DNA of 56,596 nt from Rhodobacter sp. (lineage in GTDB: Bacteria > Pseudomonadota > Alphaproteobacteria > Rhodobacterales > Rhodobacteraceae), in contig PNJK01000016.1 in the NCBI GenBank assembly GCA_013821825.1, positions 1 through 56,596 of the forward strand. Direction: 5' to 3'. Position numbers and translations under genes: made by a program. Positions within the stretch are counted from its first letter, which is position 1; every line of letters begins with the position of its first letter. This document shows, piece by piece, positions 1 through 56,596 of the stretch. The notes below the pieces were generated by a model. That model had not been told where the DNA came from. It searched no databases and saw only the letters and a list, made by a program, of their open reading frames with translations.

Positions 1-142
1 CCTTGCCCGGGCATGCTTGGACCAATAGCGCGTGCCCGCTCACATCGATCATCACCGTCTTTTCAGTGGCTGTCTCTGACGCCAGACCTTTCATGATCCG
101 GGCGAAGAGGTCCTGTTCGCGGTGGCGCTCGAACCGGTGGCG
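1..142 (-). pseudogene. IS5-type transposase fragment
   Basis: Read on the minus strand, one frame gives a peptide with the pattern FERHREQDLFARIMKGLA followed by TVMIDVSGHALLVQA. This resembles the stretch around the first catalytic aspartate of IS5-family (IS427-like) transposases, where LF-RIM-LA precedes a conserved T-V-M-I-D. The frame is lost upstream near 143 (towards 287) and the element runs off the left edge of the window, so only a scrap is visible. Terminal inverted repeats were not seen. It is probably a decayed insertion sequence. The identification rests on one short motif and is tentative. Confidence 0.4.
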
Positions 143-327
143 CACCCCCTAGGATCACGGCGGACAAGCCGATGCAAGATGCGCTGATGGCGTACTTGCG
201 ACCCGAATGACCACGAAAGCCCAACAATTGCTTTGACAGGGCGCAGCGTTCGCCCAAAGCTGATCCGGCAATTGCACTTCCGGACAACGGAGGGCGGACC
301 AGAAACCAACAGATGTGGGAGACTGAG
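143..327. other. Upstream region of the betaine transporter operon
   Basis: No gene is supported here. The short ORFs on the minus strand have no recognisable motifs and may include out-of-frame transposon remains. The last part must hold the promoter of the ABC importer that starts at 328. No clear -35/-10 pair or operator could be picked out by eye. Confidence 0.4.
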
Positions 328-1266
328 ATGAGAACGGGTTACCCGATGGCCGTTGCGGCCTTGGTTTTCAGTGCGGGAGTGGCGCTGGCCGAGGTTGAAA
401 GCACCGATCCGATCAAGCTGACGCTGCATGACTGGACCGGACAGCTGATCACCACCAACATCATGGCCGCGATTCTGGAAGAGGCGGGCTACAACGTCGA
501 ACTGGTACAAGCGGATTATCTCGCGCAGTTTTCAGGGCTTGAATCGGGCGATCTGAGTGTGGCGATGGAGCTTTGGGCGACCACGGCATCCGAGGCGATG
601 AACGCCTCGCTGGCCACCGGCAACACGGTCAGCTTCGGCGAGACCGGCATGCAGGCCAAAGAGGAGTGGTGGTATCCGATCTACATGAAAGAGCTGTGCC
701 CCGGCCTGCCCGACTGGAAGGCGCTGAACGACTGCGCCGAGCTTTTCGCCACGCCGGACACCGCTCCGAAAGGGCGCTATCTCGGCGGGCCGGTCACCTG
801 GGGCGGCTATGATGACGAACGCGTTGCGGCGCTGGGGCTGAACTTCGAGGTGATCCACGCGGGCACCGACGCGGCCATGTTCGCGGAACTCGAGGCGGCC
901 TATCAGCGCAAGGACCCGATCCTGCTGTGGGTATACGCGCCGCACTGGGCCCCGATCAAATACGAAGGCGAATGGGTGGAATTCCCGCCCTATACGCCGG
1001 AATGCTATGCTGATCCCGCAGCCGGCATAAACCCGGACGCGGCCTATGACTGCGGCAAGCCTGCGGGCGGCATCTTCAAGGTGGGATGGGCCGGGCTTGA
1101 AGGCAAATGGCCCGGTGCTGCCAAGGCGATCAGGGCGTTCCAGCTGACCAACGAGGAGATGGGCTCGATGGTCGGCAAGGTCGATGTCGACGGCATGTCG
1201 ATCGAGGATGTGGTCGACGAGTGGATGACCGCGAACGAGGGCGTCTGGACCAAGTGGATCGAATAA
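328..1266 (+). CDS. proX: Glycine betaine/proline ABC transporter, periplasmic binding protein
   Basis: Substrate-binding subunit (OpuAC/ProX family, about 312 residues) that would capture a quaternary ammonium osmolyte such as glycine betaine, choline or proline betaine in the periplasm. The N-terminus is a classic Sec signal: a basic start, a hydrophobic run and cleavage after A-L-A near residue 21. Trp and Tyr are plentiful (LHDWTG, EEWWYPIY, PVTWGGYDD, WVYAPHW), as expected for a cation-pi aromatic box. The start at 328 is preferred over 313 because GGGAGA lies five bases before it. It is followed by a hairpin and then by the ATPase and permease genes on the same strand. The exact substrate cannot be read from the sequence. 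Confidence 0.85.
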   Translation: MRTGYPMAVAALVFSAGVALAEVESTDPIKLTLHDWTGQLITTNIMAAILEEAGYNVELVQADYLAQFSGLESGDLSVAMELWATTASEAMNASLATGNTVSFGETGMQAKEEWWYPIYMKELCPGLPDWKALNDCAELFATPDTAPKGRYLGGPVTWGGYDDERVAALGLNFEVIHAGTDAAMFAELEAAYQRKDPILLWVYAPHWAPIKYEGEWVEFPPYTPECYADPAAGINPDAAYDCGKPAGGIFKVGWAGLEGKWPGAAKAIRAFQLTNEEMGSMVGKVDVDGMSIEDVVDEWMTANEGVWTKWIE

Positions 1267-1277
1267 TCCTGACAGTG

Positions 1278-1300
1278 CGGGACGGCCAATGGCCGTCCCG
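1278..1300 (+). terminator. Intercistronic hairpin after the binding-protein gene
   Basis: A perfect 10-bp stem (CGGGACGGCC / GGCCGTCCCG) with a 3-base loop lies 12 bases after the proX stop and 45 bases before the ATPase start. No T-tract follows (TCGTCGTCG). It is more likely an mRNA-stabilising or attenuating element that keeps binding protein in excess over transporter than a full terminator. Confidence 0.6.
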
Positions 1301-1345
1301 TCGTCGTCGTGCCTGCATTCCAGACCTTTGCCTTCGGACCCCCAA

Positions 1346-2365
1346 ATGAATGAACGTCCCGTCAAGCTTGCCTGTCGGCATGTCTGGAAGATCTACGGCT
1401 CACATCCCCAACGGCTTCTGGCGGGCGGGAACACTCCGACGCTGGATCAAATTCGTCAGTCCGATCATGTGGGAGCGGTGCGTGACGTCAGTCTTGAGGT
1501 GGGGGAAGGCGAGATATTCGTCATCATGGGCCTGTCCGGATCGGGCAAGAGCACTCTGGTGCGCTGCCTGTCGCGGCTGATCGAGCCTTCAGGGGGCGAG
1601 ATCCTTTATGACGGCGAGGATCTTCTGAAGGCATCGCCCGCCCGGATGATCGAGATCCGAAGGCACCGCATGGGAATGGTGTTCCAGCACTTTGCACTTC
1701 TGCCGCATCTGACGGTGCTGGAGAACGTGGCCTTTCCGCTGGAAGTGCAAGGGATGGAGCGCGGCGCCCGTGAGGCGCGGGCGCGCGAGGTGGTGCAACT
1801 CGTCGGGTTGCAGGGCCGCGAGGCCAACTATCCGCGCCAGTTGTCCGGCGGGCAGCAGCAGCGGGTCGGGATTGCGCGGTCGCTGGCCGTGGAGCCGGAC
1901 CTGTGGTTCCTGGACGAGCCCTTCAGTGCGCTTGACCCGCTGATCCGACGCGAGATGCAGGAGGAGTTCCTTCGCATCCAGCGCAAGCTGCGGAAGACCA
2001 TCGTGTTCATCACACATGACTTTGACGAAGCCATCCGCCTGGCTGACCGGATCGCGATCATGAAGGATGGGGCTGTCGTGCAAGTCGCCACACCCGAAGA
2101 ACTGGTGCTGGCGCCCGCCAATGACTATGTCGCCGCCTTCACGGCCCATGTGACGCGGGCGAAGGTGGTGACGCTGGGCCGCATTGCGGCTCCGGGTCAG
2201 CCAGACGGCATTGCAGGAACTCTGTCCGCCGGGGCCACGATCGAGGCGGTTGCCGAACAGATCGTCACGGCAGATGCCCCCTTTGCGGTCGAGCGTGACG
2301 GCACGGTGATCGGGCATGTCACGCCGGCGGCGGTGATCTCGATCCTGATCGGCAAAGAGACATGA
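1346..2365 (+). CDS. proV: Glycine betaine/proline ABC transporter ATPase
   Basis: ATP-hydrolysing subunit (about 339 residues) of the osmolyte importer. Walker A is GLSGSGKST (62-70), the Q-loop is VFQHFALLP (about 112-120), the signature is LSGGQQQR (166-173), Walker B runs into FLDEPFSALD (188-197), and the switch His sits in FITHDFDEA (221-229). The N-terminal extension before the core (KIYGSHP, LDQIRQS) is typical of ProV/OpuAA, in which the first strand is preceded by a short helix. About 80 residues after the core occupy the place of the CBS region of ProV, but only one weak CBS-like repeat is visible. The start at 1346 begins MNERPVK; the longer upstream ORF has no support. The stop overlaps the permease start as ATGA, so the two are probably translationally coupled. 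Confidence 0.88.
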   Translation: MNERPVKLACRHVWKIYGSHPQRLLAGGNTPTLDQIRQSDHVGAVRDVSLEVGEGEIFVIMGLSGSGKSTLVRCLSRLIEPSGGEILYDGEDLLKASPARMIEIRRHRMGMVFQHFALLPHLTVLENVAFPLEVQGMERGAREARAREVVQLVGLQGREANYPRQLSGGQQQRVGIARSLAVEPDLWFLDEPFSALDPLIRREMQEEFLRIQRKLRKTIVFITHDFDEAIRLADRIAIMKDGAVVQVATPEELVLAPANDYVAAFTAHVTRAKVVTLGRIAAPGQPDGIAGTLSAGATIEAVAEQIVTADAPFAVERDGTVIGHVTPAAVISILIGKET

Positions 2366-4323
2366 CGCTCTGGCGTGGCATCTGGGCGGCGCTGGCCCTG
2401 CTTGCGCTGGCGCTGGCGGGCCTTGTCACGATGCCCAGCGGCTGGTTGTGGCCGCCGCAACAGCTGCACCTGCCGTTCGCGGCCGGGCTGACGGCCGCGA
2501 TGAAATGGCTGACCGAAAGTGCGGCGATCGGGCCGGTGGTGGTCAAGGACCTGACGCGCGGCTTTGCCACCCTGATCGAGGCGCCCTACGAGGTCGTCAA
2601 GGTCCTGCTGGTCGACGGCATCACCGAAGGCAAGGGCCGCCGCGCGACAACGATCATCCCGCCGCTGTCCTGGGTCGCGGTCACGCTGGCCGTTGTTGCG
2701 CTGGGACATTTCGCGCGCAGCTTCCGGCTGGGGCTGCTGGCCGGGGCGTTGATGACCTACCTTGCCGTCTTCGGGCAGTGGGACAGCGCCATGATCACCC
2801 TGGCCTCGATTGCCATCGCAGTGCCGCTTGGGGTGCTGGGGGGACTAGCGCAGGGCATCGCGGCCTGGCGCTGGCGCTGGGTCGAGCGGGTGATATCCCC
2901 GATCCTCGATCTGATGCAGACGATCCCGACCTTCGCTTTCCTGGTACCGATCCTGGTGCTGTTCGGTTTCGGCCCGGTGGCGGCCCTTCTGGCCACGATC
3001 ATCTATGCCATGCCGCCCATGGTGCGGGTGACCATCGTTGCGTTGCGCTCGGTGCCGCCCGAGATCCTCGATTTCGCCAACATGGCGGGCTGCACGCCCT
3101 GGCAGCGGATGCGCAAGGTCATGCTGCCGGTGGCGCTGCCCGACCTGATGGTCGGGGTCAATCAGGTCATCATGCTCAGCCTCAACATGGTGATCATCGC
3201 CTCGATGATCGGGGCCGGAGGGCTTGGCGCGGATGTGCTGGAGAGCTTGCGTCGGCTGAACATCGGTGGCGGGATCGAGGCGGGGCTGGCGATCACCGCC
3301 CTTGCCGTGGTGCTGGACCGGCTGGGGCAGGCCATGTCAGAACGCGTGGCACAGGCCGAGGCGCGGCAGGGCAACTGGTGGAAGCGGCATCCGCGCACGA
3401 CCTTGGTGCTTGTCGTGGCGCTGGTGACGGGCGCGCTCGGATACCTGGTTCCAGCGCTGCAAGACTGGCCGAAAGCCTGGCAGATCACCACCAAGCCCTT
3501 CTGGTCGGACCTGATCAAGTACATCAATGTCAATTACTTCGACCAGCTTGAGGCGGTTCGGGTCTGGTTTCTTGAAGCGCTCCTGTTGCCGGTGAGGCGG
3601 TTTTTTCTGGCATTGCCCTGGCCTTTCCTGCTGGCGGTTCTGACACTGGCCGGCTGGCGGCTTGGCGGGGTCAGGCTCGCGGCGCTGGTTTTGGCGCTGG
3701 GTCTCTTCGTCGCCGCGACCGGCCTCTGGGAGCAGGCGATGATCACCGTCTATCTTTGCGGCCTGTCGGTGGTGATCGCCATGCTGATCGGCCTGCCGGT
3801 GGGGATCCTGGCCGCCTCGAACGAGACGGCGGGCAAGGTGATCGGCGCGGTGGTCGACACGCTGCAGACGCTGCCCTCGTTCGTCTATCTCATCCCGGTG
3901 GTGATGCTGTTCCGCGTCGGCGATTTCAGCGCGTTGATCGCGGTCGTCCTCTTCGCGCTGGTGCCTGCCGTGAAATACACCGCACACGGTTTGCGGACAG
4001 TCCCGGCCGAACTGATCGAGGCCGGGGTGGTCTGTGGCTGCACCCGCGGCCAGATACTGCGCAAAGTCCGCTTGCCGATGGCGGTGCCGATGATCCTTCT
4101 TGGCCTGAACCAGACCATCCTGTTGGCGCTGTCGATGCTTGTGATTACCGCGCTGGTCGGCACGCGGGACCTTGGGCAGGAGGTCTACGCAGCACTTGCC
4201 ACGGCCGATGTCGGCCGGGGTCTGGTGGCGGGTTTCTCCGTGGCCGCAATCGCGATAATCGCTGACCGCCTGATCGGCGCGGCCGCCATGCGCGCACGTG
4301 CCCGGCTGGAAGGGACCACATGA
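2362..4323 (+). CDS. proW: Glycine betaine/proline ABC transporter permease, fused double-domain form
   Basis: A 653-residue inner-membrane protein carrying two complete binding-protein-dependent permease domains. The first (about 140-335) has QTIPTFAFLVPILVLFGFG and the EAA-like loop ANMAGCTPWQRMRKV. The second (about 440-640) has QTLPSFVYLIPVVMLF and AGVVCGCTRGQILRKV. Each is preceded by extra hydrophobic helices. Usual ProW proteins carry one domain and form a homodimer, so here one chain supplies both halves of the channel. This fused arrangement is known among alphaproteobacterial betaine systems. The gene overlaps proV by four bases and ends the operon. Confidence 0.88.
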   Translation: MTLWRGIWAALALLALALAGLVTMPSGWLWPPQQLHLPFAAGLTAAMKWLTESAAIGPVVVKDLTRGFATLIEAPYEVVKVLLVDGITEGKGRRATTIIPPLSWVAVTLAVVALGHFARSFRLGLLAGALMTYLAVFGQWDSAMITLASIAIAVPLGVLGGLAQGIAAWRWRWVERVISPILDLMQTIPTFAFLVPILVLFGFGPVAALLATIIYAMPPMVRVTIVALRSVPPEILDFANMAGCTPWQRMRKVMLPVALPDLMVGVNQVIMLSLNMVIIASMIGAGGLGADVLESLRRLNIGGGIEAGLAITALAVVLDRLGQAMSERVAQAEARQGNWWKRHPRTTLVLVVALVTGALGYLVPALQDWPKAWQITTKPFWSDLIKYINVNYFDQLEAVRVWFLEALLLPVRRFFLALPWPFLLAVLTLAGWRLGGVRLAALVLALGLFVAATGLWEQAMITVYLCGLSVVIAMLIGLPVGILAASNETAGKVIGAVVDTLQTLPSFVYLIPVVMLFRVGDFSALIAVVLFALVPAVKYTAHGLRTVPAELIEAGVVCGCTRGQILRKVRLPMAVPMILLGLNQTILLALSMLVITALVGTRDLGQEVYAALATADVGRGLVAGFSVAAIAIIADRLIGAAAMRARARLEGTT

Positions 4324-4461
4324 TCCGAAGCCCCGTGCCGGGCCCGTATCCTGGCCCAACCGGGCATTCGAGACCTTCCTCAGGCGGGACCGAAAGCCGC
4401 CATTCGTGTGTCGCGCAGCATTTGGACGGTTGGATGTCCCAAGTGAGGACTGAAGCAACCC
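4324..4461. other. Convergent intergenic spacer
   Basis: The 138 bases between the converging ends of proW and the SUMT gene contain no ORF with features and no strong stem with a T-tract. If the SUMT gene really ends near its conserved core, this non-coding spacer would extend to about 4780. Confidence 0.4.
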
Positions 4462-5589
4462 TCAGCGCAGCAGAGCGGAAAGGCAGTTTGTTGCCTGAAG
4501 CGGGGACTGGGGCTGCTGAACCATCTTTCCCACTTGCTTGACCCGGATCATTGCGCAGCCGGTTCCGGGAACCAAGACCTCATACACCGCTGCGGATGAA
4601 GTCAAAAGCGTCGCTGGCAGATGGCCTGCCCCTTTCGGGTGGTCCGGTTTCAATCCTAGCGGATGACAGGTCTTGGCACTACGGCTGGGGTGCCCGGCGA
4701 AGCGGCTCCGGGTGGCGAAGCCGGCCACTGCTCCGCCTCCGGGGCCGTGGCAGGGATGGTCCCCGGATCTGTCGATCAGGACAGAAGGGCGTCCGGTTGC
4801 AGCGGCGTCGTTCCGGTTCCCGTTGTCTTTCTGGCGTGCGTCCGGCAGAGTCGGGACGTCGACAAGGATTATGGCCGGATTGCCGATCCCCGCCTCTTTC
4901 ACGGTACGGGACAGCGCCCCAAGGGTCGTCTCGGCAAGCTTCTCACGGCGGGTGCTTACGGCTTGGGCAATGGACACCCTGGCATCCGGCGGGATATCCG
5001 CTTTCAGGAGTGCGTCCTGCAGTTCGACGCAGAGATGGACGCCCATGTAGATCGCCAGCCGGGTCCCCGGTCCGGCAGACCGCGCGATGTCTTCCGGCAG
5101 ACCGCCCGTCAGCGTGGTGGCCGTCATTATCAGCAGCCGATCGCTGCGGTTGCGTTCCGTCAGGGGCGACAGCAGCGCGGCGGCAGCGGCGGAAGCTGCG
5201 GTGACGCCCGGAATGACCTCGATCTCAAGTCCAAGGGCCTGGGCGGCGCTGATCTCTTCTGCTGCACGGCCAAAGACCGAAGGGTCCCCGGATTTGAGCC
5301 GCACCACCCGCAGGCCCTGTTGCGCTGCAAGAACGATCCGCGCGGTGATGAGGTCTTGCGGCCAGGCGCAGCAGCCAACGTCCTTGCCGACGTTCACGAT
5401 CTGAACATGCGGCGGGATCAGTGCCAGAACCTCGCCATCCACCAGCCGGTCATGAAAGACCACATCCGCAGCCTGCATCCGCTGCAGCGCGCGGGCGGTC
5501 AGAAGATCGGCGGCGCCGGGCCCGGCGCCGACCAGACTGATCCGCCCGGGCCTGATGTGGAAGACGTCCTGATCTGGAAGACGGGTCAT
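4462..5589 (-). CDS. cobA: Uroporphyrinogen-III C-methyltransferase (SUMT) with unusual tail
   Basis: SAM-dependent methylase that converts uroporphyrinogen III to precorrin-2, the precursor of the siroheme used by NirB. The fold is clear: GAGPGAADLLT near residues 18-28, the substrate loop DVVFHDRLV, the stretch VRLKSGDPSVFGR, and EVIPGVTAASAAAA. Several family motifs are altered: the usual GKR-G-HS-PQ reads GKDVGCCAWPQ and the T-H-R-D loop reads LTERNRSD. The core ends near residue 255 with GNPAIILV and is followed by about 110 residues rich in G, P, S and H with no known domain, where family members normally stop. The start overlaps the nasA stop (ATGA), so this is the last gene of the nas operon. 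The tail could come from a lost stop or an old frameshift. Confidence 0.8.
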   Translation of the reverse strand: MTRLPDQDVFHIRPGRISLVGAGPGAADLLTARALQRMQAADVVFHDRLVDGEVLALIPPHVQIVNVGKDVGCCAWPQDLITARIVLAAQQGLRVVRLKSGDPSVFGRAAEEISAAQALGLEIEVIPGVTAASAAAAALLSPLTERNRSDRLLIMTATTLTGGLPEDIARSAGPGTRLAIYMGVHLCVELQDALLKADIPPDARVSIAQAVSTRREKLAETTLGALSRTVKEAGIGNPAIILVDVPTLPDARQKDNGNRNDAAATGRPSVLIDRSGDHPCHGPGGGAVAGFATRSRFAGHPSRSAKTCHPLGLKPDHPKGAGHLPATLLTSSAAVYEVLVPGTGCAMIRVKQVGKMVQQPQSPLQATNCLSALLR

Positions 5590-8210
5590 TCGGCGGCCTC
5601 GCTTAGGGACGGGCTGAATTGAGCGATCAGGGAGGCAAGTTCGGACTTGCAGGAGCCGCAGTTGGTGCCGGCCCGTAGCCTGGCGCCAAGGGCAAGGACT
5701 GAATGGCAGCCGCCTTCGGCTATGGCTCCGGCAATGGTGTTGAGGCCAACGCCGAAGCAGGCACAGACGATCGGGCCGGGATCGGGGCGGTCGCCCGACG
5801 GGCGGCCAGACAAGGCGACGGTGCTGACCGGCCGGCCCAGCAGCCCGGCCACCGTTCCGCGCGACAGCGCGACCGGCTGGGGGGACACGAACAGCGCGGC
5901 GACCATCACGTCGTCCTGCACGAAGGCTATTCGGACCTGTCCACGGGCGGGGTCGCTGTAGCTGATCAGCCGCGCTTCCGAGGCCACAGAGAAAGCTGCG
6001 CGCGCCCAGACCTCCCAATCGGGGGGCGGGACCAGACCGGCAAGTTCCGCCTTCACTCCCTGTTCGATGATCGACACGGCCCAGTAGTCCGCGTCCAGGC
6101 GCATGGGTTGTGCCGACACCGCAAAGCCATACCACGCAGGCCGGAACGGGCGCAGGGCGACGGCGGCGGACTTGCTTTCCGGCTGGCCTGAGATTGGGTC
6201 GGTCAAGCCCGCGACCAAGGCATTCACCCGCCCGGTCGGCGCCGTCTCTCCGGTCCAGTGCATGGGTGCGAAGGGGTGGCCGGGGGCGACGCGGTCCGTG
6301 ACCAGCACCCGAAGGATGGCGCGACCTTGTGGGCTTGTCACCTCGACCAGTTCGGCCGGGGCCAGCCCAAGCACGCCGGCATCCTGCGGATGCAGTTCCA
6401 GAAACGGCTCGCCAAGGTGCTGGTTCAGACGCGGGGCAAGGGCGGTCCGTGTCATCGTGTGCCACTGGTCCCGGATGCGCCCGGTGTTCAGCCGGTAAGG
6501 CAGATCCGGGTCAAGCGCCTGCGGCGCGCGGGGTGTCACCGGGATCATCCGGCCACGGCCATCGGGCGTCTGAAACCGTCCGTCGGCAAAGAATCGCCCG
6601 CCTGACCGGCTGGGAGAGGCGGGCCAGACGAAGGGGGGCAGGGCATCATAGTCGGCGGTGCCGAGGCCCGCATGGGCCGAGATGTCGAAATCGCCGCCAA
6701 GCCGGCCCGCAACGCCGGACAGGGCCGCGTATTCGGCATGGATGGCTGCCGGATCCTTCCAGTCGAACCCGGAGAATCCCATCCTCTGCGCGACTTGCGC
6801 AAGTTGCCACCAGTCCGGCCGGGCCCTCCCCGGTGCCGCGCGGAAGGGCCTCTGGCGACTGATCCGGCGTTCCGAGTTGGTGACGGTGCCGTCCTTTTCG
6901 CCCCACGCGGCAGCGGGAAGCAGCACATCTGCCAGCCGCGCCGTATCGGTCGCGCCGGTGATGTCGCTGACAACAGTGAAGTCGCAACTGGCAATGGCGC
7001 GGGCCACGCGGTCTGCGTCGGGCATCGATACGGCAGGGTTGGTGTGGATGATCCACAGCGCCTTGATCCGCCCGTCCTCGACCGCGCGGAACATGTCCAC
7101 CGCCTTCAGGCCGGGGGCCTTCGCCATGGCCGGGCTGTTCCAGAACTGCTGTACCGCCGTGCGATGCGCGGAGTTTTCGATGTCCAGATGGCAGGCCAGC
7201 ATGTTCGCAAGCCCGCCGACCTCGCGTCCGCCCATCGCGTTGGGTTGCCCCGTCACGCTGAACGGTCCCATGCCCGGCCTGCCGATCCGGCCGGTGGCAA
7301 GGTGGCAATTGATGATTGCGTTGACCTTGTCGGTGCCACTGGTCGACTGGTTGATCCCTTGGGAATAGACCGTGACCACCTTTTCGGTCTTCACCCAAAG
7401 ATCGACAAAGCGCGCGAGATCGCCTGCGGGCAGTCCCGTCATCGCCGGATCGCTGGCCGCTGCCGCCGCGATTGCCTGTTCCACTCCCGCGACATGCTGC
7501 AGGAAACCTTGGTCCATCGCCCCGCGCCGGGCGATTTCGCTTAGCACCGCGTTGAACAAGGCGGCATCCGACCCCGGCGCGATGGCCAGATGCAGATCCG
7601 CCGGATCCGACGTCGCCGTGCGGCGCGGATCGACCACGACCACCTGCAACGCTGGGCGGGCCTCTTTCGCGGCGGCCAGGCGCTGATAAAGCACCGGATG
7701 ACACCAGGCCAGGTTGGACCCGACCAGCACCACAAGGTCGGCCTCTTCCAGATCCTCAAACTGGCCCGGAACGGTGTCGCTGCCAAAGGCGCGCCGGTGC
7801 CCCGCCACTGACGAGGCCATGCAGAGCCGCGAGTTGGTGTCGATGTTGGCGCTGCCGATATAGCCTTTCATCAGTTTGTTCGCGACATAGTAGTCCTCGG
7901 TCAGCAACTGGCCCGAGACGTAGAACGCCACCGAGTCCGGCCCATGAACGCGGATCGCGTCGGAAAACCGTTGTGCCACCAGATCAAGCGCCGTCGCCCA
8001 ATCCGTATCCAGCCCGCCGATCCGGGGGGCCAGAAGCCGCCCGGCAAGACCCACGGTATCGCCGAGTGCGGCCCCCTTGGAGCAAAGCCGCCCGACGTTC
8101 GCCGGGTGGTCGGGATCACCCGCCACCTCCACCGATCCGCCGCCTTTCGGGGTCAACAGAACCCCGCAGCCGACACCGCAATAGGGGCAGGTGGAGCGGA
8201 CGGCTGCCAT
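5586..8210 (-). CDS. nasA: Assimilatory nitrate reductase, catalytic subunit
   Basis: Cytoplasmic molybdopterin enzyme (874 residues) that reduces nitrate to nitrite. Cys8, Cys11, Cys15 and Cys43 (CPYCGVGC ... LCSKG) bind the N-terminal [4Fe-4S] cluster. The body shows the Mo-bis-MGD oxidoreductase pattern (NIDTNSRLCMAS, VVLVGSNLAWCHP, NAMGGREVGGLANM) and a molybdopterin-dinucleotide-binding C-terminal part (YRLNTGRIRDQWHTMTRT). The last 60 residues form a BFD-like [2Fe-2S] domain with Cys816, Cys818, Cys851 and Cys854, which accepts electrons. It follows nirD by three bases and overlaps cobA, consistent with one nas transcript controlled by NasT at the leader. Confidence 0.95.
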   Translation of the reverse strand: MAAVRSTCPYCGVGCGVLLTPKGGGSVEVAGDPDHPANVGRLCSKGAALGDTVGLAGRLLAPRIGGLDTDWATALDLVAQRFSDAIRVHGPDSVAFYVSGQLLTEDYYVANKLMKGYIGSANIDTNSRLCMASSVAGHRRAFGSDTVPGQFEDLEEADLVVLVGSNLAWCHPVLYQRLAAAKEARPALQVVVVDPRRTATSDPADLHLAIAPGSDAALFNAVLSEIARRGAMDQGFLQHVAGVEQAIAAAAASDPAMTGLPAGDLARFVDLWVKTEKVVTVYSQGINQSTSGTDKVNAIINCHLATGRIGRPGMGPFSVTGQPNAMGGREVGGLANMLACHLDIENSAHRTAVQQFWNSPAMAKAPGLKAVDMFRAVEDGRIKALWIIHTNPAVSMPDADRVARAIASCDFTVVSDITGATDTARLADVLLPAAAWGEKDGTVTNSERRISRQRPFRAAPGRARPDWWQLAQVAQRMGFSGFDWKDPAAIHAEYAALSGVAGRLGGDFDISAHAGLGTADYDALPPFVWPASPSRSGGRFFADGRFQTPDGRGRMIPVTPRAPQALDPDLPYRLNTGRIRDQWHTMTRTALAPRLNQHLGEPFLELHPQDAGVLGLAPAELVEVTSPQGRAILRVLVTDRVAPGHPFAPMHWTGETAPTGRVNALVAGLTDPISGQPESKSAAVALRPFRPAWYGFAVSAQPMRLDADYWAVSIIEQGVKAELAGLVPPPDWEVWARAAFSVASEARLISYSDPARGQVRIAFVQDDVMVAALFVSPQPVALSRGTVAGLLGRPVSTVALSGRPSGDRPDPGPIVCACFGVGLNTIAGAIAEGGCHSVLALGARLRAGTNCGSCKSELASLIAQFSPSLSEAAE

Positions 8211-8213
8211 GCG

Positions 8214-8552
8214 CTAGCTCCGCGCCAGCCGGGCAGAGTCCAGCAACACGCGGCCCGCCTGAACCCGCACGGCGTAAGTTGCAACCCGGCCTTCGTCGGC
8301 GCCTTGTGCCTGGCCGCTGGTCATGTCGAACACCCAATTGTGCAAAGGACAGGTGACCGAATGGCCATGCACGATGCCTTCCGACAGTGGCCCGCCCTTG
8401 TGCGGGCAGCGGTCGTCCAGCGCAAAGACGTGGTCATCGGCCGCCCGGAACACCGCGACACAGCCCTTCGGCGTCTTCAGCACCCGCGCGCCCTGAAGCG
8501 GAATCTCTTCCAGCGCGCCAATATCCAGCCAGGCATCAGCCATCACGTTCAT
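8214..8552 (-). CDS. nirD: Nitrite reductase [NAD(P)H] small subunit
   Basis: Rieske-type small subunit of the assimilatory nitrite reductase, about 112 residues. The cluster ligands are in CPHKGGPL and CPLHNW, the usual C-x-H and C-x2-H pair of Rieske folds, although C-P-H replaces C-x-H. It works in the cytoplasm with NirB to carry nitrite to ammonium. The ATG at 8552 overlaps the nirB stop (ATGA) and is preferred. An in-frame ATG at 8543 is an alternative. It ends three bases before nasA. Confidence 0.92.
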   Translation of the reverse strand: MNVMADAWLDIGALEEIPLQGARVLKTPKGCVAVFRAADDHVFALDDRCPHKGGPLSEGIVHGHSVTCPLHNWVFDMTSGQAQGADEGRVATYAVRVQAGRVLLDSARLARS

Positions 8553-10984
8553 TCCGCTGCCTCCCGGCTTAGGTCCATCAACGGCGCGAAGTCGTTGCGC
8601 AGCTTCGGTTCTTCGGCCCATGGGTCTTTCTGGTAGATCGACTGGCTGAGCATGAAACGGTCGCAAAGCGCGCGGCGGTTGGCCGTGTCGTCCACGACCT
8701 GCGCCTTGCACCAGTCGAGCCCTACCTTCGCTACCCATTTGTAGATCCGGTGCAGATAGCGGCTGTTTTCGCGGTAAAGCTGGACAAAGGCCGCGATCAC
8801 TTCCATCGCCTCGTCCTCGGTGGCGACGGCGCACAGAAGCTCGGTTTCCTTCACGTCTATGCCCGCGGCGCCGGCGACGCTGATCTGATAGCCACTGTCG
8901 ACGCAGACCACGCCCACGTCCTTGCAGGTCGCCTCGGCGCAGTTGCGCGGGCAGCCCGACACGCCAAGCTTGACCTTGGCCGGGGTCCACGACCCCCAGA
9001 GCAGCTTTTCAAGCTTGATCCCCAACCCGGTCGAATCCTGGGTGCCGAAGCGGCAGAATTCGGTGCCGACGCAGGTTTTTACCGTGCGCAGACCCTTGGA
9101 ATAGGCGTGCCCCGACACCATCCCCGCCTCGTTCAGATCGGCCCAGATCGCGGGTAGGTCCTCTTTCTTCACGCCCAGAAGGTCGATGCGCTGCCCGCCG
9201 GTCACCTTGACCATCGGCACCGCGTATTTGTCCGCCGCATCGGCAATTGCCCGCAATTCGGCCGGGGTGGTCACGCCGCCCCACATCCGGGGCACGACCG
9301 AGTAGGTGCCATCCTTCTGGATGTTGGCGTGGTTGCGTTCGTTGACAAAGCGGTTTTGCCGGTCATCCACGTACTCGGTCGGCCAGTCCGACAGAAGGTA
9401 GTAGTTCAGCGCCGGGCGACACGAGGCGCAGCCACCCACCGTCTTCCAGCCCATTTCCTGCATGACCGCAGGAATGGACTTCAGCCCAAGGGTCTTGATC
9501 ATCCGCCGCACGTCTTCGTGCGGATGATCCGTGCACTTGCACATCGGTGGATTGGCGTTCGCACTGAAGGCATCGCCAAGCGTCATGGCCATGATCTGTT
9601 CGACCAGCCCCGTGCAAGTCCCGCATGAGGAACTGGCCTTGGTCTGAGCCCGCACCATGTCCAGAGTCCTGGCCCCACCTTGGATCGCCTGAACGATCTT
9701 TCCCTTGCACACGCCGTTGCAGCCACAGATTTCCGCCTCAGGCGGCAAGGCTGCAACGGCTGCCAAAGGGTCCGCTTTGGACCCCCCTGCAAAGCCGGGG
9801 CCGAAGATCAGCGTATCTCGCTGGTCGGTGATGTCGCTGGCGTCCTTGATCAGGCTGAAGAACCAGGCGCCATCGGCGGTGTCGCCATACATCACCGCGC
9901 CGATCAGGCGCTCGCCTTCAATGACCAGGCGCTTGTAGATGCCACGCCCCGGATCGCGAAAGACGATGTCCTCGCGTCCCGGACCTTCGGCGAAGTCGCC
10001 CGCGCTAAGAAGGTCGACCCCGGTGACCTTCAGCCTGGTCGCGGTCTGCACCGGCCGGAAGGCCGCCGCATCGCCCACCAGCGCGCGGGCCAGGACCTTT
10101 GCCTGATCGTAAAGCGGCGCGACCAGACCGAAGAGCTGGGTGTCGTGCTCGACGCATTCGCCAAGCGCATGGATCGCCGGGTCGCTGGTCTGCATCTGGT
10201 CGTTGACCACGACCCCGCGACTCACTTCCAGATGCGCATCAGTCGCGATGCGGGTCTCGGGGCGAATGCCGACCGCCATGCAGACAAGGTCGGCCGGATA
10301 GACCGTGCCGTCTTCCAGCAGCACCGCTTCGACCTTTCCGTCGCCCAGAATGGCCTTGGTCGCACCCTTGCAGTGCACCTTGATCCCGCGTCGTTCCAGA
10401 TCCTTTTGCAGCAGATACCCTGCAGCCGGGTCCAACTGGCGTTCCATCAGGTGACCCATCAGGTGAATGACGGTCACTTCGGCGCCGCGCGTGGCCATGC
10501 CTGCCGCCGCTTCCAGCCCCAGCAGGCCGCCGCCGATGACCACCGCCTTCGCGCCGGGACGCGAGGCTGCGATCATCGCATCGGTATCTTCCAGATCGCG
10601 GTAGGTCACCACGCCGGGAAGATCCTTTCCGGGAACCGGGATGATGAACGGGGCCGATCCGGTGGCGATGACCAGCTTGTCATAGGCCGTTTCGCCGCCC
10701 GGGGAGATCACCACCTTCCGACCGCGGTCGATTTTCGTGACATGCTCGCCAAAGCGGCAGGTCACGCCATGCGCCGCATACCAATCGTCATCATGCGTGA
10801 CGATGTCCGTATAGGTCTTTTCCCCCGACAGCACCGGTGACAACATCAGACGGTTGTAGTTCCCGCGAGGTTCTCCGTTGAACAAGGTCACTGCGAAAGC
10901 ACCGGGGGCCGTTTCGAAAAGATGCTCCAGCATCCGGCCCGAGGCCATTCCGGCTCCGATGACGACAAGTCTTCTGCCCATCAT
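8549..10984 (-). CDS. nirB: Nitrite reductase [NAD(P)H] large subunit
   Basis: Six-electron nitrite-to-ammonium reductase, 811 residues. Visible parts in order: FAD-binding GAGMASG (10-16), NAD-binding GGGLLGLEAAAG (151-162), a BFD-type [2Fe-2S] site with Cys420, Cys422, Cys454 and Cys457, a second cysteine-rich segment (CKC near 482 and CASC near 519), and the siroheme/[4Fe-4S] half-repeats with Cys638, Cys644 (CVGTEFC), Cys678 and Cys682 (CPRNC). The gene opens with two consecutive ATGs, and the first overlaps the stop of the ATPase gene (ATGA). Siroheme would be supplied through the cobA product downstream. Confidence 0.95.
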   Translation of the reverse strand: MMGRRLVVIGAGMASGRMLEHLFETAPGAFAVTLFNGEPRGNYNRLMLSPVLSGEKTYTDIVTHDDDWYAAHGVTCRFGEHVTKIDRGRKVVISPGGETAYDKLVIATGSAPFIIPVPGKDLPGVVTYRDLEDTDAMIAASRPGAKAVVIGGGLLGLEAAAGMATRGAEVTVIHLMGHLMERQLDPAAGYLLQKDLERRGIKVHCKGATKAILGDGKVEAVLLEDGTVYPADLVCMAVGIRPETRIATDAHLEVSRGVVVNDQMQTSDPAIHALGECVEHDTQLFGLVAPLYDQAKVLARALVGDAAAFRPVQTATRLKVTGVDLLSAGDFAEGPGREDIVFRDPGRGIYKRLVIEGERLIGAVMYGDTADGAWFFSLIKDASDITDQRDTLIFGPGFAGGSKADPLAAVAALPPEAEICGCNGVCKGKIVQAIQGGARTLDMVRAQTKASSSCGTCTGLVEQIMAMTLGDAFSANANPPMCKCTDHPHEDVRRMIKTLGLKSIPAVMQEMGWKTVGGCASCRPALNYYLLSDWPTEYVDDRQNRFVNERNHANIQKDGTYSVVPRMWGGVTTPAELRAIADAADKYAVPMVKVTGGQRIDLLGVKKEDLPAIWADLNEAGMVSGHAYSKGLRTVKTCVGTEFCRFGTQDSTGLGIKLEKLLWGSWTPAKVKLGVSGCPRNCAEATCKDVGVVCVDSGYQISVAGAAGIDVKETELLCAVATEDEAMEVIAAFVQLYRENSRYLHRIYKWVAKVGLDWCKAQVVDDTANRRALCDRFMLSQSIYQKDPWAEEPKLRNDFAPLMDLSREAAE

Positions 10985-12627
10985 GCGGCATCCTTCTTGT
11001 GCGCGCCATGTTCGTATTCCTGAAGGAAATCAAGCACTTGCTGGCGGTAGAGGTAATAATCCGGGTGGTCGAGCAGTGCCTTGCGGCTGCGCGGGCGGGG
11101 CAGGTTCACCTCGGTGATCTTGCCGATGGTGGCGCGGGGACCGTTGGTCATCATCACCACGCGGTCGGCCAGCAGGATCGCCTCGTCGACGTCATGGGTG
11201 ACGCAGATGGCGGTCACCTTCGTGCGCGACCAGACCTCCATCAGGACTTCCTGCAATTCCCACCGGGTCAGGCTGTCCAGCATCCCGAAGGGTTCATCCA
11301 GCAGCAGAAGCTTGGGCGAGAGGGCAAAGGCCCGGGCGATGCCCACCCGCTGCCGCATGCCGTTCGACATCTCGGACGCGGGCTTGTCCATCGCATCGGC
11401 CAGACCCACGCGTTCAAGGTAGTATTCCACCACCTCCTGCCGTTCGAGCCGGGTCGATTTCGGATAGACCTTGCCGACCCCGATCGCCACGTTCTCTTTC
11501 GCGGTCAGCCAGGGGAACAGGTTGGGTGACTGGAATACGACGGCGCGTTCTGGATCGGCACCCTCGACGTGATAGCCGTCCAGCTTGATCGCGCCTTTCG
11601 AGATGGCATTCAGTCCGGCCGTCATCGTCAGCACCGTCGACTTGCCGCAACCGGAATGGCCGATCAGGCTGACAAACTCGCCCTTCTTCAAGGTCAGGTT
11701 GAAGTCCTCGACCACCGTCAGCGGGCCCTTCGGCGTGCTGTAGACCTTGTGCAGTTGCGAGAATTGCAGGTAGCGGTCGTCGATTTGGCTGACCGCAGCC
11801 TCGGCATAGGCCCTGGGCATGGCATGGCGCGGTGTCACATCAGGCAGCAAGCGGGTTTCGGCGACCTTGGCAGCCATGCCGACATCCATCAGATAGGCGG
11901 TAATGGCGGCGCGGAGTTCCTTGTAGGTGGCACTCCCGCCCATCTTGTGGCGGTCGCGCGGGCGCGGCAGCCCTACCTTGAACACATCGCCCAGCGTGCC
12001 ATCGGGGTTCAGGCAGGCGACGCGGTCGGCAAGGATCAGCGCTTCGTCCACGTCATTGGTGATCAGGACGGCAGTGCGGCGGTCCGCCTCCCAGATCGCC
12101 TCGATCTCGCTTGCGACATTGCCCCGCGTCAGGGCGTCCAGCGCCGACAGGGGTTCGTCCATCAACAACACCTCGGGCGACATGGCCAGCGCCCGCGCCA
12201 CGGCAACCCGCTGCCGCATCCCGCCCGACAATTCCGCCGGGCGGCGGTCAACCGCAGGTGACAGGCCAACCATGTCGATGGATTTCGCCACTATTGCTGC
12301 ACGCTCGGCTTTCGGCTTGCCACTGTGGACGGCATCCACCGCCAGCGCGATGTTGCCCCGGACCGTCAGCCAGGGCATCAGCGCGTAGGATTGGAACACC
12401 AGGCCCCGCTCTGGCCCCGGTCCGGTGACCGGCTGGCCCTTGAACAGGACCTGCCCCTGGTCGGGCAATTGCAGGCCTGCCATCAGGTTCATCAGCGTCG
12501 TCTTGCCGGACCCGGAAAAGCCCAGGATCGCCAGAAACTCGCCATCCTCGACCGCCAGATCCAGATGCCGGATCACCGGATGGTTGCCATAGCCTTTCGA
12601 CACGTTCTTGAATTCAAGGATTGCCAT
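10981..12627 (-). CDS. nrtC: Nitrate ABC transporter ATPase, two nucleotide-binding domains in one chain
   Basis: A 548-residue ATPase with two ABC domains, corresponding to NrtC plus NrtD of other nitrate importers. Domain 1 has Walker A GFSGSGKT (36-43), signature LSGGMRQR (133-140), Walker B LLMDEP, but Asn191 (LITNDVDEA) where the switch His should be. Domain 2 has Walker A GHSGCGKS (323-330), an altered signature MSNGMRQR (420-427), LLLDEP and an intact His478. In the dimer, domain 1's nucleotide site pairs with domain 2's signature, so both changes fall in the same site. One ATP site looks degenerate and the other complete. It is five bases downstream of the permease gene and overlaps nirB. 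Confidence 0.9.
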   Translation of the reverse strand: MAILEFKNVSKGYGNHPVIRHLDLAVEDGEFLAILGFSGSGKTTLMNLMAGLQLPDQGQVLFKGQPVTGPGPERGLVFQSYALMPWLTVRGNIALAVDAVHSGKPKAERAAIVAKSIDMVGLSPAVDRRPAELSGGMRQRVAVARALAMSPEVLLMDEPLSALDALTRGNVASEIEAIWEADRRTAVLITNDVDEALILADRVACLNPDGTLGDVFKVGLPRPRDRHKMGGSATYKELRAAITAYLMDVGMAAKVAETRLLPDVTPRHAMPRAYAEAAVSQIDDRYLQFSQLHKVYSTPKGPLTVVEDFNLTLKKGEFVSLIGHSGCGKSTVLTMTAGLNAISKGAIKLDGYHVEGADPERAVVFQSPNLFPWLTAKENVAIGVGKVYPKSTRLERQEVVEYYLERVGLADAMDKPASEMSNGMRQRVGIARAFALSPKLLLLDEPFGMLDSLTRWELQEVLMEVWSRTKVTAICVTHDVDEAILLADRVVMMTNGPRATIGKITEVNLPRPRSRKALLDHPDYYLYRQQVLDFLQEYEHGAHKKDAA

Positions 12628-12632
12628 TGCGA

Positions 12633-13724
12633 CTACCGGTTGTTCGAGAAGGTGAAAGCCGATTGCAGCGCGTACATCACCCGGTCCAGCAGAAAGCCGA
12701 TGATGCCGATGGTCAGCACCGCGACCATGATCCGCGCCAGGCTGTCGGAGGACCCGTTCTGGAATTCATCCCAGACGAATTTGCCAAGGCCGGGGTTCTG
12801 CGCCAGCATTTCGGCCGCGATCAGCACCATCCAGCCCACACCCAAGGACAGGCGAAGTCCGGTGAAGATCAGCGGCAATGCCGAGGGCAGCACCAGCCGG
12901 GTGATCTTCTTCCACGGGCCGAGCTTGAGCACCCGCGAAACGCTGACCAGATCCTTGTCGATCGAGGCGACGCCGAGGGCCGTGTTGATCAGAGTTGGCC
13001 ACAGCGAACACAGTGTCACCGTCACCGCCGAGATCAGGAAGGACTTCGACATCGACCCGTCGCCGCCCACATAGACGGCCGAGATCACCATGGTGACGAT
13101 AGGCAACCATGCCAGCGGCGAGACCGGCTTGAAGATCTGCACAAGCGGGTTGATAGCAGCGTTGGCCGTGGGGGAAAGGCCCGACACGATGCCAAGCGGC
13201 ACGGCCACCGCGGTCGCGATCAGGAAGCCGAAGAACACTGTCTGGATGCTTGTCCAGATCTGCTGGTAGTAGGTCGGCTTGCCGGTATAGGCGCGGGTCT
13301 TGACCTCCTCCGCCTTGCCTCCTTCCACAAGGACCGCATTCTTTTCGGCCTGCCGCGCGTAGAATTCAGCCTCTTTCGCCTGTTCGGCCCTTGCGTCCTG
13401 ATGCAGGTTCACAGCCTGCACCAGCACCTCTTTCGGGCCGGGAATGGCGCCGAGGGAAGTCTGGACCATCGGGGCCAGCTGCGCCCAGAGCGTGACGAAG
13501 ATCGCCACCGCAAGCACCGGCACCCCCAGAAGCCGCCAGATGTCCTTCAGATGCTGCTTCGGCGGGTCGCCGGCCGCCATGCGCAGGATCGGGGCGACAA
13601 AAGGCAGGCCAAGCGCCCTAAGCCAGCCGTCCAGCTTGTTGATCCGGGCAAGGCGCCGGGCCTTGGCGGCCTCGTCAGCCCTGGTCTTTGTGGTAGAGAT
13701 CGAGGCGGGGTCGACAGCGGTCAT
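12633..13724 (-). CDS. nrtB: Nitrate ABC transporter permease
   Basis: Inner-membrane permease of the nitrate/nitrite importer, 363 residues. The transport domain (about 155-355) contains TVFFGFLIATAVAVPLG, FKPVSPLAWLPI and the coupling-helix stretch SVSRVLKLGPWKKITRLVLP. Between the first helix (near 65-90) and the core lies an acidic/basic stretch of about 65 residues (QDARAEQAKEAEFYARQAEK and onward) that should be extracytoplasmic and may form a helix. Such an insertion is common in proteobacterial NrtB. The gene lies between the binding-protein gene, separated by a hairpin, and the double ATPase. Confidence 0.9.
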   Translation of the reverse strand: MTAVDPASISTTKTRADEAAKARRLARINKLDGWLRALGLPFVAPILRMAAGDPPKQHLKDIWRLLGVPVLAVAIFVTLWAQLAPMVQTSLGAIPGPKEVLVQAVNLHQDARAEQAKEAEFYARQAEKNAVLVEGGKAEEVKTRAYTGKPTYYQQIWTSIQTVFFGFLIATAVAVPLGIVSGLSPTANAAINPLVQIFKPVSPLAWLPIVTMVISAVYVGGDGSMSKSFLISAVTVTLCSLWPTLINTALGVASIDKDLVSVSRVLKLGPWKKITRLVLPSALPLIFTGLRLSLGVGWMVLIAAEMLAQNPGLGKFVWDEFQNGSSDSLARIMVAVLTIGIIGFLLDRVMYALQSAFTFSNNR

Positions 13725-13754
13725 GGGGCAGTCCTTTTTCGGGCAGGAGCCCGC

Positions 13755-13777
13755 CCCGCGCCAAAGCCCGGCGCGGG
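13755..13777 (-). terminator. Intercistronic hairpin between nrtA and nrtB
   Basis: An 8-bp perfect stem (CCCGCGCC / GGCGCGGG) with a 7-base loop lies 17 bases after the nrtA stop. No T-run follows on the minus strand. As after proX, it probably lets binding protein be made in excess over membrane subunits by attenuation or 3'-end protection. Confidence 0.5.
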
Positions 13778-13794
13778 ACGCGTGTTGGATCAGG

Positions 13795-15153
13795 TCAGTT
13801 CGTGGCGGTTTCGACGGTCAGGCCGGTCTTCAGCCCGATGGTCAGGCTGTCGATGTAGGCATTCGGCGTGGTCCCGTCGTAGGTGATCCCGTCAATGAAG
13901 GCGCTGGTCGGCTCGCGGTAGCCATCGGCGTCGAAATCGAACATCTCGGACGTTGCCTTGCCCTCGGCGATCAGTTCCTCAGCGGCCAGCCGGTAGATGT
14001 CGGGGCGATAGACCGACTTCGCGGCCTCGTCATACCAGGCATCCGGCTTGTCTTCGGCGATCTGGCCCCAGCGGCGCATCTGGGTCAGGTACCAGACCGC
14101 GTCCGAGTAATAGGGGAAGGTCGCATTGTTGCGGAAGAACACGTTGAAGTCAGGGGCAGGGCGCTTGTCGCCCGGCTCGAATTCGAACGTGCCGGTCATC
14201 GAGTTCGCGATCACCGCCGCATCGGCGCCGACATATTCCGACCGGGCCAGTATCTCGACCGCCTCGGGGCGGTTGGCGTTGTCATTCTCGTCCAGCCAGA
14301 TCGCCGCGCGGATCAGCGCCTTGGTCAGAGCGATCATGGTCTGCGGGTTTTCTTCGGCGAAGGCCTTGGTCACGCCAAAGACCTTTTCCGGGTTGTAGTT
14401 CCAGATGTCGTGATCCGCGATCACCGGCACGCCGATGCCCTTGACGACGGCGGCCTGGTTCCAGGGCTCGCCCACGGCGTAGCCAAGAATGGTGCCGGCC
14501 TCCATCGTGGCGGGCATCTGTGGCGGCGGGGTGACCGAGATCAGCACGTCGCCCGCGATCTGGCCTGATACATCGTCGGGCGAGTAGAAGCCCGGATTGA
14601 TCCCGCCCGCAGCCAACCAGTAACGCAGTTCGTAATTGTGGGTGGAGACCGGGAACACCATGCCCAGATTGAACGGCTCGCCCCGCTCAGCATAGCTTTC
14701 GATCACCGGCTTCAGCGCAGCGGCAGAAATCGGATGGATCGGCTTGCCTTCGGTATCCGCCGGAACATACGGCTTCATCTCGTCCCAGACCGCGTTCGAC
14801 ATGGTGATCGCATTGCCGCTCAGGTCCATCGAGAACGGGGTGATCACGTCGCCCGCGGTGCCGTAACCGATGGTTGCGGCCAGCGGTTGACCTGCCAGCA
14901 TCTGCGCGCCCTGCAATTCCCCGGCAATCACGCGGTCCAGCAGCACTTTCCAGTTCGACTGGGCTTCCAGCGTGACGAACAGGCCCTCCTCTTCGAAGAA
15001 GCCCTTTTCCTTGGCAATTGCCAGCGGCGCCATATCGGTCAGCTTGATGAAGCCAAGCGTCAGTTCATCGGTTTCGGGTTCGGCGGCGAAGACCGGCTGC
15101 GTCACAAGCGCCGATGTCAGGATCAGGGCCGTATGAAGTTTGCGAGGGCTCAT
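13795..15153 (-). CDS. nrtA: Nitrate-binding protein of the ABC importer
   Basis: Periplasmic nitrate/nitrite-binding protein (NrtA/CmpA family), 452 residues. It opens with a signal peptide (MSPRKLHTALILTSALVTQP, cut after V-F-A-A near residue 24). Family hallmarks include LTLGFIKLTDMAPLAIAKEKG, the ligand-proximal ELRYWLAAGGI, and VGEPWNQAAV. It is the first structural gene after the ANTAR/terminator leader, and AAAGGA sits seven bases before its ATG. It is homologous over most of its length to the cytoplasmic sensor NasS just upstream, which lacks the signal peptide. Confidence 0.93.
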   Translation of the reverse strand: MSPRKLHTALILTSALVTQPVFAAEPETDELTLGFIKLTDMAPLAIAKEKGFFEEEGLFVTLEAQSNWKVLLDRVIAGELQGAQMLAGQPLAATIGYGTAGDVITPFSMDLSGNAITMSNAVWDEMKPYVPADTEGKPIHPISAAALKPVIESYAERGEPFNLGMVFPVSTHNYELRYWLAAGGINPGFYSPDDVSGQIAGDVLISVTPPPQMPATMEAGTILGYAVGEPWNQAAVVKGIGVPVIADHDIWNYNPEKVFGVTKAFAEENPQTMIALTKALIRAAIWLDENDNANRPEAVEILARSEYVGADAAVIANSMTGTFEFEPGDKRPAPDFNVFFRNNATFPYYSDAVWYLTQMRRWGQIAEDKPDAWYDEAAKSVYRPDIYRLAAEELIAEGKATSEMFDFDADGYREPTSAFIDGITYDGTTPNAYIDSLTIGLKTGLTVETATN

Positions 15154-15183
15154 GCTGAAGTCCTTTCAGGTTGTGGAAATGCG

Positions 15184-15236
15184 AAAAAGGCCGCAGACGA
15201 CGCCGCACGAAGGGTGCAACGAGGTCAGGCGGCCTT
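15184..15236 (-). terminator. Intrinsic terminator in the nas leader
   Basis: On the minus strand an outer 8-bp stem AAGGCCGC / GCGGCCTT (15236-15229 with 15194-15187) encloses an inner hairpin, CGTTGCAC / GTGCGGCG with two G-U pairs and a CCTTC loop. A run of five T follows (15188-15184). The T-run ends 30 bases before the nrtA start, so transcription stopping here would silence the whole operon. The 5' arm of the outer stem is also the loop of the third hexaloop hairpin (15226-15241), so the two folds exclude each other. Confidence 0.8.
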
Positions 15237-15282
15237 GCCTGTCGTCCCGGACTGTCGGGAGAGCGAAACGCCATTGTTTCGC
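15226..15282 (-). promoter_or_regulatory. ANTAR-type hexaloop leader RNA, binding site for NasT
   Basis: Three consecutive hairpins with six-base loops are seen in the transcript. P1 (15282-15263) is GCGAAAC-AATGGC-GTTTCGC. P2 (15260-15245) is TCCCG-ACAGTC-CGGGA. P3 (15241-15226) is CAGGC-AAGGCC-GCCTG. Every loop has A at position 1 and G at position 4, the signature recognised by ANTAR-domain antiterminators. P1 and P2 are separated by two bases and P2 and P3 by three. P3 uses the 5' arm of the terminator, so P3 formed or held by NasT would act as antiterminator. This position ahead of nrtA and just after nasTS fits the NasT/NasS control known in Paracoccus and Azotobacter. Confidence 0.8.
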
Positions 15283-15352
15283 GATAAATTCATGAGAGCG
15301 CGATGCTTCCGGTCTGGTCAAGTCCCTGTGCCAGAGCAAACCTTCGCGGCAG

Positions 15353-15382
15353 GCAGATTTTTTCTGCGATGCAGCATTCTGC
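15353..15382. repeat. Dyad in the upstream part of the nas leader region
   Basis: GCAGA-N5-TCTGC forms a perfect dyad around an A/T run, and an outer GGCAGA/TCTGCC pair of slightly longer span also exists. It lies just after the nasS stop and about 70 bases before the first hexaloop. It could be an operator (for example for nitrogen control) or a weak nasS terminator. No consensus of a known regulator was matched. Confidence 0.3.
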
Positions 15383-15390
15383 CCATTTAT

Positions 15391-16536
15391 TCAGCTAGCC
15401 AGCTGCTCGGGGTCGAAAACCTGGCCATCGAAGAACTGGTTGCGATCCAGAATCAGGGCGCCATGCACAGCCGCTACCGTCTCGCTTGCGGCCAGCGCAC
15501 CCTCTACCTTGTCGGAACAGCGCGGCAATGGCGCGCCAGTGGGGCCGATGTGCTGGCGGTAAAGGTCGCTGCGGAACAGGTCGCGCGCCTGTTGCATGGC
15601 CGTGCCGACGTCCAGGCCGTTGCGCTGGGCAAGCCTGGCGCCGATCCAGGCCGCCTGACTGCGCCAGGGAAAGTTGGCAAGGCCCGTGTGGAAAGTCTGG
15701 AACTGCCGGATCGGAATTTCCGGACCCTCAGGTGCAATCAAAAGCCGCTGCGACAGGGCTCGGTCAATCAGGTCGGGCGAGACGTCAAGATAACCGGGCC
15801 GCGACAGCACTTCGGCCAGAGTGGTCCGGTTGCTGGCGTCGCCGACCCAGCGACTTGCGCGCCACAAGGCCCGCATCAGCTTGCCCGCCATGTCGGGCCG
15901 CGCTTCAGCCCAGCCCTTGCGGACCGCCAGCACCTTTTCCGGCGCCTGGCTCCAGATCGCCGAGCCGGGCAGCACCAGCCGAGCCCCCGCCTGTTCTACA
16001 GCGTGGCTGCCCCACGGCTCTCCGACGCAAAAGCCGTCGATCTCGTCTGCCAGCAGGGCTTTGGCCATCCGCGGAGGTGGCACGGTGCGGATATCGACCC
16101 GGATCCCGCCGCCCACCCGATCCAGCCAATAGGCCAGCAGTTCGGCCTGCATCGAAAACGGAAAGGGCACCCCGATGCGCAAAGGTCTGCCCAGCTCGCC
16201 CAGGGCCTGACCGACGCGGGCGGGATCGCCAAAGGGCAAAGGCGGCAGTTTGGACGACAGGCCGAAGATCTGCCCGTTCAAGGACAACACCATCAAGGCC
16301 TCGATCGGCTGGTCGCCACTGCCAAGGCCAAGGGCCCGCGCCACCGGCATGACCGACAGCATGTGCGCCGCCTCGACCTGACCGAAATCCAACTGGTCAC
16401 GCAGCATCGACCAGCTGTTCGCCCGCACGAGTTCCAGCTTGATGCCTTCTTCGTCGGCAAAGCCGAATTCGGTTGCGACGATGGCGGCCGCAGCATCGAC
16501 AAGCGGAATATAGCCAAGCCGCAGGACCCGGCTCAT
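15391..16536 (-). CDS. nasS: NasS, cytoplasmic nitrate/nitrite sensor
   Basis: A 381-residue NrtA-like protein without a signal peptide, starting directly with MSRVLRLGYIPLVDAAA. The absence of a signal peptide and the position next to an ANTAR protein identify it as NasS, which in related bacteria binds NasT until nitrate or nitrite is present. Ligand-pocket patterns shared with NrtA include the run ending EAAHMLSVMPVARALG and the pair DGFCVGEPWGSHAV. Its ATG overlaps the nasT stop (ATGA), so the two proteins are probably made in a fixed ratio. It ends at the start of the leader region. Confidence 0.92.
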   Translation of the reverse strand: MSRVLRLGYIPLVDAAAAIVATEFGFADEEGIKLELVRANSWSMLRDQLDFGQVEAAHMLSVMPVARALGLGSGDQPIEALMVLSLNGQIFGLSSKLPPLPFGDPARVGQALGELGRPLRIGVPFPFSMQAELLAYWLDRVGGGIRVDIRTVPPPRMAKALLADEIDGFCVGEPWGSHAVEQAGARLVLPGSAIWSQAPEKVLAVRKGWAEARPDMAGKLMRALWRASRWVGDASNRTTLAEVLSRPGYLDVSPDLIDRALSQRLLIAPEGPEIPIRQFQTFHTGLANFPWRSQAAWIGARLAQRNGLDVGTAMQQARDLFRSDLYRQHIGPTGAPLPRCSDKVEGALAASETVAAVHGALILDRNQFFDGQVFDPEQLAS

Positions 16537-17117
16537 TTCAGGACCTCATGTGCCATGACGATGGCCTGTGCGACTTCCGACAGCCGCTTGCCCTGATCCA
16601 TCGCTGCCTTTCGCAACAGGGAATAGGCCTGTTCCTCACCCAGACCCTTCGCGCGCATCACCAGCCCCTTGGCGCGGTCGATGACCTTGCGTTCCTCCAG
16701 CGCGGCCTTGGTTGCGGCCAGTTCGGTGCGAATGCGGCTGACCATGTGGAACCGCGCAATGGCGGCATCCAGAACCGGACGGATCCGCTCTGGACGCAGG
16801 CCGTCGACGACATAGGCGCTGATCCCGGCCTCGATCGCCGCGCGGGTCAGGCCGCTGTCGGATTGATCGACAAACATCGCAACCGCCCGATCCCGCGAAC
16901 CCGAGGCAAGGGCAAGCTCTTCAAGGCTGTCGCGCGATGGGTTCGAGATGTCGATGAGGACGAGGTCGGGCCTGATTTCGGCCACCCGACGCGCAAGCCC
17001 GGCCGGGTCGGCCAGAACCGACACCCGGTGTTCGCCGGCCAGCCGGATGGCATCGACAATGGCCAAAGCGCGATCCCGGTCCGGTTCCACCACAATAATC
17101 GCCAGCGGACTGTCCAT
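16533..17117 (-). CDS. nasT: NasT, ANTAR-domain transcription antiterminator
   Basis: A 194-residue RNA-binding antiterminator. The N-terminal half is a receiver-like domain (IIVVEPDRDRAL near 7-18, DLVLIDI with Asp56) whose acidic pocket is incomplete (E-P-D instead of D-D), so it is probably not phosphorylated but regulated by binding NasS. The C-terminal ANTAR domain (about 132-192) shows the helical pattern ALEERKVIDRAKGLVMRAKG and EEQAYSLLRKAAMDQGKRLS. Its predicted target, the hexaloop leader ahead of nrtA, lies 1.8 kb downstream on the same strand. It is the first gene of the nas locus. Confidence 0.93.
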   Translation of the reverse strand: MDSPLAIIVVEPDRDRALAIVDAIRLAGEHRVSVLADPAGLARRVAEIRPDLVLIDISNPSRDSLEELALASGSRDRAVAMFVDQSDSGLTRAAIEAGISAYVVDGLRPERIRPVLDAAIARFHMVSRIRTELAATKAALEERKVIDRAKGLVMRAKGLGEEQAYSLLRKAAMDQGKRLSEVAQAIVMAHEVLK

Positions 17118-17255
17118 TGCGAACGCTTAGCCGATGGGGGTGGAGCGAACAGGCCAGGTCCTCGCCCAGGGCACCAGAAGAACCAACGGCCCAGAGAGAT
17201 TGCCCGAATTCCGTGCAATTTGCCTGATAAGTCAGCATCGACGCGTTCGGCGCCG
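17118..17255. other. Promoter region of nasTS
   Basis: The 138 bases between the nasT start and the cfa stop hold the nasT promoter. No confident sigma54 (GG-N10-GC) or sigma70 pair was found. TTGC-N11-GCAA around 17205-17224 is an inverted repeat of unknown meaning. Confidence 0.3.
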
Positions 17256-18488
17256 CTACTCTGCCGCCTGATCAAGGTTCAGCCGGTCGGCCGCATAAAG
17301 GTAGTCGCGCGTGATCGGAACAGCATCCGGGCGTTTGCACAGCTGGAACTGGAACACGTCCTGTGGTCCGTGGCGGAAGGTCTGCTCGCTGGCGGCCAGA
17401 TAGAACCGCCACATCCTGACGAAGTCCGCGCCCTTGAGCGCAGTTGCGACTGCGGCCCTGGCACTGAAACGGTCGAACCAGCAGCGCAGGGTCAGGGCAT
17501 AGTGCAGACGCAGGCATTCGATGTCGCCGATCCGAAGACCGGCGTCCTGAAGTGCGACGACGACTTCGGAAAGGGCCGGAACATAGCCGCCGGGAAAGAT
17601 GTACTTGGCGATCCAGGCATTTGTCCCAGCCGGCGGTGCGGTCCGCCCGATGGTGTGGACAAGCGCCACGCCGTCATCCGTCAGGAGATTCTTCAACACG
17701 TTGAAGTAGTTCTGGTAGTTCGGTGCGCCGACATGTTCGAACATGCCCACCGACACGATCCGGTCAAAAGTCCCGGTCACCGCGCGGTAATCCATCAGTT
17801 CGAACGACACCCGATCAGCAAGGCCCGCAGCCTCGGCGCGGCTGCGCGCAATCGCCAGCTGCTCTTGCGACAGGGTTATTCCGGTCACCCGGGCTCCGTA
17901 GTCACCGGCCAGCGTCAGGGCAAGGCCACCCCAACCACAGCCGATATCAAGGACGCGCATCCCCGGGGTGATCAGAAGCTTGCGCGCGATATGCGCCTTC
18001 TTGGCCGCTTGTGCCGCTTGCAGGCTGCCTGAGGGATCGGTGAAATACGCGCAGGAATACTGTCGGTCGGGGTCAAGGAAGAGGTCATAGATCGCCGGCG
18101 TCAGATCATAGTGATGCGCGACATTGCGCCGGGATCGCCACGCCGGGTTGGCCTGGTAAAGCCGGCGCCACCGGCTGGGCCGCAGGGCCTGAAGCCGGGT
18201 CAGGACCGACATGTTGTGCCCACGGATCCCGCTTTTCACGACCACCGCAAGCAGACCCTGCACGTCATCGCCTTCAACCGTCAGCGAGCCGTCCACATAG
18301 CATTCGCCCAAAGCCAGTTCCGGGTCGAACATCAGCCGCCGGACCGTCGCCATATCCCTGAGATGAACCTTGGTCTTCGGTTCCTGACCACTGCCGAAGA
18401 CCATCTCGGGGCTGTCGGCAATGGTTACCACCATGGTCCCTTCGCGGACCAGGCGGCGCAAAAGACGGCTGAACAACGCAATCCACAT
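17256..18488 (-). CDS. cfa: Cyclopropane-fatty-acyl-phospholipid synthase family protein
   Basis: SAM-dependent methyltransferase that adds methylene bridges to unsaturated phospholipid acyl chains, hardening membranes in stress or stationary phase. It is 410 residues and probably peripheral to the inner membrane. The SAM motif VLDIGCGWGGLA is at 179-190. Further family motifs are HHYDL (125-129), YSCAYF (144-149), ITLSQEQ, and VSVGMFEHVG. The start at 18488 is chosen because GGAGGG lies just before it. An upstream ATG in the long ORF has no ribosome site. An Fnr-type box lies 58 bases upstream, tying the gene to the stress island that follows. Confidence 0.9.
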   Translation of the reverse strand: MWIALFSRLLRRLVREGTMVVTIADSPEMVFGSGQEPKTKVHLRDMATVRRLMFDPELALGECYVDGSLTVEGDDVQGLLAVVVKSGIRGHNMSVLTRLQALRPSRWRRLYQANPAWRSRRNVAHHYDLTPAIYDLFLDPDRQYSCAYFTDPSGSLQAAQAAKKAHIARKLLITPGMRVLDIGCGWGGLALTLAGDYGARVTGITLSQEQLAIARSRAEAAGLADRVSFELMDYRAVTGTFDRIVSVGMFEHVGAPNYQNYFNVLKNLLTDDGVALVHTIGRTAPPAGTNAWIAKYIFPGGYVPALSEVVVALQDAGLRIGDIECLRLHYALTLRCWFDRFSARAAVATALKGADFVRMWRFYLAASEQTFRHGPQDVFQFQLCKRPDAVPITRDYLYAADRLNLDQAAE

Positions 18489-18698
18489 GGGCCCTCCAGA
18501 CTGCCCAGGTTTCTGCCATGCTTTTCCATGATCTTTACCCAGGCATTGACCGAGGTCAACTTCGGATGCGGGTGGAAATCCTTGGAGTGTAGCAGGCCGC
18601 CGAAGCGCCATGCCGACGGGCGCGGCCCGACTTCGGGGCTGGGGGTGGCAGGGATCAAAGGCGCGCCTTCGCCGCGCGGTCGGCGAGAATTGCCGCCA
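18489..18698. other. cfa promoter region
   Basis: The 210 bases between cfa and the first Crp/Fnr gene (both minus strand) contain the Fnr-type box at 18546-18559. No coding potential is evident in the remainder. Confidence 0.5.
18546..18559. promoter_or_regulatory. Fnr/Dnr-type box upstream of cfa
   Basis: TTGACCGAGGTCAA is a perfect TTGAC-N4-GTCAA palindrome, matching the FNR/NNR/Dnr family site (TTGAT-N4-ATCAA and its TTGAC variants). Its centre is about 64 bases upstream of the cfa ATG, a sensible distance for activation. It is one of four such sites in the next 7 kb. Confidence 0.7.
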
Positions 18699-19463
18699 TT
18701 ACAGGTCGGAGGTGGAGTCCTCTGGTGTCTCCATGACCAGATCATCGCCCGCCGCATCGGTCAGGGTGTCCAGGTCCGCGATCTCGACAAGGTAGGGGTT
18801 CAGGATCCGCAGCACGCCTTGGTGTTCCAGCTCGTGAAAGGCCCGGCTGAGCGACTCTGGTCGCGTGCCAAGATAATGTGCCAGATCCTTGCGCGACAAG
18901 GGAATGCGCAGGCGTACCGGCGCGCCCGACGTCCCAACTCTGGACCGCCGCACCATGATCATCAGGAACGAGGCCAGCCGATTGGCGACCTTGCGGCCGC
19001 TCATCAGCAGCAGCCATTCCCTTGCCGCATCCATTTCATCAAGAAGATGCACCAGGAACAGCCGTTCCGCCTCGGGGTGCTGACGCAGGATCTCTTCCAG
19101 ACGGGCGCGCGGGAAGTAGACGATCCTTGAAGGCGTCAGGGCCTCGATCTGATAGTTGGACGGGCCATCGAAGATCCGGCCATAGATGTCGGTCGGCACC
19201 AGAAGGCCGACGATGTGCTTTCGGTCGTGCTCCAGCACCTGGGTCATCGCCAGGGTGCCGACGATCACGTACCCGACCTCGGTCGAGAGCTGACCGCTGC
19301 CCACAAGCACCTCGCCGGTCTCGACCTCGCGGATGCCGGCATGCGACAGAAGCGATTCCCTGATCTCGGGGGACAGCGAAGTCAGCAGTTTGCGCAGCAG
19401 ACCGTTTCCGGTGCTGATCACCTCACGGATGTCCTTTCGCAGCGTGATCCGCTCTTGCATCAT
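18699..19463 (-). CDS. Crp/Fnr-family regulator, FnrL-like but lacking Fe-S ligands
   Basis: A 254-residue transcription regulator with an N-terminal cyclic-nucleotide-type beta-barrel and a C-terminal winged helix. The middle (GLLVPTDIYGRIF; LDEMDAAREWLLLMSGRKVA) closely follows FnrL of Rhodobacter (known from memory of that family). The N-terminal cysteine cluster and the central cysteine of FNR are absent, so oxygen sensing through a [4Fe-4S] cluster is unlikely. The recognition helix keeps Glu203, Ser206 and Arg207 (E-x-x-S-R), the combination that reads TTGA half-sites. It could be a Dnr/NNR-like NO-responsive factor or a ligand-independent antagonist of FnrL. AAGGA precedes the ATG at 19463. 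Confidence 0.85.
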   Translation of the reverse strand: MMQERITLRKDIREVISTGNGLLRKLLTSLSPEIRESLLSHAGIREVETGEVLVGSGQLSTEVGYVIVGTLAMTQVLEHDRKHIVGLLVPTDIYGRIFDGPSNYQIEALTPSRIVYFPRARLEEILRQHPEAERLFLVHLLDEMDAAREWLLLMSGRKVANRLASFLMIMVRRSRVGTSGAPVRLRIPLSRKDLAHYLGTRPESLSRAFHELEHQGVLRILNPYLVEIADLDTLTDAAGDDLVMETPEDSTSDL

Positions 19464-19725
19464 CTGGATCCTTAAAGGGTCGTCGGCGCAATATCTTGCG
19501 AAGCAACAGCCAAGCGTCCGACTGCCCAGGTCCCATCACCACCCGATTGTCGCTGAAGCGTCCTTGATCCCTGTCAATGTGCCTGGATTATCTATCGTTA
19601 TCTTCATGGAAACCGGCAGCGATTCGCGCAGAGGTTGAGGTATGCGAGAAACCCTGACGCCGATTGCCAGCTACCCGTGCTGATCTGTCAAGCCCGGACC
19701 CAGAAGCTAGGTCGAAAGGTTCGCC
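19464..19725. other. Divergent promoter region between two Crp/Fnr genes
   Basis: These 262 bases separate two regulators transcribed away from each other. They contain an Fnr-type box at 19564-19577, about 107 bases from one start and 155 from the other. No ORF with family features is seen. Confidence 0.5.
19564..19577. promoter_or_regulatory. Fnr/Dnr-type box between divergent regulators
   Basis: TTGATCCCTGTCAA fits TTGAT-N4-GTCAA, one substitution from the symmetric FNR consensus. Its position between two crp/fnr-family genes suggests auto- or cross-regulation. Confidence 0.65.
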
Positions 19726-20676
19726 ATGAAAAGTCCGATCAAGGCACAGGACACTTCGTTTCAGCCCGCATTCGACGGCGTTCGTTCCCTGTCGGGCGGG
19801 TGCGCAACGGGATCGTCCGGTGGCCAGGCACGTTGCGCGGGACGGCTGCATGGCTGTCTCGGGAAACGCTTTGACCTTGAAGTCGGTTCAGTGGTCCTGA
19901 GCGGCGAAGCCCCAAGCCGCCATGTCTGGTTTGTCAGGTCTGGCATCCTCCGGCTGCAGCGCTACGGGTATACTGGCCGAAGACAGGTCTTGTCCCTGAT
20001 CCTGCCCGGCGAAACCATTGGCTACGAAGCGCAACTGCGCGAGGGGATGAGTGTCGATGCCGCGACGCCCTGCAATGTCTGCCGGATCGACAAGCGCGAT
20101 TTCGACCTGATGCTGGAAAGGGACAGCGACCTGCGCAAGGACTTCCTGCTCCAGCAACAGCGGCAGCTTGACCGGTTGCTGTGGCTGACCTGGTCCATCG
20201 GTGCGCTGCGGCCGGACGAGCGCTTCAGTGCCTTTCTTGTTTTGGCCAGCCGGTTCATGCCCTATCAGGTGCAGCCCGACGGCAGCGGCATTCTTTCGAT
20301 GCGACTGTCCCGGCCCGACATCGCCGATCTTCTGTCAACGACGGTCGAGACGATCAGCCGGATCACCCACCGCCTTGCCCATACCGGGATCATCGAGATC
20401 GTGGATCCAGCGAATTTCCGCATCAGGGACATGAAAAAGCTGTCCAAGCTTGGCCGGATCGGCTCGGGCTTCGACGGATTCCCGAAAGGGCCGGATCCGC
20501 AGAACACGCGGCTCAACGTCCTGTTGGGCCTTGTCGATGCCCAACCCGACGGCGTTTCGCGTGTCATGACGGCGGTCAATGAAAGACGGCAGATAACTCC
20601 TTATGCAAGTGATCAGTCCAGATCCACCAAAGGAGGAAACGTGACATGGCTGACAAGAGCACCAGTGTTGAAGTGA
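19726..20676 (+). CDS. Crp/Fnr-family transcriptional regulator
   Basis: A 316-residue regulator with a beta-barrel sensor domain (about 45-140), a dimerisation helix (QQRQLDRLLWLTWSIGA) and a winged-helix domain. The recognition helix reads LLSTTVETISRITHRL with Glu208, Ser211 and Arg212, as in FNR. The N-terminus carries Cys26, Cys37 and Cys44, and the barrel has Cys116 and Cys119. The spacing is not the FNR C-x2-C-x5-C pattern, so a cluster is possible but unproven. AAAGG precedes the ATG. The C-terminal 70 residues beyond the usual end are unassigned, and the last 31 bases overlap hsp20, whose ribosome site lies inside this gene. Confidence 0.82.
   Translation: MKSPIKAQDTSFQPAFDGVRSLSGGCATGSSGGQARCAGRLHGCLGKRFDLEVGSVVLSGEAPSRHVWFVRSGILRLQRYGYTGRRQVLSLILPGETIGYEAQLREGMSVDAATPCNVCRIDKRDFDLMLERDSDLRKDFLLQQQRQLDRLLWLTWSIGALRPDERFSAFLVLASRFMPYQVQPDGSGILSMRLSRPDIADLLSTTVETISRITHRLAHTGIIEIVDPANFRIRDMKKLSKLGRIGSGFDGFPKGPDPQNTRLNVLLGLVDAQPDGVSRVMTAVNERRQITPYASDQSRSTKGGNVTWLTRAPVLK
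20566..20579. promoter_or_regulatory. Degenerate Fnr-type box ahead of hsp20, inside the regulator gene
   Basis: ATGACGGCGGTCAA differs at one position from TTGAC-N4-GTCAA. It lies about 73 bases before the hsp20 ATG, within the 3' coding part of the Crp/Fnr gene, where an internal promoter would be needed for separate hsp20 expression. Confidence 0.4.
20596..20636 (+). promoter_or_regulatory. Hairpin masking the hsp20 ribosome-binding site (possible RNA thermometer)
   Basis: CTCCTT (20597-20602) is exactly complementary to AAGGAG (20630-20635), the Shine-Dalgarno of hsp20. Inside this stem a second one can form, GTGATC (20609-20614) with GATCCAC (20621-20627, one bulged C) around a six-base loop. 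The ATG at 20646 would be blocked until the helix melts. Alphaproteobacterial small heat-shock genes are often controlled by ROSE-type thermometers. The ROSE U-[UC]-GCU motif is not seen, so this would be a different or simpler version. Confidence 0.5.
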
Positions 20677-21176
20677 AACGCGAACCCGCCCAGCCGGGTG
20701 CGATGCAGGCAGCAGAATGGGAACCGTTTCGTTCGCTTCGCCACCAGTTCGACCGCCTGATGGATATCGACTGGCCTGACCTGCGCCTCGGCTGGCCGCG
20801 CCGTCCGGCGATCGCGTCGCAGGCCTGGCCCGAATTGGGCGTGGCCGTGCCGCCGGTCGATCTGGTCGAACGGAATGGCGGCTACGAGTTGCAGGCGGAA
20901 CTGCCCGGAATGACCAGGGATCAGGTCGAGATCAGGCTTTCGGACGGCATGATGACGATCAAGGGCGAAAAGTCGGCGGAACGGGTCGAGGACAAGGAGG
21001 ACTACTTCCTGCGCGAACGCAGCTATGGTTCGTTCCAGCGCTCGTTCCGCGTGCCCGCCAGCGTGGATGTCGACAAGATCGAGGCCAAGTTTGAAAACGG
21101 GGTTCTGAAGGTCACATTGCCGAAGTCGGCCGCTGCCCTTAAGCAGGAACGCAAGATCGAAGTGAAAGCGGCCTAG
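20646..21176 (+). CDS. hsp20: Small heat-shock protein, Hsp20/alpha-crystallin family
   Basis: ATP-independent holdase chaperone, 176 residues. The alpha-crystallin domain spans about 72-165, with VPPVDLVERNGGYELQAELP at its start, GMTRDQVEI, the hallmark FRVPASVDVDKIEAKFENGV, and L-K-V-T-L-P. A 70-residue N-terminal arm rich in Trp and Pro precedes it. The ribosome site AAAGGAGG lies ten bases before the ATG and can be sequestered by an upstream hairpin. It is next to Crp/Fnr regulators and converges with the APH/ATPase gene, with stop codons overlapping as CTAG. Confidence 0.92.
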   Translation: MADKSTSVEVKREPAQPGAMQAAEWEPFRSLRHQFDRLMDIDWPDLRLGWPRRPAIASQAWPELGVAVPPVDLVERNGGYELQAELPGMTRDQVEIRLSDGMMTIKGEKSAERVEDKEDYFLRERSYGSFQRSFRVPASVDVDKIEAKFENGVLKVTLPKSAAALKQERKIEVKAA

Positions 21177-22720
21177 CCGCCAGAGCTTGCCCCTTTGACA
21201 AGACTGCCAAGGGCCGCAGATGCTGCGGCCCTTGTTGCATCAGGCGACCCGCCGGCGTCAATTGTCTCCCACCCCGGATCGCTGACCGGCGCGTCAAGCG
21301 AAGCGATCTGTGCCGCCACAACGGCCGCATCGGCATCCGACGCATCCCCCTGTCGAGAGGTCACCCGCTTGGTCAGAACCGGCAGCGGGGCGGTCAGCCA
21401 AAAGCCCCGAAACGCAACGCCTTGGCGCAAGGCAAGGCCTTGCGCAGCGCGGCGCTGGGCCAGGTCCAGAAAGGTGCCGTCCAGGATCACGCTGCGGCCA
21501 GCCGCAAGGATATTTGCCGCCCGTGCCAGCATATGCGCGTAAACTGCAGATCGGGCGGCGGGGGCATAGCTGACCGGATGCGCCTCGGCCTTGCGTTCCG
21601 TGTCGGTGCGCAGGTGAACCGGGCCGGGACAGGCCCCGATGTCCTTTGCAAGATCGCGCGCAAGGACTGTCTTGCCGGTACCCGACACCCCGCCCACTGC
21701 GATCAGCACCAGCGCCTTCGGCTGCAGATACCTTGCAGCCTCCGTCAGATATCGCCGGGCTTCGGGCAGGCTTTCGCCGCTGTGGCCCGTCGCCAGGTCG
21801 GTCTGCAACAGAACCATCGCCCGGATCGCACCGCGCACCGCCATGAACAGGGGCAAGGCCGACAGGCCGGCATCCTCGGCCCTTGCCGCGGCAAGGAGAT
21901 AGGCCGTCATCGCGGCATTCGCCTGTCGGCCTAGGTCGCGGTGGCAAAGGTCCATCAGCAGGAACGCCAGATCGTAAAGCACATCGCAGGTGGCAAGCCG
22001 CTCATCAAACTCCAGCGCGTCGAACAGGACCGGCTGCCCCTCGATCAGCAGAAGGTTGCGCAGATGCAGATCGCCATGCACCCGGCGAACATGGCCGTTG
22101 GCGGCGCGGTCCCTCAGGTGCTGCGCAAGGTCGGCAAGTTGCTTGCGCGCCCGGCCAAGGAAGACATCCACCACGCCGCTGCCGATCTGGGTGTCGAACT
22201 CCGCCAACACGCGCCCCAACTCGTCCAGAATATCGCGGATCAGGGCGTCGCCGGGATCAGAGCGCCTGGGGCAGGCGGCATGGAAGCCTTGAACGGCACC
22301 GCCAAGGGCCTCGGCCACGGCATCCGTCAACCTTCCGCTGGCGGCCACTTCCGGCATCTCGCAATCGGCTGCAAAGCGGTGCATCCGCAGCGCCCATTCT
22401 ACGGGTGGACCCGAGCCGCTCAGTTCAAGTCCGCCGCCGGGGGCACGCGTGATGGGGACCACGTCGCGGTAGATCATCGGCGCAATGGAGCGGTTCAGGT
22501 CCAGTTCGCGTTGCACCAGGGCTTGCCGCAACTCTGGCGTCGACTGGTCCAGATAGTCATATCGGACTGCCCGCTTGATCTTCAGCGCAACCTCACCGCA
22601 CAGGAACACGTGCGCGCTGTGGGTTTCGATGTGGTTGATCTGACCGTCGGCCGGAAAGGCCCCGGGCGACATCAGAAAGCCGATCACCTCGGCCTGCTCA
22701 TCGCGCTTTGACTGTGTCAT
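21173..22720 (-). CDS. Aminoglycoside-phosphotransferase-like kinase fused to a P-loop ATPase
   Basis: A 515-residue two-domain protein. The N-terminal half (about 1-325) has the APH/choline-kinase fold: a lysine in VALKIKRAVRYDYLDQ, the Brenner motif VHGDLHLRNLLL (H-G-D-x4-N) and the metal Asp in LFDALEFD. The C-terminal half has Walker A GGVSGTGKT followed by a zeta-toxin/shikimate-kinase-like small-molecule kinase pattern (ILDGTFLDLAQRRAA). The real substrate is unknown; antibiotic resistance should not be assumed. The start at 22720 (MTQSKRDEQ) is preferred to upstream codons, which would run into the Fnr box. A paralogue of the first domain lies at 26164-27219. Confidence 0.8.
   Translation of the reverse strand: MTQSKRDEQAEVIGFLMSPGAFPADGQINHIETHSAHVFLCGEVALKIKRAVRYDYLDQSTPELRQALVQRELDLNRSIAPMIYRDVVPITRAPGGGLELSGSGPPVEWALRMHRFAADCEMPEVAASGRLTDAVAEALGGAVQGFHAACPRRSDPGDALIRDILDELGRVLAEFDTQIGSGVVDVFLGRARKQLADLAQHLRDRAANGHVRRVHGDLHLRNLLLIEGQPVLFDALEFDERLATCDVLYDLAFLLMDLCHRDLGRQANAAMTAYLLAAARAEDAGLSALPLFMAVRGAIRAMVLLQTDLATGHSGESLPEARRYLTEAARYLQPKALVLIAVGGVSGTGKTVLARDLAKDIGACPGPVHLRTDTERKAEAHPVSYAPAARSAVYAHMLARAANILAAGRSVILDGTFLDLAQRRAAQGLALRQGVAFRGFWLTAPLPVLTKRVTSRQGDASDADAAVVAAQIASLDAPVSDPGWETIDAGGSPDATRAAASAALGSLVKGASSGG
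21209..21233. terminator. Strong hairpin terminator for hsp20 inside the convergent gene
   Basis: AAGGGCCGCAG-ATG-CTGCGGCCCTT forms a perfect 11-bp stem with a 3-base loop 33 bases after the hsp20 stop. It lies within the last codons of the APH/ATPase gene on the other strand. Only a short TGTT follows, so efficiency on the plus strand is uncertain. Confidence 0.5.
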
Positions 22721-22906
22721 GCCGGTTCCCCGCTTTCGTCCCGCCTGCCACGGCGGGCATGCCCGATGATGACCTTGGGGCCTTCCGGAGGCCATGGCCT
22801 TGACAGTGATCAATGACCCTGCGGTCAGGGCCAGTCATATGGTTCCAGTGCTCCAGCCAGGACGATCGGACGACCGTCCATGGTCCAAACCCAGAAGGAG
22901 ATCCAG
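22721..22906. other. Divergent promoter region of the APH/ATPase and BON genes
   Basis: These 186 bases hold a well-formed Fnr box (22800-22813) between two divergent genes. A GGACG/CGTCC stem lies near the 3' end ahead of the BON gene. No gene is seen. Confidence 0.5.
22800..22813. promoter_or_regulatory. Fnr/Dnr-type box in a divergent promoter
   Basis: TTGACAGTGATCAA matches the FNR consensus at all core positions (TTGAC-N4-ATCAA). Its centre is about 86 bases from the APH/ATPase ATG and 100 bases from the BON-protein ATG, so it could drive both. Confidence 0.72.
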
Positions 22907-23554
22907 ATGTCTGACATGGAAATCAAAGAGAACATCCTTGACGCGTTCGAGTTCGAGCCCAGCCTTGATGCCGCCAGCATCGGGGTCGCTGTCGATCATG
23001 GCGTCGTGACCCTGTCAGGCCATGTGCCGACCTACGGCCAGAAACTGAAGGCCGAGGAACTGGCCATGGCCATCCGCGGCGTCAAGGCCATTGCCCAGGA
23101 GCTTGAGGTGCGCCCGATCGGCACCCACCTTACCGCCGATGACGAAATTGCCAGCCGCGTGCTGCACGTGCTGCGCTGGGGCACGACCCTGCCTGCGGAC
23201 GCCGTGAAGGTGAAGGTGCAGGCCGGCTGGCTGACGCTGTCCGGGTCGGTCGAATGGAACTACCAGCGTGAAGCAGCAGCGCGCGCGGTCCGCGACATGG
23301 CCGGGGTGAAAGGCGTCACCAACGCCATCGTGATCGAGGCCAAGGCCAGCCCTGCGGACATCCGTGACCGCATCGAAAAGGCGCTTAAACGACAGGCGGA
23401 ACTGGACATGAAGGACATCCGGGTCGAGGTGACCGACGGGTCGGTCACGCTGGAGGGCAAGGTTCACAGTCTTGCCGAACGCCGGGCGGTCGAACAGGCG
23501 GTCTGGGCCGCGCCCGGCATCCGCGAAGTGCGTGACCGGCTGTCTGTTGTCTGA
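22907..23554 (+). CDS. Protein with three BON domains
   Basis: A 215-residue protein made of three BON (OsmY-type) repeats at roughly 3-70, 77-145 and 147-215. Each has the alpha-beta pattern ending in G-x-V-T-L-x-G, here GVVTLSGHVP, GWLTLSGSVE and GSVTLEGKVH. BON domains are thought to bind membranes or protect envelopes during osmotic or other stress. No signal peptide is seen, so unlike OsmY this one should be cytoplasmic. The ATG at 22907 is set by AAGGAG six bases upstream. The gene belongs to the Fnr-boxed stress island. Confidence 0.85.
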   Translation: MSDMEIKENILDAFEFEPSLDAASIGVAVDHGVVTLSGHVPTYGQKLKAEELAMAIRGVKAIAQELEVRPIGTHLTADDEIASRVLHVLRWGTTLPADAVKVKVQAGWLTLSGSVEWNYQREAAARAVRDMAGVKGVTNAIVIEAKASPADIRDRIEKALKRQAELDMKDIRVEVTDGSVTLEGKVHSLAERRAVEQAVWAAPGIREVRDRLSVV

Positions 23555-23579
23555 TCCCGCGCGAAGGTGGTGCCTGCGG

Positions 23580-24131
23580 TCATCCTGCGGGCGCCACATC
23601 CACTGCAAAGGGGCCCTGCGCACCGGCCTGTTCCCTGAACCGCAGGCGGGCGCCGCGTCCAAGGTCGTCCCAGTCCCCGGCGACCAGGCTGTCCTTCTGG
23701 AAATAGACCTCCTTGCCATCGTCGGCGCGCAGGAAGCCATAGCCTAGCTCTGGCTCAAGCTCGATGATCTCGCCATGCAGGATGACCGGGTGATGCTTGA
23801 CCTCAAGCCCGCCCAGTTTCAGTCGTGCCTCCTTGGCCTGCTGTTCCAGTGCCGTGAAGGCCGCGTTCACTGCCCGCAACAGGTCATCCGCCGCATGGCC
23901 TTGCCGCACGCTGCGGGCCACGTCGACATCCGGCCCCGGAAGTGACAGGTGCAACCGGACATCAAAGCCGCGACCGGCGTTCCGCGGCTTTTGCGGGGCG
24001 TCCAGAACGATGCTCAGGCCGATTGCATCAGGACAGAACTTCTCGATCGAGGCGATCCGTTTCCGGATCACCGCATCGACAGCCTCGGACTTCTGGATGT
24101 TGCGCCAGGTGATTCTGGGCTCGCGCTGCAT
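23580..24131 (-). CDS. HPF/RaiA-type ribosome-associated domain fused to a cold-shock domain
   Basis: A 183-residue two-domain protein. Residues 1-110 follow the hibernation-promoting factor pattern (ITWRNIQKSEAVDAVIRKRI, IEKFCPDAIGLSIVLD, a duplex-binding beta sheet, and DLLRAVNAAFTALEQQA), which binds the 30S decoding region and silences translation. Residues 115-180 form a cold-shock/OB fold with RNP-like GYGFLRADDGKEVYF. The usual long HPF has a different C-terminal dimerisation domain. It is the third gene of an operon (PRPP-synthetase paralogue, CBS protein, HPF-CSD) that starts at the Fnr box at 25602. The start at 24131 is the first ATG of the HPF domain. Confidence 0.85.
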   Translation of the reverse strand: MQREPRITWRNIQKSEAVDAVIRKRIASIEKFCPDAIGLSIVLDAPQKPRNAGRGFDVRLHLSLPGPDVDVARSVRQGHAADDLLRAVNAAFTALEQQAKEARLKLGGLEVKHHPVILHGEIIELEPELGYGFLRADDGKEVYFQKDSLVAGDWDDLGRGARLRFREQAGAQGPFAVDVAPAG

Positions 24132-24142
24132 GGGGACGCCTT

Positions 24143-24562
24143 TCAACGATGGTGGTCGGCGACGGCGTTGATCAACTCTCCCACCAGCCGCTGGGGCAGG
24201 GCGTCGGCGACATCCCCAAGGCTCAGCATGCCGACCAGCCGCTTCTTGTCGTCGATCACCGGCAGCCGACGGATCTTTTTCTGTTCCATCAGATAGACGG
24301 CATCCTCGACGGTCTGCGTGGTCCGGCACCAGATTATGCCCGGAGTCATCACCTGTTCCACCGTCGTCTTTGCAGGATCACGGCCTTCGCCCAAGACTTT
24401 CAATGCAAGGTCCCGGTCTGTCACCATGCCGATCAAGCGATCATCCTTGCCGACAGGCAGCGCTCCGATGTCGGCCGCCTGCATCCGCCTGGCGGCTTCG
24501 GCGACCGGGGTGTCGGCTTCCACCCATTCCGCCGGAGTGTGCATCACCTTTTCGATTTCCAT
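24143..24562 (-). CDS. Twin CBS-domain protein
   Basis: A 139-residue stand-alone CBS-pair protein. The first CBS covers about 8-60 (MHTPAEWVEADTPVAEAARR ... GMVTDRDLALKVL) and the second about 72-130 (VMTPGIIWCRTTQTVEDAVY ... LVGMLSLGDVAD). Such pairs bind adenine nucleotides and report energy state to a partner. No partner domain is attached. It starts at ATG 24562 or at the adjacent GTG 24565, with AAGGAAAGGGA upstream, and lies 26 bases after the PRPP-synthetase gene in the same operon. Confidence 0.88.
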   Translation of the reverse strand: MEIEKVMHTPAEWVEADTPVAEAARRMQAADIGALPVGKDDRLIGMVTDRDLALKVLGEGRDPAKTTVEQVMTPGIIWCRTTQTVEDAVYLMEQKKIRRLPVIDDKKRLVGMLSLGDVADALPQRLVGELINAVADHHR

Positions 24563-24588
24563 CACGTTTCCCTTTCCTTACAAAGGTC

Positions 24589-25578
24589 TCAACGGGTCAT
24601 TCCCGAGGGGTCCAGAACCGGGCTGACCGCCTGTCCCTGGTGCATACGCGCAAGACATTGCCCGATCATGGGGGCGACGCTCAGCCGGTGGATCCGCAGG
24701 TCCGGCAAGTCCGCGGTCCGGCCTGTCGTGTCGGTGACCGTCACCGTGTCGATGGCCGGATCCTTCAGGCGCCCGATGTCTTCGGCACCGCAGAACATGT
24801 GCGTCGCCATCAGGTGCACCGACCGGGCCCCGCGCTCGCGGCACGCCCGGGCTGCCCGCAGCATGGTCTCGCCGCTTTCGATCATGTCGTCGACGATCCA
24901 GACCTCATGATCCTCGACGGTTCCAGCGAAGAGATGACCGCTGACCACGCCCCCCGAGCGGTGCTTTTCCATGAAGGCAAAGCCCGCAGGCTTGTTGCGC
25001 ACCAGTTCGACCGACTGGCGCAGTAGCTCGGCCCGCTTCAACCCTCCGCCATCCGGCGACATGACGGTGACCGGGGCCTCGCCTGCCCGCGCCGCAATCT
25101 CGTTCGAGAAAAGCCGGCAGGTGTCCAGATGGACCGTCTGGCAGCGGAACCCGTTCTGGAACGCGGCCTGGTTGTGGACGTCTATCGTGATCACGACATC
25201 GGTTCGCACCGCGTCGAAAAGCTGCGCGACATAGCGCGAACTGATGGGGTCCCGCGCCTTGGTCATCCGGTCCTTCCGGGCGTAGGGTAACCAGGGCACG
25301 ACCGCCGTCACCCGCTCTGCGCCATGATCGCGGCAGGTGGCGATGAAGAACAGCAACCGGACCAGAAGGTCGTTCACGGATAGGCCGTCACCCGCATTCA
25401 AGGCCGAAAGCACGAACACATCCTCGCCGCGCACGCTGACCAGGGGGCGCAGCTTGTGCTGCCCGCCGCCGAAGCTGCGCAGTTCCAGTGGCGTCAGCGG
25501 ATGGCCAGCGTGGCGCGCGACGTCCGGACCAAGTGCTGGATCGGGTGTGAGGTCGAAAATCTGCATGCTGTGCATCAT
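24589..25578 (-). CDS. prs: Ribose-phosphate pyrophosphokinase-like protein (second copy type)
   Basis: A 329-residue member of the PRPP-synthetase family, which makes phosphoribosyl pyrophosphate from ribose-5-phosphate and ATP for nucleotides, His, Trp and NAD. It keeps the PRPP-binding loop VWIVDDMIESGETM and the metal His in ITIDVHNQ, but the flexible ATP loop reads YARKDRMTKARDPISSRYVA instead of Y-A-R-Q-D-R-K, and the flag region differs from housekeeping Prs. It is probably a stress-regulated paralogue. The longer ORF start at 25602 lies inside the Fnr box and is rejected. ATG 25578 is chosen, with GGAG upstream. It is the first gene of the operon leading to the CBS and HPF genes. Confidence 0.82.
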   Translation of the reverse strand: MMHSMQIFDLTPDPALGPDVARHAGHPLTPLELRSFGGGQHKLRPLVSVRGEDVFVLSALNAGDGLSVNDLLVRLLFFIATCRDHGAERVTAVVPWLPYARKDRMTKARDPISSRYVAQLFDAVRTDVVITIDVHNQAAFQNGFRCQTVHLDTCRLFSNEIAARAGEAPVTVMSPDGGGLKRAELLRQSVELVRNKPAGFAFMEKHRSGGVVSGHLFAGTVEDHEVWIVDDMIESGETMLRAARACRERGARSVHLMATHMFCGAEDIGRLKDPAIDTVTVTDTTGRTADLPDLRIHRLSVAPMIGQCLARMHQGQAVSPVLDPSGMTR

Positions 25579-25601
25579 CGGCAAACGCCGCTCCGGCTTC
25601 A

Positions 25602-25615
25602 TTGACAGCCGTCAA
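25602..25615. promoter_or_regulatory. Fnr/Dnr-type box in a divergent promoter
   Basis: TTGACAGCCGTCAA is a perfect TTGAC-N4-GTCAA palindrome between the prs-CBS-HPF operon (start 25578) and the DUF2267-APH operon (start 25748). It is very close to the prs start (about 30 bases from centre) and about 140 bases from the DUF2267 start. It may therefore activate the second operon, and either repress or define a very short leader for the first. Confidence 0.68.
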
Positions 25616-25747
25616 TGTGATTGCGGCGGTCGCCCGCGATATTTGCAGAAGCGGAAGAAAGGTCGGTTCTCCGACGGGCTGCTGCCCCGGCGCGTTCCGT
25701 CACTTCCGTCCAGCCAGTTGGCTGGCCAGCTGGAATGGGAACACAGC

Positions 25748-26173
25748 ATGAAAACCACGGGAATTTCTTCGATCGACCATGCGCCGCAAGTGGTGGCCGA
25801 ATGGCTTAACCTGCTCCAGACAGACTTGGGCTGGTCGGACCGGGGCCGCGCACTCCAGCTTTTGCGCGGTACGCTGCACGCCTTGCGCGACTTCCTGACC
25901 GTGGATGAGGCCGCCGACCTGGCTGCGCAATTGCCGCTGCTGATCAGGGGTATCTACTTCGAAGGCTGGGTGCCCTCCAAGACCCCGGCGCATCCCCGCA
26001 CGGCCGAAGACTTCATGGGCCGCGTGACGAAATCCTTCGGCAATGACCCGCCAATTGATCCCGATGCCGCTATAGCGGCTGTGTTTTCGGTGCTGCGGCG
26101 CCAGATCAGCCTTGGCGAGTATGACCAGATCACCCACGCAATGCGCAAATCCCTGCGGCATCTGTGGATGTGA
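25748..26173 (+). CDS. DUF2267 domain protein
   Basis: A 141-residue protein of the DUF2267 family, an all-helical domain of unknown function. Typical features are DLGWSDRGRALQLLRGTLHA, LPLLIRGIYFEGW and the final ITHAMRKSLRHLW. Proteins of this family recur next to Hsp20, CBS, BON and PRPP-related genes in oxygen-limitation regulons of unrelated bacteria (from general knowledge of such regulons). No catalytic pattern is evident. The ATG at 25748 has GGGAA nearby. It overlaps the following APH-like gene. Confidence 0.82.
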   Translation: MKTTGISSIDHAPQVVAEWLNLLQTDLGWSDRGRALQLLRGTLHALRDFLTVDEAADLAAQLPLLIRGIYFEGWVPSKTPAHPRTAEDFMGRVTKSFGNDPPIDPDAAIAAVFSVLRRQISLGEYDQITHAMRKSLRHLWM

Positions 26174-27219
26174 GGACTGACTTGCCCGATCCGCCGTGGC
26201 AGGTGTCGACAGAACGGAAAGTCGCGTTCCTGTCGGGGCTGCCGGGCGTGACGCAGGTGATCGAGACGCATATGGCCTATGTGTTCCTGACAGCGAAGTT
26301 TGCCTTCAAGCTGAAAAAACCGATCTGTTTCGGGTATTTCGATCATCGTAGCCTGCCCGCGCGCGCCCACGCCTGCGCCGAGGAGGTGCGGCTGAACCAG
26401 GCCTTGGCAGGGGATGTCTATATCAGGCCGATACCGCTGGTCTCGTCTGGCGAGTGGCTCTGGCTGGGTGGCAAGGGGCCGTTGGCCGGCCGGCCTCTGG
26501 CAGGCTGGCCGGTGGTCGATTGGCTGGTCCAGATGCGGCGCTTGCCTCAGGCGCGGATGCTGGACACGGTGATTGCTGCGGGGCAGGGCCCGCGGAAAGA
26601 CGAGATGTCGGCGGTCGTAGCGCTCCTTGCGCGGTTTTACCGCCAGCAGCAGGCTTCTCCGGTCAGGGCGGGCCTCTACTTTACCCATCTCCACCGCGAA
26701 CAGCGGGTCAACGCAACCCACCTGACGAAGATGGCCCACCGCCTTCCTAACCCCGGTCTGGCCCGTGTGGCAGAGGATCTGAGCCGTCGGCTTGACCTTG
26801 CCGCCCCCGACATCGCCGCCCGGGAACAGGCCGGATTTGTGGTCGAAGGCCATGGCGATCTGCGGCCCGAACATGTCTGCCTGACGCGCCCGCCGGTGAT
26901 CTTTGACCGGGTGGAAAGCGCAGTCGAACTGCGGGTCCTCGATATCTATGACGAGGTCGGATATCTGGCTGCGGAATGCACCATGCTGGGCCGCCCCGAT
27001 CTGGGCAAGGCGCTGACAGGCGCGCTTGAAGCCGAGGGCTTTGCACCCCCGGACCCCGCGCTGATGACCACCTATGCCATGTTCAGGCTGGTTACGCGGG
27101 CGCGGCTGGCCATCGACCATCTGCAGGATGAAAGCCCGCGCACGCCTGCCAAATGGCCGCGGCGTGCCCATGACTACCTGGCTGAGGCGTCCCGGCTATC
27201 GGCAGAAGCGCCTGCCTGA
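26164..27219 (+). CDS. Aminoglycoside-phosphotransferase-like protein with altered active site
   Basis: A 351-residue single-domain relative of the APH half of the protein at 21173-22720 (compare VIETHMAYVFLTAKFAFKLK with HIETHSAHVFLCGEVALKIK). The phosphate-transfer Asp is kept in VVEGHGDLRPEHV, but the Asn of H-G-D-x4-N is His, and the metal-binding segment reads IFDRVES rather than LFDALEFD. It lacks the P-loop domain. Catalysis may be altered or absent. The start is uncertain: GTG 26164 and GTG 26170 both overlap the DUF2267 stop. Together with DUF2267 it forms a two-gene operon behind the box at 25602. Confidence 0.72.
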   Translation: MDVRTDLPDPPWQVSTERKVAFLSGLPGVTQVIETHMAYVFLTAKFAFKLKKPICFGYFDHRSLPARAHACAEEVRLNQALAGDVYIRPIPLVSSGEWLWLGGKGPLAGRPLAGWPVVDWLVQMRRLPQARMLDTVIAAGQGPRKDEMSAVVALLARFYRQQQASPVRAGLYFTHLHREQRVNATHLTKMAHRLPNPGLARVAEDLSRRLDLAAPDIAAREQAGFVVEGHGDLRPEHVCLTRPPVIFDRVESAVELRVLDIYDEVGYLAAECTMLGRPDLGKALTGALEAEGFAPPDPALMTTYAMFRLVTRARLAIDHLQDESPRTPAKWPRRAHDYLAEASRLSAEAPA

Positions 27220-27223
27220 TTGC

Positions 27224-27709
27224 TCACAAGGATTGCGGCCCGCCATCCATCGCCTTCAGGATCACCCTGGGAAGATCCTGCGCTGAAAGATGCACAAGGT
27301 CCCTTGGCACTTCACAGACCACCGTGGCGCGCAGCGTCCCGGGCAGCATCTGTCGCAGGGTGCCCAGGACATCCTGTTCGGCAAAGACGGCCAGCTTGTC
27401 GAAATCGCCCGCGCGCCGGTGACTTTCCAGCATTGCCAGAACCTGACGGATGAACTCGCGCCGGTCATCGCCGACAGGGTCGCTGCCCGGAGCCGCGCTG
27501 CCAGCGAGAGGTGCTGTCCGGCGACTTGGGCTTCTGAATCGAAAGTCACGGCCTGATCCGTCCGACATGCTCTGTCGAAGGTTTCTGGCTTCCGATTTCA
27601 TGACCAGTTCGACCTCCTGATCCACACCCGCTTCAGCCAGCCCGCGCAGCACGCGGGCGCGGGCGGAATTCATCGCCAGCGCCCATGTCCTTGATTGTTC
27701 CCTTCCCAT
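27224..27709 (-). CDS. Host-attachment-family (baeRF-like) protein
   Basis: A 161-residue protein of the family annotated as 'required for attachment to host cells', now grouped with bacterial relatives of archaeo-eukaryotic release factors. Matching features are SRTWALAMNSARARVLRGL near the start, HRRAGDFDKLAVFAEQDVLG, and near the end LRATVVCEVPRDLVHLSAQD. Its real role may be at the ribosome rather than in adhesion. The start at 27709 is favoured by the GAGAG upstream; ATG 27727 is possible. A weak Fnr-like site (TTGACGAATCACAA, 27775-27788) lies upstream. It converges with the APH-like gene, five bases apart. Confidence 0.75.
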   Translation of the reverse strand: MGREQSRTWALAMNSARARVLRGLAEAGVDQEVELVMKSEARNLRQSMSDGSGRDFRFRSPSRRTAPLAGSAAPGSDPVGDDRREFIRQVLAMLESHRRAGDFDKLAVFAEQDVLGTLRQMLPGTLRATVVCEVPRDLVHLSAQDLPRVILKAMDGGPQSL

Positions 27710-27774
27710 CGCTCTCTGCCTGCCCATGCCAAGCCTGATGAAAGGAATCTTCCCGAACCCGCCCTTCCCGCGCA

Positions 27775-27788
27775 TTGACGAATCACAA
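27775..27788. promoter_or_regulatory. Weak Fnr-like box
   Basis: TTGACGAATCACAA has one perfect half-site and a second half matching three of five bases. It lies about 54-72 bases before the host-attachment gene, and so is in the right place but below the quality of the other four sites. Confidence 0.25.
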
Positions 27789-27874
27789 TGGCCGCGCAGG
27801 CCGATGGCGTCTTTTGGCGGGCAACCCCGGTCCTGGCAGTGCCAGACCCGGCTAATTTCCCGCCCGAGCCGCGC

Positions 27875-28236
27875 TCAGCGCAACAGAGGGCTCACCCGGG
27901 CCAGCTCGACCGGGTTCCTGACCTCCATCTTCCGCAGGACCCGCGACCGGTGTACCTCGACTGCGCGCATGGCGATGCCCGGACAACGGGAGCGCTGCCA
28001 TTACCTCGACCTCACGCGGAGACAGCGTTGCATGGCGCGCTGCAATGGCGGCGCGGGTGTCGGTCTCCTCGGCACGGCTCTGGCGCAACTGACTGGCATG
28101 CCGCGCCAGATCGACGATCTGATTCTCGTTGAAAGGCTTTTTCAGAAAGCCGAAAGCGCCGTTCTTCGGGCTTTGCACGGCCAAGGGAACATCGGCATGC
28201 CCGGTCAGGAAGATCACCGGGGGCAGGGCGTTCTCC
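27875..28236 (-). pseudogene. dctR: Remnant of a FixJ-type response regulator, probably dctR
   Basis: Only the second half of the receiver and pieces of the DNA-binding domain remain. The frame from 28236 reads ENALPPVIFLTGHADVPLAV, then FGFLKKPFNENQIVDL (the conserved switch and Lys region), then ATLSPREVEVMAAL. The helix-turn-helix then continues in another frame with GIAMRAVEVHRSRVLRKMEV and VELARVSPLLR before the stop, so a segment of about ten codons is missing together with a frameshift. The N-terminal half including the phosphorylated Asp is gone. It is called dctR because it sits divergent to a dctP remnant, as in Rhodobacter, where DctSR controls dctPQM. Confidence 0.7.
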
Positions 28237-28649
28237 GAGGTCTACCAGCGCTGCAGACCGGCGCAGTCGACGGCTCCGAAAACCCGCCCTCGAGCATGTA
28301 TACCCGGAAAATGAACGAGGTTCAGACCCAGCAACCGTGTCGAACCACGGCTATCTGGGATATGCGATCATCGTGAACAAGCGGTTCTGGGGCGGCCTTC
28401 CCGAAGACGTTCGCGCCGATCTGAACAAGGCGATGATGGAGGCCTCCGACCTCGCCAACCCGATCGCCAAAGATCACAACGACGCCGCGCTCGCGGCAAG
28501 GGTGGCGGGCAATACGACCGAATTCTCCGAGTTGACCGCCGATGAGCGCGCAGTCTGGATCGAGGCTCTGGTCCCGGTCCAAGACGAGATGGCCTAACGC
28601 ATCGGCGCCGACACTATGGCCGCCGTCAAGGGCGCCATCGGTCTGTAGG
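28228..28649 (+). pseudogene. dctP: Remnant of the TRAP dicarboxylate-binding protein gene dctP
   Basis: The plus strand encodes the C-terminal 40 percent of a DctP-type solute receptor in three broken pieces: AFSEVYQ, then (one base lost) LQTGAVDGSENPPSSMYTRK, then (shifted again near 28320) ATVSNHGYLGYAIIVNKRFW and onward to VQDEMA. A stop at 28595-28597 interrupts the end, after which RIGADTMAAVKGAIGL still follows in frame. The signal peptide and most of the ligand site are absent. The 5' break coincides with the break of the dctR remnant, so one deletion removed both N-termini and their shared promoter. Confidence 0.8.
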
Positions 28650-28740
28650 TCCGGCTTACGCGGCAGTCCCAGACCAGAGACTGCTCCCAGCCCGTCTTCA
28701 CCCAATCCCGGAACTTGCCCCGAACCATGCGGGGTGTGCC

Positions 28741-30114
28741 ATGCTGCGCCTTCTTGACCGGCTTGAGGAAGTGCTGATCGCCACGCTGATCGCGGTGGCG
28801 ACCGTGCTTGTCTTCATCACCGTCACCCACCGCTTTGCCATCGGCCTCGCGGCCGACCTTGTCGGTTCGTCCCGATTGGTCGAGATGCCGGCGCTTGCCG
28901 ATCTTGCCAGATCGATGTTCAAGATATTCAACGCGCTGAAGATGACCTGGGCGCAAGAGGCCTGCATCTATCTCTTCGTCTGGAGGGCCAGGTTCGGCGC
29001 GGCCTGTGGGGTGCGGACCGGCGTCCATGTCCGTGCCGATATCCTGGCCGAACGCCTGATCCAGGCGCAGGCCGAGGCCATCGCCAAGTCCGCGCCCGCC
29101 GATCTCACCGGCTACACCCGCGTCAAGCAAGAGCTTGTCGCCCCACCCTTCGCCCCGGTTCACGATCAGGTCGCGACCGGCGGGCCCAAGATCGTCGAAG
29201 TCCATCTGGAGACGCAGCAACGTCTCATGACCGTCGACGGGGACACCGGTGCCGAGATCTGGGCGCTGAGCTACAACGGCTCGGTTCGCGGGCCGCAAAC
29301 AAACGCGCATGAGGGCGATCATGTCGAAGTGACGCTTCGCAACCCCACTGACGGCGTGTTCGAACCCGACATCGATTTCCACGCCTCGAGCGGGGCGCTG
29401 GGCGGCGGCGGGCTGACCCATGTCTTCCCCGGCAAGGAAGCCGTGCCGCTCCGGAAGGCGACCAAACCCGGCGTCCTCACCTGTCACTGCGTACCGGGGG
29501 GCGAGATGATCCCCTGCCACATCTGCCACGGCATGAATGGCACCATGAAGTTGCAGCCGGGCGACGGGCTGAAGCACGGCCAGGGCAATCCGCTGCGTCA
29601 TGGCGAAATCGCCCACATCGGCCGGCAGGACTATTCCATGCCGATGAACGAGGAGGGCAGCCACAAGACCTAAGCGACCGCAGGCGCGGACTACTCCGAC
29701 GGTCTTGCGGCGATGCGCGGGCTGGTTGCGACACCTTCGGTGTTCAATCGTGCCGTTGGGGCGCTGACCGGCGACAAGGCCCTGCGGAGCAAGGTTGGCG
29801 ACTCCGTGCTGATGATCCACAATCAGGCCAACCACGACACCTGCCCGCACCTGATCGGCGGACACGGCAACTTCGTCCGGGAGCCGGGGTCGTTCAACGA
29901 CGCACCCGCGACCAACTTCAAGACCTGGCTGATCCGTGGCGGCCCGTCTGGGGCAGCGATGTACACCTTGGAACAGCCCGGCGTCTGCGCCTTCGTCAAC
30001 CACAACCTGATCGAGGCCGAGCTGCTGGGCGCCACTGCGCATTGCGTGGTCCAGGGTGAATGGAACAACGCGCTGAAGGAACAGGCCCCGGCGCCGAAAG
30101 CCTTCGAGACCTGA
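28741..30114 (+). pseudogene. nirK: dctQ-nirK fusion pseudogene
   Basis: The first 105 residues are the N-terminal part of a TRAP small permease DctQ (LDRLEEVLIATLIAVATVLV; TWAQEACIYLFVW; GVRTGVHVRADILAERL). From about residue 106 the frame continues into a copper nitrite reductase beginning in its signal-peptide end (AQAEAIAKSAPADLTGY) and covering both cupredoxin domains. A TAA at 29671-29673 stands where an aromatic codon is expected; the same frame then runs on to 30114 with VFNRAVGALTGDKAL and PHLIGGHGNF. The type-1 copper His of M-H-N is lost (EPD before IDFHASSGALGGGG), while the His-Cys, second His and Met ligands remain. A functional enzyme is not expected. Confidence 0.85.
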
Positions 30115-30419
30115 GGTCGACCGCCATGACAGAGCCCCTGCCAGCCAGGGACGCCCGGGCAGGACACGGCTTGCCATGGCTCTGACGGCGGCGTGGCAAT
30201 CCTCGGGGCCGCCTTGCTTTGGCCGGGCGGCGCTGACCCCGTGCCGGTTGACCTTGTGGAGGTCGCGCCGGGTGACGGCCGGGCTCCTCATGTTGGCCGG
30301 ACAGGGATCACCGTGGCCAAATGGTCGATCTGCCATGCCGGCAACAGCGCCCGTACAGATCCCGCGACCTGCGCATCTTGGCCTCCCCTGGTCACCGAAA
30401 CCCGTCCGCAGTGAGGTGC
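30115..30419. other. Possible nirV remnant / non-coding region
   Basis: The 305 bases between the nirK remnant and the kynureninase-like gene contain no intact gene. One plus-strand frame (30193-30414) gives ALLWPGGADPVPVDLVEVAP, which recalls the N-terminus of NirV, the usual neighbour of nirK, but the rest is unrecognisable. It is probably decayed sequence. Confidence 0.3.
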
Positions 30420-31544
30420 CTAGCCCCGCAAGAGGTCGGGCAGCGCTGCCCGCAAACGTTCACACTCCTCTACGCCGGTCACCACCCCCGGCGACAGCCG
30501 CAGGACTTGCCCCCTGCAGTCCGAGGTGATCCCTTGCGCCCGCAGCCCCGCCACAATCTGACCCGCAGGGAGCGCTTCTGGCAGGCGCAGCATCACCGAA
30601 CCGCCGCGCCGGGCTTCGTCGCGCGGCGTGACCGGCGAAAGCCCGCACTCTTCGGCGATCTCGAACAACCGGCCGGTCAGCGCCCGATTGTGGGCCAGGA
30701 TCGCGGCATGGTCCTGCTCTGCGTGCCAATCAAGCGCAGGCAGCGAGGCCAGCGCCGCCATGCAGGACGGCGTGCCAGAGTCGAACCGACGGATGCCGGG
30801 GGCATAGGCAAAGCGGGTGATGTCCCAGTTGAACGGATCGGGCTGGCTGAACCAGCCGCGCAATTGCGGATGACAGACCGGGATCAGAGCGGGGTCGACA
30901 TACAGCATCCCGGCCCCCGGTGTGCCGCACATCCATTTCAACGAGGTGGACAGCACGAAATCCACCGTCGGCGCCGCCACGTCAAACGGCAAGAGCCCCG
31001 CAGCCTGGGTGATGTCCACGCCCACAAGCGACCCCATCCGCCGCGCGTGGTCGACCAATGCCGCCAGGTCGATCCGGTGGGACGAGGTCGAAGACACCCA
31101 TGTCAGCAGCGCCAGACCCACGTCCGGGGTCCAGGCGGCAAGGAAATCCTCATCCTCGACCCAGGTCGCACCCTGTCGCGAGGGCACGGTCTTCAGGGTA
31201 AAACCCCGCGCCTCGGCCATGCCCGCCAGCAGGAAATGGTTCGACGGAAAGCAGTCCGCCGCCACCAAAAGGCTTTTGCCACGCAAGACATGATCCGGCA
31301 GCGCCTCGATCAGCATATGCAGGCCTTGCGTCACGCTTTCGCAGGTGGTCACGCTGTCCGGGGCCGCCTTGAGGATGCCGCGCCAGCGGTCGAGGAACCG
31401 TTGCCGCAGCGGCAGCATCATGCCCCATTGCGCGTCATCCGGACGGCCCCAGATGTCGGCGAAACTGGTCAGGGCGCGGGCCAGATCCGCGGCCTTGCCG
31501 GGATACATGCCGATGGAATGATATAGGAAATAGGCGTCGGACAT
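30420..31544 (-). CDS. Kynureninase-like class V aminotransferase-fold enzyme
   Basis: A 374-residue PLP-dependent enzyme. The cofactor Lys203 is in LSTSLKWMCGTPG and the pyridine-nitrogen Asp177 in VGVDITQAAGLLPFDV. It is related to kynureninase and to isopenicillin-epimerase-like proteins: WVSSTSSHRIDLAAL and FNWDITRFAYAPGIRRFDSG match the kynureninase layout. The start at 31544 is set by GGGAAG six bases upstream. No other Trp-catabolism genes are nearby, so the substrate (kynurenine, a cysteine derivative or another amino acid) is open. It is divergent from the aldo/keto reductase operon. Confidence 0.75.
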   Translation of the reverse strand: MSDAYFLYHSIGMYPGKAADLARALTSFADIWGRPDDAQWGMMLPLRQRFLDRWRGILKAAPDSVTTCESVTQGLHMLIEALPDHVLRGKSLLVAADCFPSNHFLLAGMAEARGFTLKTVPSRQGATWVEDEDFLAAWTPDVGLALLTWVSSTSSHRIDLAALVDHARRMGSLVGVDITQAAGLLPFDVAAPTVDFVLSTSLKWMCGTPGAGMLYVDPALIPVCHPQLRGWFSQPDPFNWDITRFAYAPGIRRFDSGTPSCMAALASLPALDWHAEQDHAAILAHNRALTGRLFEIAEECGLSPVTPRDEARRGGSVMLRLPEALPAGQIVAGLRAQGITSDCRGQVLRLSPGVVTGVEECERLRAALPDLLRG

Positions 31545-31779
31545 GATGCTTCCCGATGGTCTGGCAACCCAGTGATAGGCCCTCCGACGCCCCGGGTGAA
31601 GCCCCGCAATCGGGAAAGCGGACGGGATCGTGGCCCGGACCCTATGCAAGGCCGCCACCTTCAACCCGCCCCCGCGCGTCACCGCCAGCCTGCGGCTTCA
31701 TGATGGCGGACAGCCATTTCCCCCTTGCCTTGGGGCCGGACTTGGCCCTTTCTCCCCCGGGTCACATCAAGGAACTCTC
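31545..31779. other. Divergent intergenic region
   Basis: These 235 bases separate the kynureninase-like gene from the aldo/keto reductase gene. Small ORFs here carry no family features. The promoters of both operons should lie here, but none could be fixed by eye. Confidence 0.4.
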
Positions 31780-32601
31780 ATGCCCCCGACCCGCCTGCGG
31801 CTGAACGACGGCCACATGATCCCGCAACTTGGCCTTGGCATCTGGCAGGTGCCCGCCGCCAGCACCGCCGAAACTGTCGCGACGGCGTTGGGCATGGGCT
31901 ATCGGCTGATCGACGGCGCGGCGATCTATGGCAACGAGGCAGGGCTTGGCGAGGGCATCCGCCAAAGCGGGCTACCGCGGGACGAGGTGTTCGTGACCAC
32001 CAAGGTCTGGAACGAAGATCAGGGTCACGACGCCACCCTGCGCGCGGTTGAGGCCAGCCTGATGCGCCTGCAGTTGGACCGGGTGGACCTGTGCCTGATC
32101 CATTGGCCCACCCCCGCCCGCGACCGATATGTCGACACCTGGCGCGCACTGGTCCGGCTGCGCGAAGAGGGCTGCGTCCGGTCGATCGGCGTGTCGAACT
32201 TCATGCCCGCACATCTGGAACGGCTGGTCGATGAAACCGGCGTCGTCCCGGTCCTGAACCAGATCGAGCTTAACCCCCGCCTCCAGCAAGCCGAATCCCG
32301 CGCGCTGCATGACCGCATGGGCATCGTCACCCAAAGCTGGACGCCGCTGGGCCGGGGCAGCAGCTTCACTGTCGCCCCGGTTCAGGCCGCCGCCGCGCGC
32401 ACCGGCAAAAGCCCGGCGCAGGTAATCTTGCGCTGGCACATCCAGCTTGGTGCCTCGGTCATTCCCCGGTCGACCCGCGCTGCCGGACTGGCTGAAAATC
32501 TGGACGTGTTCGATTTCACTCTGACCGCAGAGGAGATGACCGCGATGGCCAGCCTTGACGAAGGTCAGCGCTGCGGCCCCGACCCGATGACTTTCGCCTG
32601 A
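31780..32601 (+). CDS. Aldo/keto reductase
   Basis: NADPH-dependent carbonyl reductase of the 2,5-diketo-gluconate reductase type, 273 residues in a TIM barrel. The catalytic tetrad is complete: Asp45 (RLIDGAAIYGNE), Tyr50, Lys75 (VTTKVWNE) and His108 (LIHWPTP). The cofactor end shows VIPRSTRAAGLAENLDVFDF. AAGGAA lies six bases before the ATG at 31780, whereas the longer ORF start has none. It is followed nine bases later by the VOC gene and then zapE, so the three probably share a transcript. Confidence 0.9.
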   Translation: MPPTRLRLNDGHMIPQLGLGIWQVPAASTAETVATALGMGYRLIDGAAIYGNEAGLGEGIRQSGLPRDEVFVTTKVWNEDQGHDATLRAVEASLMRLQLDRVDLCLIHWPTPARDRYVDTWRALVRLREEGCVRSIGVSNFMPAHLERLVDETGVVPVLNQIELNPRLQQAESRALHDRMGIVTQSWTPLGRGSSFTVAPVQAAAARTGKSPAQVILRWHIQLGASVIPRSTRAAGLAENLDVFDFTLTAEEMTAMASLDEGQRCGPDPMTFA

Positions 32602-32610
32602 GGTAAACGC

Positions 32611-33012
32611 GTGCTTGCTCCCGAACTGCCACTGCAAGACGCCGACCAGGCCGCCAAGGCGCTGGAAACGGTCGTTGGCTTTGCCCGTTCGGGCGGGCTT
32701 TGGCATCGCGGCGACCAGGGCCAGCTTCTTGTGCAAGGTCAGCCCGAGGGCAATAGCAGGATCGATCACATCGCCCTGACCTTGCCCGACATGGACGCGG
32801 CCCTTGCCGGTCTGCAAGCGGCAGGCACTGCGCTGGATCCGAACGTCACTCCGGGCGGCCCGCAGTTCATGCCGGAATTCTGGGAGGACGGGTTGCGGTT
32901 CGTCCATGTCTCGGGTCCCGAAGGTGCCCATGGCCTCTGGTCGCGCCAGCTGGTGTCGGACCTTGCCAGCCCCCTGCAAGGCCCCGAGGGGCTGATCCTT
33001 GCGCCACTCTAG
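32611..33012 (+). CDS. VOC/glyoxalase-superfamily small protein
   Basis: A 133-residue protein with the beta-alpha-beta-beta-beta halves of the vicinal-oxygen-chelate fold: RIDHIALTLPDMDAALAGLQ opens the second half and FWEDGLRFVHVSGPEGAHG closes it. Members act as glyoxalase-like, dioxygenase or resistance proteins; the activity here is unknown. It uses a GTG start with GAGGTAA seven bases upstream. Tight spacing on both sides (nine bases) places it in the aldo/keto reductase-zapE operon. Confidence 0.7.
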   Translation: MLAPELPLQDADQAAKALETVVGFARSGGLWHRGDQGQLLVQGQPEGNSRIDHIALTLPDMDAALAGLQAAGTALDPNVTPGGPQFMPEFWEDGLRFVHVSGPEGAHGLWSRQLVSDLASPLQGPEGLILAPL

Positions 33013-33021
33013 GCCTGCGGG

Positions 33022-34101
33022 ATGCGCCAGACCCTGACAGAGATCTACGAGGCCCGCGTCGCCACCGGCACTCTGCGCCCCGATCCCGCGCAACATGCGG
33101 TGCTGGCCCCGCTGGAAAGCCTGCGGGCGTGGCTGGAAGAGAACGCCACCCGCCGTGTCGGTCTTTTCGCCGGTCTTTTTGCCCGACCGATCACGCCGCC
33201 AAAGGGCATGTATCTGTGGGGCGGGGTCGGGCGCGGCAAGTCGATGATGATGGACCTTTTCACCGACGCGACCGACATGCCGTTGAAACGCCGGGTCCAT
33301 TTCCACGCCTTCATGCAAGAGGTGCATCAGGGCCTGCACGCGGCGCGCAAACGCGGCGTCGAAGACGCAATCGCCCCGGTGGCCGAGGCGATCATCCGCG
33401 ACACCCGCCTTCTGGCCTTCGACGAGATGCAGATCTCCGACATCACTGATGCGATGATCGTCGGGCGGCTGTTCGAAAAGCTCTTCGCCGCCGGGATCGT
33501 CGTCGTCACCACTTCGAACCGCCCACCGCAGGACCTTTACAAGGACGGCCTCAACCGCGCTCTCTTTCTGCCCTTCATCGCCCTTCTGGAAGACCGGCTG
33601 GATGTGGTGGAACTGGAAAGCCCGACCGATTACCGCCAGCACCGCCTTGCCGGCATGCAGGTCTATTTCCACCCGGCCCGCAGCGCCACCAAAGACATCG
33701 CCGCCCTCTGGACCGATCTTACCGGCGGCGCCCCCGAGGCGCCACTGACGCTGACCGTCAATAACCGTAGCCTGACCCTGCCGCGCTTTGCCAATGGCGT
33801 TGGCCGCGCGAGCTTCTGGGAACTTTGCTCCAAACCTCTCGGCCCTGCCGATTTTCTGGCCATTGCCAATACGGTCCGGGTGCTGATTCTCGAAGACATC
33901 CCGCAGCTTTCCGCCGCCAACTACAACGAGGCGAAACGTTTCGTAACCCTGATCGACGCGCTGTATGAGGCGAAGGTGCGGCTCATCGCCTCTGCCGCCG
34001 AAGCGCCGGAACGGCTTTACATCGAGGGCGAAGGCGCATTCGAATTCGCGCGCACCGCGAGCCGCCTGCGCGAAATGCAGGCGGCTGATTGGGGCGCTTG
34101 A
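33022..34101 (+). CDS. zapE: Cell division protein ZapE (AFG1-like ATPase)
   Basis: A 359-residue P-loop ATPase of the ZapE/AFG1 family, linked in E. coli to Z-ring regulation under stress and low oxygen. Walker A is GGVGRGKS (67-74), Walker B is LLAFDEMQ (130-137), and sensor-1-like VVTTSNRPPQDLYKDGLNR follows. The RVHFHAFMQEVH stretch is a family hallmark. The length is normal and no insertion is seen. It is the last gene of a three-gene operon. Confidence 0.93.
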   Translation: MRQTLTEIYEARVATGTLRPDPAQHAVLAPLESLRAWLEENATRRVGLFAGLFARPITPPKGMYLWGGVGRGKSMMMDLFTDATDMPLKRRVHFHAFMQEVHQGLHAARKRGVEDAIAPVAEAIIRDTRLLAFDEMQISDITDAMIVGRLFEKLFAAGIVVVTTSNRPPQDLYKDGLNRALFLPFIALLEDRLDVVELESPTDYRQHRLAGMQVYFHPARSATKDIAALWTDLTGGAPEAPLTLTVNNRSLTLPRFANGVGRASFWELCSKPLGPADFLAIANTVRVLILEDIPQLSAANYNEAKRFVTLIDALYEAKVRLIASAAEAPERLYIEGEGAFEFARTASRLREMQAADWGA

Positions 34102-34140
34102 TGTGCTGCGGCTGACCGGAGATTAGTCAAACTACCGGTC

Positions 34141-34587
34141 TTATTTGATCGCCCGCTTCGACACGCTCGCGGCCAGCAGGTCAGCGAATTTTTGGTTCAC
34201 GTCACGATGCTTCGCCTCGTCGGCGCGAACGGCGATCACGACGTCGCGCAGGCGCGCGTTCGGGGCCAGGTAACGGTATTCCAAGGCGATCTTCGGGGCA
34301 GCGACATCTTCGACCCGGCCGGCGTCGATTTCGGCCAGATACAGCGTGTAGCTGACGACCGCTTCCTCTTCCAGATAGCCCGCCACGCGGTGCGCGGTCT
34401 TCGGCGCGAAGAGGTAGAGGAAGAAGCACGTGTTGAAGAACACTGCCTGCCCGAACATGATCAAGCCCCGCTCCGGAAGCGTAGGCTTGGCGGTGTGGAT
34501 GAAAGTCATCAGGTGCATCCGCTCGTTCTCGGCCTCGTCCAGGAATGCGCGGATCCAACCCTGATCCTCGCGGATGAGGCGCGACAC
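34141..34587 (-). pseudogene. aox: Alternative oxidase, N-terminally truncated
   Basis: The C-terminal two-thirds of a di-iron alternative quinol oxidase. The iron-ligand motifs ENERMHL, LEEEAV and RADEAKHRDVN are present, as is FFNTCFFLYLFAPKTAHRVA. The first helix with the leading Glu ligand (L-E-T type) is missing: the reading frame begins with GTG at 34587 only 16 bases after the TSUP gene stop. The normally conserved His after EEEAV is Val. With one iron ligand absent it should not be active, unless a start in another frame upstream is used, which was not found. It is most likely a deletion remnant. Confidence 0.7.
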
Positions 34588-34602
34588 TATGCAGCTGCAG
34601 TT

Positions 34603-35367
34603 TCAGCCCTGAACCGCCTGCCACAACAGCCGGAGCGCCATGGCGGTCGAGGTGACGACCAGAAGCGGCTTGATCAACCCGGCGCCGATCCGCATCGCCA
34701 GCCGCGCGCCAAGGCTTGCGCCAGCGACCTGCGCCGCCGCCATGGCCAGCCCCACCGCCCACCACGTCGCGCCAGTCGGGATGAAGACCAGCAGGCTGCC
34801 GACATTCGAAGCAAAATTCAGCATCTTGGTATGCGCTGTCGCCTTCAAGACGCCGTAGCCCGCCAGCAGGACGAACCCCATCATGAAGAACGACCCGGTT
34901 CCCGGCCCGAAGAAACCGTCATAACCCGCGACCAGCGGGACCAGAGTGGCGGCAAAGACCGGCGGGCTGATCCGCGCTGCATTTGCGTCATCCGACAACC
35001 CCGGCTTCAGCGCGAAGAAGAGCGCGACCCCGATCAGCACCACAGGCATGACGATCCGCAACACCTCGACCGGGACCAGATGCGCCACCAGCGCCCCGCC
35101 CGCCCCGGCCATGGCACTGATCGCCGCCATGCCCAGCTGATCCCGCGGCCGGACATGGCCAGCCCGCGCATAGGCGACCAACGCCGCCCCGGCTCCGAAA
35201 CTTCCCTGCAGCTTGTTGGTCGCCAGCGCCTCGACCGGTGAAGCACCGGCAAGCAGCAGGGCAGGGACCGTGACCAGCCCGCCGCCGCCCGCGATGCTGT
35301 CAACAAGGCCTGCAACAAAGGCGGCGAGGATCAGCAGGAGTGCGACCTCCGTCGCAACCTCAAACAA
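34603..35367 (-). CDS. TSUP-family (TauE/SafE, DUF81) membrane transporter
   Basis: A polytopic inner-membrane protein of about 254 residues, with eight predicted helices in two repeats and the family motif GLVDSIAGGGGLVTVPALL at the N-terminus, mirrored by GYDGFFGPGTGSFFMMGFVL in the second half. Members export or import sulfite, sulfoacetate or other organosulfur anions; the substrate is not deducible here. A TTG start at 35367 overlapping the GNAT stop is preferred because family proteins start just before VATEVALLL. ATG 35406 would lie inside the GNAT gene. It is the third gene after serB and the GNAT gene. Confidence 0.85.
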   Translation of the reverse strand: MFEVATEVALLLILAAFVAGLVDSIAGGGGLVTVPALLLAGASPVEALATNKLQGSFGAGAALVAYARAGHVRPRDQLGMAAISAMAGAGGALVAHLVPVEVLRIVMPVVLIGVALFFALKPGLSDDANAARISPPVFAATLVPLVAGYDGFFGPGTGSFFMMGFVLLAGYGVLKATAHTKMLNFASNVGSLLVFIPTGATWWAVGLAMAAAQVAGASLGARLAMRIGAGLIKPLLVVTSTAMALRLLWQAVQG

Positions 35368-35830
35368 GATCGAACCGCCGGTGAATCCGCCCGACGATCG
35401 TGCCATCGCTTAGAGCAAAGCCGGGATCGCCGCCGATATCGCGGAACCCGATGCGGGCGTAATAGGTCAGGCCCGGTGCATTGTCGGCCCGGATCCAGGC
35501 AATGATCCGGTCGATATCGCAGGTGCGCAGCCGTTCCAATGTGGCCGCGAAGAGGGCTGCCCCAACTCCCTTGGCTTGCAGCCCCGGGCGGACAAACGTC
35601 CCGATATGCGGGTCGTGATCCCACCATCCGACCGACTGCCATCCGATGATCGCGTCACCATCGACGGCCACGACCGAAGACAGCACGTCGCGCCCGTCGA
35701 CGAAGTGTTCCCGCACAACCGATGCTGTCATCGGCGTTTCATGCGCCGTCGTGCCACCCGCAGCGATGACCTCGTTGAGAAGCGAAGCCATATCGCCGGA
35801 GTCCGATGATGTCGCAATGCGAACGATCAT
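35360..35830 (-). CDS. GNAT-family N-acetyltransferase
   Basis: A 156-residue acetyl-CoA-dependent transferase. The core motif A is GTFVRPGLQAKGVGAALFAA (R/Q-x-x-G-x-G/A) and motif B is NAPGLTYYARIGFRDIG. It resembles phosphinothricin/methionine-sulfone-type acetyltransferases, but the acceptor is unknown. Its ATG overlaps the serB stop (ATGA) and its end overlaps the transporter start, suggesting one operon. Confidence 0.85.
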   Translation of the reverse strand: MIVRIATSSDSGDMASLLNEVIAAGGTTAHETPMTASVVREHFVDGRDVLSSVVAVDGDAIIGWQSVGWWDHDPHIGTFVRPGLQAKGVGAALFAATLERLRTCDIDRIIAWIRADNAPGLTYYARIGFRDIGGDPGFALSDGTIVGRIHRRFDLV

Positions 35831-36702
35831 TCGGCAAACTCCCCGCGCGAGTAACCTTGCAGGTAAAGCAGCGCCGTCAGGTCGCCATGGTTGATGCGGA
35901 TGTCACATTCGGCCTGCACCCGGGGCTTTGCATGCAGCGCCACCCCGGTCCCTGCCGCCCGCAGCATTGGCAGGTCGTTGGCTCCGTCGCCGACCGCAAT
36001 CGCCTCGGCCGGGGTGACCCCCAGCCGCGCGGTGATCTCGCACAACGCATCGAGCTTGGCTTCCTTGCCCAGGATCGGTTCGGCCACTTTGCCCGTCAGC
36101 GCCCCGCCTTCGATCCCCAAGGTATTCGCCCGTGTCTCGTCAAACCCCAGCCAGCCGGCCACAGCCGATGTGAAGGCCGTGAACCCGCCCGACACCAACG
36201 CCGCATAGGCGCCATTCGCCTTCATCGTTGCCAACAGCACCGTACCGCCCGGCATCAGCGTGATCCGGTCGCGCAGGACCTGCGCGATCGTGTGCTCTGG
36301 CAAGCCCTTCAGCAGGCCCACCCGTTCCCGCAACGCGCCCTCGAAATCCAGATCGCCATTCATCGCCCGGGCAGTGATATCCGCCACATGCGCCCCAACC
36401 CCGGCCTCGTCCGCCAGCTCGTCGATGCATTCCTGCCGGATCATCGTCGAGTCCATATCGGCGATCAGCAGGCGTTTCTTTCGCCCCTCGGCCGGCTGCA
36501 CCACCATGTCCACGCGCAAGCCTTGCAGCCCCTCCCAGACCTCCCAACGGTTGGCCGGCACGACTTCCACCGCGAACTCCGCCGCCACTCCGGGGTCAAG
36601 CCAGCGCGCGTCGCCTCCGCCCCAGGCATCGCGCAGCGATTCCACGATCATGCGCTCCAGCACGGGTGTTTCGGGATTGGTAAGCAGGGTCACGACGTGC
36701 AT
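35827..36702 (-). CDS. serB: Phosphoserine phosphatase
   Basis: Last enzyme of serine biosynthesis, 291 residues, HAD superfamily. The nucleophile motif is [11 protein letters not shown] (D-x-D-x-T) near 84-94, motif II is VSGGFTAFT, and motif III is [10 protein letters not shown]. The N-terminal 80 residues are an ACT-like regulatory region starting [11 protein letters not shown]. The start at 36702 is the first ATG of this region; the longer ORF has no ribosome site and would overlap the serC leader strand. It stands head to head with serC-serA, so the whole pathway is gathered around one divergent promoter. Confidence 0.93.
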
Positions 36703-36856
36703 GGCTGCAGTTTCCGATAGTGAACGGGCCTGTCGCTTTTTCGCGACGATGCGGCGCATTACCGCGATTTTTTGCCTTGCACCAGTCCGGGGCGCCCCTT
36801 ATTCACGGCAGCGGGACACCCTTCCCCAACGAAGGGCTTTTAGCTGGAAGGCTACC
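36703..36856 (+). promoter_or_regulatory. serC leader region with alternative hairpins (serC RNA motif candidate)
   Basis: Just before serC the plus strand can form CCCTTC-CCCAAC-GAAGGG (36819-36836) followed by CTTTT, a terminator-like hairpin. The same CCTTCC (36820-36825) is exactly complementary to GGAAGG (36846-36851), the serC ribosome site, so the two folds are mutually exclusive. A GC-rich palindrome (GGGGCGCCCC, 36789-36798) lies upstream. A 'serC leader' RNA of alphaproteobacteria whose last stem overlaps the serC ribosome site is known. The match here is by position and structure, not by alignment. Confidence 0.6.
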
Positions 36857-38014
36857 ATGACAGAGCTTACCCCGCCGGCCAAGCGCCCGGCCAATCCGCG
36901 CTTCTCTTCTGGCCCCTGCGCCAAGATCCCCGGTTTCTCCCTCGACATGCTCGCCGATGCGCCGCTGGGCCGCTCGCACCGCGCCGCGGTTGGCAAGGCC
37001 AAGCTGAAAGAGGCGATCGACCTGACCCGCGAGATCCTCGGCGTTCCCGCCGACTATCGCATCGGCATCGTTCCCGCCTCGGATACCGGCGCCATGGAAA
37101 TGGCGATGTGGTCCCTGCTGGGCGCGCGTCCGGTCGAGATGCTGGCCTGGGAGTCGTTCGGCGAAGGCTGGGTCACCGATGTGGTGAAGCAGCTGAAACT
37201 GGACGCCAAGGTGCGTATCGCGCCTTACGGGCAGATCGTGGATTTCGCCGAAGTTGATTTCAACAAGGATGTCGTCTTCACCTGGAACGGCACCACCTCC
37301 GGCGTCCGCCTGCCAAACGGCGACGCGATCCCCGCGACCCGTCAGGGCCTGACCATCTGCGACGCGACCAGCGCCGCTTTCGCGATGGACCTGCCGTGGC
37401 AGAAACTCGACGTCACCACCTTCTCCTGGCAGAAGGTGTTAGGCGGCGAGGGCGCGCATGGCGTGATCATCCTCTCGCCCCGCGCCGTTGAGCGGCTGGA
37501 GAGTTACACTCCCGCCTGGCCGCTGCCAAAGATCTTCCGGCTGACCGCCAAGGGCAAGCTGATCGAAGGCATCTTCGCCGGTGAGACGATCAACACCCCC
37601 TCGATGCTGGCAAATGAAGATTACCTTGTCGCGCTGAAATGGGCGAAATCCGTGGGTGGGCTGAACGGCCTGATCGCCAGGGCGAATGCGAACGCCAGGG
37701 TTGTTCACGACTTCTGCGCCCAGAACCCCTGGATCGCGAACCTGGCGGAAGACCCGGCGACGGCATCGACCACCTCGGTCTGCCTGAAATTCACCGATCC
37801 GCGCATCGCCGATGGCGAGGCCTTCGCCAAGGCCGTCGCCAAGCGGATCGAGAAGGCCGGCGCAGGCTTCGACTTAGGCGCCTACCGCGACGCGCCTCCG
37901 GGTCTGCGGATCTGGTGTGGCAGCACGGTGGAAACCGCCGATGTGGCGGCACTAATGCCCTGGATCGCCTACGCCTTCCACGCCGAGATCGCGGCGGTTT
38001 CGCAACCTGCATGA
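36857..38014 (+). CDS. serC: Phosphoserine aminotransferase
   Basis: PLP enzyme that converts 3-phosphohydroxypyruvate to phosphoserine, 385 residues, in the alphaproteobacterial SerC subgroup. N-terminal [56 protein letters not shown], and the PLP lysine in [14 protein letters not shown] are clear. GGAAGG lies five bases before the ATG at 36857 and can be hidden by the leader hairpin. It is separated from serA by an 87-base stretch carrying a palindromic repeat. Confidence 0.95.
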
Positions 38015-38016
38015 CA

Positions 38017-38072
38017 GAGTCGGGGCAAGCCCCGACCTACCCAACATCGTAGGTCGGGCTTCAGCCCGACTC
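38017..38072. repeat. REP-like double palindrome between serC and serA
   Basis: Two 24-base arms, GAGTCGGGGCAAGCCCCGAC + CTAC and GTAGGTCGGGCTTCAGCCCG + ACTC, are inverted copies around an 8-base spacer. Each arm is itself a small hairpin (GTCGGGCTTCAGCCCGAC type). Such GTAGGTCGGGCTT...CCCGAC units are scattered through many alphaproteobacterial genomes as REP/BIME elements. Here it may stabilise serC mRNA or reduce readthrough to serA. Confidence 0.75.
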
Positions 38073-38101
38073 TTCCCAAAGACATCCAAGGACCCGAACA
38101 A

Positions 38102-39694
38102 ATGCCCAAAGTCCTCGTTTCCGACGAACTCTCCGAAACCGCCGTCCAGATTTTTCGCGATCGCGGCGTTGAAGTGGATTACCTCCCCAAACTCGGCAAG
38201 GACAAGGATGCGCTTGCCGCCGTCATCGACCAGTATGACGGGCTGGCCATCCGCTCGGCCACCAAGGTTACCGAGAAACTGCTGGCCAATGCCACGCGCC
38301 TGAAGGTTGTCGGCCGCGCCGGGATCGGGGTCGACAACGTCGACATCCCGGCGGCCTCGAAAAAGGGGGTCATCGTGATGAACACACCCTTCGGCAACTC
38401 GATCACCACGGCGGAACATGCCATTGCGATGATGTTCGCCGTCGCCCGGCAACTGCCCGAGGCAAACGCCTCGACCCATGGCGGCAAATGGGAAAAGTCG
38501 AAGTTCATGGGGGTCGAGCTGTTCAACAAGACCCTCGGCGTGATCGGGGCAGGCAACATCGGCGGCATCGTCTGCGACCGCGCGGTGGGCCTCCATATGA
38601 AGGTCATCGCTTACGACCCCTTCCTCAGTGAAGACCGCGCCAGGACGCTGGGCGTCCACAAGGTCGAACTGGACGAACTTCTTGCAAAGGCGGATTTCAT
38701 CACCCTTCACGTGCCCCTGACCGACAAGACCCGCAACATCCTGTCGAAGGAAAACCTGGCCAGGACCAAGAAGGGCGTGCGTATCATCAACTGCGCCCGT
38801 GGCGGTCTGATCGATGAGGCCGCCCTGGCCGAAGCGTTGAAATCCGGCCATGTCGCCGGGGCAGCCCTTGACGTGTTCGAAACCGAACCCGCCACCGAAA
38901 ACCCGCTTTTCAACCTGCCGAATGTGGTGGCGACCCCGCACCTTGGCGCCTCGACCACCGAAGCGCAGGAAAACGTGGCCCTGCAGGTGGCCGAACAGAT
39001 GGCCGACTACCTCTTGACCGGCGCGGTCCAGAACGCGCTCAACATGCCGAACGTCACGGCGGAAGAGGCCGTCGTGATGGGCCCCTGGATCAAGCTTGCC
39101 GGCCACCTTGGCAGCTTCATCGGCCAGATGACGGATGAACCGATCAAGGCGATCAACATCCTTTATGACGGGAGCGTCGCGGGCATGAACCTTGCAGCCC
39201 TGAACTCGGCCGTCATCGCCGGGGTGCTGAAGGCGCAGAACCCGGACGTGAACCTTGTTTCCGCCCCGGTCGTCGCCAAGGACAAGGGCATCCACATCTC
39301 CACCACCCGGCAGGAAAAGACCGGAGTGTTCGACGCCTACATCAAGGTCACCATGGTCACTGACAAGCGCGAACGCTCGGTCGCGGGAACCTGCTTCAGC
39401 GATGGCAAGCCGCGCTTCATCCAGATCAAGGGCATCAACATCGACGCCGAGATCGGCGCCCACATGCTTTACACCACCAACGAGGACGTGCCCGGCATCA
39501 TCGGCCTTCTCGGGATGACCATGGGCAAGAACAACGTCAACATCGCGAACTTCACCCTGGGCCGGTCTGGCATCGGCCAGGACGCCATCGCGATCCTCTA
39601 CCTCGACCAGCCGATCGACCCCAAGGTGATCGAGACGCTGGAAGGAACGGGCATGTTCAACCAGGTAAAGGCCTTGCAGTTCGAGGTCGGTTGA
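38102..39694 (+). CDS. serA: D-3-phosphoglycerate dehydrogenase
   Basis: First enzyme of serine biosynthesis, 530 residues, the long form. The NAD fold carries VVGRAGIGVDNVD and the GxGxxG segment VIGAGNIGG, the catalytic Arg/His stretches INCARGG and TPHLGAST, and FETEPA between them. The C-terminal 210 residues hold the intervening (ASB) domain and an ACT domain (HMLYTTNEDVPGIIGLLGMT) that gives serine feedback. It lies after serC and the repeat, with AAGGACC near the ATG. Confidence 0.96.
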   Translation: MPKVLVSDELSETAVQIFRDRGVEVDYLPKLGKDKDALAAVIDQYDGLAIRSATKVTEKLLANATRLKVVGRAGIGVDNVDIPAASKKGVIVMNTPFGNSITTAEHAIAMMFAVARQLPEANASTHGGKWEKSKFMGVELFNKTLGVIGAGNIGGIVCDRAVGLHMKVIAYDPFLSEDRARTLGVHKVELDELLAKADFITLHVPLTDKTRNILSKENLARTKKGVRIINCARGGLIDEAALAEALKSGHVAGAALDVFETEPATENPLFNLPNVVATPHLGASTTEAQENVALQVAEQMADYLLTGAVQNALNMPNVTAEEAVVMGPWIKLAGHLGSFIGQMTDEPIKAINILYDGSVAGMNLAALNSAVIAGVLKAQNPDVNLVSAPVVAKDKGIHISTTRQEKTGVFDAYIKVTMVTDKRERSVAGTCFSDGKPRFIQIKGINIDAEIGAHMLYTTNEDVPGIIGLLGMTMGKNNVNIANFTLGRSGIGQDAIAILYLDQPIDPKVIETLEGTGMFNQVKALQFEVG

Positions 39695-39703
39695 TCGATC
39701 TTC

Positions 39704-39732
39704 CGTCGGCCGGATCCAGACCCCGGCCGACG
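39704..39732 (+). terminator. Hairpin after serA
   Basis: CGTCGGCCGG and CCGGCCGACG form a perfect 10-bp stem with a 9-base loop ten bases after the serA stop. No T-run follows (CACAAGG). It may end the ser transcript or act as an attenuator before the cupin gene, whose ATG is only 14 bases further. Confidence 0.55.
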
Positions 39733-39745
39733 CACAAGGCGAGCC

Positions 39746-40351
39746 ATGGCTACTCTCACCCCGCTGCTCAACGCTCTGGCCGATCTGACGGAGACCGAGC
39801 CAGGGACAGAGGCATTCGTCACCGCCAACATCCTGCGCTCAGCCGCCAGCACTAAGAAGTTCAGGCTCGAGCCGCCGTCGATCCTTGACGCCGAAATCCG
39901 CGCCGCCGCGCAAAGCCCTGATGCTCTGCCAGCGGCCCGGCTTGTGGCAGCCGCCCAATCCTTCCTGCTCTGGCAGGCCAGCCCCGCTGCCGCCCTGCAA
40001 CCCTCCGGTCTTGCCGCAACCAAGGCCGTGGTCACTCTCGTCAGCCCCGAAGGGCCGATCCATGCCTCAGACATCCGCTGCGGCCTCTACTTCCAGGCTC
40101 CCGGCACCTACTACCCGCTTCATGCGCACAACGCTGCCGAGACCTACACCATCCTTGCCGGAACCGCGCTCTGGCAGGCGGGCAATGATCGCAGCCCGCG
40201 CGATCCTGGCGCGGCCATCCATCACCCGCCCCGGATGCCCCACGCCATGCGCGCGGGGCCCAATGGCTTTCTGGCGATCTGGCGATGGTCCGGTGACATC
40301 GCTTTCGAAAGCTACCACATGATCCCAGACCCGGAAGACCCGGCCCGATGA
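39746..40351 (+). CDS. Cupin of the dimethylsulfoniopropionate lyase family
   Basis: A 201-residue protein whose C-terminal cupin resembles the DddL/DddQ-type DMSP lyase family. The first metal motif reads YYPLHAHNAAETYTILAG (H-x-H, E and Tyr) and the second HPPRMPHAMRAG; the end FLAIWRWSGDIAFESYHMI fits the same family. The N-terminal helical half (ALADLTETEPGTEAF) also occurs in it. If active it would cleave DMSP to dimethyl sulfide and acrylate, but many members have no tested activity. No ddd transporter or acrylate genes are nearby. AAGGCGAG precedes the ATG. Confidence 0.6.
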   Translation: MATLTPLLNALADLTETEPGTEAFVTANILRSAASTKKFRLEPPSILDAEIRAAAQSPDALPAARLVAAAQSFLLWQASPAAALQPSGLAATKAVVTLVSPEGPIHASDIRCGLYFQAPGTYYPLHAHNAAETYTILAGTALWQAGNDRSPRDPGAAIHHPPRMPHAMRAGPNGFLAIWRWSGDIAFESYHMIPDPEDPAR

Positions 40352-40444
40352 TTGCAGCCCCTTGCCCTTTCATCTGCCGATAAATATCCCGCGAGAGGTC
40401 CGGAGCGTGTGAAACCATCCGGGCGCGGGCATAAGGCTCTTCAA

Positions 40445-41182
40445 ATGCATTTCTACGCCATAGGCGACATCCACGGACACCTTGGCCTTCTGCAGGCCGC
40501 GCATAAGCTGATTGCCGATGACATGGCCCGCCATGGCCCCGGGCAGGTGGTGCATGTCGGCGATCTTGTGGATCGTGGCCCCGACAGCCGCGGTGTGATC
40601 GATTTCCTGATGCAGGGCATTGCCGATGGCCAGAACTGGGTGGTCCTGAAAGGCAATCACGACCGGATGTTCACCCGCTTCCTGCGCGACCCCCATGAAC
40701 CCGAACCCGGCCTGCGGTCCGAGCTTTCGTGGCTGCATCCCCGCCTTGGCGGGCCCGACACGCTGGCCTCATACGGTGTGGCCAACGCGGGCGACCGCCC
40801 GGTCGCCAAGGTCCATGCCGATGCCACCGCCGCCGTGCCGCAGGCCCATCTCGACTTTCTGAACGCATGCCCGACGCAGCACCGCGCGGGTGAGGCGCTT
40901 TTCGTCCACGCAGGCATCCGCCCCGGCTTTGCGCTGGAAGACCAGTCCGAGACTGACCTCGTCTGGATCCGCGATCCCTTCCTGAAATGGACGGCCAGCT
41001 TCGGCCCCCTCGTCGTGCATGGCCACACTGCGATCGACCAGGCCACCCATTATGGTAACCGGCTGAACATCGACAGCGGCGCTGCCTACGGCGGCCCGCT
41101 TTCCGCCGTGGTGATCAAGGGGCGCGAGGCCGCCCTTCTGACCCGGGAAGGGCGCCGGAAACTGATACCCGCCCGGCTCTGA
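40445..41182 (+). CDS. Serine/threonine protein phosphatase-like metallophosphoesterase
   Basis: A 245-residue PPP-type phosphoesterase related to bacteriophage-type PrpA/ApaH phosphatases. All metal motifs are present: GDIHGH (7-12), VGDLVDRGPDS, LKGNHDRM, a His in FVHAGIRPG and VVHGHT near the end. It may remove phosphate from Ser/Thr or Tyr, or cut dinucleotides. The start at 40445 places the first motif seven residues in, as usual; the longer ORF adds 31 residues without support. Confidence 0.88.
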   Translation: MHFYAIGDIHGHLGLLQAAHKLIADDMARHGPGQVVHVGDLVDRGPDSRGVIDFLMQGIADGQNWVVLKGNHDRMFTRFLRDPHEPEPGLRSELSWLHPRLGGPDTLASYGVANAGDRPVAKVHADATAAVPQAHLDFLNACPTQHRAGEALFVHAGIRPGFALEDQSETDLVWIRDPFLKWTASFGPLVVHGHTAIDQATHYGNRLNIDSGAAYGGPLSAVVIKGREAALLTREGRRKLIPARL

Positions 41183-41662
41183 GCTGAGGCGCGCAGCGAG
41201 GAGAGCAGGGGCGCGCCAGGGATGCTCGCGCCGGATCGGCTGCTTGATCGACCGCCCGACAAGATAGCCGAAGACGACGCCAGCCAGCCCCAACCTCCTC
41301 GACCAGGGCCGGGCCACTTGGCACGCGCCGCAGGAACAGCGCGACGGCCATCGGCCCAAGACCGCCCGCACTGACCCAAAGCCGGACCCAAGGCTCCCCT
41401 CTGGACGGGCCAAAGCGGCAGGGGTTCTTTTCGCTCATTCCAGCATCTATCGCGCTTATGCCACCGACCCCCACGTGGCGGGCAGCATCCATGCTTTGCC
41501 ACAAGAGGGGCTGCACGATGGAAGGCAAGTCCGGCCGCACCCCCAGTCGGTGCCAAGGTCCTGAAGCCCCGCCACCAGCACCCCCGCCACAGCCAAGGCA
41601 AACTTGCGCTTCACGTCCTCATTTCGCTGGACGGGTGGTGGACCCCATGATCCCCTCGCCGC
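41183..41662. other. Region with two doubtful small minus-strand ORFs
   Basis: This 480-base stretch has no confident gene. On the minus strand a 52-codon ORF (41614-41456, GTG start, GAGGAC upstream) begins with a signal-like MKRKFALAVAGVLVAGLQ and is Cys-rich (CGRTCLPSCSPSC). After it, two overlapping frames (about 41440-41200) would join by one frameshift near 41285 into a two-helix membrane peptide (VRLWVSAGGLGPMAVALFL; then LAGVVFGYLVGRSIKQP). Both may be remnants of small envelope proteins. Neither is recognised. Confidence 0.25.
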
Positions 41663-42223
41663 ATGATAAGACGCATCTCCCCGGTCCCGGTGCTGGCAGG
41701 GATTATCCTGCTTACCGCCGCCTATCTTTTCTGGATCGGGCGCGAGCCGATCTGCACCTGCGGCTATGTCAAGCTTTGGCATGGCGAGGTGGTCAGCGCC
41801 GAAAACTCGCAGCACCTGACGGACTGGTACACCCCCAGCCATGTGATCCACGGACTGCTGTTCTACGGCTTTCTCTGGCTGGTCGCCCGCGGGCTTTCGC
41901 CAGGCTGGCGGCTGACCATCGCCACCGGCCTCGAATCCCTGTGGGAGATCGTCGAGAATTCCAACGCCGTCATCGAACGCTATCGGACCGTGACCATCTC
42001 GCTCGACTACTACGGCGATTCCGTCGTGAACACGGTTGCGGATGTGCTGGCAATGGTGCTGGGCTTTCTTCTGGCGCCGCGGCTGCCGGTCTGGGCCGCC
42101 GTCGCCCTGATCCTGTTCTTCGAAGGGATGACGGCCTGGATCATCCGCGACGGCCTTGCCCTGAATGTCCTGATGCTGCTTTTCCCGCTGGACTGGGTCG
42201 CCGACTGGCAGGCGGGCCGCTAG
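41663..42223 (+). CDS. DUF2585 family membrane protein
   Basis: A 186-residue membrane protein with about five hydrophobic helices. It carries the conserved patch GREPICTCGYVKLWHGEVVS and then NSQHLTDWYTPSHVIHGLLF, which places Cys and His residues near the membrane surface, and a second conserved patch WEIVENSNAVIERYRTVTIS. The family is found widely in alphaproteobacteria without known function. The Cys/His patches suggest metal or heme contact, but this is speculation. It converges with the MFS gene, overlapping by four bases. Confidence 0.82.
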   Translation: MIRRISPVPVLAGIILLTAAYLFWIGREPICTCGYVKLWHGEVVSAENSQHLTDWYTPSHVIHGLLFYGFLWLVARGLSPGWRLTIATGLESLWEIVENSNAVIERYRTVTISLDYYGDSVVNTVADVLAMVLGFLLAPRLPVWAAVALILFFEGMTAWIIRDGLALNVLMLLFPLDWVADWQAGR

Positions 42224-43320
42224 ACCTGCATCCGCCGCAAGGACGACAGCGCCGCCACCGCCAGCGTCAGCGTCACTCCGGCCACCAGCCAGAAGAACCC
42301 GCGCTCGCCCATGCCCGACATCAGGGGTGCCACGATCAGCGGTGCGCCGATCCCGCCGACCAGACCCGAGGCGATGATGGTGGGCGGCACGCGCAGATCT
42401 TCGCCCATCTTGCCGGTGGCGGTCACGTAGAAGCCCGGGAAAAACAGCCCCGCCGGCGCCCCCATCGCCACGAAGAACACCGCCGGCGATACCAGTGCCG
42501 AACTCAGCGCGCAGACCGCCGCGACCGCAATCGCGCCGGTGTAAAGCACGAAAGGCTCCACCCGGTGCGCGACGAAGATCAGCACCACCCGCGACAAGAG
42601 GAAGACCACGAAGAAAGCGCTCAGAAGCTCCGCCGCCGTCGCCTCGGCCACCCCGGCGCGGATCAGCGCGGTCGGGCCAAGGCCGATCAGACTGGCCTCC
42701 ACCCCGATCGCAACCATGCCGAAGGCCAGGATCGGCCAATGCGGCCGGAAGGCGCGAACCTCTCCCGCAGCTGCCGCCCCGGCCTGGCCCGCAGGCCCCG
42801 CAAACAGCCATATCACCGCCGCCAGCGCCGCGGTCAGCCCGAAGGACCAGCGCGGATCGCTGCCCAGCGCCACGAAGATCAGCGGCGCTGCAATCGCGCC
42901 GACGCCGAAGGTCGCGTTCAGCAGGCTCAGCATCGACGGCCCCTTGTCGCCAAAGGCCCGCAGCACGCGCGGGTTGAAGACGGCCGTGGACATCCCGTAA
43001 CCGATGCCGAACACGACCGCACCGGCAATCGTCGCCCACCAGCCGGCCAGCGCCGCGACCCCCGCCGCCCCCAAAGCCATCGCAGCCAGCGCATGCCGCG
43101 GCGTGACCGCGCCGCCTTTCAGGAACATGAAGCCGACGCCGATAAAGCTGCCCACCCAGTGCGCGGCAACCAGCACGCCCGCCTCGGCCAGCGTTACGCC
43201 GAAGAGCCGCGAAAACGCGGGCAGGGCAGGTCCATACAGCGATTGCCCCGCGCCCATCATCACGAAAGTCGCCACTCCGGCGAACATGAGGCCCGCATGG
43301 GCCCGGATCAGGTCTTTCAC
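42220..43320 (-). CDS. Major facilitator superfamily transporter
   Basis: A 366-residue inner-membrane transporter with about eleven to twelve helices. The loop after the fifth helix and GIGYGMSTAVFNPRVLRAFG resemble sugar/multidrug MFS carriers of the FucP/YfkF kind. The substrate is unknown. A short cytoplasmic linker (GQAGAAAAGEVRAFRPHW) divides the two halves. It is transcribed divergently from the thiolase gene. Confidence 0.78.
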   Translation of the reverse strand: MKDLIRAHAGLMFAGVATFVMMGAGQSLYGPALPAFSRLFGVTLAEAGVLVAAHWVGSFIGVGFMFLKGGAVTPRHALAAMALGAAGVAALAGWWATIAGAVVFGIGYGMSTAVFNPRVLRAFGDKGPSMLSLLNATFGVGAIAAPLIFVALGSDPRWSFGLTAALAAVIWLFAGPAGQAGAAAAGEVRAFRPHWPILAFGMVAIGVEASLIGLGPTALIRAGVAEATAAELLSAFFVVFLLSRVVLIFVAHRVEPFVLYTGAIAVAAVCALSSALVSPAVFFVAMGAPAGLFFPGFYVTATGKMGEDLRVPPTIIASGLVGGIGAPLIVAPLMSGMGERGFFWLVAGVTLTLAVAALSSLRRMQV

Positions 43321-43453
43321 GATGATCTCCCGCTGGTCCGCCTGATCTCCCCCGCCCGCCCGACACTGTCAATGCGGCATCCGTGACGCAACGAAGCCTC
43401 GTGTGCCGGTGCCGCTTTTGTGCATGATGCGGCAAACCCGAAGGAGGACCCCC
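43321..43453. other. Divergent promoter region, MFS gene and thiolase
   Basis: These 133 bases lie between two divergent genes. They contain the AAGGAGG ribosome site of the thiolase at the right end. No operator could be assigned. Confidence 0.4.
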
Positions 43454-44614
43454 ATGACCGACATCCACATCCTGTCCGCTGCCCGCACCGCCATCGGCAG
43501 CTTCGGCGGCGCACTTTCCGGAATGCCGCCGATCGACATCGCCACCCATGCCGCGAAGGCGGCGCTGGAGCGGGCCGGGGTCGAAGGTGGCGAGATCGGC
43601 CATGTCGTCATGGGCCATGTGATCAACACCGAACCGCGCGACATGTATCTGTCGCGCGTCATGGCGATGCAGGCGGGCATCCCGGAAACGACCCCGGCGA
43701 TGAACGTGAACCGCCTGTGCGGATCGGGCGCGCAAGCGGTGGTTTCTGCGATCCAGAGCCTGATGCTGGGCGATGCCTCCATGGCCCTCGCCGGCGGGGC
43801 GGAATGCATGAGCCGCTCACCCTATATCCTGCCCGCTGCCCGCTTCGGCCAGAAGATGGGCGATACCCGCGCGCTTGACATGATGACCGGCGCGCTGACC
43901 TGCCCCTTTGGCACCGGCCACATGGGCGTGACAGCGGAAAACGTGGCCGCCCAGCACGGCATCAGCCGCGCCAATCAGGACGCCTTCGCGCTTGAAAGCC
44001 AGACCCGCGCCGCCCGGGCGATCGCCGAAGGCCGCTTCAAGGACCAGATCACCGCCGTCGAGGTTCCGGGCCGCCGGGGTCCGACCGTCTTTGACACCGA
44101 TGAACACCCCAAGACCACCAGCATCGAGGCGCTGGCCGGCCTCAAGACCGTCTTCCAGAAGGACGGCACGGTTACCGCCGGCAATGCCTCGGGCATCAAC
44201 GATGGGGCGGGTGCGCTGGTCCTGTCACACGGCGACAATGGCGGTCGCGCCCGCGCCCGGATCATGGGCTATGCCCATGCCGGTGTAGACCCCAAGGTGA
44301 TGGGCATTGGCCCGATCCCCGCCGTGCTGGCGCTGTGCAGGAAGCTCGGGCTCACGCCGCAGTCCTTCGACCTTGTCGAATCGAACGAGGCCTTCGCCGC
44401 CCAGGCCCTTGCCGTCAGTCGCGCGCTGGATCTGGACCCGGCGAGGGTAAACCCCAACGGCGGGGCGATTGCGCTTGGCCACCCGGTCGGCGCAACGGGT
44501 GCGATCCTTGTGGTCAAGGCCCTGCACGAACTGGAACGCAGCGGCGGCCGCACGGCCCTGATCACGATGTGCATCGGCGGCGGTCAGGGCATCGCCCTGG
44601 CGATCGAGCGATGA
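43454..44614 (+). CDS. phaA: Acetyl-CoA acetyltransferase / beta-ketothiolase
   Basis: Thiolase that condenses acetyl-CoA units to acetoacetyl-CoA or cleaves 3-ketoacyl-CoA, 386 residues. The acylated Cys89 is in MNVNRLCGSGAQAV, the active His in GGAIALGHPVGATGA, and the second Cys in MCIGGGQG. ESNEAFAAQA is the typical covering-loop motif of biosynthetic thiolases. AAGGAGG lies six bases before the ATG. No phaB or phaC is adjacent, so a role in polyhydroxybutyrate synthesis, in the ethylmalonyl-CoA pathway or in degradation is possible. Confidence 0.9.
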   Translation: MTDIHILSAARTAIGSFGGALSGMPPIDIATHAAKAALERAGVEGGEIGHVVMGHVINTEPRDMYLSRVMAMQAGIPETTPAMNVNRLCGSGAQAVVSAIQSLMLGDASMALAGGAECMSRSPYILPAARFGQKMGDTRALDMMTGALTCPFGTGHMGVTAENVAAQHGISRANQDAFALESQTRAARAIAEGRFKDQITAVEVPGRRGPTVFDTDEHPKTTSIEALAGLKTVFQKDGTVTAGNASGINDGAGALVLSHGDNGGRARARIMGYAHAGVDPKVMGIGPIPAVLALCRKLGLTPQSFDLVESNEAFAAQALAVSRALDLDPARVNPNGGAIALGHPVGATGAILVVKALHELERSGGRTALITMCIGGGQGIALAIER

Positions 44615-44625
44615 GCGGCCTGACC

Positions 44626-46665
44626 CTATCGAACCTGCACCTTCGAGCGCGCCGACCGTCCTTTGGCGTCGATCACGCTCAGCGTCACAAAGCCCGCGCC
44701 GGGCAGGACCAGCATCGTTTCCCGCGCCTCCAGCGCCACGGCCAGCGGCACGCCATCGGCAAGCCAGGTGAAAGGCGCAGTCCCGCCGCTGACCTTCACC
44801 TTGAGGCCAGCAGGCAGCAGTTCCACCTCGGCCCCGTCGGGCGGAAACGCCACGGCGGGGGCATCGGCTGCCCTCTGGAACGCCGCTGACCGCGATCGGA
44901 ACCGCTGCAGGGGCTGCGGCAGTTCCGCGTTGGAAACCAGCAAGGTCGAGGCCGGGGCAGGGGGCTGCGGGTCCAGCTTCTGCTTCAGCCGGTTGAAAGC
45001 CTGAAACAGCACCGGTGCCGCCACGTCCGCGCCGAAGGCCCCGGGCACCGGTGTCCCGTCCGCCCGACCCATCCAGACCCCGATCACGTGGCTGCCGTCA
45101 AAGCCGATCGCCCAGGCATCGCGGTGGCCGTAGGACGTGCCGGTCTTGTAGGCCAGCCGGTTGGAAGGCGCCCCCGGCGGTGGCGCGAGCCCAGCCAGGA
45201 TATCGCCCACCTGCCATGCCGCCACGGCAGAGATCACGCGCTGTCCCTCGGCCTCGGCCCCCCCTATCCGGTAGGTCAACGGCCGGACCACTCCGCCCCG
45301 CGCGATTGTCGCGTAAAGCTGCACCATGTCCTCCAGCGTCACTCCGACGCCGCCAAGGGCGAGCGCCAGGCCCGGCTGCCCGCCCGGAAAAACCGGCTTC
45401 ATCCCGGCCTTCTCCATGCCGGAGATCAGCCGCGCCGGCCCCAGCGCCTCGGTAAGCGCGACAGCGGGGATGTTGAGCGACAGTTGCAGCGCCTCGCGCA
45501 GCCGGATCGTGCCGCGATACAGCCGGTCGAAATTCTGTGGCGCATAGGTGCCGAATGTGGTCGGCTTGTCGTCGACCATCGTCTCTGGATGTGCCAGCCC
45601 CTGATCGAACGCCAGCGCATAGATCAGAGGCTTCAATGTCGATCCGGGCGAGCGCAGCGCCTGCGTCATGTCGACAAACCCTTGCCGAAGGTCGGCCTGA
45701 TACCCTGCCGATCCCACACTTGCCAGCACCTCGCCCGAGGCATGGTCGGCCACCACGATCGCCACCTGCAACTGTTCGCCCAGACCCTCGACCGCTTCGG
45801 TTGCCAGCGTCTCCAGCTTTGATTGCAGGTCCCTGTCAAGCGTCAGCCGATGGGTCGCAAGGGCAGGGTCCCCGGCCCGGGCCCGGTCAGCCAGATGCGG
45901 GGCAAAGGCGGGAAACGGCTTGCGAACTCCGGGAACCTCTTCGCGCAGCGCCGCCTCGGCGGTGTCGGTGTCAATCACGCCTTCGCCCACTGCGGTCTTC
46001 AGAACCCGGTTGCGCGCGGCCTCGGCCCGGTCTGCGGCGCGGTCCGGGCGGCGGCTTTCGGGGCTTTGCGGGATCGCCACCAGCAGCGCCGCCTCGGCCG
46101 GGGTCAGGCGCAAGGGCTCTTTGCCAAAGTAGGAAATCGAGGCCGCCCGCACCCCCTCAAGGTTGCCACCAAAAGGTGCAAGGTGCAGATAAAGCTGCAG
46201 GATCTGGTCTTTGGTCAGCCGCCGCTCCAGTGCCAGCGCTACCCGCATCTGACGCAGTTTCCCGGCAACTTCGCCGGTTCCGCTTTCTTCAAGCAGCCGC
46301 GCCACCTGCATCGTCAGCGTCGATCCGCCCGACACGACGTGCCCGTTCCATGCCGCCTGCAACAGCGCCCGCAGCATCGACCTTGCATCGACGCCGGGGT
46401 GATCGCGGAACCGCTTGTCCTCATAGGCCAGCAGCATCGCCAGATAGTCCGGGTCGACACGGTCTGGTGGCAGGGCCAGCCGCCAGCGGCCATCGGCCAC
46501 CGTATAGGCCCGCAAGAGATCGCCATTCCGGTCCAGGATTTCGACCGAGGTCTCGACCACCAGCGACGGCAGGATCGTGGCGTCGATCCAACCGTCCACC
46601 CGGTCACGCCCATAGGCGGCAAGCCAGAGGCCCGCCGCCGCTGCGATGATCCAGCGCGCTCGCAT
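44626..46665 (-). CDS. pbpC: Penicillin-binding protein 1C
   Basis: A bifunctional glycosyltransferase/transpeptidase anchored in the inner membrane, 679 residues. One N-terminal helix (IIAAAAGLWLAAYG) is followed by the family-51 glycosyltransferase domain with Glu82 in AMLLAYEDKRFRDHPGVD and GGSTLTMQVARLL. The transpeptidase has SPGSTLKPLIYALA (S-x-x-K) and YKTGTSYGHRDAW (K-T-G). The last 90 residues form the small beta domain of PBP1C. It follows the alpha-2-macroglobulin gene on the same strand after 188 bases with a large palindrome. This pairing is conserved in Gram-negatives, where both are thought to guard and repair the envelope. Confidence 0.93.
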   Translation of the reverse strand: MRARWIIAAAAGLWLAAYGRDRVDGWIDATILPSLVVETSVEILDRNGDLLRAYTVADGRWRLALPPDRVDPDYLAMLLAYEDKRFRDHPGVDARSMLRALLQAAWNGHVVSGGSTLTMQVARLLEESGTGEVAGKLRQMRVALALERRLTKDQILQLYLHLAPFGGNLEGVRAASISYFGKEPLRLTPAEAALLVAIPQSPESRRPDRAADRAEAARNRVLKTAVGEGVIDTDTAEAALREEVPGVRKPFPAFAPHLADRARAGDPALATHRLTLDRDLQSKLETLATEAVEGLGEQLQVAIVVADHASGEVLASVGSAGYQADLRQGFVDMTQALRSPGSTLKPLIYALAFDQGLAHPETMVDDKPTTFGTYAPQNFDRLYRGTIRLREALQLSLNIPAVALTEALGPARLISGMEKAGMKPVFPGGQPGLALALGGVGVTLEDMVQLYATIARGGVVRPLTYRIGGAEAEGQRVISAVAAWQVGDILAGLAPPPGAPSNRLAYKTGTSYGHRDAWAIGFDGSHVIGVWMGRADGTPVPGAFGADVAAPVLFQAFNRLKQKLDPQPPAPASTLLVSNAELPQPLQRFRSRSAAFQRAADAPAVAFPPDGAEVELLPAGLKVKVSGGTAPFTWLADGVPLAVALEARETMLVLPGAGFVTLSVIDAKGRSARSKVQVR

Positions 46666-46714
46666 CGTCAGGCCCCGGCCGTGTCAGGCGCCACTGCCGG
46701 GCGAAGGGCGCTTC

Positions 46715-46820
46715 CCTCCCCCCTCGTGGGGGAGGGAGAGGGTGGGGGGGCTGCGTGACAACAGCCGGACCGCCGTCTGCTGGCGTCCCCCCACCCCCAT
46801 CCCCTCGCCACGAGGGGGAG
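46715..46820. repeat. Large imperfect palindrome between the macroglobulin gene and pbpC
   Basis: A G-rich arm (46715-46751, CTCCCCCCTCGTGGGGGAGG and onward) is the inverted copy of a C-rich arm (46785-46820, ending CCACGAGGGGGAG) around about 33 bases. Each arm also holds a small hairpin. This 'CCCTCGTGGGGGAGGG' unit is a type of dispersed intergenic repeat common in alphaproteobacteria. It separates the two genes and could damp transcription into pbpC. Confidence 0.7.
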
Positions 46821-46853
46821 CGGAAGTGCATATGTCCGCCCGCGCCGCATCCC

Positions 46854-49800
46854 TCAGGGCGCGATGGTGACCGTGCCGGTTTCACTCCGGGCACGGAAGT
46901 CGGGGCGGTACATGTCTTCGACCGACGCCGCTGGATGACGGAACGTGCCTGGCGACACGGCGCGGACGACATAGGCCAGCCGGAAGCTGGCATCCGACCG
47001 CCAGTCCACCGCCGTCAGGAACCGGTCCTGGCGGAATTCGGAATGCTGGACGTCCTGCAGCGTGTCCAGCCAGCCCAGCTCCGAAGTGGACCCCGCCGAT
47101 ATCAGGTTCGGGTTGTCGATCTCGAACCCGGCGGGCAGGGGGTCGCTGACGATCAGCCGCGCCTCGCCATAGCCGAAGGGCGTGACTTCCAGCACCGTGA
47201 CCAGACGCGACCCGGCAGCGATGCCGTCCAACGACACCGCTTCACCGGACATGGTGTAATAGGTCCGCGTGATGGCATAGCCATTGCCGCCTGCCGGCTC
47301 CGGCTCCGACGGCACGCCATAGGTGGTGATCGTCAGCGTCGTGTCGAGGCCATCGTTCTTCACCACCACAGGCGTCACCGCGCTTGCGTCCAGCACCCGT
47401 ACAAGCGGCCCATCGGCAGGAGCGCCGTCGATGGTGATGCCGTCAGCCCCCGGCCGGTCAATCAGCGCGTTCGCCGCCAGCAGCGCCCATGTCGCCTCTT
47501 GCGTCGAAAGGTTGCCGCCGCTGGTGGCGATCCGGTCGGTCAGCGCCTCGCGGTCCACGGCCGTCGATCCGGCCTCGACCGCCAGCGTCAGCAGAGCCGC
47601 CGCATCGCGGTAGCGAGTGCCGTAGTCGGCGCGCCAGATCCGTTCGGTATCCGGGCCGGCCAGTGCGTCCACCTTGGCCGCGGCCTTGCGGAACATCGCA
47701 TCCGCCCTGGCCTGGTCGCCGTAAGACGCCAGCGCCGCCCCCAGCTGCGCCTGAGCGATCGGGGTGGAGAAGTCGTCGCCCTTCACATCGGCATAATAGC
47801 GCAGGTCGCCGACCGCCGCCGCCCCTTCGCGCGCCAGAACCATCAGCGCATAGGCCAGCGCCTCGCCACCGCCATTGGTTCCCGCGTCGAAGTCGGGCGC
47901 ATAGTTCACCTGATTGCGCAGGTTCGCCAAGGCGTTGCGGAACGCGAGGTCTGGCACCGCATAGCCCTGCGCCCTGGCCCGGCTGAGGAAGTCGGTCACA
48001 TAGGCGTCCAGCCAGAAGTCGCCGTAATCTGTCCCCCACAGACCAAAGCCGCCGGTCGAGGCCTGATTGGTCAGGATCTCGGCCACCGCTTCGTCGATGC
48101 GCTTCTGGATGTCTTCGGCGCCCTTCAGCTCCATCACCCGCGCCACCTCGTCGAAGTACAGAAGCGGCAGCGCCCGGCTGGTCATCTGTTCGGTGCAGCC
48201 ATAGGGATAGCGGTCCAAAGCGGCCAGCAGCCCCGGTGCATTCAGCCGCGCCAACGGCCCGACGGCCATCGTGGCCTTCCCCGACCCCGCCACCAGCCCG
48301 GCAAAGACATCGCCGTCAAAGGTAAAGCTCTGCCCCGAGGCAAGCTCCAGCCGCGAGACCCTTGCGACCTCTGGGTCATTCATCTGCACCGGGATCGTCA
48401 GCGTCTTCTTCAGCACCTTGCCGTCCGGCGTGGTTAGGCTGACGTCAATCGTTTGGATGCCCACCGCCCCCGCCGTCACCGGCACCTCGAACACCGCTTT
48501 CGCTTTGTCACCCAGATCGAACCCCGAAGGCACCGCACCAAGGGTCATGCCCAAGGCGGACACATCCAGGCTCATCCGGCCAGCGGGTCCGGTGGCGTGG
48601 ACGATCTCCAAAAGCAGGCGGGAGCTGTCCCCCGGCGCCATGAAGCGCGGCAAGCTGGCCGTCACCACCACCGGGTCGCGCACCAGAACCTCTGCCGAGG
48701 CCTGCCCGACGCCGGTCTTTGTCCAGGCGACGGCCATGACCTTCACGGTGCCGTTGAACGACGGCAGATCGAACGACGCCCTGGCATAGCCATCTTCCCC
48801 CACCGTCACCGGCCCCGTGAAATAGGCCACCAGCTCTTCCGTGGGCGGCGGCGCCTGCAGCCGCGCCTGCGCGCCCGCGTCGCCACCCGAGCGGACCTCG
48901 CCCACGGTGCCGTTCAGCCCGTCGATCAGCCGGCCATAGATGTCGCGGATGCCGACACCGAGCCGGCGCTGGCCGAAATAATAGTCCTGCGGATCGGGGG
49001 CCTTGAAGCCGGTCAGATTCAGGATACCGACATCGACGGCGGCTATGGTGACATAGGCGGTCTCGCCCGCCGTCACGTCATCCACCTTCACGGCTACGTC
49101 CAGCGGCCCGCGGGGTGCGGCTTCCGCCGCCACCTCGACGACAGCCGACAAGGCCCGCGCGCCCGGATCAATGGACGCATGGGTCAGCCCCAAAGCCCGC
49201 GCCGGGTTCCGCCCGGCCGCCACATCCATCGGCCGCAGGACCGAGGCTGTCACATAGACCCCGGCGCCCCATTCATCCGTCACCGGCAGCTTGATCAGGT
49301 TTTCGCCCTCCGTCACCTCGACCGCCTGCATCGCGACCAGCCGGTTCGACAGAACGGTGATCAACGCCGTTCCCGCCGCGCGCGGCACGATCCGCAGCGT
49401 CGCGGTCTCACCGGGCGCATAGGCGGCCTTGTCCAGCGACAGCTCCAGCGTGTCGGGCGTCGAACTGGCGTCAGCCGCGGCATACCAGCCGGCGTAGAAC
49501 GCGGTGGAACTGGCCGATTGCCCGCCGTCCGACCGTTCCACAAGGATCTCATAACTGCCCCATTGCACCGGAGCCGAGACTTCGACCGGCTGGCTGCCCA
49601 GCATCGCCTCGCCCTCGGCCACCGGGGAGCGGGTCACCACGGGTTCCCAGCTCCAGTTGCCAGCGCTCTGATACCACTGGTAATCGGTTTCCACCCGGAC
49701 CACGGACCACTTGATCGGCAGCGCCGTCAACGCCTCGTCCGCGTCCACGGCGATCAGGTTGAACCGCGCATCGCCGCCTTCGGCCACGACGCCGTCGAAG

Positions 49801-52319
49801 AGCGCGTTGATCCCGATCAGCGGGCCGGCCGGCGCGAGCTTCTTGGTCACCGACCGTTCCACCGGCCGGCCCGAACCTTCCGCGACACGGATCGTCACGC
49901 GCGCCTCCAGCGGGCGGTGCGGGTCATCGACCTCGGGCAGGAAGACCGGCAGGACGGCGGTTCCGGTCTGGTCGGTTTCTTCACCCTCCAGCGCGGCCAT
50001 CTGCGCGTTGAACGGCTGGTCATGGCGGCCAAAGACATATCCGGGGAAGGCCTCAAGCCCCTCGGCGGCGCGCAGCAGCACCTCGCCCTCGATCCGCAGG
50101 CCCGCGCCGGGCGCGCCGAACAGATAGCGCGCGGCTACGCTCAGATCGATGCTGGACGCGGTGCCGACCGACAGCGGCGTATCCGCCAAGGTCAGGCCGA
50201 AGTCGATCCGCTCCGGCAGGAAATCCTCCACCAGAAAGGTTTTCGACGCCAGCGCCCGGTCTTCCAGATCGGCGAACAATTCAAGCCGCCAGACCCCGCG
50301 CGGGGCGCCGCCGCTGATCGGCAGGGCAAAGACATGGCCACCCGCGCCCTGATCCTCGACCAGCTGGCGGGAGTATTCCACGCCGTCGGGCCGCAGCAGG
50401 ACCGCCGTCAGCGGCAGTCCCTCAACCGCCGCCGTCCGCGGGTCACGAGCGAGCGCGGTGACATAGACCGTCTCGCCGGCGCGATAAGCGCCGCGGTCGG
50501 TGGTCACGAAGACATCGACCGGCGGGGCGGCCTCGCGCCCCGCGACGCCGCGGTCCGACAGGTCGAACTCCGGGTCGGTCAGCGACAGGAAGGCGATATC
50601 CTTATCGCCCTCGCGCGCCACGATCATCGCGGGGGCGCTGCCCCCGGTGCCGCGGGTCAGACCCGCGTCAAAGCGGGTATAGCCCTGATCATCCGTCGTC
50701 GCCGTGCCAAGAACCGCGTTTGCGCGGTTCAGCAATTCCACCGTGATCCCAGGCTTGGCGCCCGCCGTGCCAAGGCTGCGCACAAAGACATGCAACCCGT
50801 CGACGCCGCTCATCGTGGTCAGGCCAAGGTCCGACACGACGAACCACTGCCAGGCTGCCGGCACCACATAGGGATCAACCCCGGGCACCGCCGCTTTCAG
50901 CGCGTAGATCCCGGCAGGCAGCCCTTCCAGCGCCTCGCCGATCGGCAGCCGGGTGGTCACGTCCTTGTTGACCTCCTGCCCGACGGTGGCCGTGCCATCC
51001 CACAGCTTTTCCCCCACGGTGTCGGTGAAATAGTATTCCGAATAGGTCTGGATCGGCGCGCCGAAGTAATAGTCCTGGATCGAGCGCAGCAGGTTCCGGT
51101 CGGTGACGCGGAACAGGGTCAGGTCCAGCTTTTCGGTGTTCACCGTCTCGACCGGGAGGGCCTTGTCCGCCGTGTTCGGCAGCACATAGCCCCGGCCCGG
51201 AAAGCGTACGCCCGGATTGCGGTCGCGGATGTATTGTGTGACCTTGACCGACTTGACCATGGATTGACCATCAGCGGCAGGCAACCCTTCGCGGAACGTG
51301 ACCGAATAGCGCTTGCCGTGTTCCACCCCGGTCACGCAAAGCTGCCGCCAGCCGCCGGCTTCCACGACCATTCCCGCGTCGGGCACCTGGACAAACGTCG
51401 AGTAATCCACCCCCGCCGCCGCAAGGTCTTCCGAGAAGGTCGCGCAGATGCGCGGGCGGGCCAGGTCGGACTGCACCGCCGTCTCGACGATGCGGAAGCC
51501 GTATTTGCCGATCGCCTCTTCCAGCGCCGCCTCGGTATCCGTCCGCGCCTGCAACGACTGCGCCAAACGCAGCGCCTGCACGGTGTCGCGGCCGCGTCCG
51601 TTGCGCTCCAGCGCGTCGGCAAGGATCACGAGGATCGAGTGGCGCAGGGCCGGATTCTCCGCCCGCAGATAGGCGTTCGTCGCCGACTGGAACGCCTGAT
51701 AGAAGAAATAGCCCGACTGGTTCTGATCGGTCTTCCCGGCCTCGATCTGCCGGCGCGCGAACTCGCCCCAGGTCGCGGCGTCATCGGTCAGGTTCAGCGC
51801 CGCCCCGGTGAAGGCCGCTGCCCCCGCCCAATCGCCGCGCGCTTCCGCCTCGGCGGCTGCCTGCAGGTGTTCCTCGGCCAGCCAGGGGCCGGTGGTGTGC
51901 TGGCGACCAAGGCCCACGGCCTGATCATACGCCGCCTGGATGTCCCAGTCCGGCAGGAACCCCAGTTCGGCCCGGCGGTCCTTCGCCGCCGCCCGCACCG
52001 CCGCATCGCCCTCGATCACGAAGGCCGAAAATGCGCCCTGGAAGAACTCTCCCGCACCTGGATTGTTCTTCACGAAGCAGGACCCGTTGCGGGTGTTGTA
52101 GACAAGGGCCGTGCAGCGCGCGTTGGTCAGGCAGGCCCTTTCGCAGGCTTCGATCGTGGTATCCAAGACCGAGGCGATGTCGCCCCCCGGCAGGTCCTGG
52201 TCCTGGGTCACCGCCACCCGCCGTTCGGGAATCAGATCCTGCGCCGCTGCCAGCCCGGAAATGCTGCCGAAAATGCCGGCGAATGCTGCCGCAAGGGCGG
52301 TTTCTTGAAACCAACGCAT
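46854..52319 (-). CDS. yfhM: Bacterial alpha-2-macroglobulin with N-terminal PAN domain
   Basis: A periplasmic or lipid-free secreted protease-trap protein, 1821 residues. A signal peptide (MRWFQETALAAAFAGIFGSI, cut before AQDL) is followed by a PAN/apple-like module (ACERACLTNARCTALVYNTR ... SCFVKN, about 45-95), then long tandem macroglobulin beta domains, a bait-like variable region and the thioester motif YGCTEQ near residue 1373. The alpha-helical thioester domain and a receptor-binding-like end complete it. The start at 52319 is set by GGGAGG eight bases upstream; the first ATG of the long ORF lacks a signal peptide in register. It would covalently trap attacking proteases while PBP1C repairs the wall. 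Confidence 0.92.
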   Translation of the reverse strand: MRWFQETALAAAFAGIFGSISGLAAAQDLIPERRVAVTQDQDLPGGDIASVLDTTIEACERACLTNARCTALVYNTRNGSCFVKNNPGAGEFFQGAFSAFVIEGDAAVRAAAKDRRAELGFLPDWDIQAAYDQAVGLGRQHTTGPWLAEEHLQAAAEAEARGDWAGAAAFTGAALNLTDDAATWGEFARRQIEAGKTDQNQSGYFFYQAFQSATNAYLRAENPALRHSILVILADALERNGRGRDTVQALRLAQSLQARTDTEAALEEAIGKYGFRIVETAVQSDLARPRICATFSEDLAAAGVDYSTFVQVPDAGMVVEAGGWRQLCVTGVEHGKRYSVTFREGLPAADGQSMVKSVKVTQYIRDRNPGVRFPGRGYVLPNTADKALPVETVNTEKLDLTLFRVTDRNLLRSIQDYYFGAPIQTYSEYYFTDTVGEKLWDGTATVGQEVNKDVTTRLPIGEALEGLPAGIYALKAAVPGVDPYVVPAAWQWFVVSDLGLTTMSGVDGLHVFVRSLGTAGAKPGITVELLNRANAVLGTATTDDQGYTRFDAGLTRGTGGSAPAMIVAREGDKDIAFLSLTDPEFDLSDRGVAGREAAPPVDVFVTTDRGAYRAGETVYVTALARDPRTAAVEGLPLTAVLLRPDGVEYSRQLVEDQGAGGHVFALPISGGAPRGVWRLELFADLEDRALASKTFLVEDFLPERIDFGLTLADTPLSVGTASSIDLSVAARYLFGAPGAGLRIEGEVLLRAAEGLEAFPGYVFGRHDQPFNAQMAALEGEETDQTGTAVLPVFLPEVDDPHRPLEARVTIRVAEGSGRPVERSVTKKLAPAGPLIGINALFDGVVAEGGDARFNLIAVDADEALTALPIKWSVVRVETDYQWYQSAGNWSWEPVVTRSPVAEGEAMLGSQPVEVSAPVQWGSYEILVERSDGGQSASSTAFYAGWYAAADASSTPDTLELSLDKAAYAPGETATLRIVPRAAGTALITVLSNRLVAMQAVEVTEGENLIKLPVTDEWGAGVYVTASVLRPMDVAAGRNPARALGLTHASIDPGARALSAVVEVAAEAAPRGPLDVAVKVDDVTAGETAYVTIAAVDVGILNLTGFKAPDPQDYYFGQRRLGVGIRDIYGRLIDGLNGTVGEVRSGGDAGAQARLQAPPPTEELVAYFTGPVTVGEDGYARASFDLPSFNGTVKVMAVAWTKTGVGQASAEVLVRDPVVVTASLPRFMAPGDSSRLLLEIVHATGPAGRMSLDVSALGMTLGAVPSGFDLGDKAKAVFEVPVTAGAVGIQTIDVSLTTPDGKVLKKTLTIPVQMNDPEVARVSRLELASGQSFTFDGDVFAGLVAGSGKATMAVGPLARLNAPGLLAALDRYPYGCTEQMTSRALPLLYFDEVARVMELKGAEDIQKRIDEAVAEILTNQASTGGFGLWGTDYGDFWLDAYVTDFLSRARAQGYAVPDLAFRNALANLRNQVNYAPDFDAGTNGGGEALAYALMVLAREGAAAVGDLRYYADVKGDDFSTPIAQAQLGAALASYGDQARADAMFRKAAAKVDALAGPDTERIWRADYGTRYRDAAALLTLAVEAGSTAVDREALTDRIATSGGNLSTQEATWALLAANALIDRPGADGITIDGAPADGPLVRVLDASAVTPVVVKNDGLDTTLTITTYGVPSEPEPAGGNGYAITRTYYTMSGEAVSLDGIAAGSRLVTVLEVTPFGYGEARLIVSDPLPAGFEIDNPNLISAGSTSELGWLDTLQDVQHSEFRQDRFLTAVDWRSDASFRLAYVVRAVSPGTFRHPAASVEDMYRPDFRARSETGTVTIAP

Positions 52320-52501
52320 TGAAAACGCCTCCCTGATGGATTGGCAGAAATGTCGCATGGCAGGGCGCGCACTGGCAAGGCCAGAGGCAAGCTGTCGCCG
52401 TTAAGTCTTGGTTCACTTTGGTCGGTCAGGGTAGTCGCGTAAACCAGACGTGCGGCGACTTTGCCTGCGCCCGGTAACAGGCAGAATGTCGGCTGGGGCG
52501 C
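52320..52501. other. Divergent promoter region
   Basis: These 182 bases lie between the macroglobulin gene and the hybrid kinase gene. Apart from the GGGAGG ribosome site at the left end, no element was identified. Confidence 0.4.
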
Positions 52502-55039
52502 ATGGATCTTTCGGAGCGGCTGATCAGGGAACGGCGTGCGCGGCTTGCGGCCGAACGCCAGCTGGAACAGAAAAGCCGCGAACTCTTCGCGGCCAATGAA
52601 AAGCTGGCGATCCACGCCCGGTCCTTGTCCGACCAGATCGTCGAACAGCGCCAGGCCGTCCGCTCCGCCCTGTCCGAGGCGGAGGTGCTGAAAGGCCAGA
52701 ACCTGCGCTATTTGGCCGATCTTGACCGCGCGCATACCCAGGCCGTCATGGCGGAACGCAGGCTGTGGGATTCGGTCAACACCATCCGCGACGGGTTCGC
52801 CGTGTTTGACGGCGCGATGCGGATGGTCACGGCGAACCGGGCCTGGCTTGCAGCCTTTCACGGCCAGACAATCGCGCCCGGCATTCCCTACGCCGACATG
52901 GTCGGGCTGATCGCCACGTCAAGCACGCTCGATCTCGGGGCAGAAACGGCCGAGGGGTTCGTCGCCCGCATGCTGGAACGGGTCGAGTCCGATCCGATCG
53001 AACCCGTCACCCTGAAATTCCGCAATGGCACCTGGGTCAAGCTGCAGGACCACCGTGCCCGCGACGGCGACCTTGTCTGCCTCGCGGTTGATATCACCGA
53101 CCAGATGCGTATCTGGGCCGCGATCGACGCGTTGCCCGACGGCTTTGTCCTTTTCGACCGGGAGGAACGTCTTTTGACCTGCAACAAGCGCTACCGCGAG
53201 CTATTCCCCGACAGTGCACCGATGATGCAACCCGGGGTCACCTTCGAACAGCTGCTACGCTTCGGTCTCGGCAATGGTCACGTCCCCGAGGCTGTGGGCC
53301 GCGAAGAGGAATGGCTTGCAGATCGGATGACCCAGTTCCGCGACGCCGATGCCGCGACCGAAACCGGCCTTTCCGGCGGTCGCACCATCATCGAAAGCGA
53401 CCACGCCACGCCGGACGGTGGCCGCGTGGGTCTGCGGGTGGACATAACCCACCTGAAGGAACAGCAGATCGAGCTTGATGCCGCCCGCAAGGCCGCCGAA
53501 GCCGCGAACCGCGCCAAATCGGCCTTCCTTGCCAACATGAGCCACGAGATCCGCACCCCGATGAACGGCGTCGTCGGGATGGCGGAACTGCTGTGCGACA
53601 CCCAGCTTTCCGACGAACAGCGCCTGTTTGCCGAAACCATCCGGTCTTCGGGCGAGGCGCTGCTGGTGATCATCAACGACATCCTCGACTATTCCAAGAT
53701 CGAGGCCGAACGCCTGACACTGCGGCCGGAACCCTTCGATCTGGAACGCACGGTGCATGAGGTGACGATGCTCCTCCAGCCCCGCGCGCGCGAAAAGGGC
53801 ATCGATCTGATGATCGACTTCGACATGTTCCTGCCCACCCGCTTTGTCGGCGATCCGGGCCGGCTGCGGCAGGTGCTGACCAACCTGATCGGCAATGCGG
53901 TGAAATTCACCTCGTCCGGCCATGTGCTGACCCGGATCGTCGGCGTCGATTCCAGGGACGGCATGCAAACCCTGCACGTGACTGTCGAAGACACCGGCAT
54001 CGGCATCGCGCCGGAATACCTTGATCACATCTTTGGCGAATTCAATCAGGTCGAAGATGAACAGAACCGCAAGTTCGAAGGCACCGGCCTTGGGCTGGCG
54101 ATTACCCGTCGGCTGATCGAGCACATGGGCGGCGCGGTCTGGGTCGACAGCAAGCTTGGCGAAGGCGCCAGCTTCGGGTTCCGTGTATCGCTGCCGGTGG
54201 CCGAGGATGCGGGGCCGGTTCAGATACCGGTCGCGGTGCGCCGGGTACTGGCCGTGGATGACCAGTTCATCAACCGCACCATCCTGGAACGCCAGCTTGC
54301 TCCCTGCGGCATCACCGTCACGCTCTGCCGCTCGGGCGCCGAAGCGCTGGAGCGGCTGGCCTCGGATCCTGCCTATGACGTGGTCCTGACCGATCACTCC
54401 ATGCCGGAGATGGACGGCCCTGCATTGCTGCACCACATCCGCGCGGCGGGCCATGTGCTGCCAGTGATCCTGCTCAGCTCCAACTCCACCAGCCTCGGGG
54501 CAGAGGCCGCCGAGTTCTCGGCCATCCTGCAAAAGCCGGTGCTGCGGTCCGATCTCTATCGCCGTCTGCAGGCCCTGACCGCCCCGGCACCGATTGAAAT
54601 CGCGGACCCCGTTACCGTAGCCGCCGGGGATCTGCGGCAGATGCGGGTGCTGGCGGCGGAAGACAACCGCACCAACCAGCTGGTTTTCCAGAAGATAGTC
54701 CGCAATCTGGATATCGAACTGGTCTTCGCCGACAATGGCCGCATCGCGGTCGAGCTTTACCAGTCGTTCCGGCCCGACCTGATATTCATGGACATCTCCA
54801 TGCCCGAGATGGACGGCAAGGACGCCGCCCGTGCCATCCGCGCGCTGGAGGGAAAGGGGGTGCGTGTTCCCATCGTGGCCCTGACCGCGCATGCGATGGA
54901 CGGCGACGCGGAAGACATCCTTGCCGCCGGGATCGACCGTTACCTGACAAAGCCCCTGCGCAAGACAGCGATCGAGGGCGCGCTGACGGAATTCTGCCCC
55001 GCCACCGCGCGGCTGCCACAGGCCGAAGACGCAGCCTGA
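52502..55039 (+). CDS. Soluble hybrid sensor histidine kinase with two receiver domains
   Basis: An 845-residue signalling kinase without membrane segments. Residues 5-90 form a coiled coil (RLAAERQLEQKSRELFAANE). Two PAS-like domains follow (about 92-200 and 203-320), the second preceded by WAAIDALPDGFVLFD. The phospho-accepting His348 is in NMSHEIRTPMNG. The ATPase domain has NLIGNAVKF, DTGIGIAP and GTGLGLAI. The first receiver (about 580-690, VLAVDDQFINR, LTDHSMPEMDG) and the second (about 715-830, VLAAEDNRTNQ, FMDISMPEMDG, ALTAHAM) each keep Asp and Lys. No partner regulator is adjacent, so it probably feeds a histidine phosphotransfer protein. The cytoplasmic location suggests an internal or diffusible signal. 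Confidence 0.92.
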   Translation: MDLSERLIRERRARLAAERQLEQKSRELFAANEKLAIHARSLSDQIVEQRQAVRSALSEAEVLKGQNLRYLADLDRAHTQAVMAERRLWDSVNTIRDGFAVFDGAMRMVTANRAWLAAFHGQTIAPGIPYADMVGLIATSSTLDLGAETAEGFVARMLERVESDPIEPVTLKFRNGTWVKLQDHRARDGDLVCLAVDITDQMRIWAAIDALPDGFVLFDREERLLTCNKRYRELFPDSAPMMQPGVTFEQLLRFGLGNGHVPEAVGREEEWLADRMTQFRDADAATETGLSGGRTIIESDHATPDGGRVGLRVDITHLKEQQIELDAARKAAEAANRAKSAFLANMSHEIRTPMNGVVGMAELLCDTQLSDEQRLFAETIRSSGEALLVIINDILDYSKIEAERLTLRPEPFDLERTVHEVTMLLQPRAREKGIDLMIDFDMFLPTRFVGDPGRLRQVLTNLIGNAVKFTSSGHVLTRIVGVDSRDGMQTLHVTVEDTGIGIAPEYLDHIFGEFNQVEDEQNRKFEGTGLGLAITRRLIEHMGGAVWVDSKLGEGASFGFRVSLPVAEDAGPVQIPVAVRRVLAVDDQFINRTILERQLAPCGITVTLCRSGAEALERLASDPAYDVVLTDHSMPEMDGPALLHHIRAAGHVLPVILLSSNSTSLGAEAAEFSAILQKPVLRSDLYRRLQALTAPAPIEIADPVTVAAGDLRQMRVLAAEDNRTNQLVFQKIVRNLDIELVFADNGRIAVELYQSFRPDLIFMDISMPEMDGKDAARAIRALEGKGVRVPIVALTAHAMDGDAEDILAAGIDRYLTKPLRKTAIEGALTEFCPATARLPQAEDAA

Positions 55040-55167
55040 CCGAAGTCCAGCCCGCTTTGCGAAGACCCTTGCACCATTGGGCGGAAGACAGGGGCGAAAC
55101 CCCAACGCGTTTTCCAAGCCCTTGAAATCGTGCATTCTGCTCAAATGCCTCAGCGCGGGACGTTCTC
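55040..55167. other. Convergent spacer
   Basis: These 128 bases lie between the ends of the hybrid kinase gene and recQ. No clear terminator or ORF was identified. Confidence 0.35.
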
Positions 55168-56596
55168 TTACGCTTCGCGCAGCACCGCAAGAAAGGCCTC
55201 GCCGAACCGTTCTGCCTTCAACTCTCCCATGCCCTGGATCGCCTGCAATTCGGACAAGGTCGAAGGCTGCCTCTCGGCTATCTGGCGCAGGGTGGAATGG
55301 GTGCAGCTCAGGTATTTCCCGGTCCCGTTCTCCCCTCGTGACAGCTGAAGCTGCGCCTCGGCCAGCCGGTCGAACACGGCCCCCTCGGGTTTGCCCACCA
55401 GCCGCATCCGCGACGGATGCAGGCTTTCGGCCGCGCCGTTGATGACCTCCAGAAACGCGGACCCGTAGCTTTCCAGCTTCTTCGCCCCAACCCCGGTGAT
55501 GCCGGCCAACTGGTCCAGGTTGCAGGGCCTGCGTTCGGCCATCTCGATCAGGGTCTTGTCGGGAAAGACCACATAGGCCGGTACGTTCTGCGCTTCGGCG
55601 AGCGCCCGGCGGCGGGCTTTCAAGAGCGACAGAAGGCCAGCATCCTCGTCCGCGACCTGGGTCCGCACCGCCTCTCGGTCGCCCGCCGCAGCCACGGTAT
55701 CGCGGCGCAACGTCACCTGCGCCTCGCCACGCAGGATCGGGCGCGCGGCGTCGGTCATCCGCAGGGCACCGTGTCGGTCAGGGTCGGGGCGGACAAGGTC
55801 CTGACCCATCATCTGCCGGAAGACCGCCCCCCAGGCCGCCTTGGACATATCCCGCCCGACCGCATAGGTCGGCAACTGGTCGTGCCCCCGCTCGCGGACC
55901 TTGGCGGTGGCGTTGCCGGTCAGGATGTCGATCAGGTGGCCGGCGCCGAACCATTCACCGGTCCGCAGGATCGCCGACAGGGCCTTCCGCACCGCCTCCG
56001 TCGCGTCGAAAAGCTGCGCGGGCCGGTCGCAGAGGTCGCAATTGCCGCAAGGCTCGGCCACTTCGCCGAAATAGCCAAGCAGGACCTGACGGCGGCACTT
56101 CAGCGCCTCGGCCAGGCCCAGAAGCGCGTTCAGGCGGGCGTGGTCGGCAGCCTTGCGGTCGGGCGGAGCAGGGCTTTCGTCGATCTGGCTGCGCCGCAGG
56201 CGGATGTCGTCGGGGCCGTAGAGCGTGAGGGTCTCGGCCGGGCTGCCATCCCGGCCGGCGCGGCCGATTTCCTGATAGTAGCCCTCGATCGACTTCGGCA
56301 GGTCGGCATGGGCGACCCAGCGGATGTCGGGCTTGTCGATCCCCATTCCGAAGGCGACGGTGGCCACGACGATCAGCCCATCCTCGCGCTGAAAGCGGAC
56401 CTCGACCTGCCGCCGCGCCTCGGCCTCCATCCCGCCGTGGTAGGCGACCGAGGGGTGGCCGACCTCACGCAGGGCCTGGGACAGCACTTCGGTCTTTGCC
56501 CGCGTGCCGCAATAGACGATGCCCGACTGGCCCTTGCGCGCAGCGGCAAAGCGCAGGACCTGTTCGCGCGGGCCGGACTTTACCGCGAAGGCGAGG
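55168..56596 (-). CDS. recQ: ATP-dependent DNA helicase RecQ, C-terminal part
   Basis: The 3' portion (about 475 residues) of a RecQ 3'-5' helicase; the first helicase lobe with the Walker motifs lies beyond the right edge. Visible are the second lobe (GIVYCGTRAKTEVL; VVATVAFGMGIDKPDIRWVA; YYQEIGRAGRDG), the zinc-binding Cys cluster (ending EPCGNCDLC), the RQC winged helix, a first HRDC domain (KTLIEMAERRPCNLDQLAGI) and a second partial HRDC/HhH repeat (TLRQIAERQPSTLSELQAIQ). Two HRDC-like units occur in some alphaproteobacterial RecQ proteins. The helicase processes stalled forks and recombination intermediates. Confidence 0.93.
   Translation of the reverse strand, partial: LAFAVKSGPREQVLRFAAARKGQSGIVYCGTRAKTEVLSQALREVGHPSVAYHGGMEAEARRQVEVRFQREDGLIVVATVAFGMGIDKPDIRWVAHADLPKSIEGYYQEIGRAGRDGSPAETLTLYGPDDIRLRRSQIDESPAPPDRKAADHARLNALLGLAEALKCRRQVLLGYFGEVAEPCGNCDLCDRPAQLFDATEAVRKALSAILRTGEWFGAGHLIDILTGNATAKVRERGHDQLPTYAVGRDMSKAAWGAVFRQMMGQDLVRPDPDRHGALRMTDAARPILRGEAQVTLRRDTVAAAGDREAVRTQVADEDAGLLSLLKARRRALAEAQNVPAYVVFPDKTLIEMAERRPCNLDQLAGITGVGAKKLESYGSAFLEVINGAAESLHPSRMRLVGKPEGAVFDRLAEAQLQLSRGENGTGKYLSCTHSTLRQIAERQPSTLSELQAIQGMGELKAERFGEAFLAVLREA

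Follow-up and report, generated by a model that had tools for sequence, protein, structure and literature searches.

A probable island for survival of oxygen limitation, from a Rhodobacteraceae-type bacterium, joins a PRPP synthetase paralogue to an APH-like, kinase-like protein

Chaperones and universal stress proteins (USPs) are so far the main known features of low-oxygen dormancy islands. The DosR regulon of Mycobacterium tuberculosis has CBS-pair and HPF-like members and, to our knowledge, no counterpart of the gene pair described here, a PRPP synthetase paralogue (Prs2) with an APH-fold kinase-like protein (APH2). Hsp20 (HspX), a USP, a Pfk-like protein and a phosphoribosyltransferase (PRT)-domain protein share one hypoxia operon in this regulon, as excerpted from PMC4410610; it belongs to another phylum, answers to another regulator and serves here as a functional analogy only. 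In Alphaproteobacteria, the FnrL, FnrN and FixK2 regulons use TTGA-N6-TCAA boxes, and USP, Hsp20, CBS and host-attachment proteins are targets of these regulators or induced by microoxia; a Bradyrhizobium ribose-phosphate pyrophosphokinase (bll3116) is likewise microoxia induced, and the excerpts of these reports describe no Prs2-APH2 island (PMC5398030, PMC11784457, PMC6515984).

The closest described analogue, which the initial annotation did not name, is the lxa locus of Burkholderia cenocepacia and its relatives. In the excerpted accounts, this locus is linked to anoxic persistence and has a patchy distribution (PMC6127331, PMC9104464, PMC3759415, PMC4981469); a single cluster unites its stress and metabolic genes with those for an Hsp20-type heat shock protein, a BON protein and Crp-type regulators (BCAM0287). 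The extended locus of B. contaminans includes PncB and PpsA (PMC4981469), and nicotinate and adenine phosphoribosyltransferases are tabulated among the genes that B. cenocepacia H111 needs for fitness in anoxic survival (PMC9104464). The lxa table, as far as excerpted and with many entries hypothetical, names no prs, HPF, CBS pair, DUF2267, APH-AAA or APH2 (PMC4981469).

We analyzed a 56,596-nucleotide stretch of DNA (the window) from Rhodobacter sp., in which an island at 17256 to 27709 shares heat shock and BON-domain proteins and a Crp-type regulator with the lxa locus (Table 1). Six USPs are reported for lxa; two single-sequence USP profiles from a Prs2 locus (L089) had no hit in the window, and no Usp appeared in the Pfam results for the island. 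We therefore rejected lxa membership, which calls for several USPs; by analogy, the island is best read as working like the lxa locus and is no member of it. The gene set proposed in the initial annotation was borne out by Pfam families at these positions and, for APH2, by similarity to APH-AAA. Start codons were picked by homology, which moved three of them inward from the longest frames: Cfa to the ATG at 18488 (longest frame from 18611), APH-AAA to 22720 (22813) and Prs2 to 25566 (25602). The ribosome-hibernation assignment rests on the S30AE domain (PF02482, 33.8 bits; cutoff, 23.7), and the cold-shock part of the same protein matched NCBIfam CspE below its cutoff (22.5 versus 120 bits). 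The prs2 gene comes first in a likely prs2-cbs-hpf operon, and aph2, which overlaps duf2267, likely shares an operon with it. The GC content of the island (63.4%) is close to that of the remaining window (65.5%) and so does not by itself point to recent acquisition from a foreign source. The single Rfam hit at gathering thresholds was a serC leader that lies beyond the island, and a degraded nitrite-reductase-like sequence lies to the right of the island.

TABLE 1 Genes and predicted FNR boxes of the island (window positions)
Feature	Position	Strand	Evidence
Cfa, cyclopropane-fatty-acid synthase type methyltransferase	17256..18488	-	PF02353, E 2e-89
Perfect FNR box TTGACCGAGGTCAA before cfa	18546..18559	.	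Pattern search; perfect TTGA-N6-TCAA
CrpA, Crp/Fnr regulator	18699..19463	-	PF13545, PF00027
Perfect FNR box TTGATCCCTGTCAA in the divergent crpA/crpB intergenic region	19564..19577	.	Pattern search
CrpB, Crp/Fnr regulator with conserved central Cys	19726..20676	+	Pfam and alignment
One-mismatch FNR box before hsp20, within crpB 3' end	20566..20579	.	
Hsp20 small heat shock protein	20646..21176	+	PF00011, E 5.6e-25
APH-AAA, APH-like domain fused to AAA_33 P-loop kinase domain	21173..22720	-	PF01636, PF13671
Perfect FNR box TTGACAGTGATCAA in the aph-aaa/bon3 intergenic region	22800..22813	.	Pattern search
BON3, triple BON-domain protein	22907..23554	+	PF04972, three stretches
HPF/RaiA (S30AE) protein, C-terminal cold-shock-like domain	23580..24131	-	PF02482, E 5.6e-8
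CBS-domain pair protein	24143..24562	-	PF00571, two stretches
Prs2, PRPP synthetase paralogue	24589..25566	-	PF13793, PF14572; TIGR01251 over cutoff; tree
Perfect FNR box TTGACAGCCGTCAA in the intergenic region of prs2 and duf2267-aph2	25602..25615	.	Pattern search
DUF2267 protein	25748..26173	+	PF10025, E 1.2e-30
APH2, stand-alone APH-fold kinase-like protein, motif HGDLRPEH	26164..27219	+	
baeRF family 12/Host_attach protein	27224..27709	-	PF10116, PF18856
One-mismatch FNR box before baeRF	27775..27788	.	

The window has four perfect TTGA-N6-TCAA (FNR/Anr) boxes, and all of them fall inside the island. The whole genome (4.02 Mb) has 52 such sites, these four included, versus 22 for the reversed pattern; 0.135 boxes are expected in 10.45 kb, and the Poisson probability of at least four is 1.3e-5. 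With the homology-chosen starts, every perfect box lies outside genes, in the 9% noncoding part, and the center of the cfa box is 64.5 bp upstream of the cfa start. If the longest frames were used instead, the boxes at 18546 and 22800 and the first base of that at 25602 would touch frame starts. Boxes stand ahead of transcription units at the same places in relatives: at the cfa start in L002, L006 and L008, between prs2 and duf2267-aph2 in L002 and L007, and, as perfect boxes where the window has one mismatch, ahead of hsp20 (L002, L006, L008, L010 and L011) and in the baeRF start region (L002, L006, L008 and L010).

A canonical FnrL is encoded on another contig (454 bits; cutoff, 300), with the full cysteine set of CX2CX7C plus a central Cys. 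CrpA has no conserved N-terminal cysteines and scores 130 bits against the same cutoff; CrpB keeps its central Cys in 10/10 alignment rows, three of which are the window itself, and could possibly be an Fe-S or redox sensor. The predicted low-oxygen coregulation of the island is well supported at the sequence level because its own boxes, those of relatives and the canonical FnrL point the same way. This agrees with the initial annotation in placing two Crp/Fnr regulators within a cluster whose units appear, from their common Crp/Fnr-type boxes, to share control. Its description of a self-contained module was too strong, since FnrL lies elsewhere in the genome, as does a second baeRF12 gene accompanied, on contig 9, by a phosphoribosyltransferase gene with its own FNR box.

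Prs2 matches PRPP synthetase (ribose-phosphate diphosphokinase) over its full length and passes TIGR01251 (204 bits; cutoff, 113). The DD of the PRPP loop, the KxR loop and the His of D/E-x-H, which have catalytic meaning in PRPP synthetases, are kept in every variant over 26 rows. Prs2 differs from the known enzymes in being FNR boxed and in forming its own clade in the tree, at 29 to 33% identity to the housekeeping PRPP synthetases of relatives. A housekeeping-type prs is also present in all five Prs2-APH2 genomes checked (our own, G190, G191, G194 and G198).

APH2 had no match in Pfam or NCBIfam, and a profile search of PDB sequences returned nothing up to an E value of 1. It is 29% identical to the APH half of APH-AAA (E 4.3e-13), and its predicted model, of low confidence (pLDDT 60.8), resembles the APH fold, with glucosamine kinase, maltokinase and choline kinase as neighbors. 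Like the APH/choline kinase superfamily, APH2 has an HGD loop (23/23); it differs in the HGDxxxxH form of that loop, where His occupies the usual place of Asn in 23/23 sequences. The same position is Asn in 76/83 APH-AAA proteins. APH2 keeps the Lys, the Glu and the later Asp, and it could be catalytically altered, because His replaces the Asn of APH enzymes.

Genomes tend to retain both genes or neither. All 22 genomes in which we counted an intact APH2 also carry Prs2, mostly adjacent, while 5 of 27 Prs2 genomes have no APH2 (three genomes present in both samples [G000, G066 and G145] were counted once). In the class sample of 190 genomes, Prs2 accompanies APH2 in 12/12 counted genomes, each of a different family code, after G079 (32% identity, frame of 522 amino acids) and G180 (29% identity, frame of 560 amino acids), both resembling APH-AAA in length, were dropped from 14 matches under a post hoc threshold; with both kept, the count is 12/14. 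In the phylum sample of 398 genomes, the count is 9/9 for matches above 200 bits, a cutoff also set post hoc, the next of the 104 matching genomes scoring 167; the remaining 95 were taken as relatives of APH-AAA on the strength of their scores and, for most, of their longer frames. Our own genome is counted in both samples, and the hypergeometric P values for these counts include it and ignore phylogeny. Among close relatives, 4/4 with full-length APH2 carry Prs2, and three lacking Prs2 have APH2 only as a fragment. The relatives are mostly metagenome-assembled or draft genomes with completeness not stated, so a gene absent from one of them may be an unassembled one. In two loci with APH2 broken and Prs2 missing (L006 and L008), the DUF2267, Hsp20 and Cfa frames are full length. 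Close adjacency of Prs2 and APH2 extends over many families in which the other island genes vary; in G093 each of the two sits at the end of its own contig. We found no description of the pair in the open-access literature searched.

Around 22 Prs2 loci, APH2 occurred in 19, a PRT in 16 and a nicotinate phosphoribosyltransferase (NAPRT) in 7; the PRT, NAPRT, USP, GroEL and similar profiles are single proteins of L088 and L089, both among these loci, and the counts without them are 18/20, 14/20 and 6/20. Island profiles likewise include members taken from tested loci, and the 10 plasmid loci were our choice among the 18 top-scoring Prs2 hits listed. Twenty random stretches gave no APH2, no PRT and one NAPRT, on a Prs2 contig (L138, which also holds the only box and the only HPF hit of that set). 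Twelve further random stretches gave two HPF hits and one each for Cfa, Hsp20, BON, CBS, MgtA and glucokinase. The stretches of both sets were picked by round coordinates, many on the same contig as the Prs2 locus, from 10/12 class-sample and 8/10 phylum-sample genomes and none from plasmids. The profile search found neither PRT nor NAPRT in the window island. FNR boxes are present at 19/25 Prs2-APH2 loci; those with no perfect box in the stretch examined are L084, L092, L109, L115, L195 and L196. Prs2 also occurs without APH2 beside Hsp20, USP and NAPRT on a plasmid (L088) and beside a PRT, with no box, at L112.

Together, these results make it likely that this Rhodobacteraceae-type bacterium carries an oxygen-limitation survival island with a Prs2-APH2 metabolic unit. 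As oxygen falls, FnrL, probably together with CrpA and CrpB, would bind the predicted boxes and switch on the transcription units of the island. Cfa and BON3 would protect membranes, Hsp20 would protect proteins and HPF would protect idle ribosomes, with the CBS protein probably acting as an adenylate-type sensor. Prs2 would make PRPP under low-oxygen control, and APH2 would be a small-molecule kinase in the same pathway, a first guess being that it phosphorylates ribose or a riboside. Phosphoribosyltransferases, including the FNR-boxed one elsewhere in the genome, would spend this PRPP on the salvage of nucleobases or nicotinate, which would hold nucleotide and NAD pools through dormancy. We infer that the pair forms a low-oxygen PRPP node for nucleotide and NAD salvage. 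It is possible, although we rate this further claim as somewhat less likely than not, that Prs2-APH2 is an undescribed two-enzyme unit defining a class of proteobacterial low-oxygen islands, in which the product or activity of a dedicated PRPP synthetase needs an HGDxxxxH APH-fold kinase, making a phosphoribosyl metabolite, or driving NAD and nucleotide salvage through PRPP, on which anoxic survival would depend. If so, some dormancy islands bring their own PRPP supply and partner kinase, the upkeep of nucleotide and NAD pools in dormant cells becomes a directly testable question, and the unnamed APH2 family gains a physiological setting along with a partner and a motif.

The asymmetry between the two genes could also mean that APH2 regulates Prs2, binding or phosphorylating the synthetase as an on/off switch under energy stress. 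That the asymmetry holds despite a housekeeping-type prs in the five genomes checked, and that the catalytic loop has His for Asn throughout, would fit such a role; we nonetheless consider it doubtful, as the other catalytic residues are kept and the fold neighbors of the low-confidence model are small-molecule kinases. It is quite unlikely that Prs2 and APH2 are functionally unrelated and merely cotravel on a mobile stress island: copies on plasmids and a patchy distribution (13/190 and 13/398 genomes) speak for cotravel, but tight adjacency amid a changing set of other island genes speaks against it, as does the breakage of APH2 beside full-length neighbors where Prs2 is missing. Least probable by far is a role of the APH-like genes in aminoglycoside resistance. 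The APH-type domains suggest it, and Rv2004c of the DosR regulon is presumably an APH-AAA protein. An excerpted review credits Rv2004c with mild streptomycin phosphotransferase activity (PMC8701281), so the initial annotation went too far in calling the APH/P-loop kinase biochemically undefined, since something is reported for the APH-AAA type. For APH2 we rejected the resistance reading, given its linkage to Prs2 and stress genes and the lack of any resistance-specific match in Pfam or NCBIfam.

The boxes themselves admit another signal, in that TTGA-N6-TCAA sites can also serve Dnr/NnrR-type regulators. The island could then be a nitric oxide or denitrification response read by CrpA, whose lack of conserved N-terminal cysteines would suit such a regulator, as would the nap genes near prs2 in Rhodobacter CZR27 and the nitrite-reductase-like remnant. 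We judge this unlikely: the genome has its canonical FnrL, the annotated genes in the stretches examined of box-rich rhizobial clusters (whose gene tables are incomplete) include none for denitrification, and a Rhizobium small heat shock protein gene with a box of this type is, in the excerpted report, FnrN dependent and induced about 50-fold under microaerobic conditions (PMC11784457). An identification of the L089 Hsp20 gene with rlv_1399 was rejected, its boxes lying at -132.5 and -178.5 versus the published -87.5 and -143.5, with a different spacing (excerpted from PMC11784457).

Beyond Prs2 and APH2, the recurrence of island families in oxygen-limitation regulons, asserted in the initial annotation, held in that the same families appear in other FNR-boxed clusters. 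Scattering of the genes in relatives, without coregulation, had been named there as evidence against a module. The genes do scatter: with APH-AAA as the anchor gene, 46 of the 80 loci taken (those scoring best among 435) have no other island family in their flanks. Still, 19 of the 66 APH-AAA loci poor in island families have a perfect box between 400 bp before and 200 bp after the APH-AAA frame start.

The initial annotation listed the genes of the island (17256-27709) correctly: Pfam backs every named gene except the second, stand-alone APH-like protein (APH2). This protein matched no family in Pfam or NCBIfam; its relative within the island, at 29% identity, is the APH portion of the first APH-like protein, an APH-AAA_33 fusion (APH-AAA). 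Gene direction, from which transcription units were read off, suggests the units cfa; crpA; crpB-hsp20; aph-aaa; bon3; prs2-cbs-hpf; duf2267-aph2; and baeRF, where crpA and crpB encode the two Crp/Fnr regulators and prs2 the PRPP-synthetase paralogue. The truncated-gene zone in the right flank looks like a deletion junction; it holds the end of a response regulator, a C-terminal piece of DctP, and a piece of DctQ that runs into degraded multicopper-oxidase sequence resembling a nitrite reductase (nirK). Farther along the window lies a serC leader RNA (RF00517, 66.4 bits; 36809-36860).

Features of the island, its flanks, and related loci in the same genome
Feature	Location	Evidence
NMT1-type binding protein and ANTAR regulator	Left flank of island	Pfam
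Perfect TTGA-N6-TCAA boxes	Before cfa; crpA/crpB gap; aph-aaa/bon3 gap; prs2/duf2267 gap	Pattern search
Truncated-gene zone	Window 27852-30114, right flank of island	Pfam, reading frames
Canonical FnrL	Contig 1	454 bits; CX2CX7C plus central Cys
Box, then second baeRF12 gene overlapping PRT gene	L180 (contig 9), 5965-7201	Perfect FNR box

Judged by sequence, Prs2 is distinct from the housekeeping enzyme. Contig 75 of the same genome carries a prs that scores better than Prs2, and in a midpoint-rooted tree of 51 sequences, 40 Prs2 tips, 3 of them repeats of one gene, stand apart from nine housekeeping-type enzymes on long branches (lengths of 0.50 and 1.07, with support of 0.86 and 1.0). A third prs-like gene (contig 89, 1088-1903; 178.7 bits to TIGR01251) falls outside both clades. 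Prs2 is rare (13 of 190 class-sample and 13 of 398 phylum-sample genomes); among the 40 plasmid records listed, 18 match it with an identity of at least 42%.

In the genomes counted, Prs2 is retained wherever APH2 is intact. With a cut between APH2 and APH-AAA that was set after the scores were seen, the class sample contained APH2 in 12 genomes, Prs2 in 13, and both in 12 (P = 4 × 10−18), and the phylum sample 9, 13, and 9 (P = 1 × 10−15; both hypergeometric, own genome included, phylogeny ignored). Across both samples and the relatives, all 22 distinct genomes with intact APH2 also carry Prs2, and 22 of 27 distinct Prs2 genomes carry APH2. Ten loci of close relatives come from nine genomes, and of these, exactly the four that bear Prs2 (G190, G191, G194, and G198) have APH2 at full length. 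In three others (G192, G193, and G195), APH2 matches span only 54 to 77 residues, and the sole Prs2 match is a housekeeping-type enzyme; searches of G196 and G197 found neither protein. Because the relatives are mostly metagenome-assembled genomes (MAGs) or drafts, genome-wide absence is less sure than the absence of a gene from the locus itself. In the second island copy of G190 (L006), prs2 is missing and aph2 lies in two pieces while duf2267 is whole. L002 and L006 are two island copies of one Cypionkella MAG, one with the pair intact and one with it broken; alternatively, they could represent two strains in one bin.

The two genes are arranged tail to tail in 14 of 17 sampled two-gene genomes (own genome excluded), their aligned ends lying 7 to about 310 bases apart. 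In the other three they lie on the same strand 1.5 kb apart (G066), divergent and 4.8 kb apart (G369), or at the ends of two contigs (G093). A divergent layout with DUF2267 separating the two genes is seen in the window, L002, L007, and L084. The Prs2-APH2 unit is novel with respect to the open literature searched, where no description of it was found.

We set 22 Prs2 loci against 20 random stretches of 20 kb each, drawn from 10 of the 12 class-sample genomes. The profiles were built on island genes and on neighbors from rhizobial and Azospirillum plasmids (sources L088 and L089, themselves among the 22). APH2 (19 loci versus 0 stretches), phosphoribosyltransferase (PRT; 16 versus 0), Hsp20 (10 versus 1), GroEL (9 versus 0), nicotinate phosphoribosyltransferase (NAPRT; 7 versus 1), and HPF (5 versus 1) recurred, the random NAPRT and HPF matches both falling in L138, on a Prs2 contig. 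This control stretch from G093 carries HPF-CSD, NAPRT, and an FNR box at least 11 kb from Prs2 (L113), so the module may extend over more than 20 kb. APH2 was missing from L088, L112, and L113, the last of which ends at a contig edge in a genome (G093) that carries APH2 on another contig.

Perfect boxes follow the same loci: 1.78 per 10 kb (55 in 309 kb) and 1.17 per 10 kb (26 in 222 kb) versus a single box in 400 kb of the random stretches, 17 in 200 kb at ten phylum-sample Prs2 loci versus 1 in 240 kb of control, and at least one in 19 of 25 two-gene loci from both locus sets. The stress form of Prs2 tends to be the one that APH2 accompanies, since phylum-sample loci with APH2 have other module genes (6/6) and boxes (4/6), whereas those without it have neither (0/4 and 0/4). 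L088 is an exception, with stress genes present and both APH2 and a box absent.

In the window, perfect boxes number four, every one within the island and, given start codons chosen by homology, outside genes; under the longest possible frames, three of them (18546, 22800, and the first base of 25602) would reach a frame's beginning. The whole genome holds 52, against 22 for the reversed control pattern; 52 genomic boxes give an expectation of 0.135 in the island (Poisson P for four or more, 1.3 × 10−5). One-mismatch boxes accompany hsp20 and baeRF, and in L002, L006, and L008, boxes stand at the starts of the orthologs, and the one preceding hsp20 is perfect there. These motifs place the island in a predicted FNR-type regulon. 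Because a canonical FnrL is encoded elsewhere in the genome, CrpA and CrpB are more likely secondary regulators; the central Cys of CrpB is kept in 10 of 10 rows examined (3 being the window itself), and no conserved cysteine set was found in the aligned CrpA rows.

The proposal that the island genes form one group held in part. Among the best 80 of 435 APH-AAA-anchored loci, 14 had at least three further island families and were rich in boxes, with 2.93 per 10 kb (72 in 245 kb) versus 0.85 per 10 kb (104 in 1,217 kb) in the remaining 66; the reversed pattern matched once in each set. However, 46 of the 80 were flanked by no further island family. A perfect box nevertheless lay near the APH-AAA frame start in 19 of the 66 family-poor loci. 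The island works like the low-oxygen-activated (lxa) locus of Burkholderia and the hypoxia part of DosR; the universal-stress-protein feature of lxa was not found in it, and we therefore do not file it as lxa.

The island in the window encodes no phosphoribosyltransferase. Such PRPP users are reported in other bacteria. Nicotinate and adenine phosphoribosyltransferases are listed in the anoxic-survival fitness gene table of B. cenocepacia H111, which lacks the lxa locus (PMC9104464, PMC3759415); in B. contaminans, the extended lxa cluster includes PncB (PMC4981469); and within the DosR regulon, the hspX operon encodes a PRT-domain protein (PMC4410610). In the window's own genome, a single relative of the rhizobial PRT is encoded, on contig 9.
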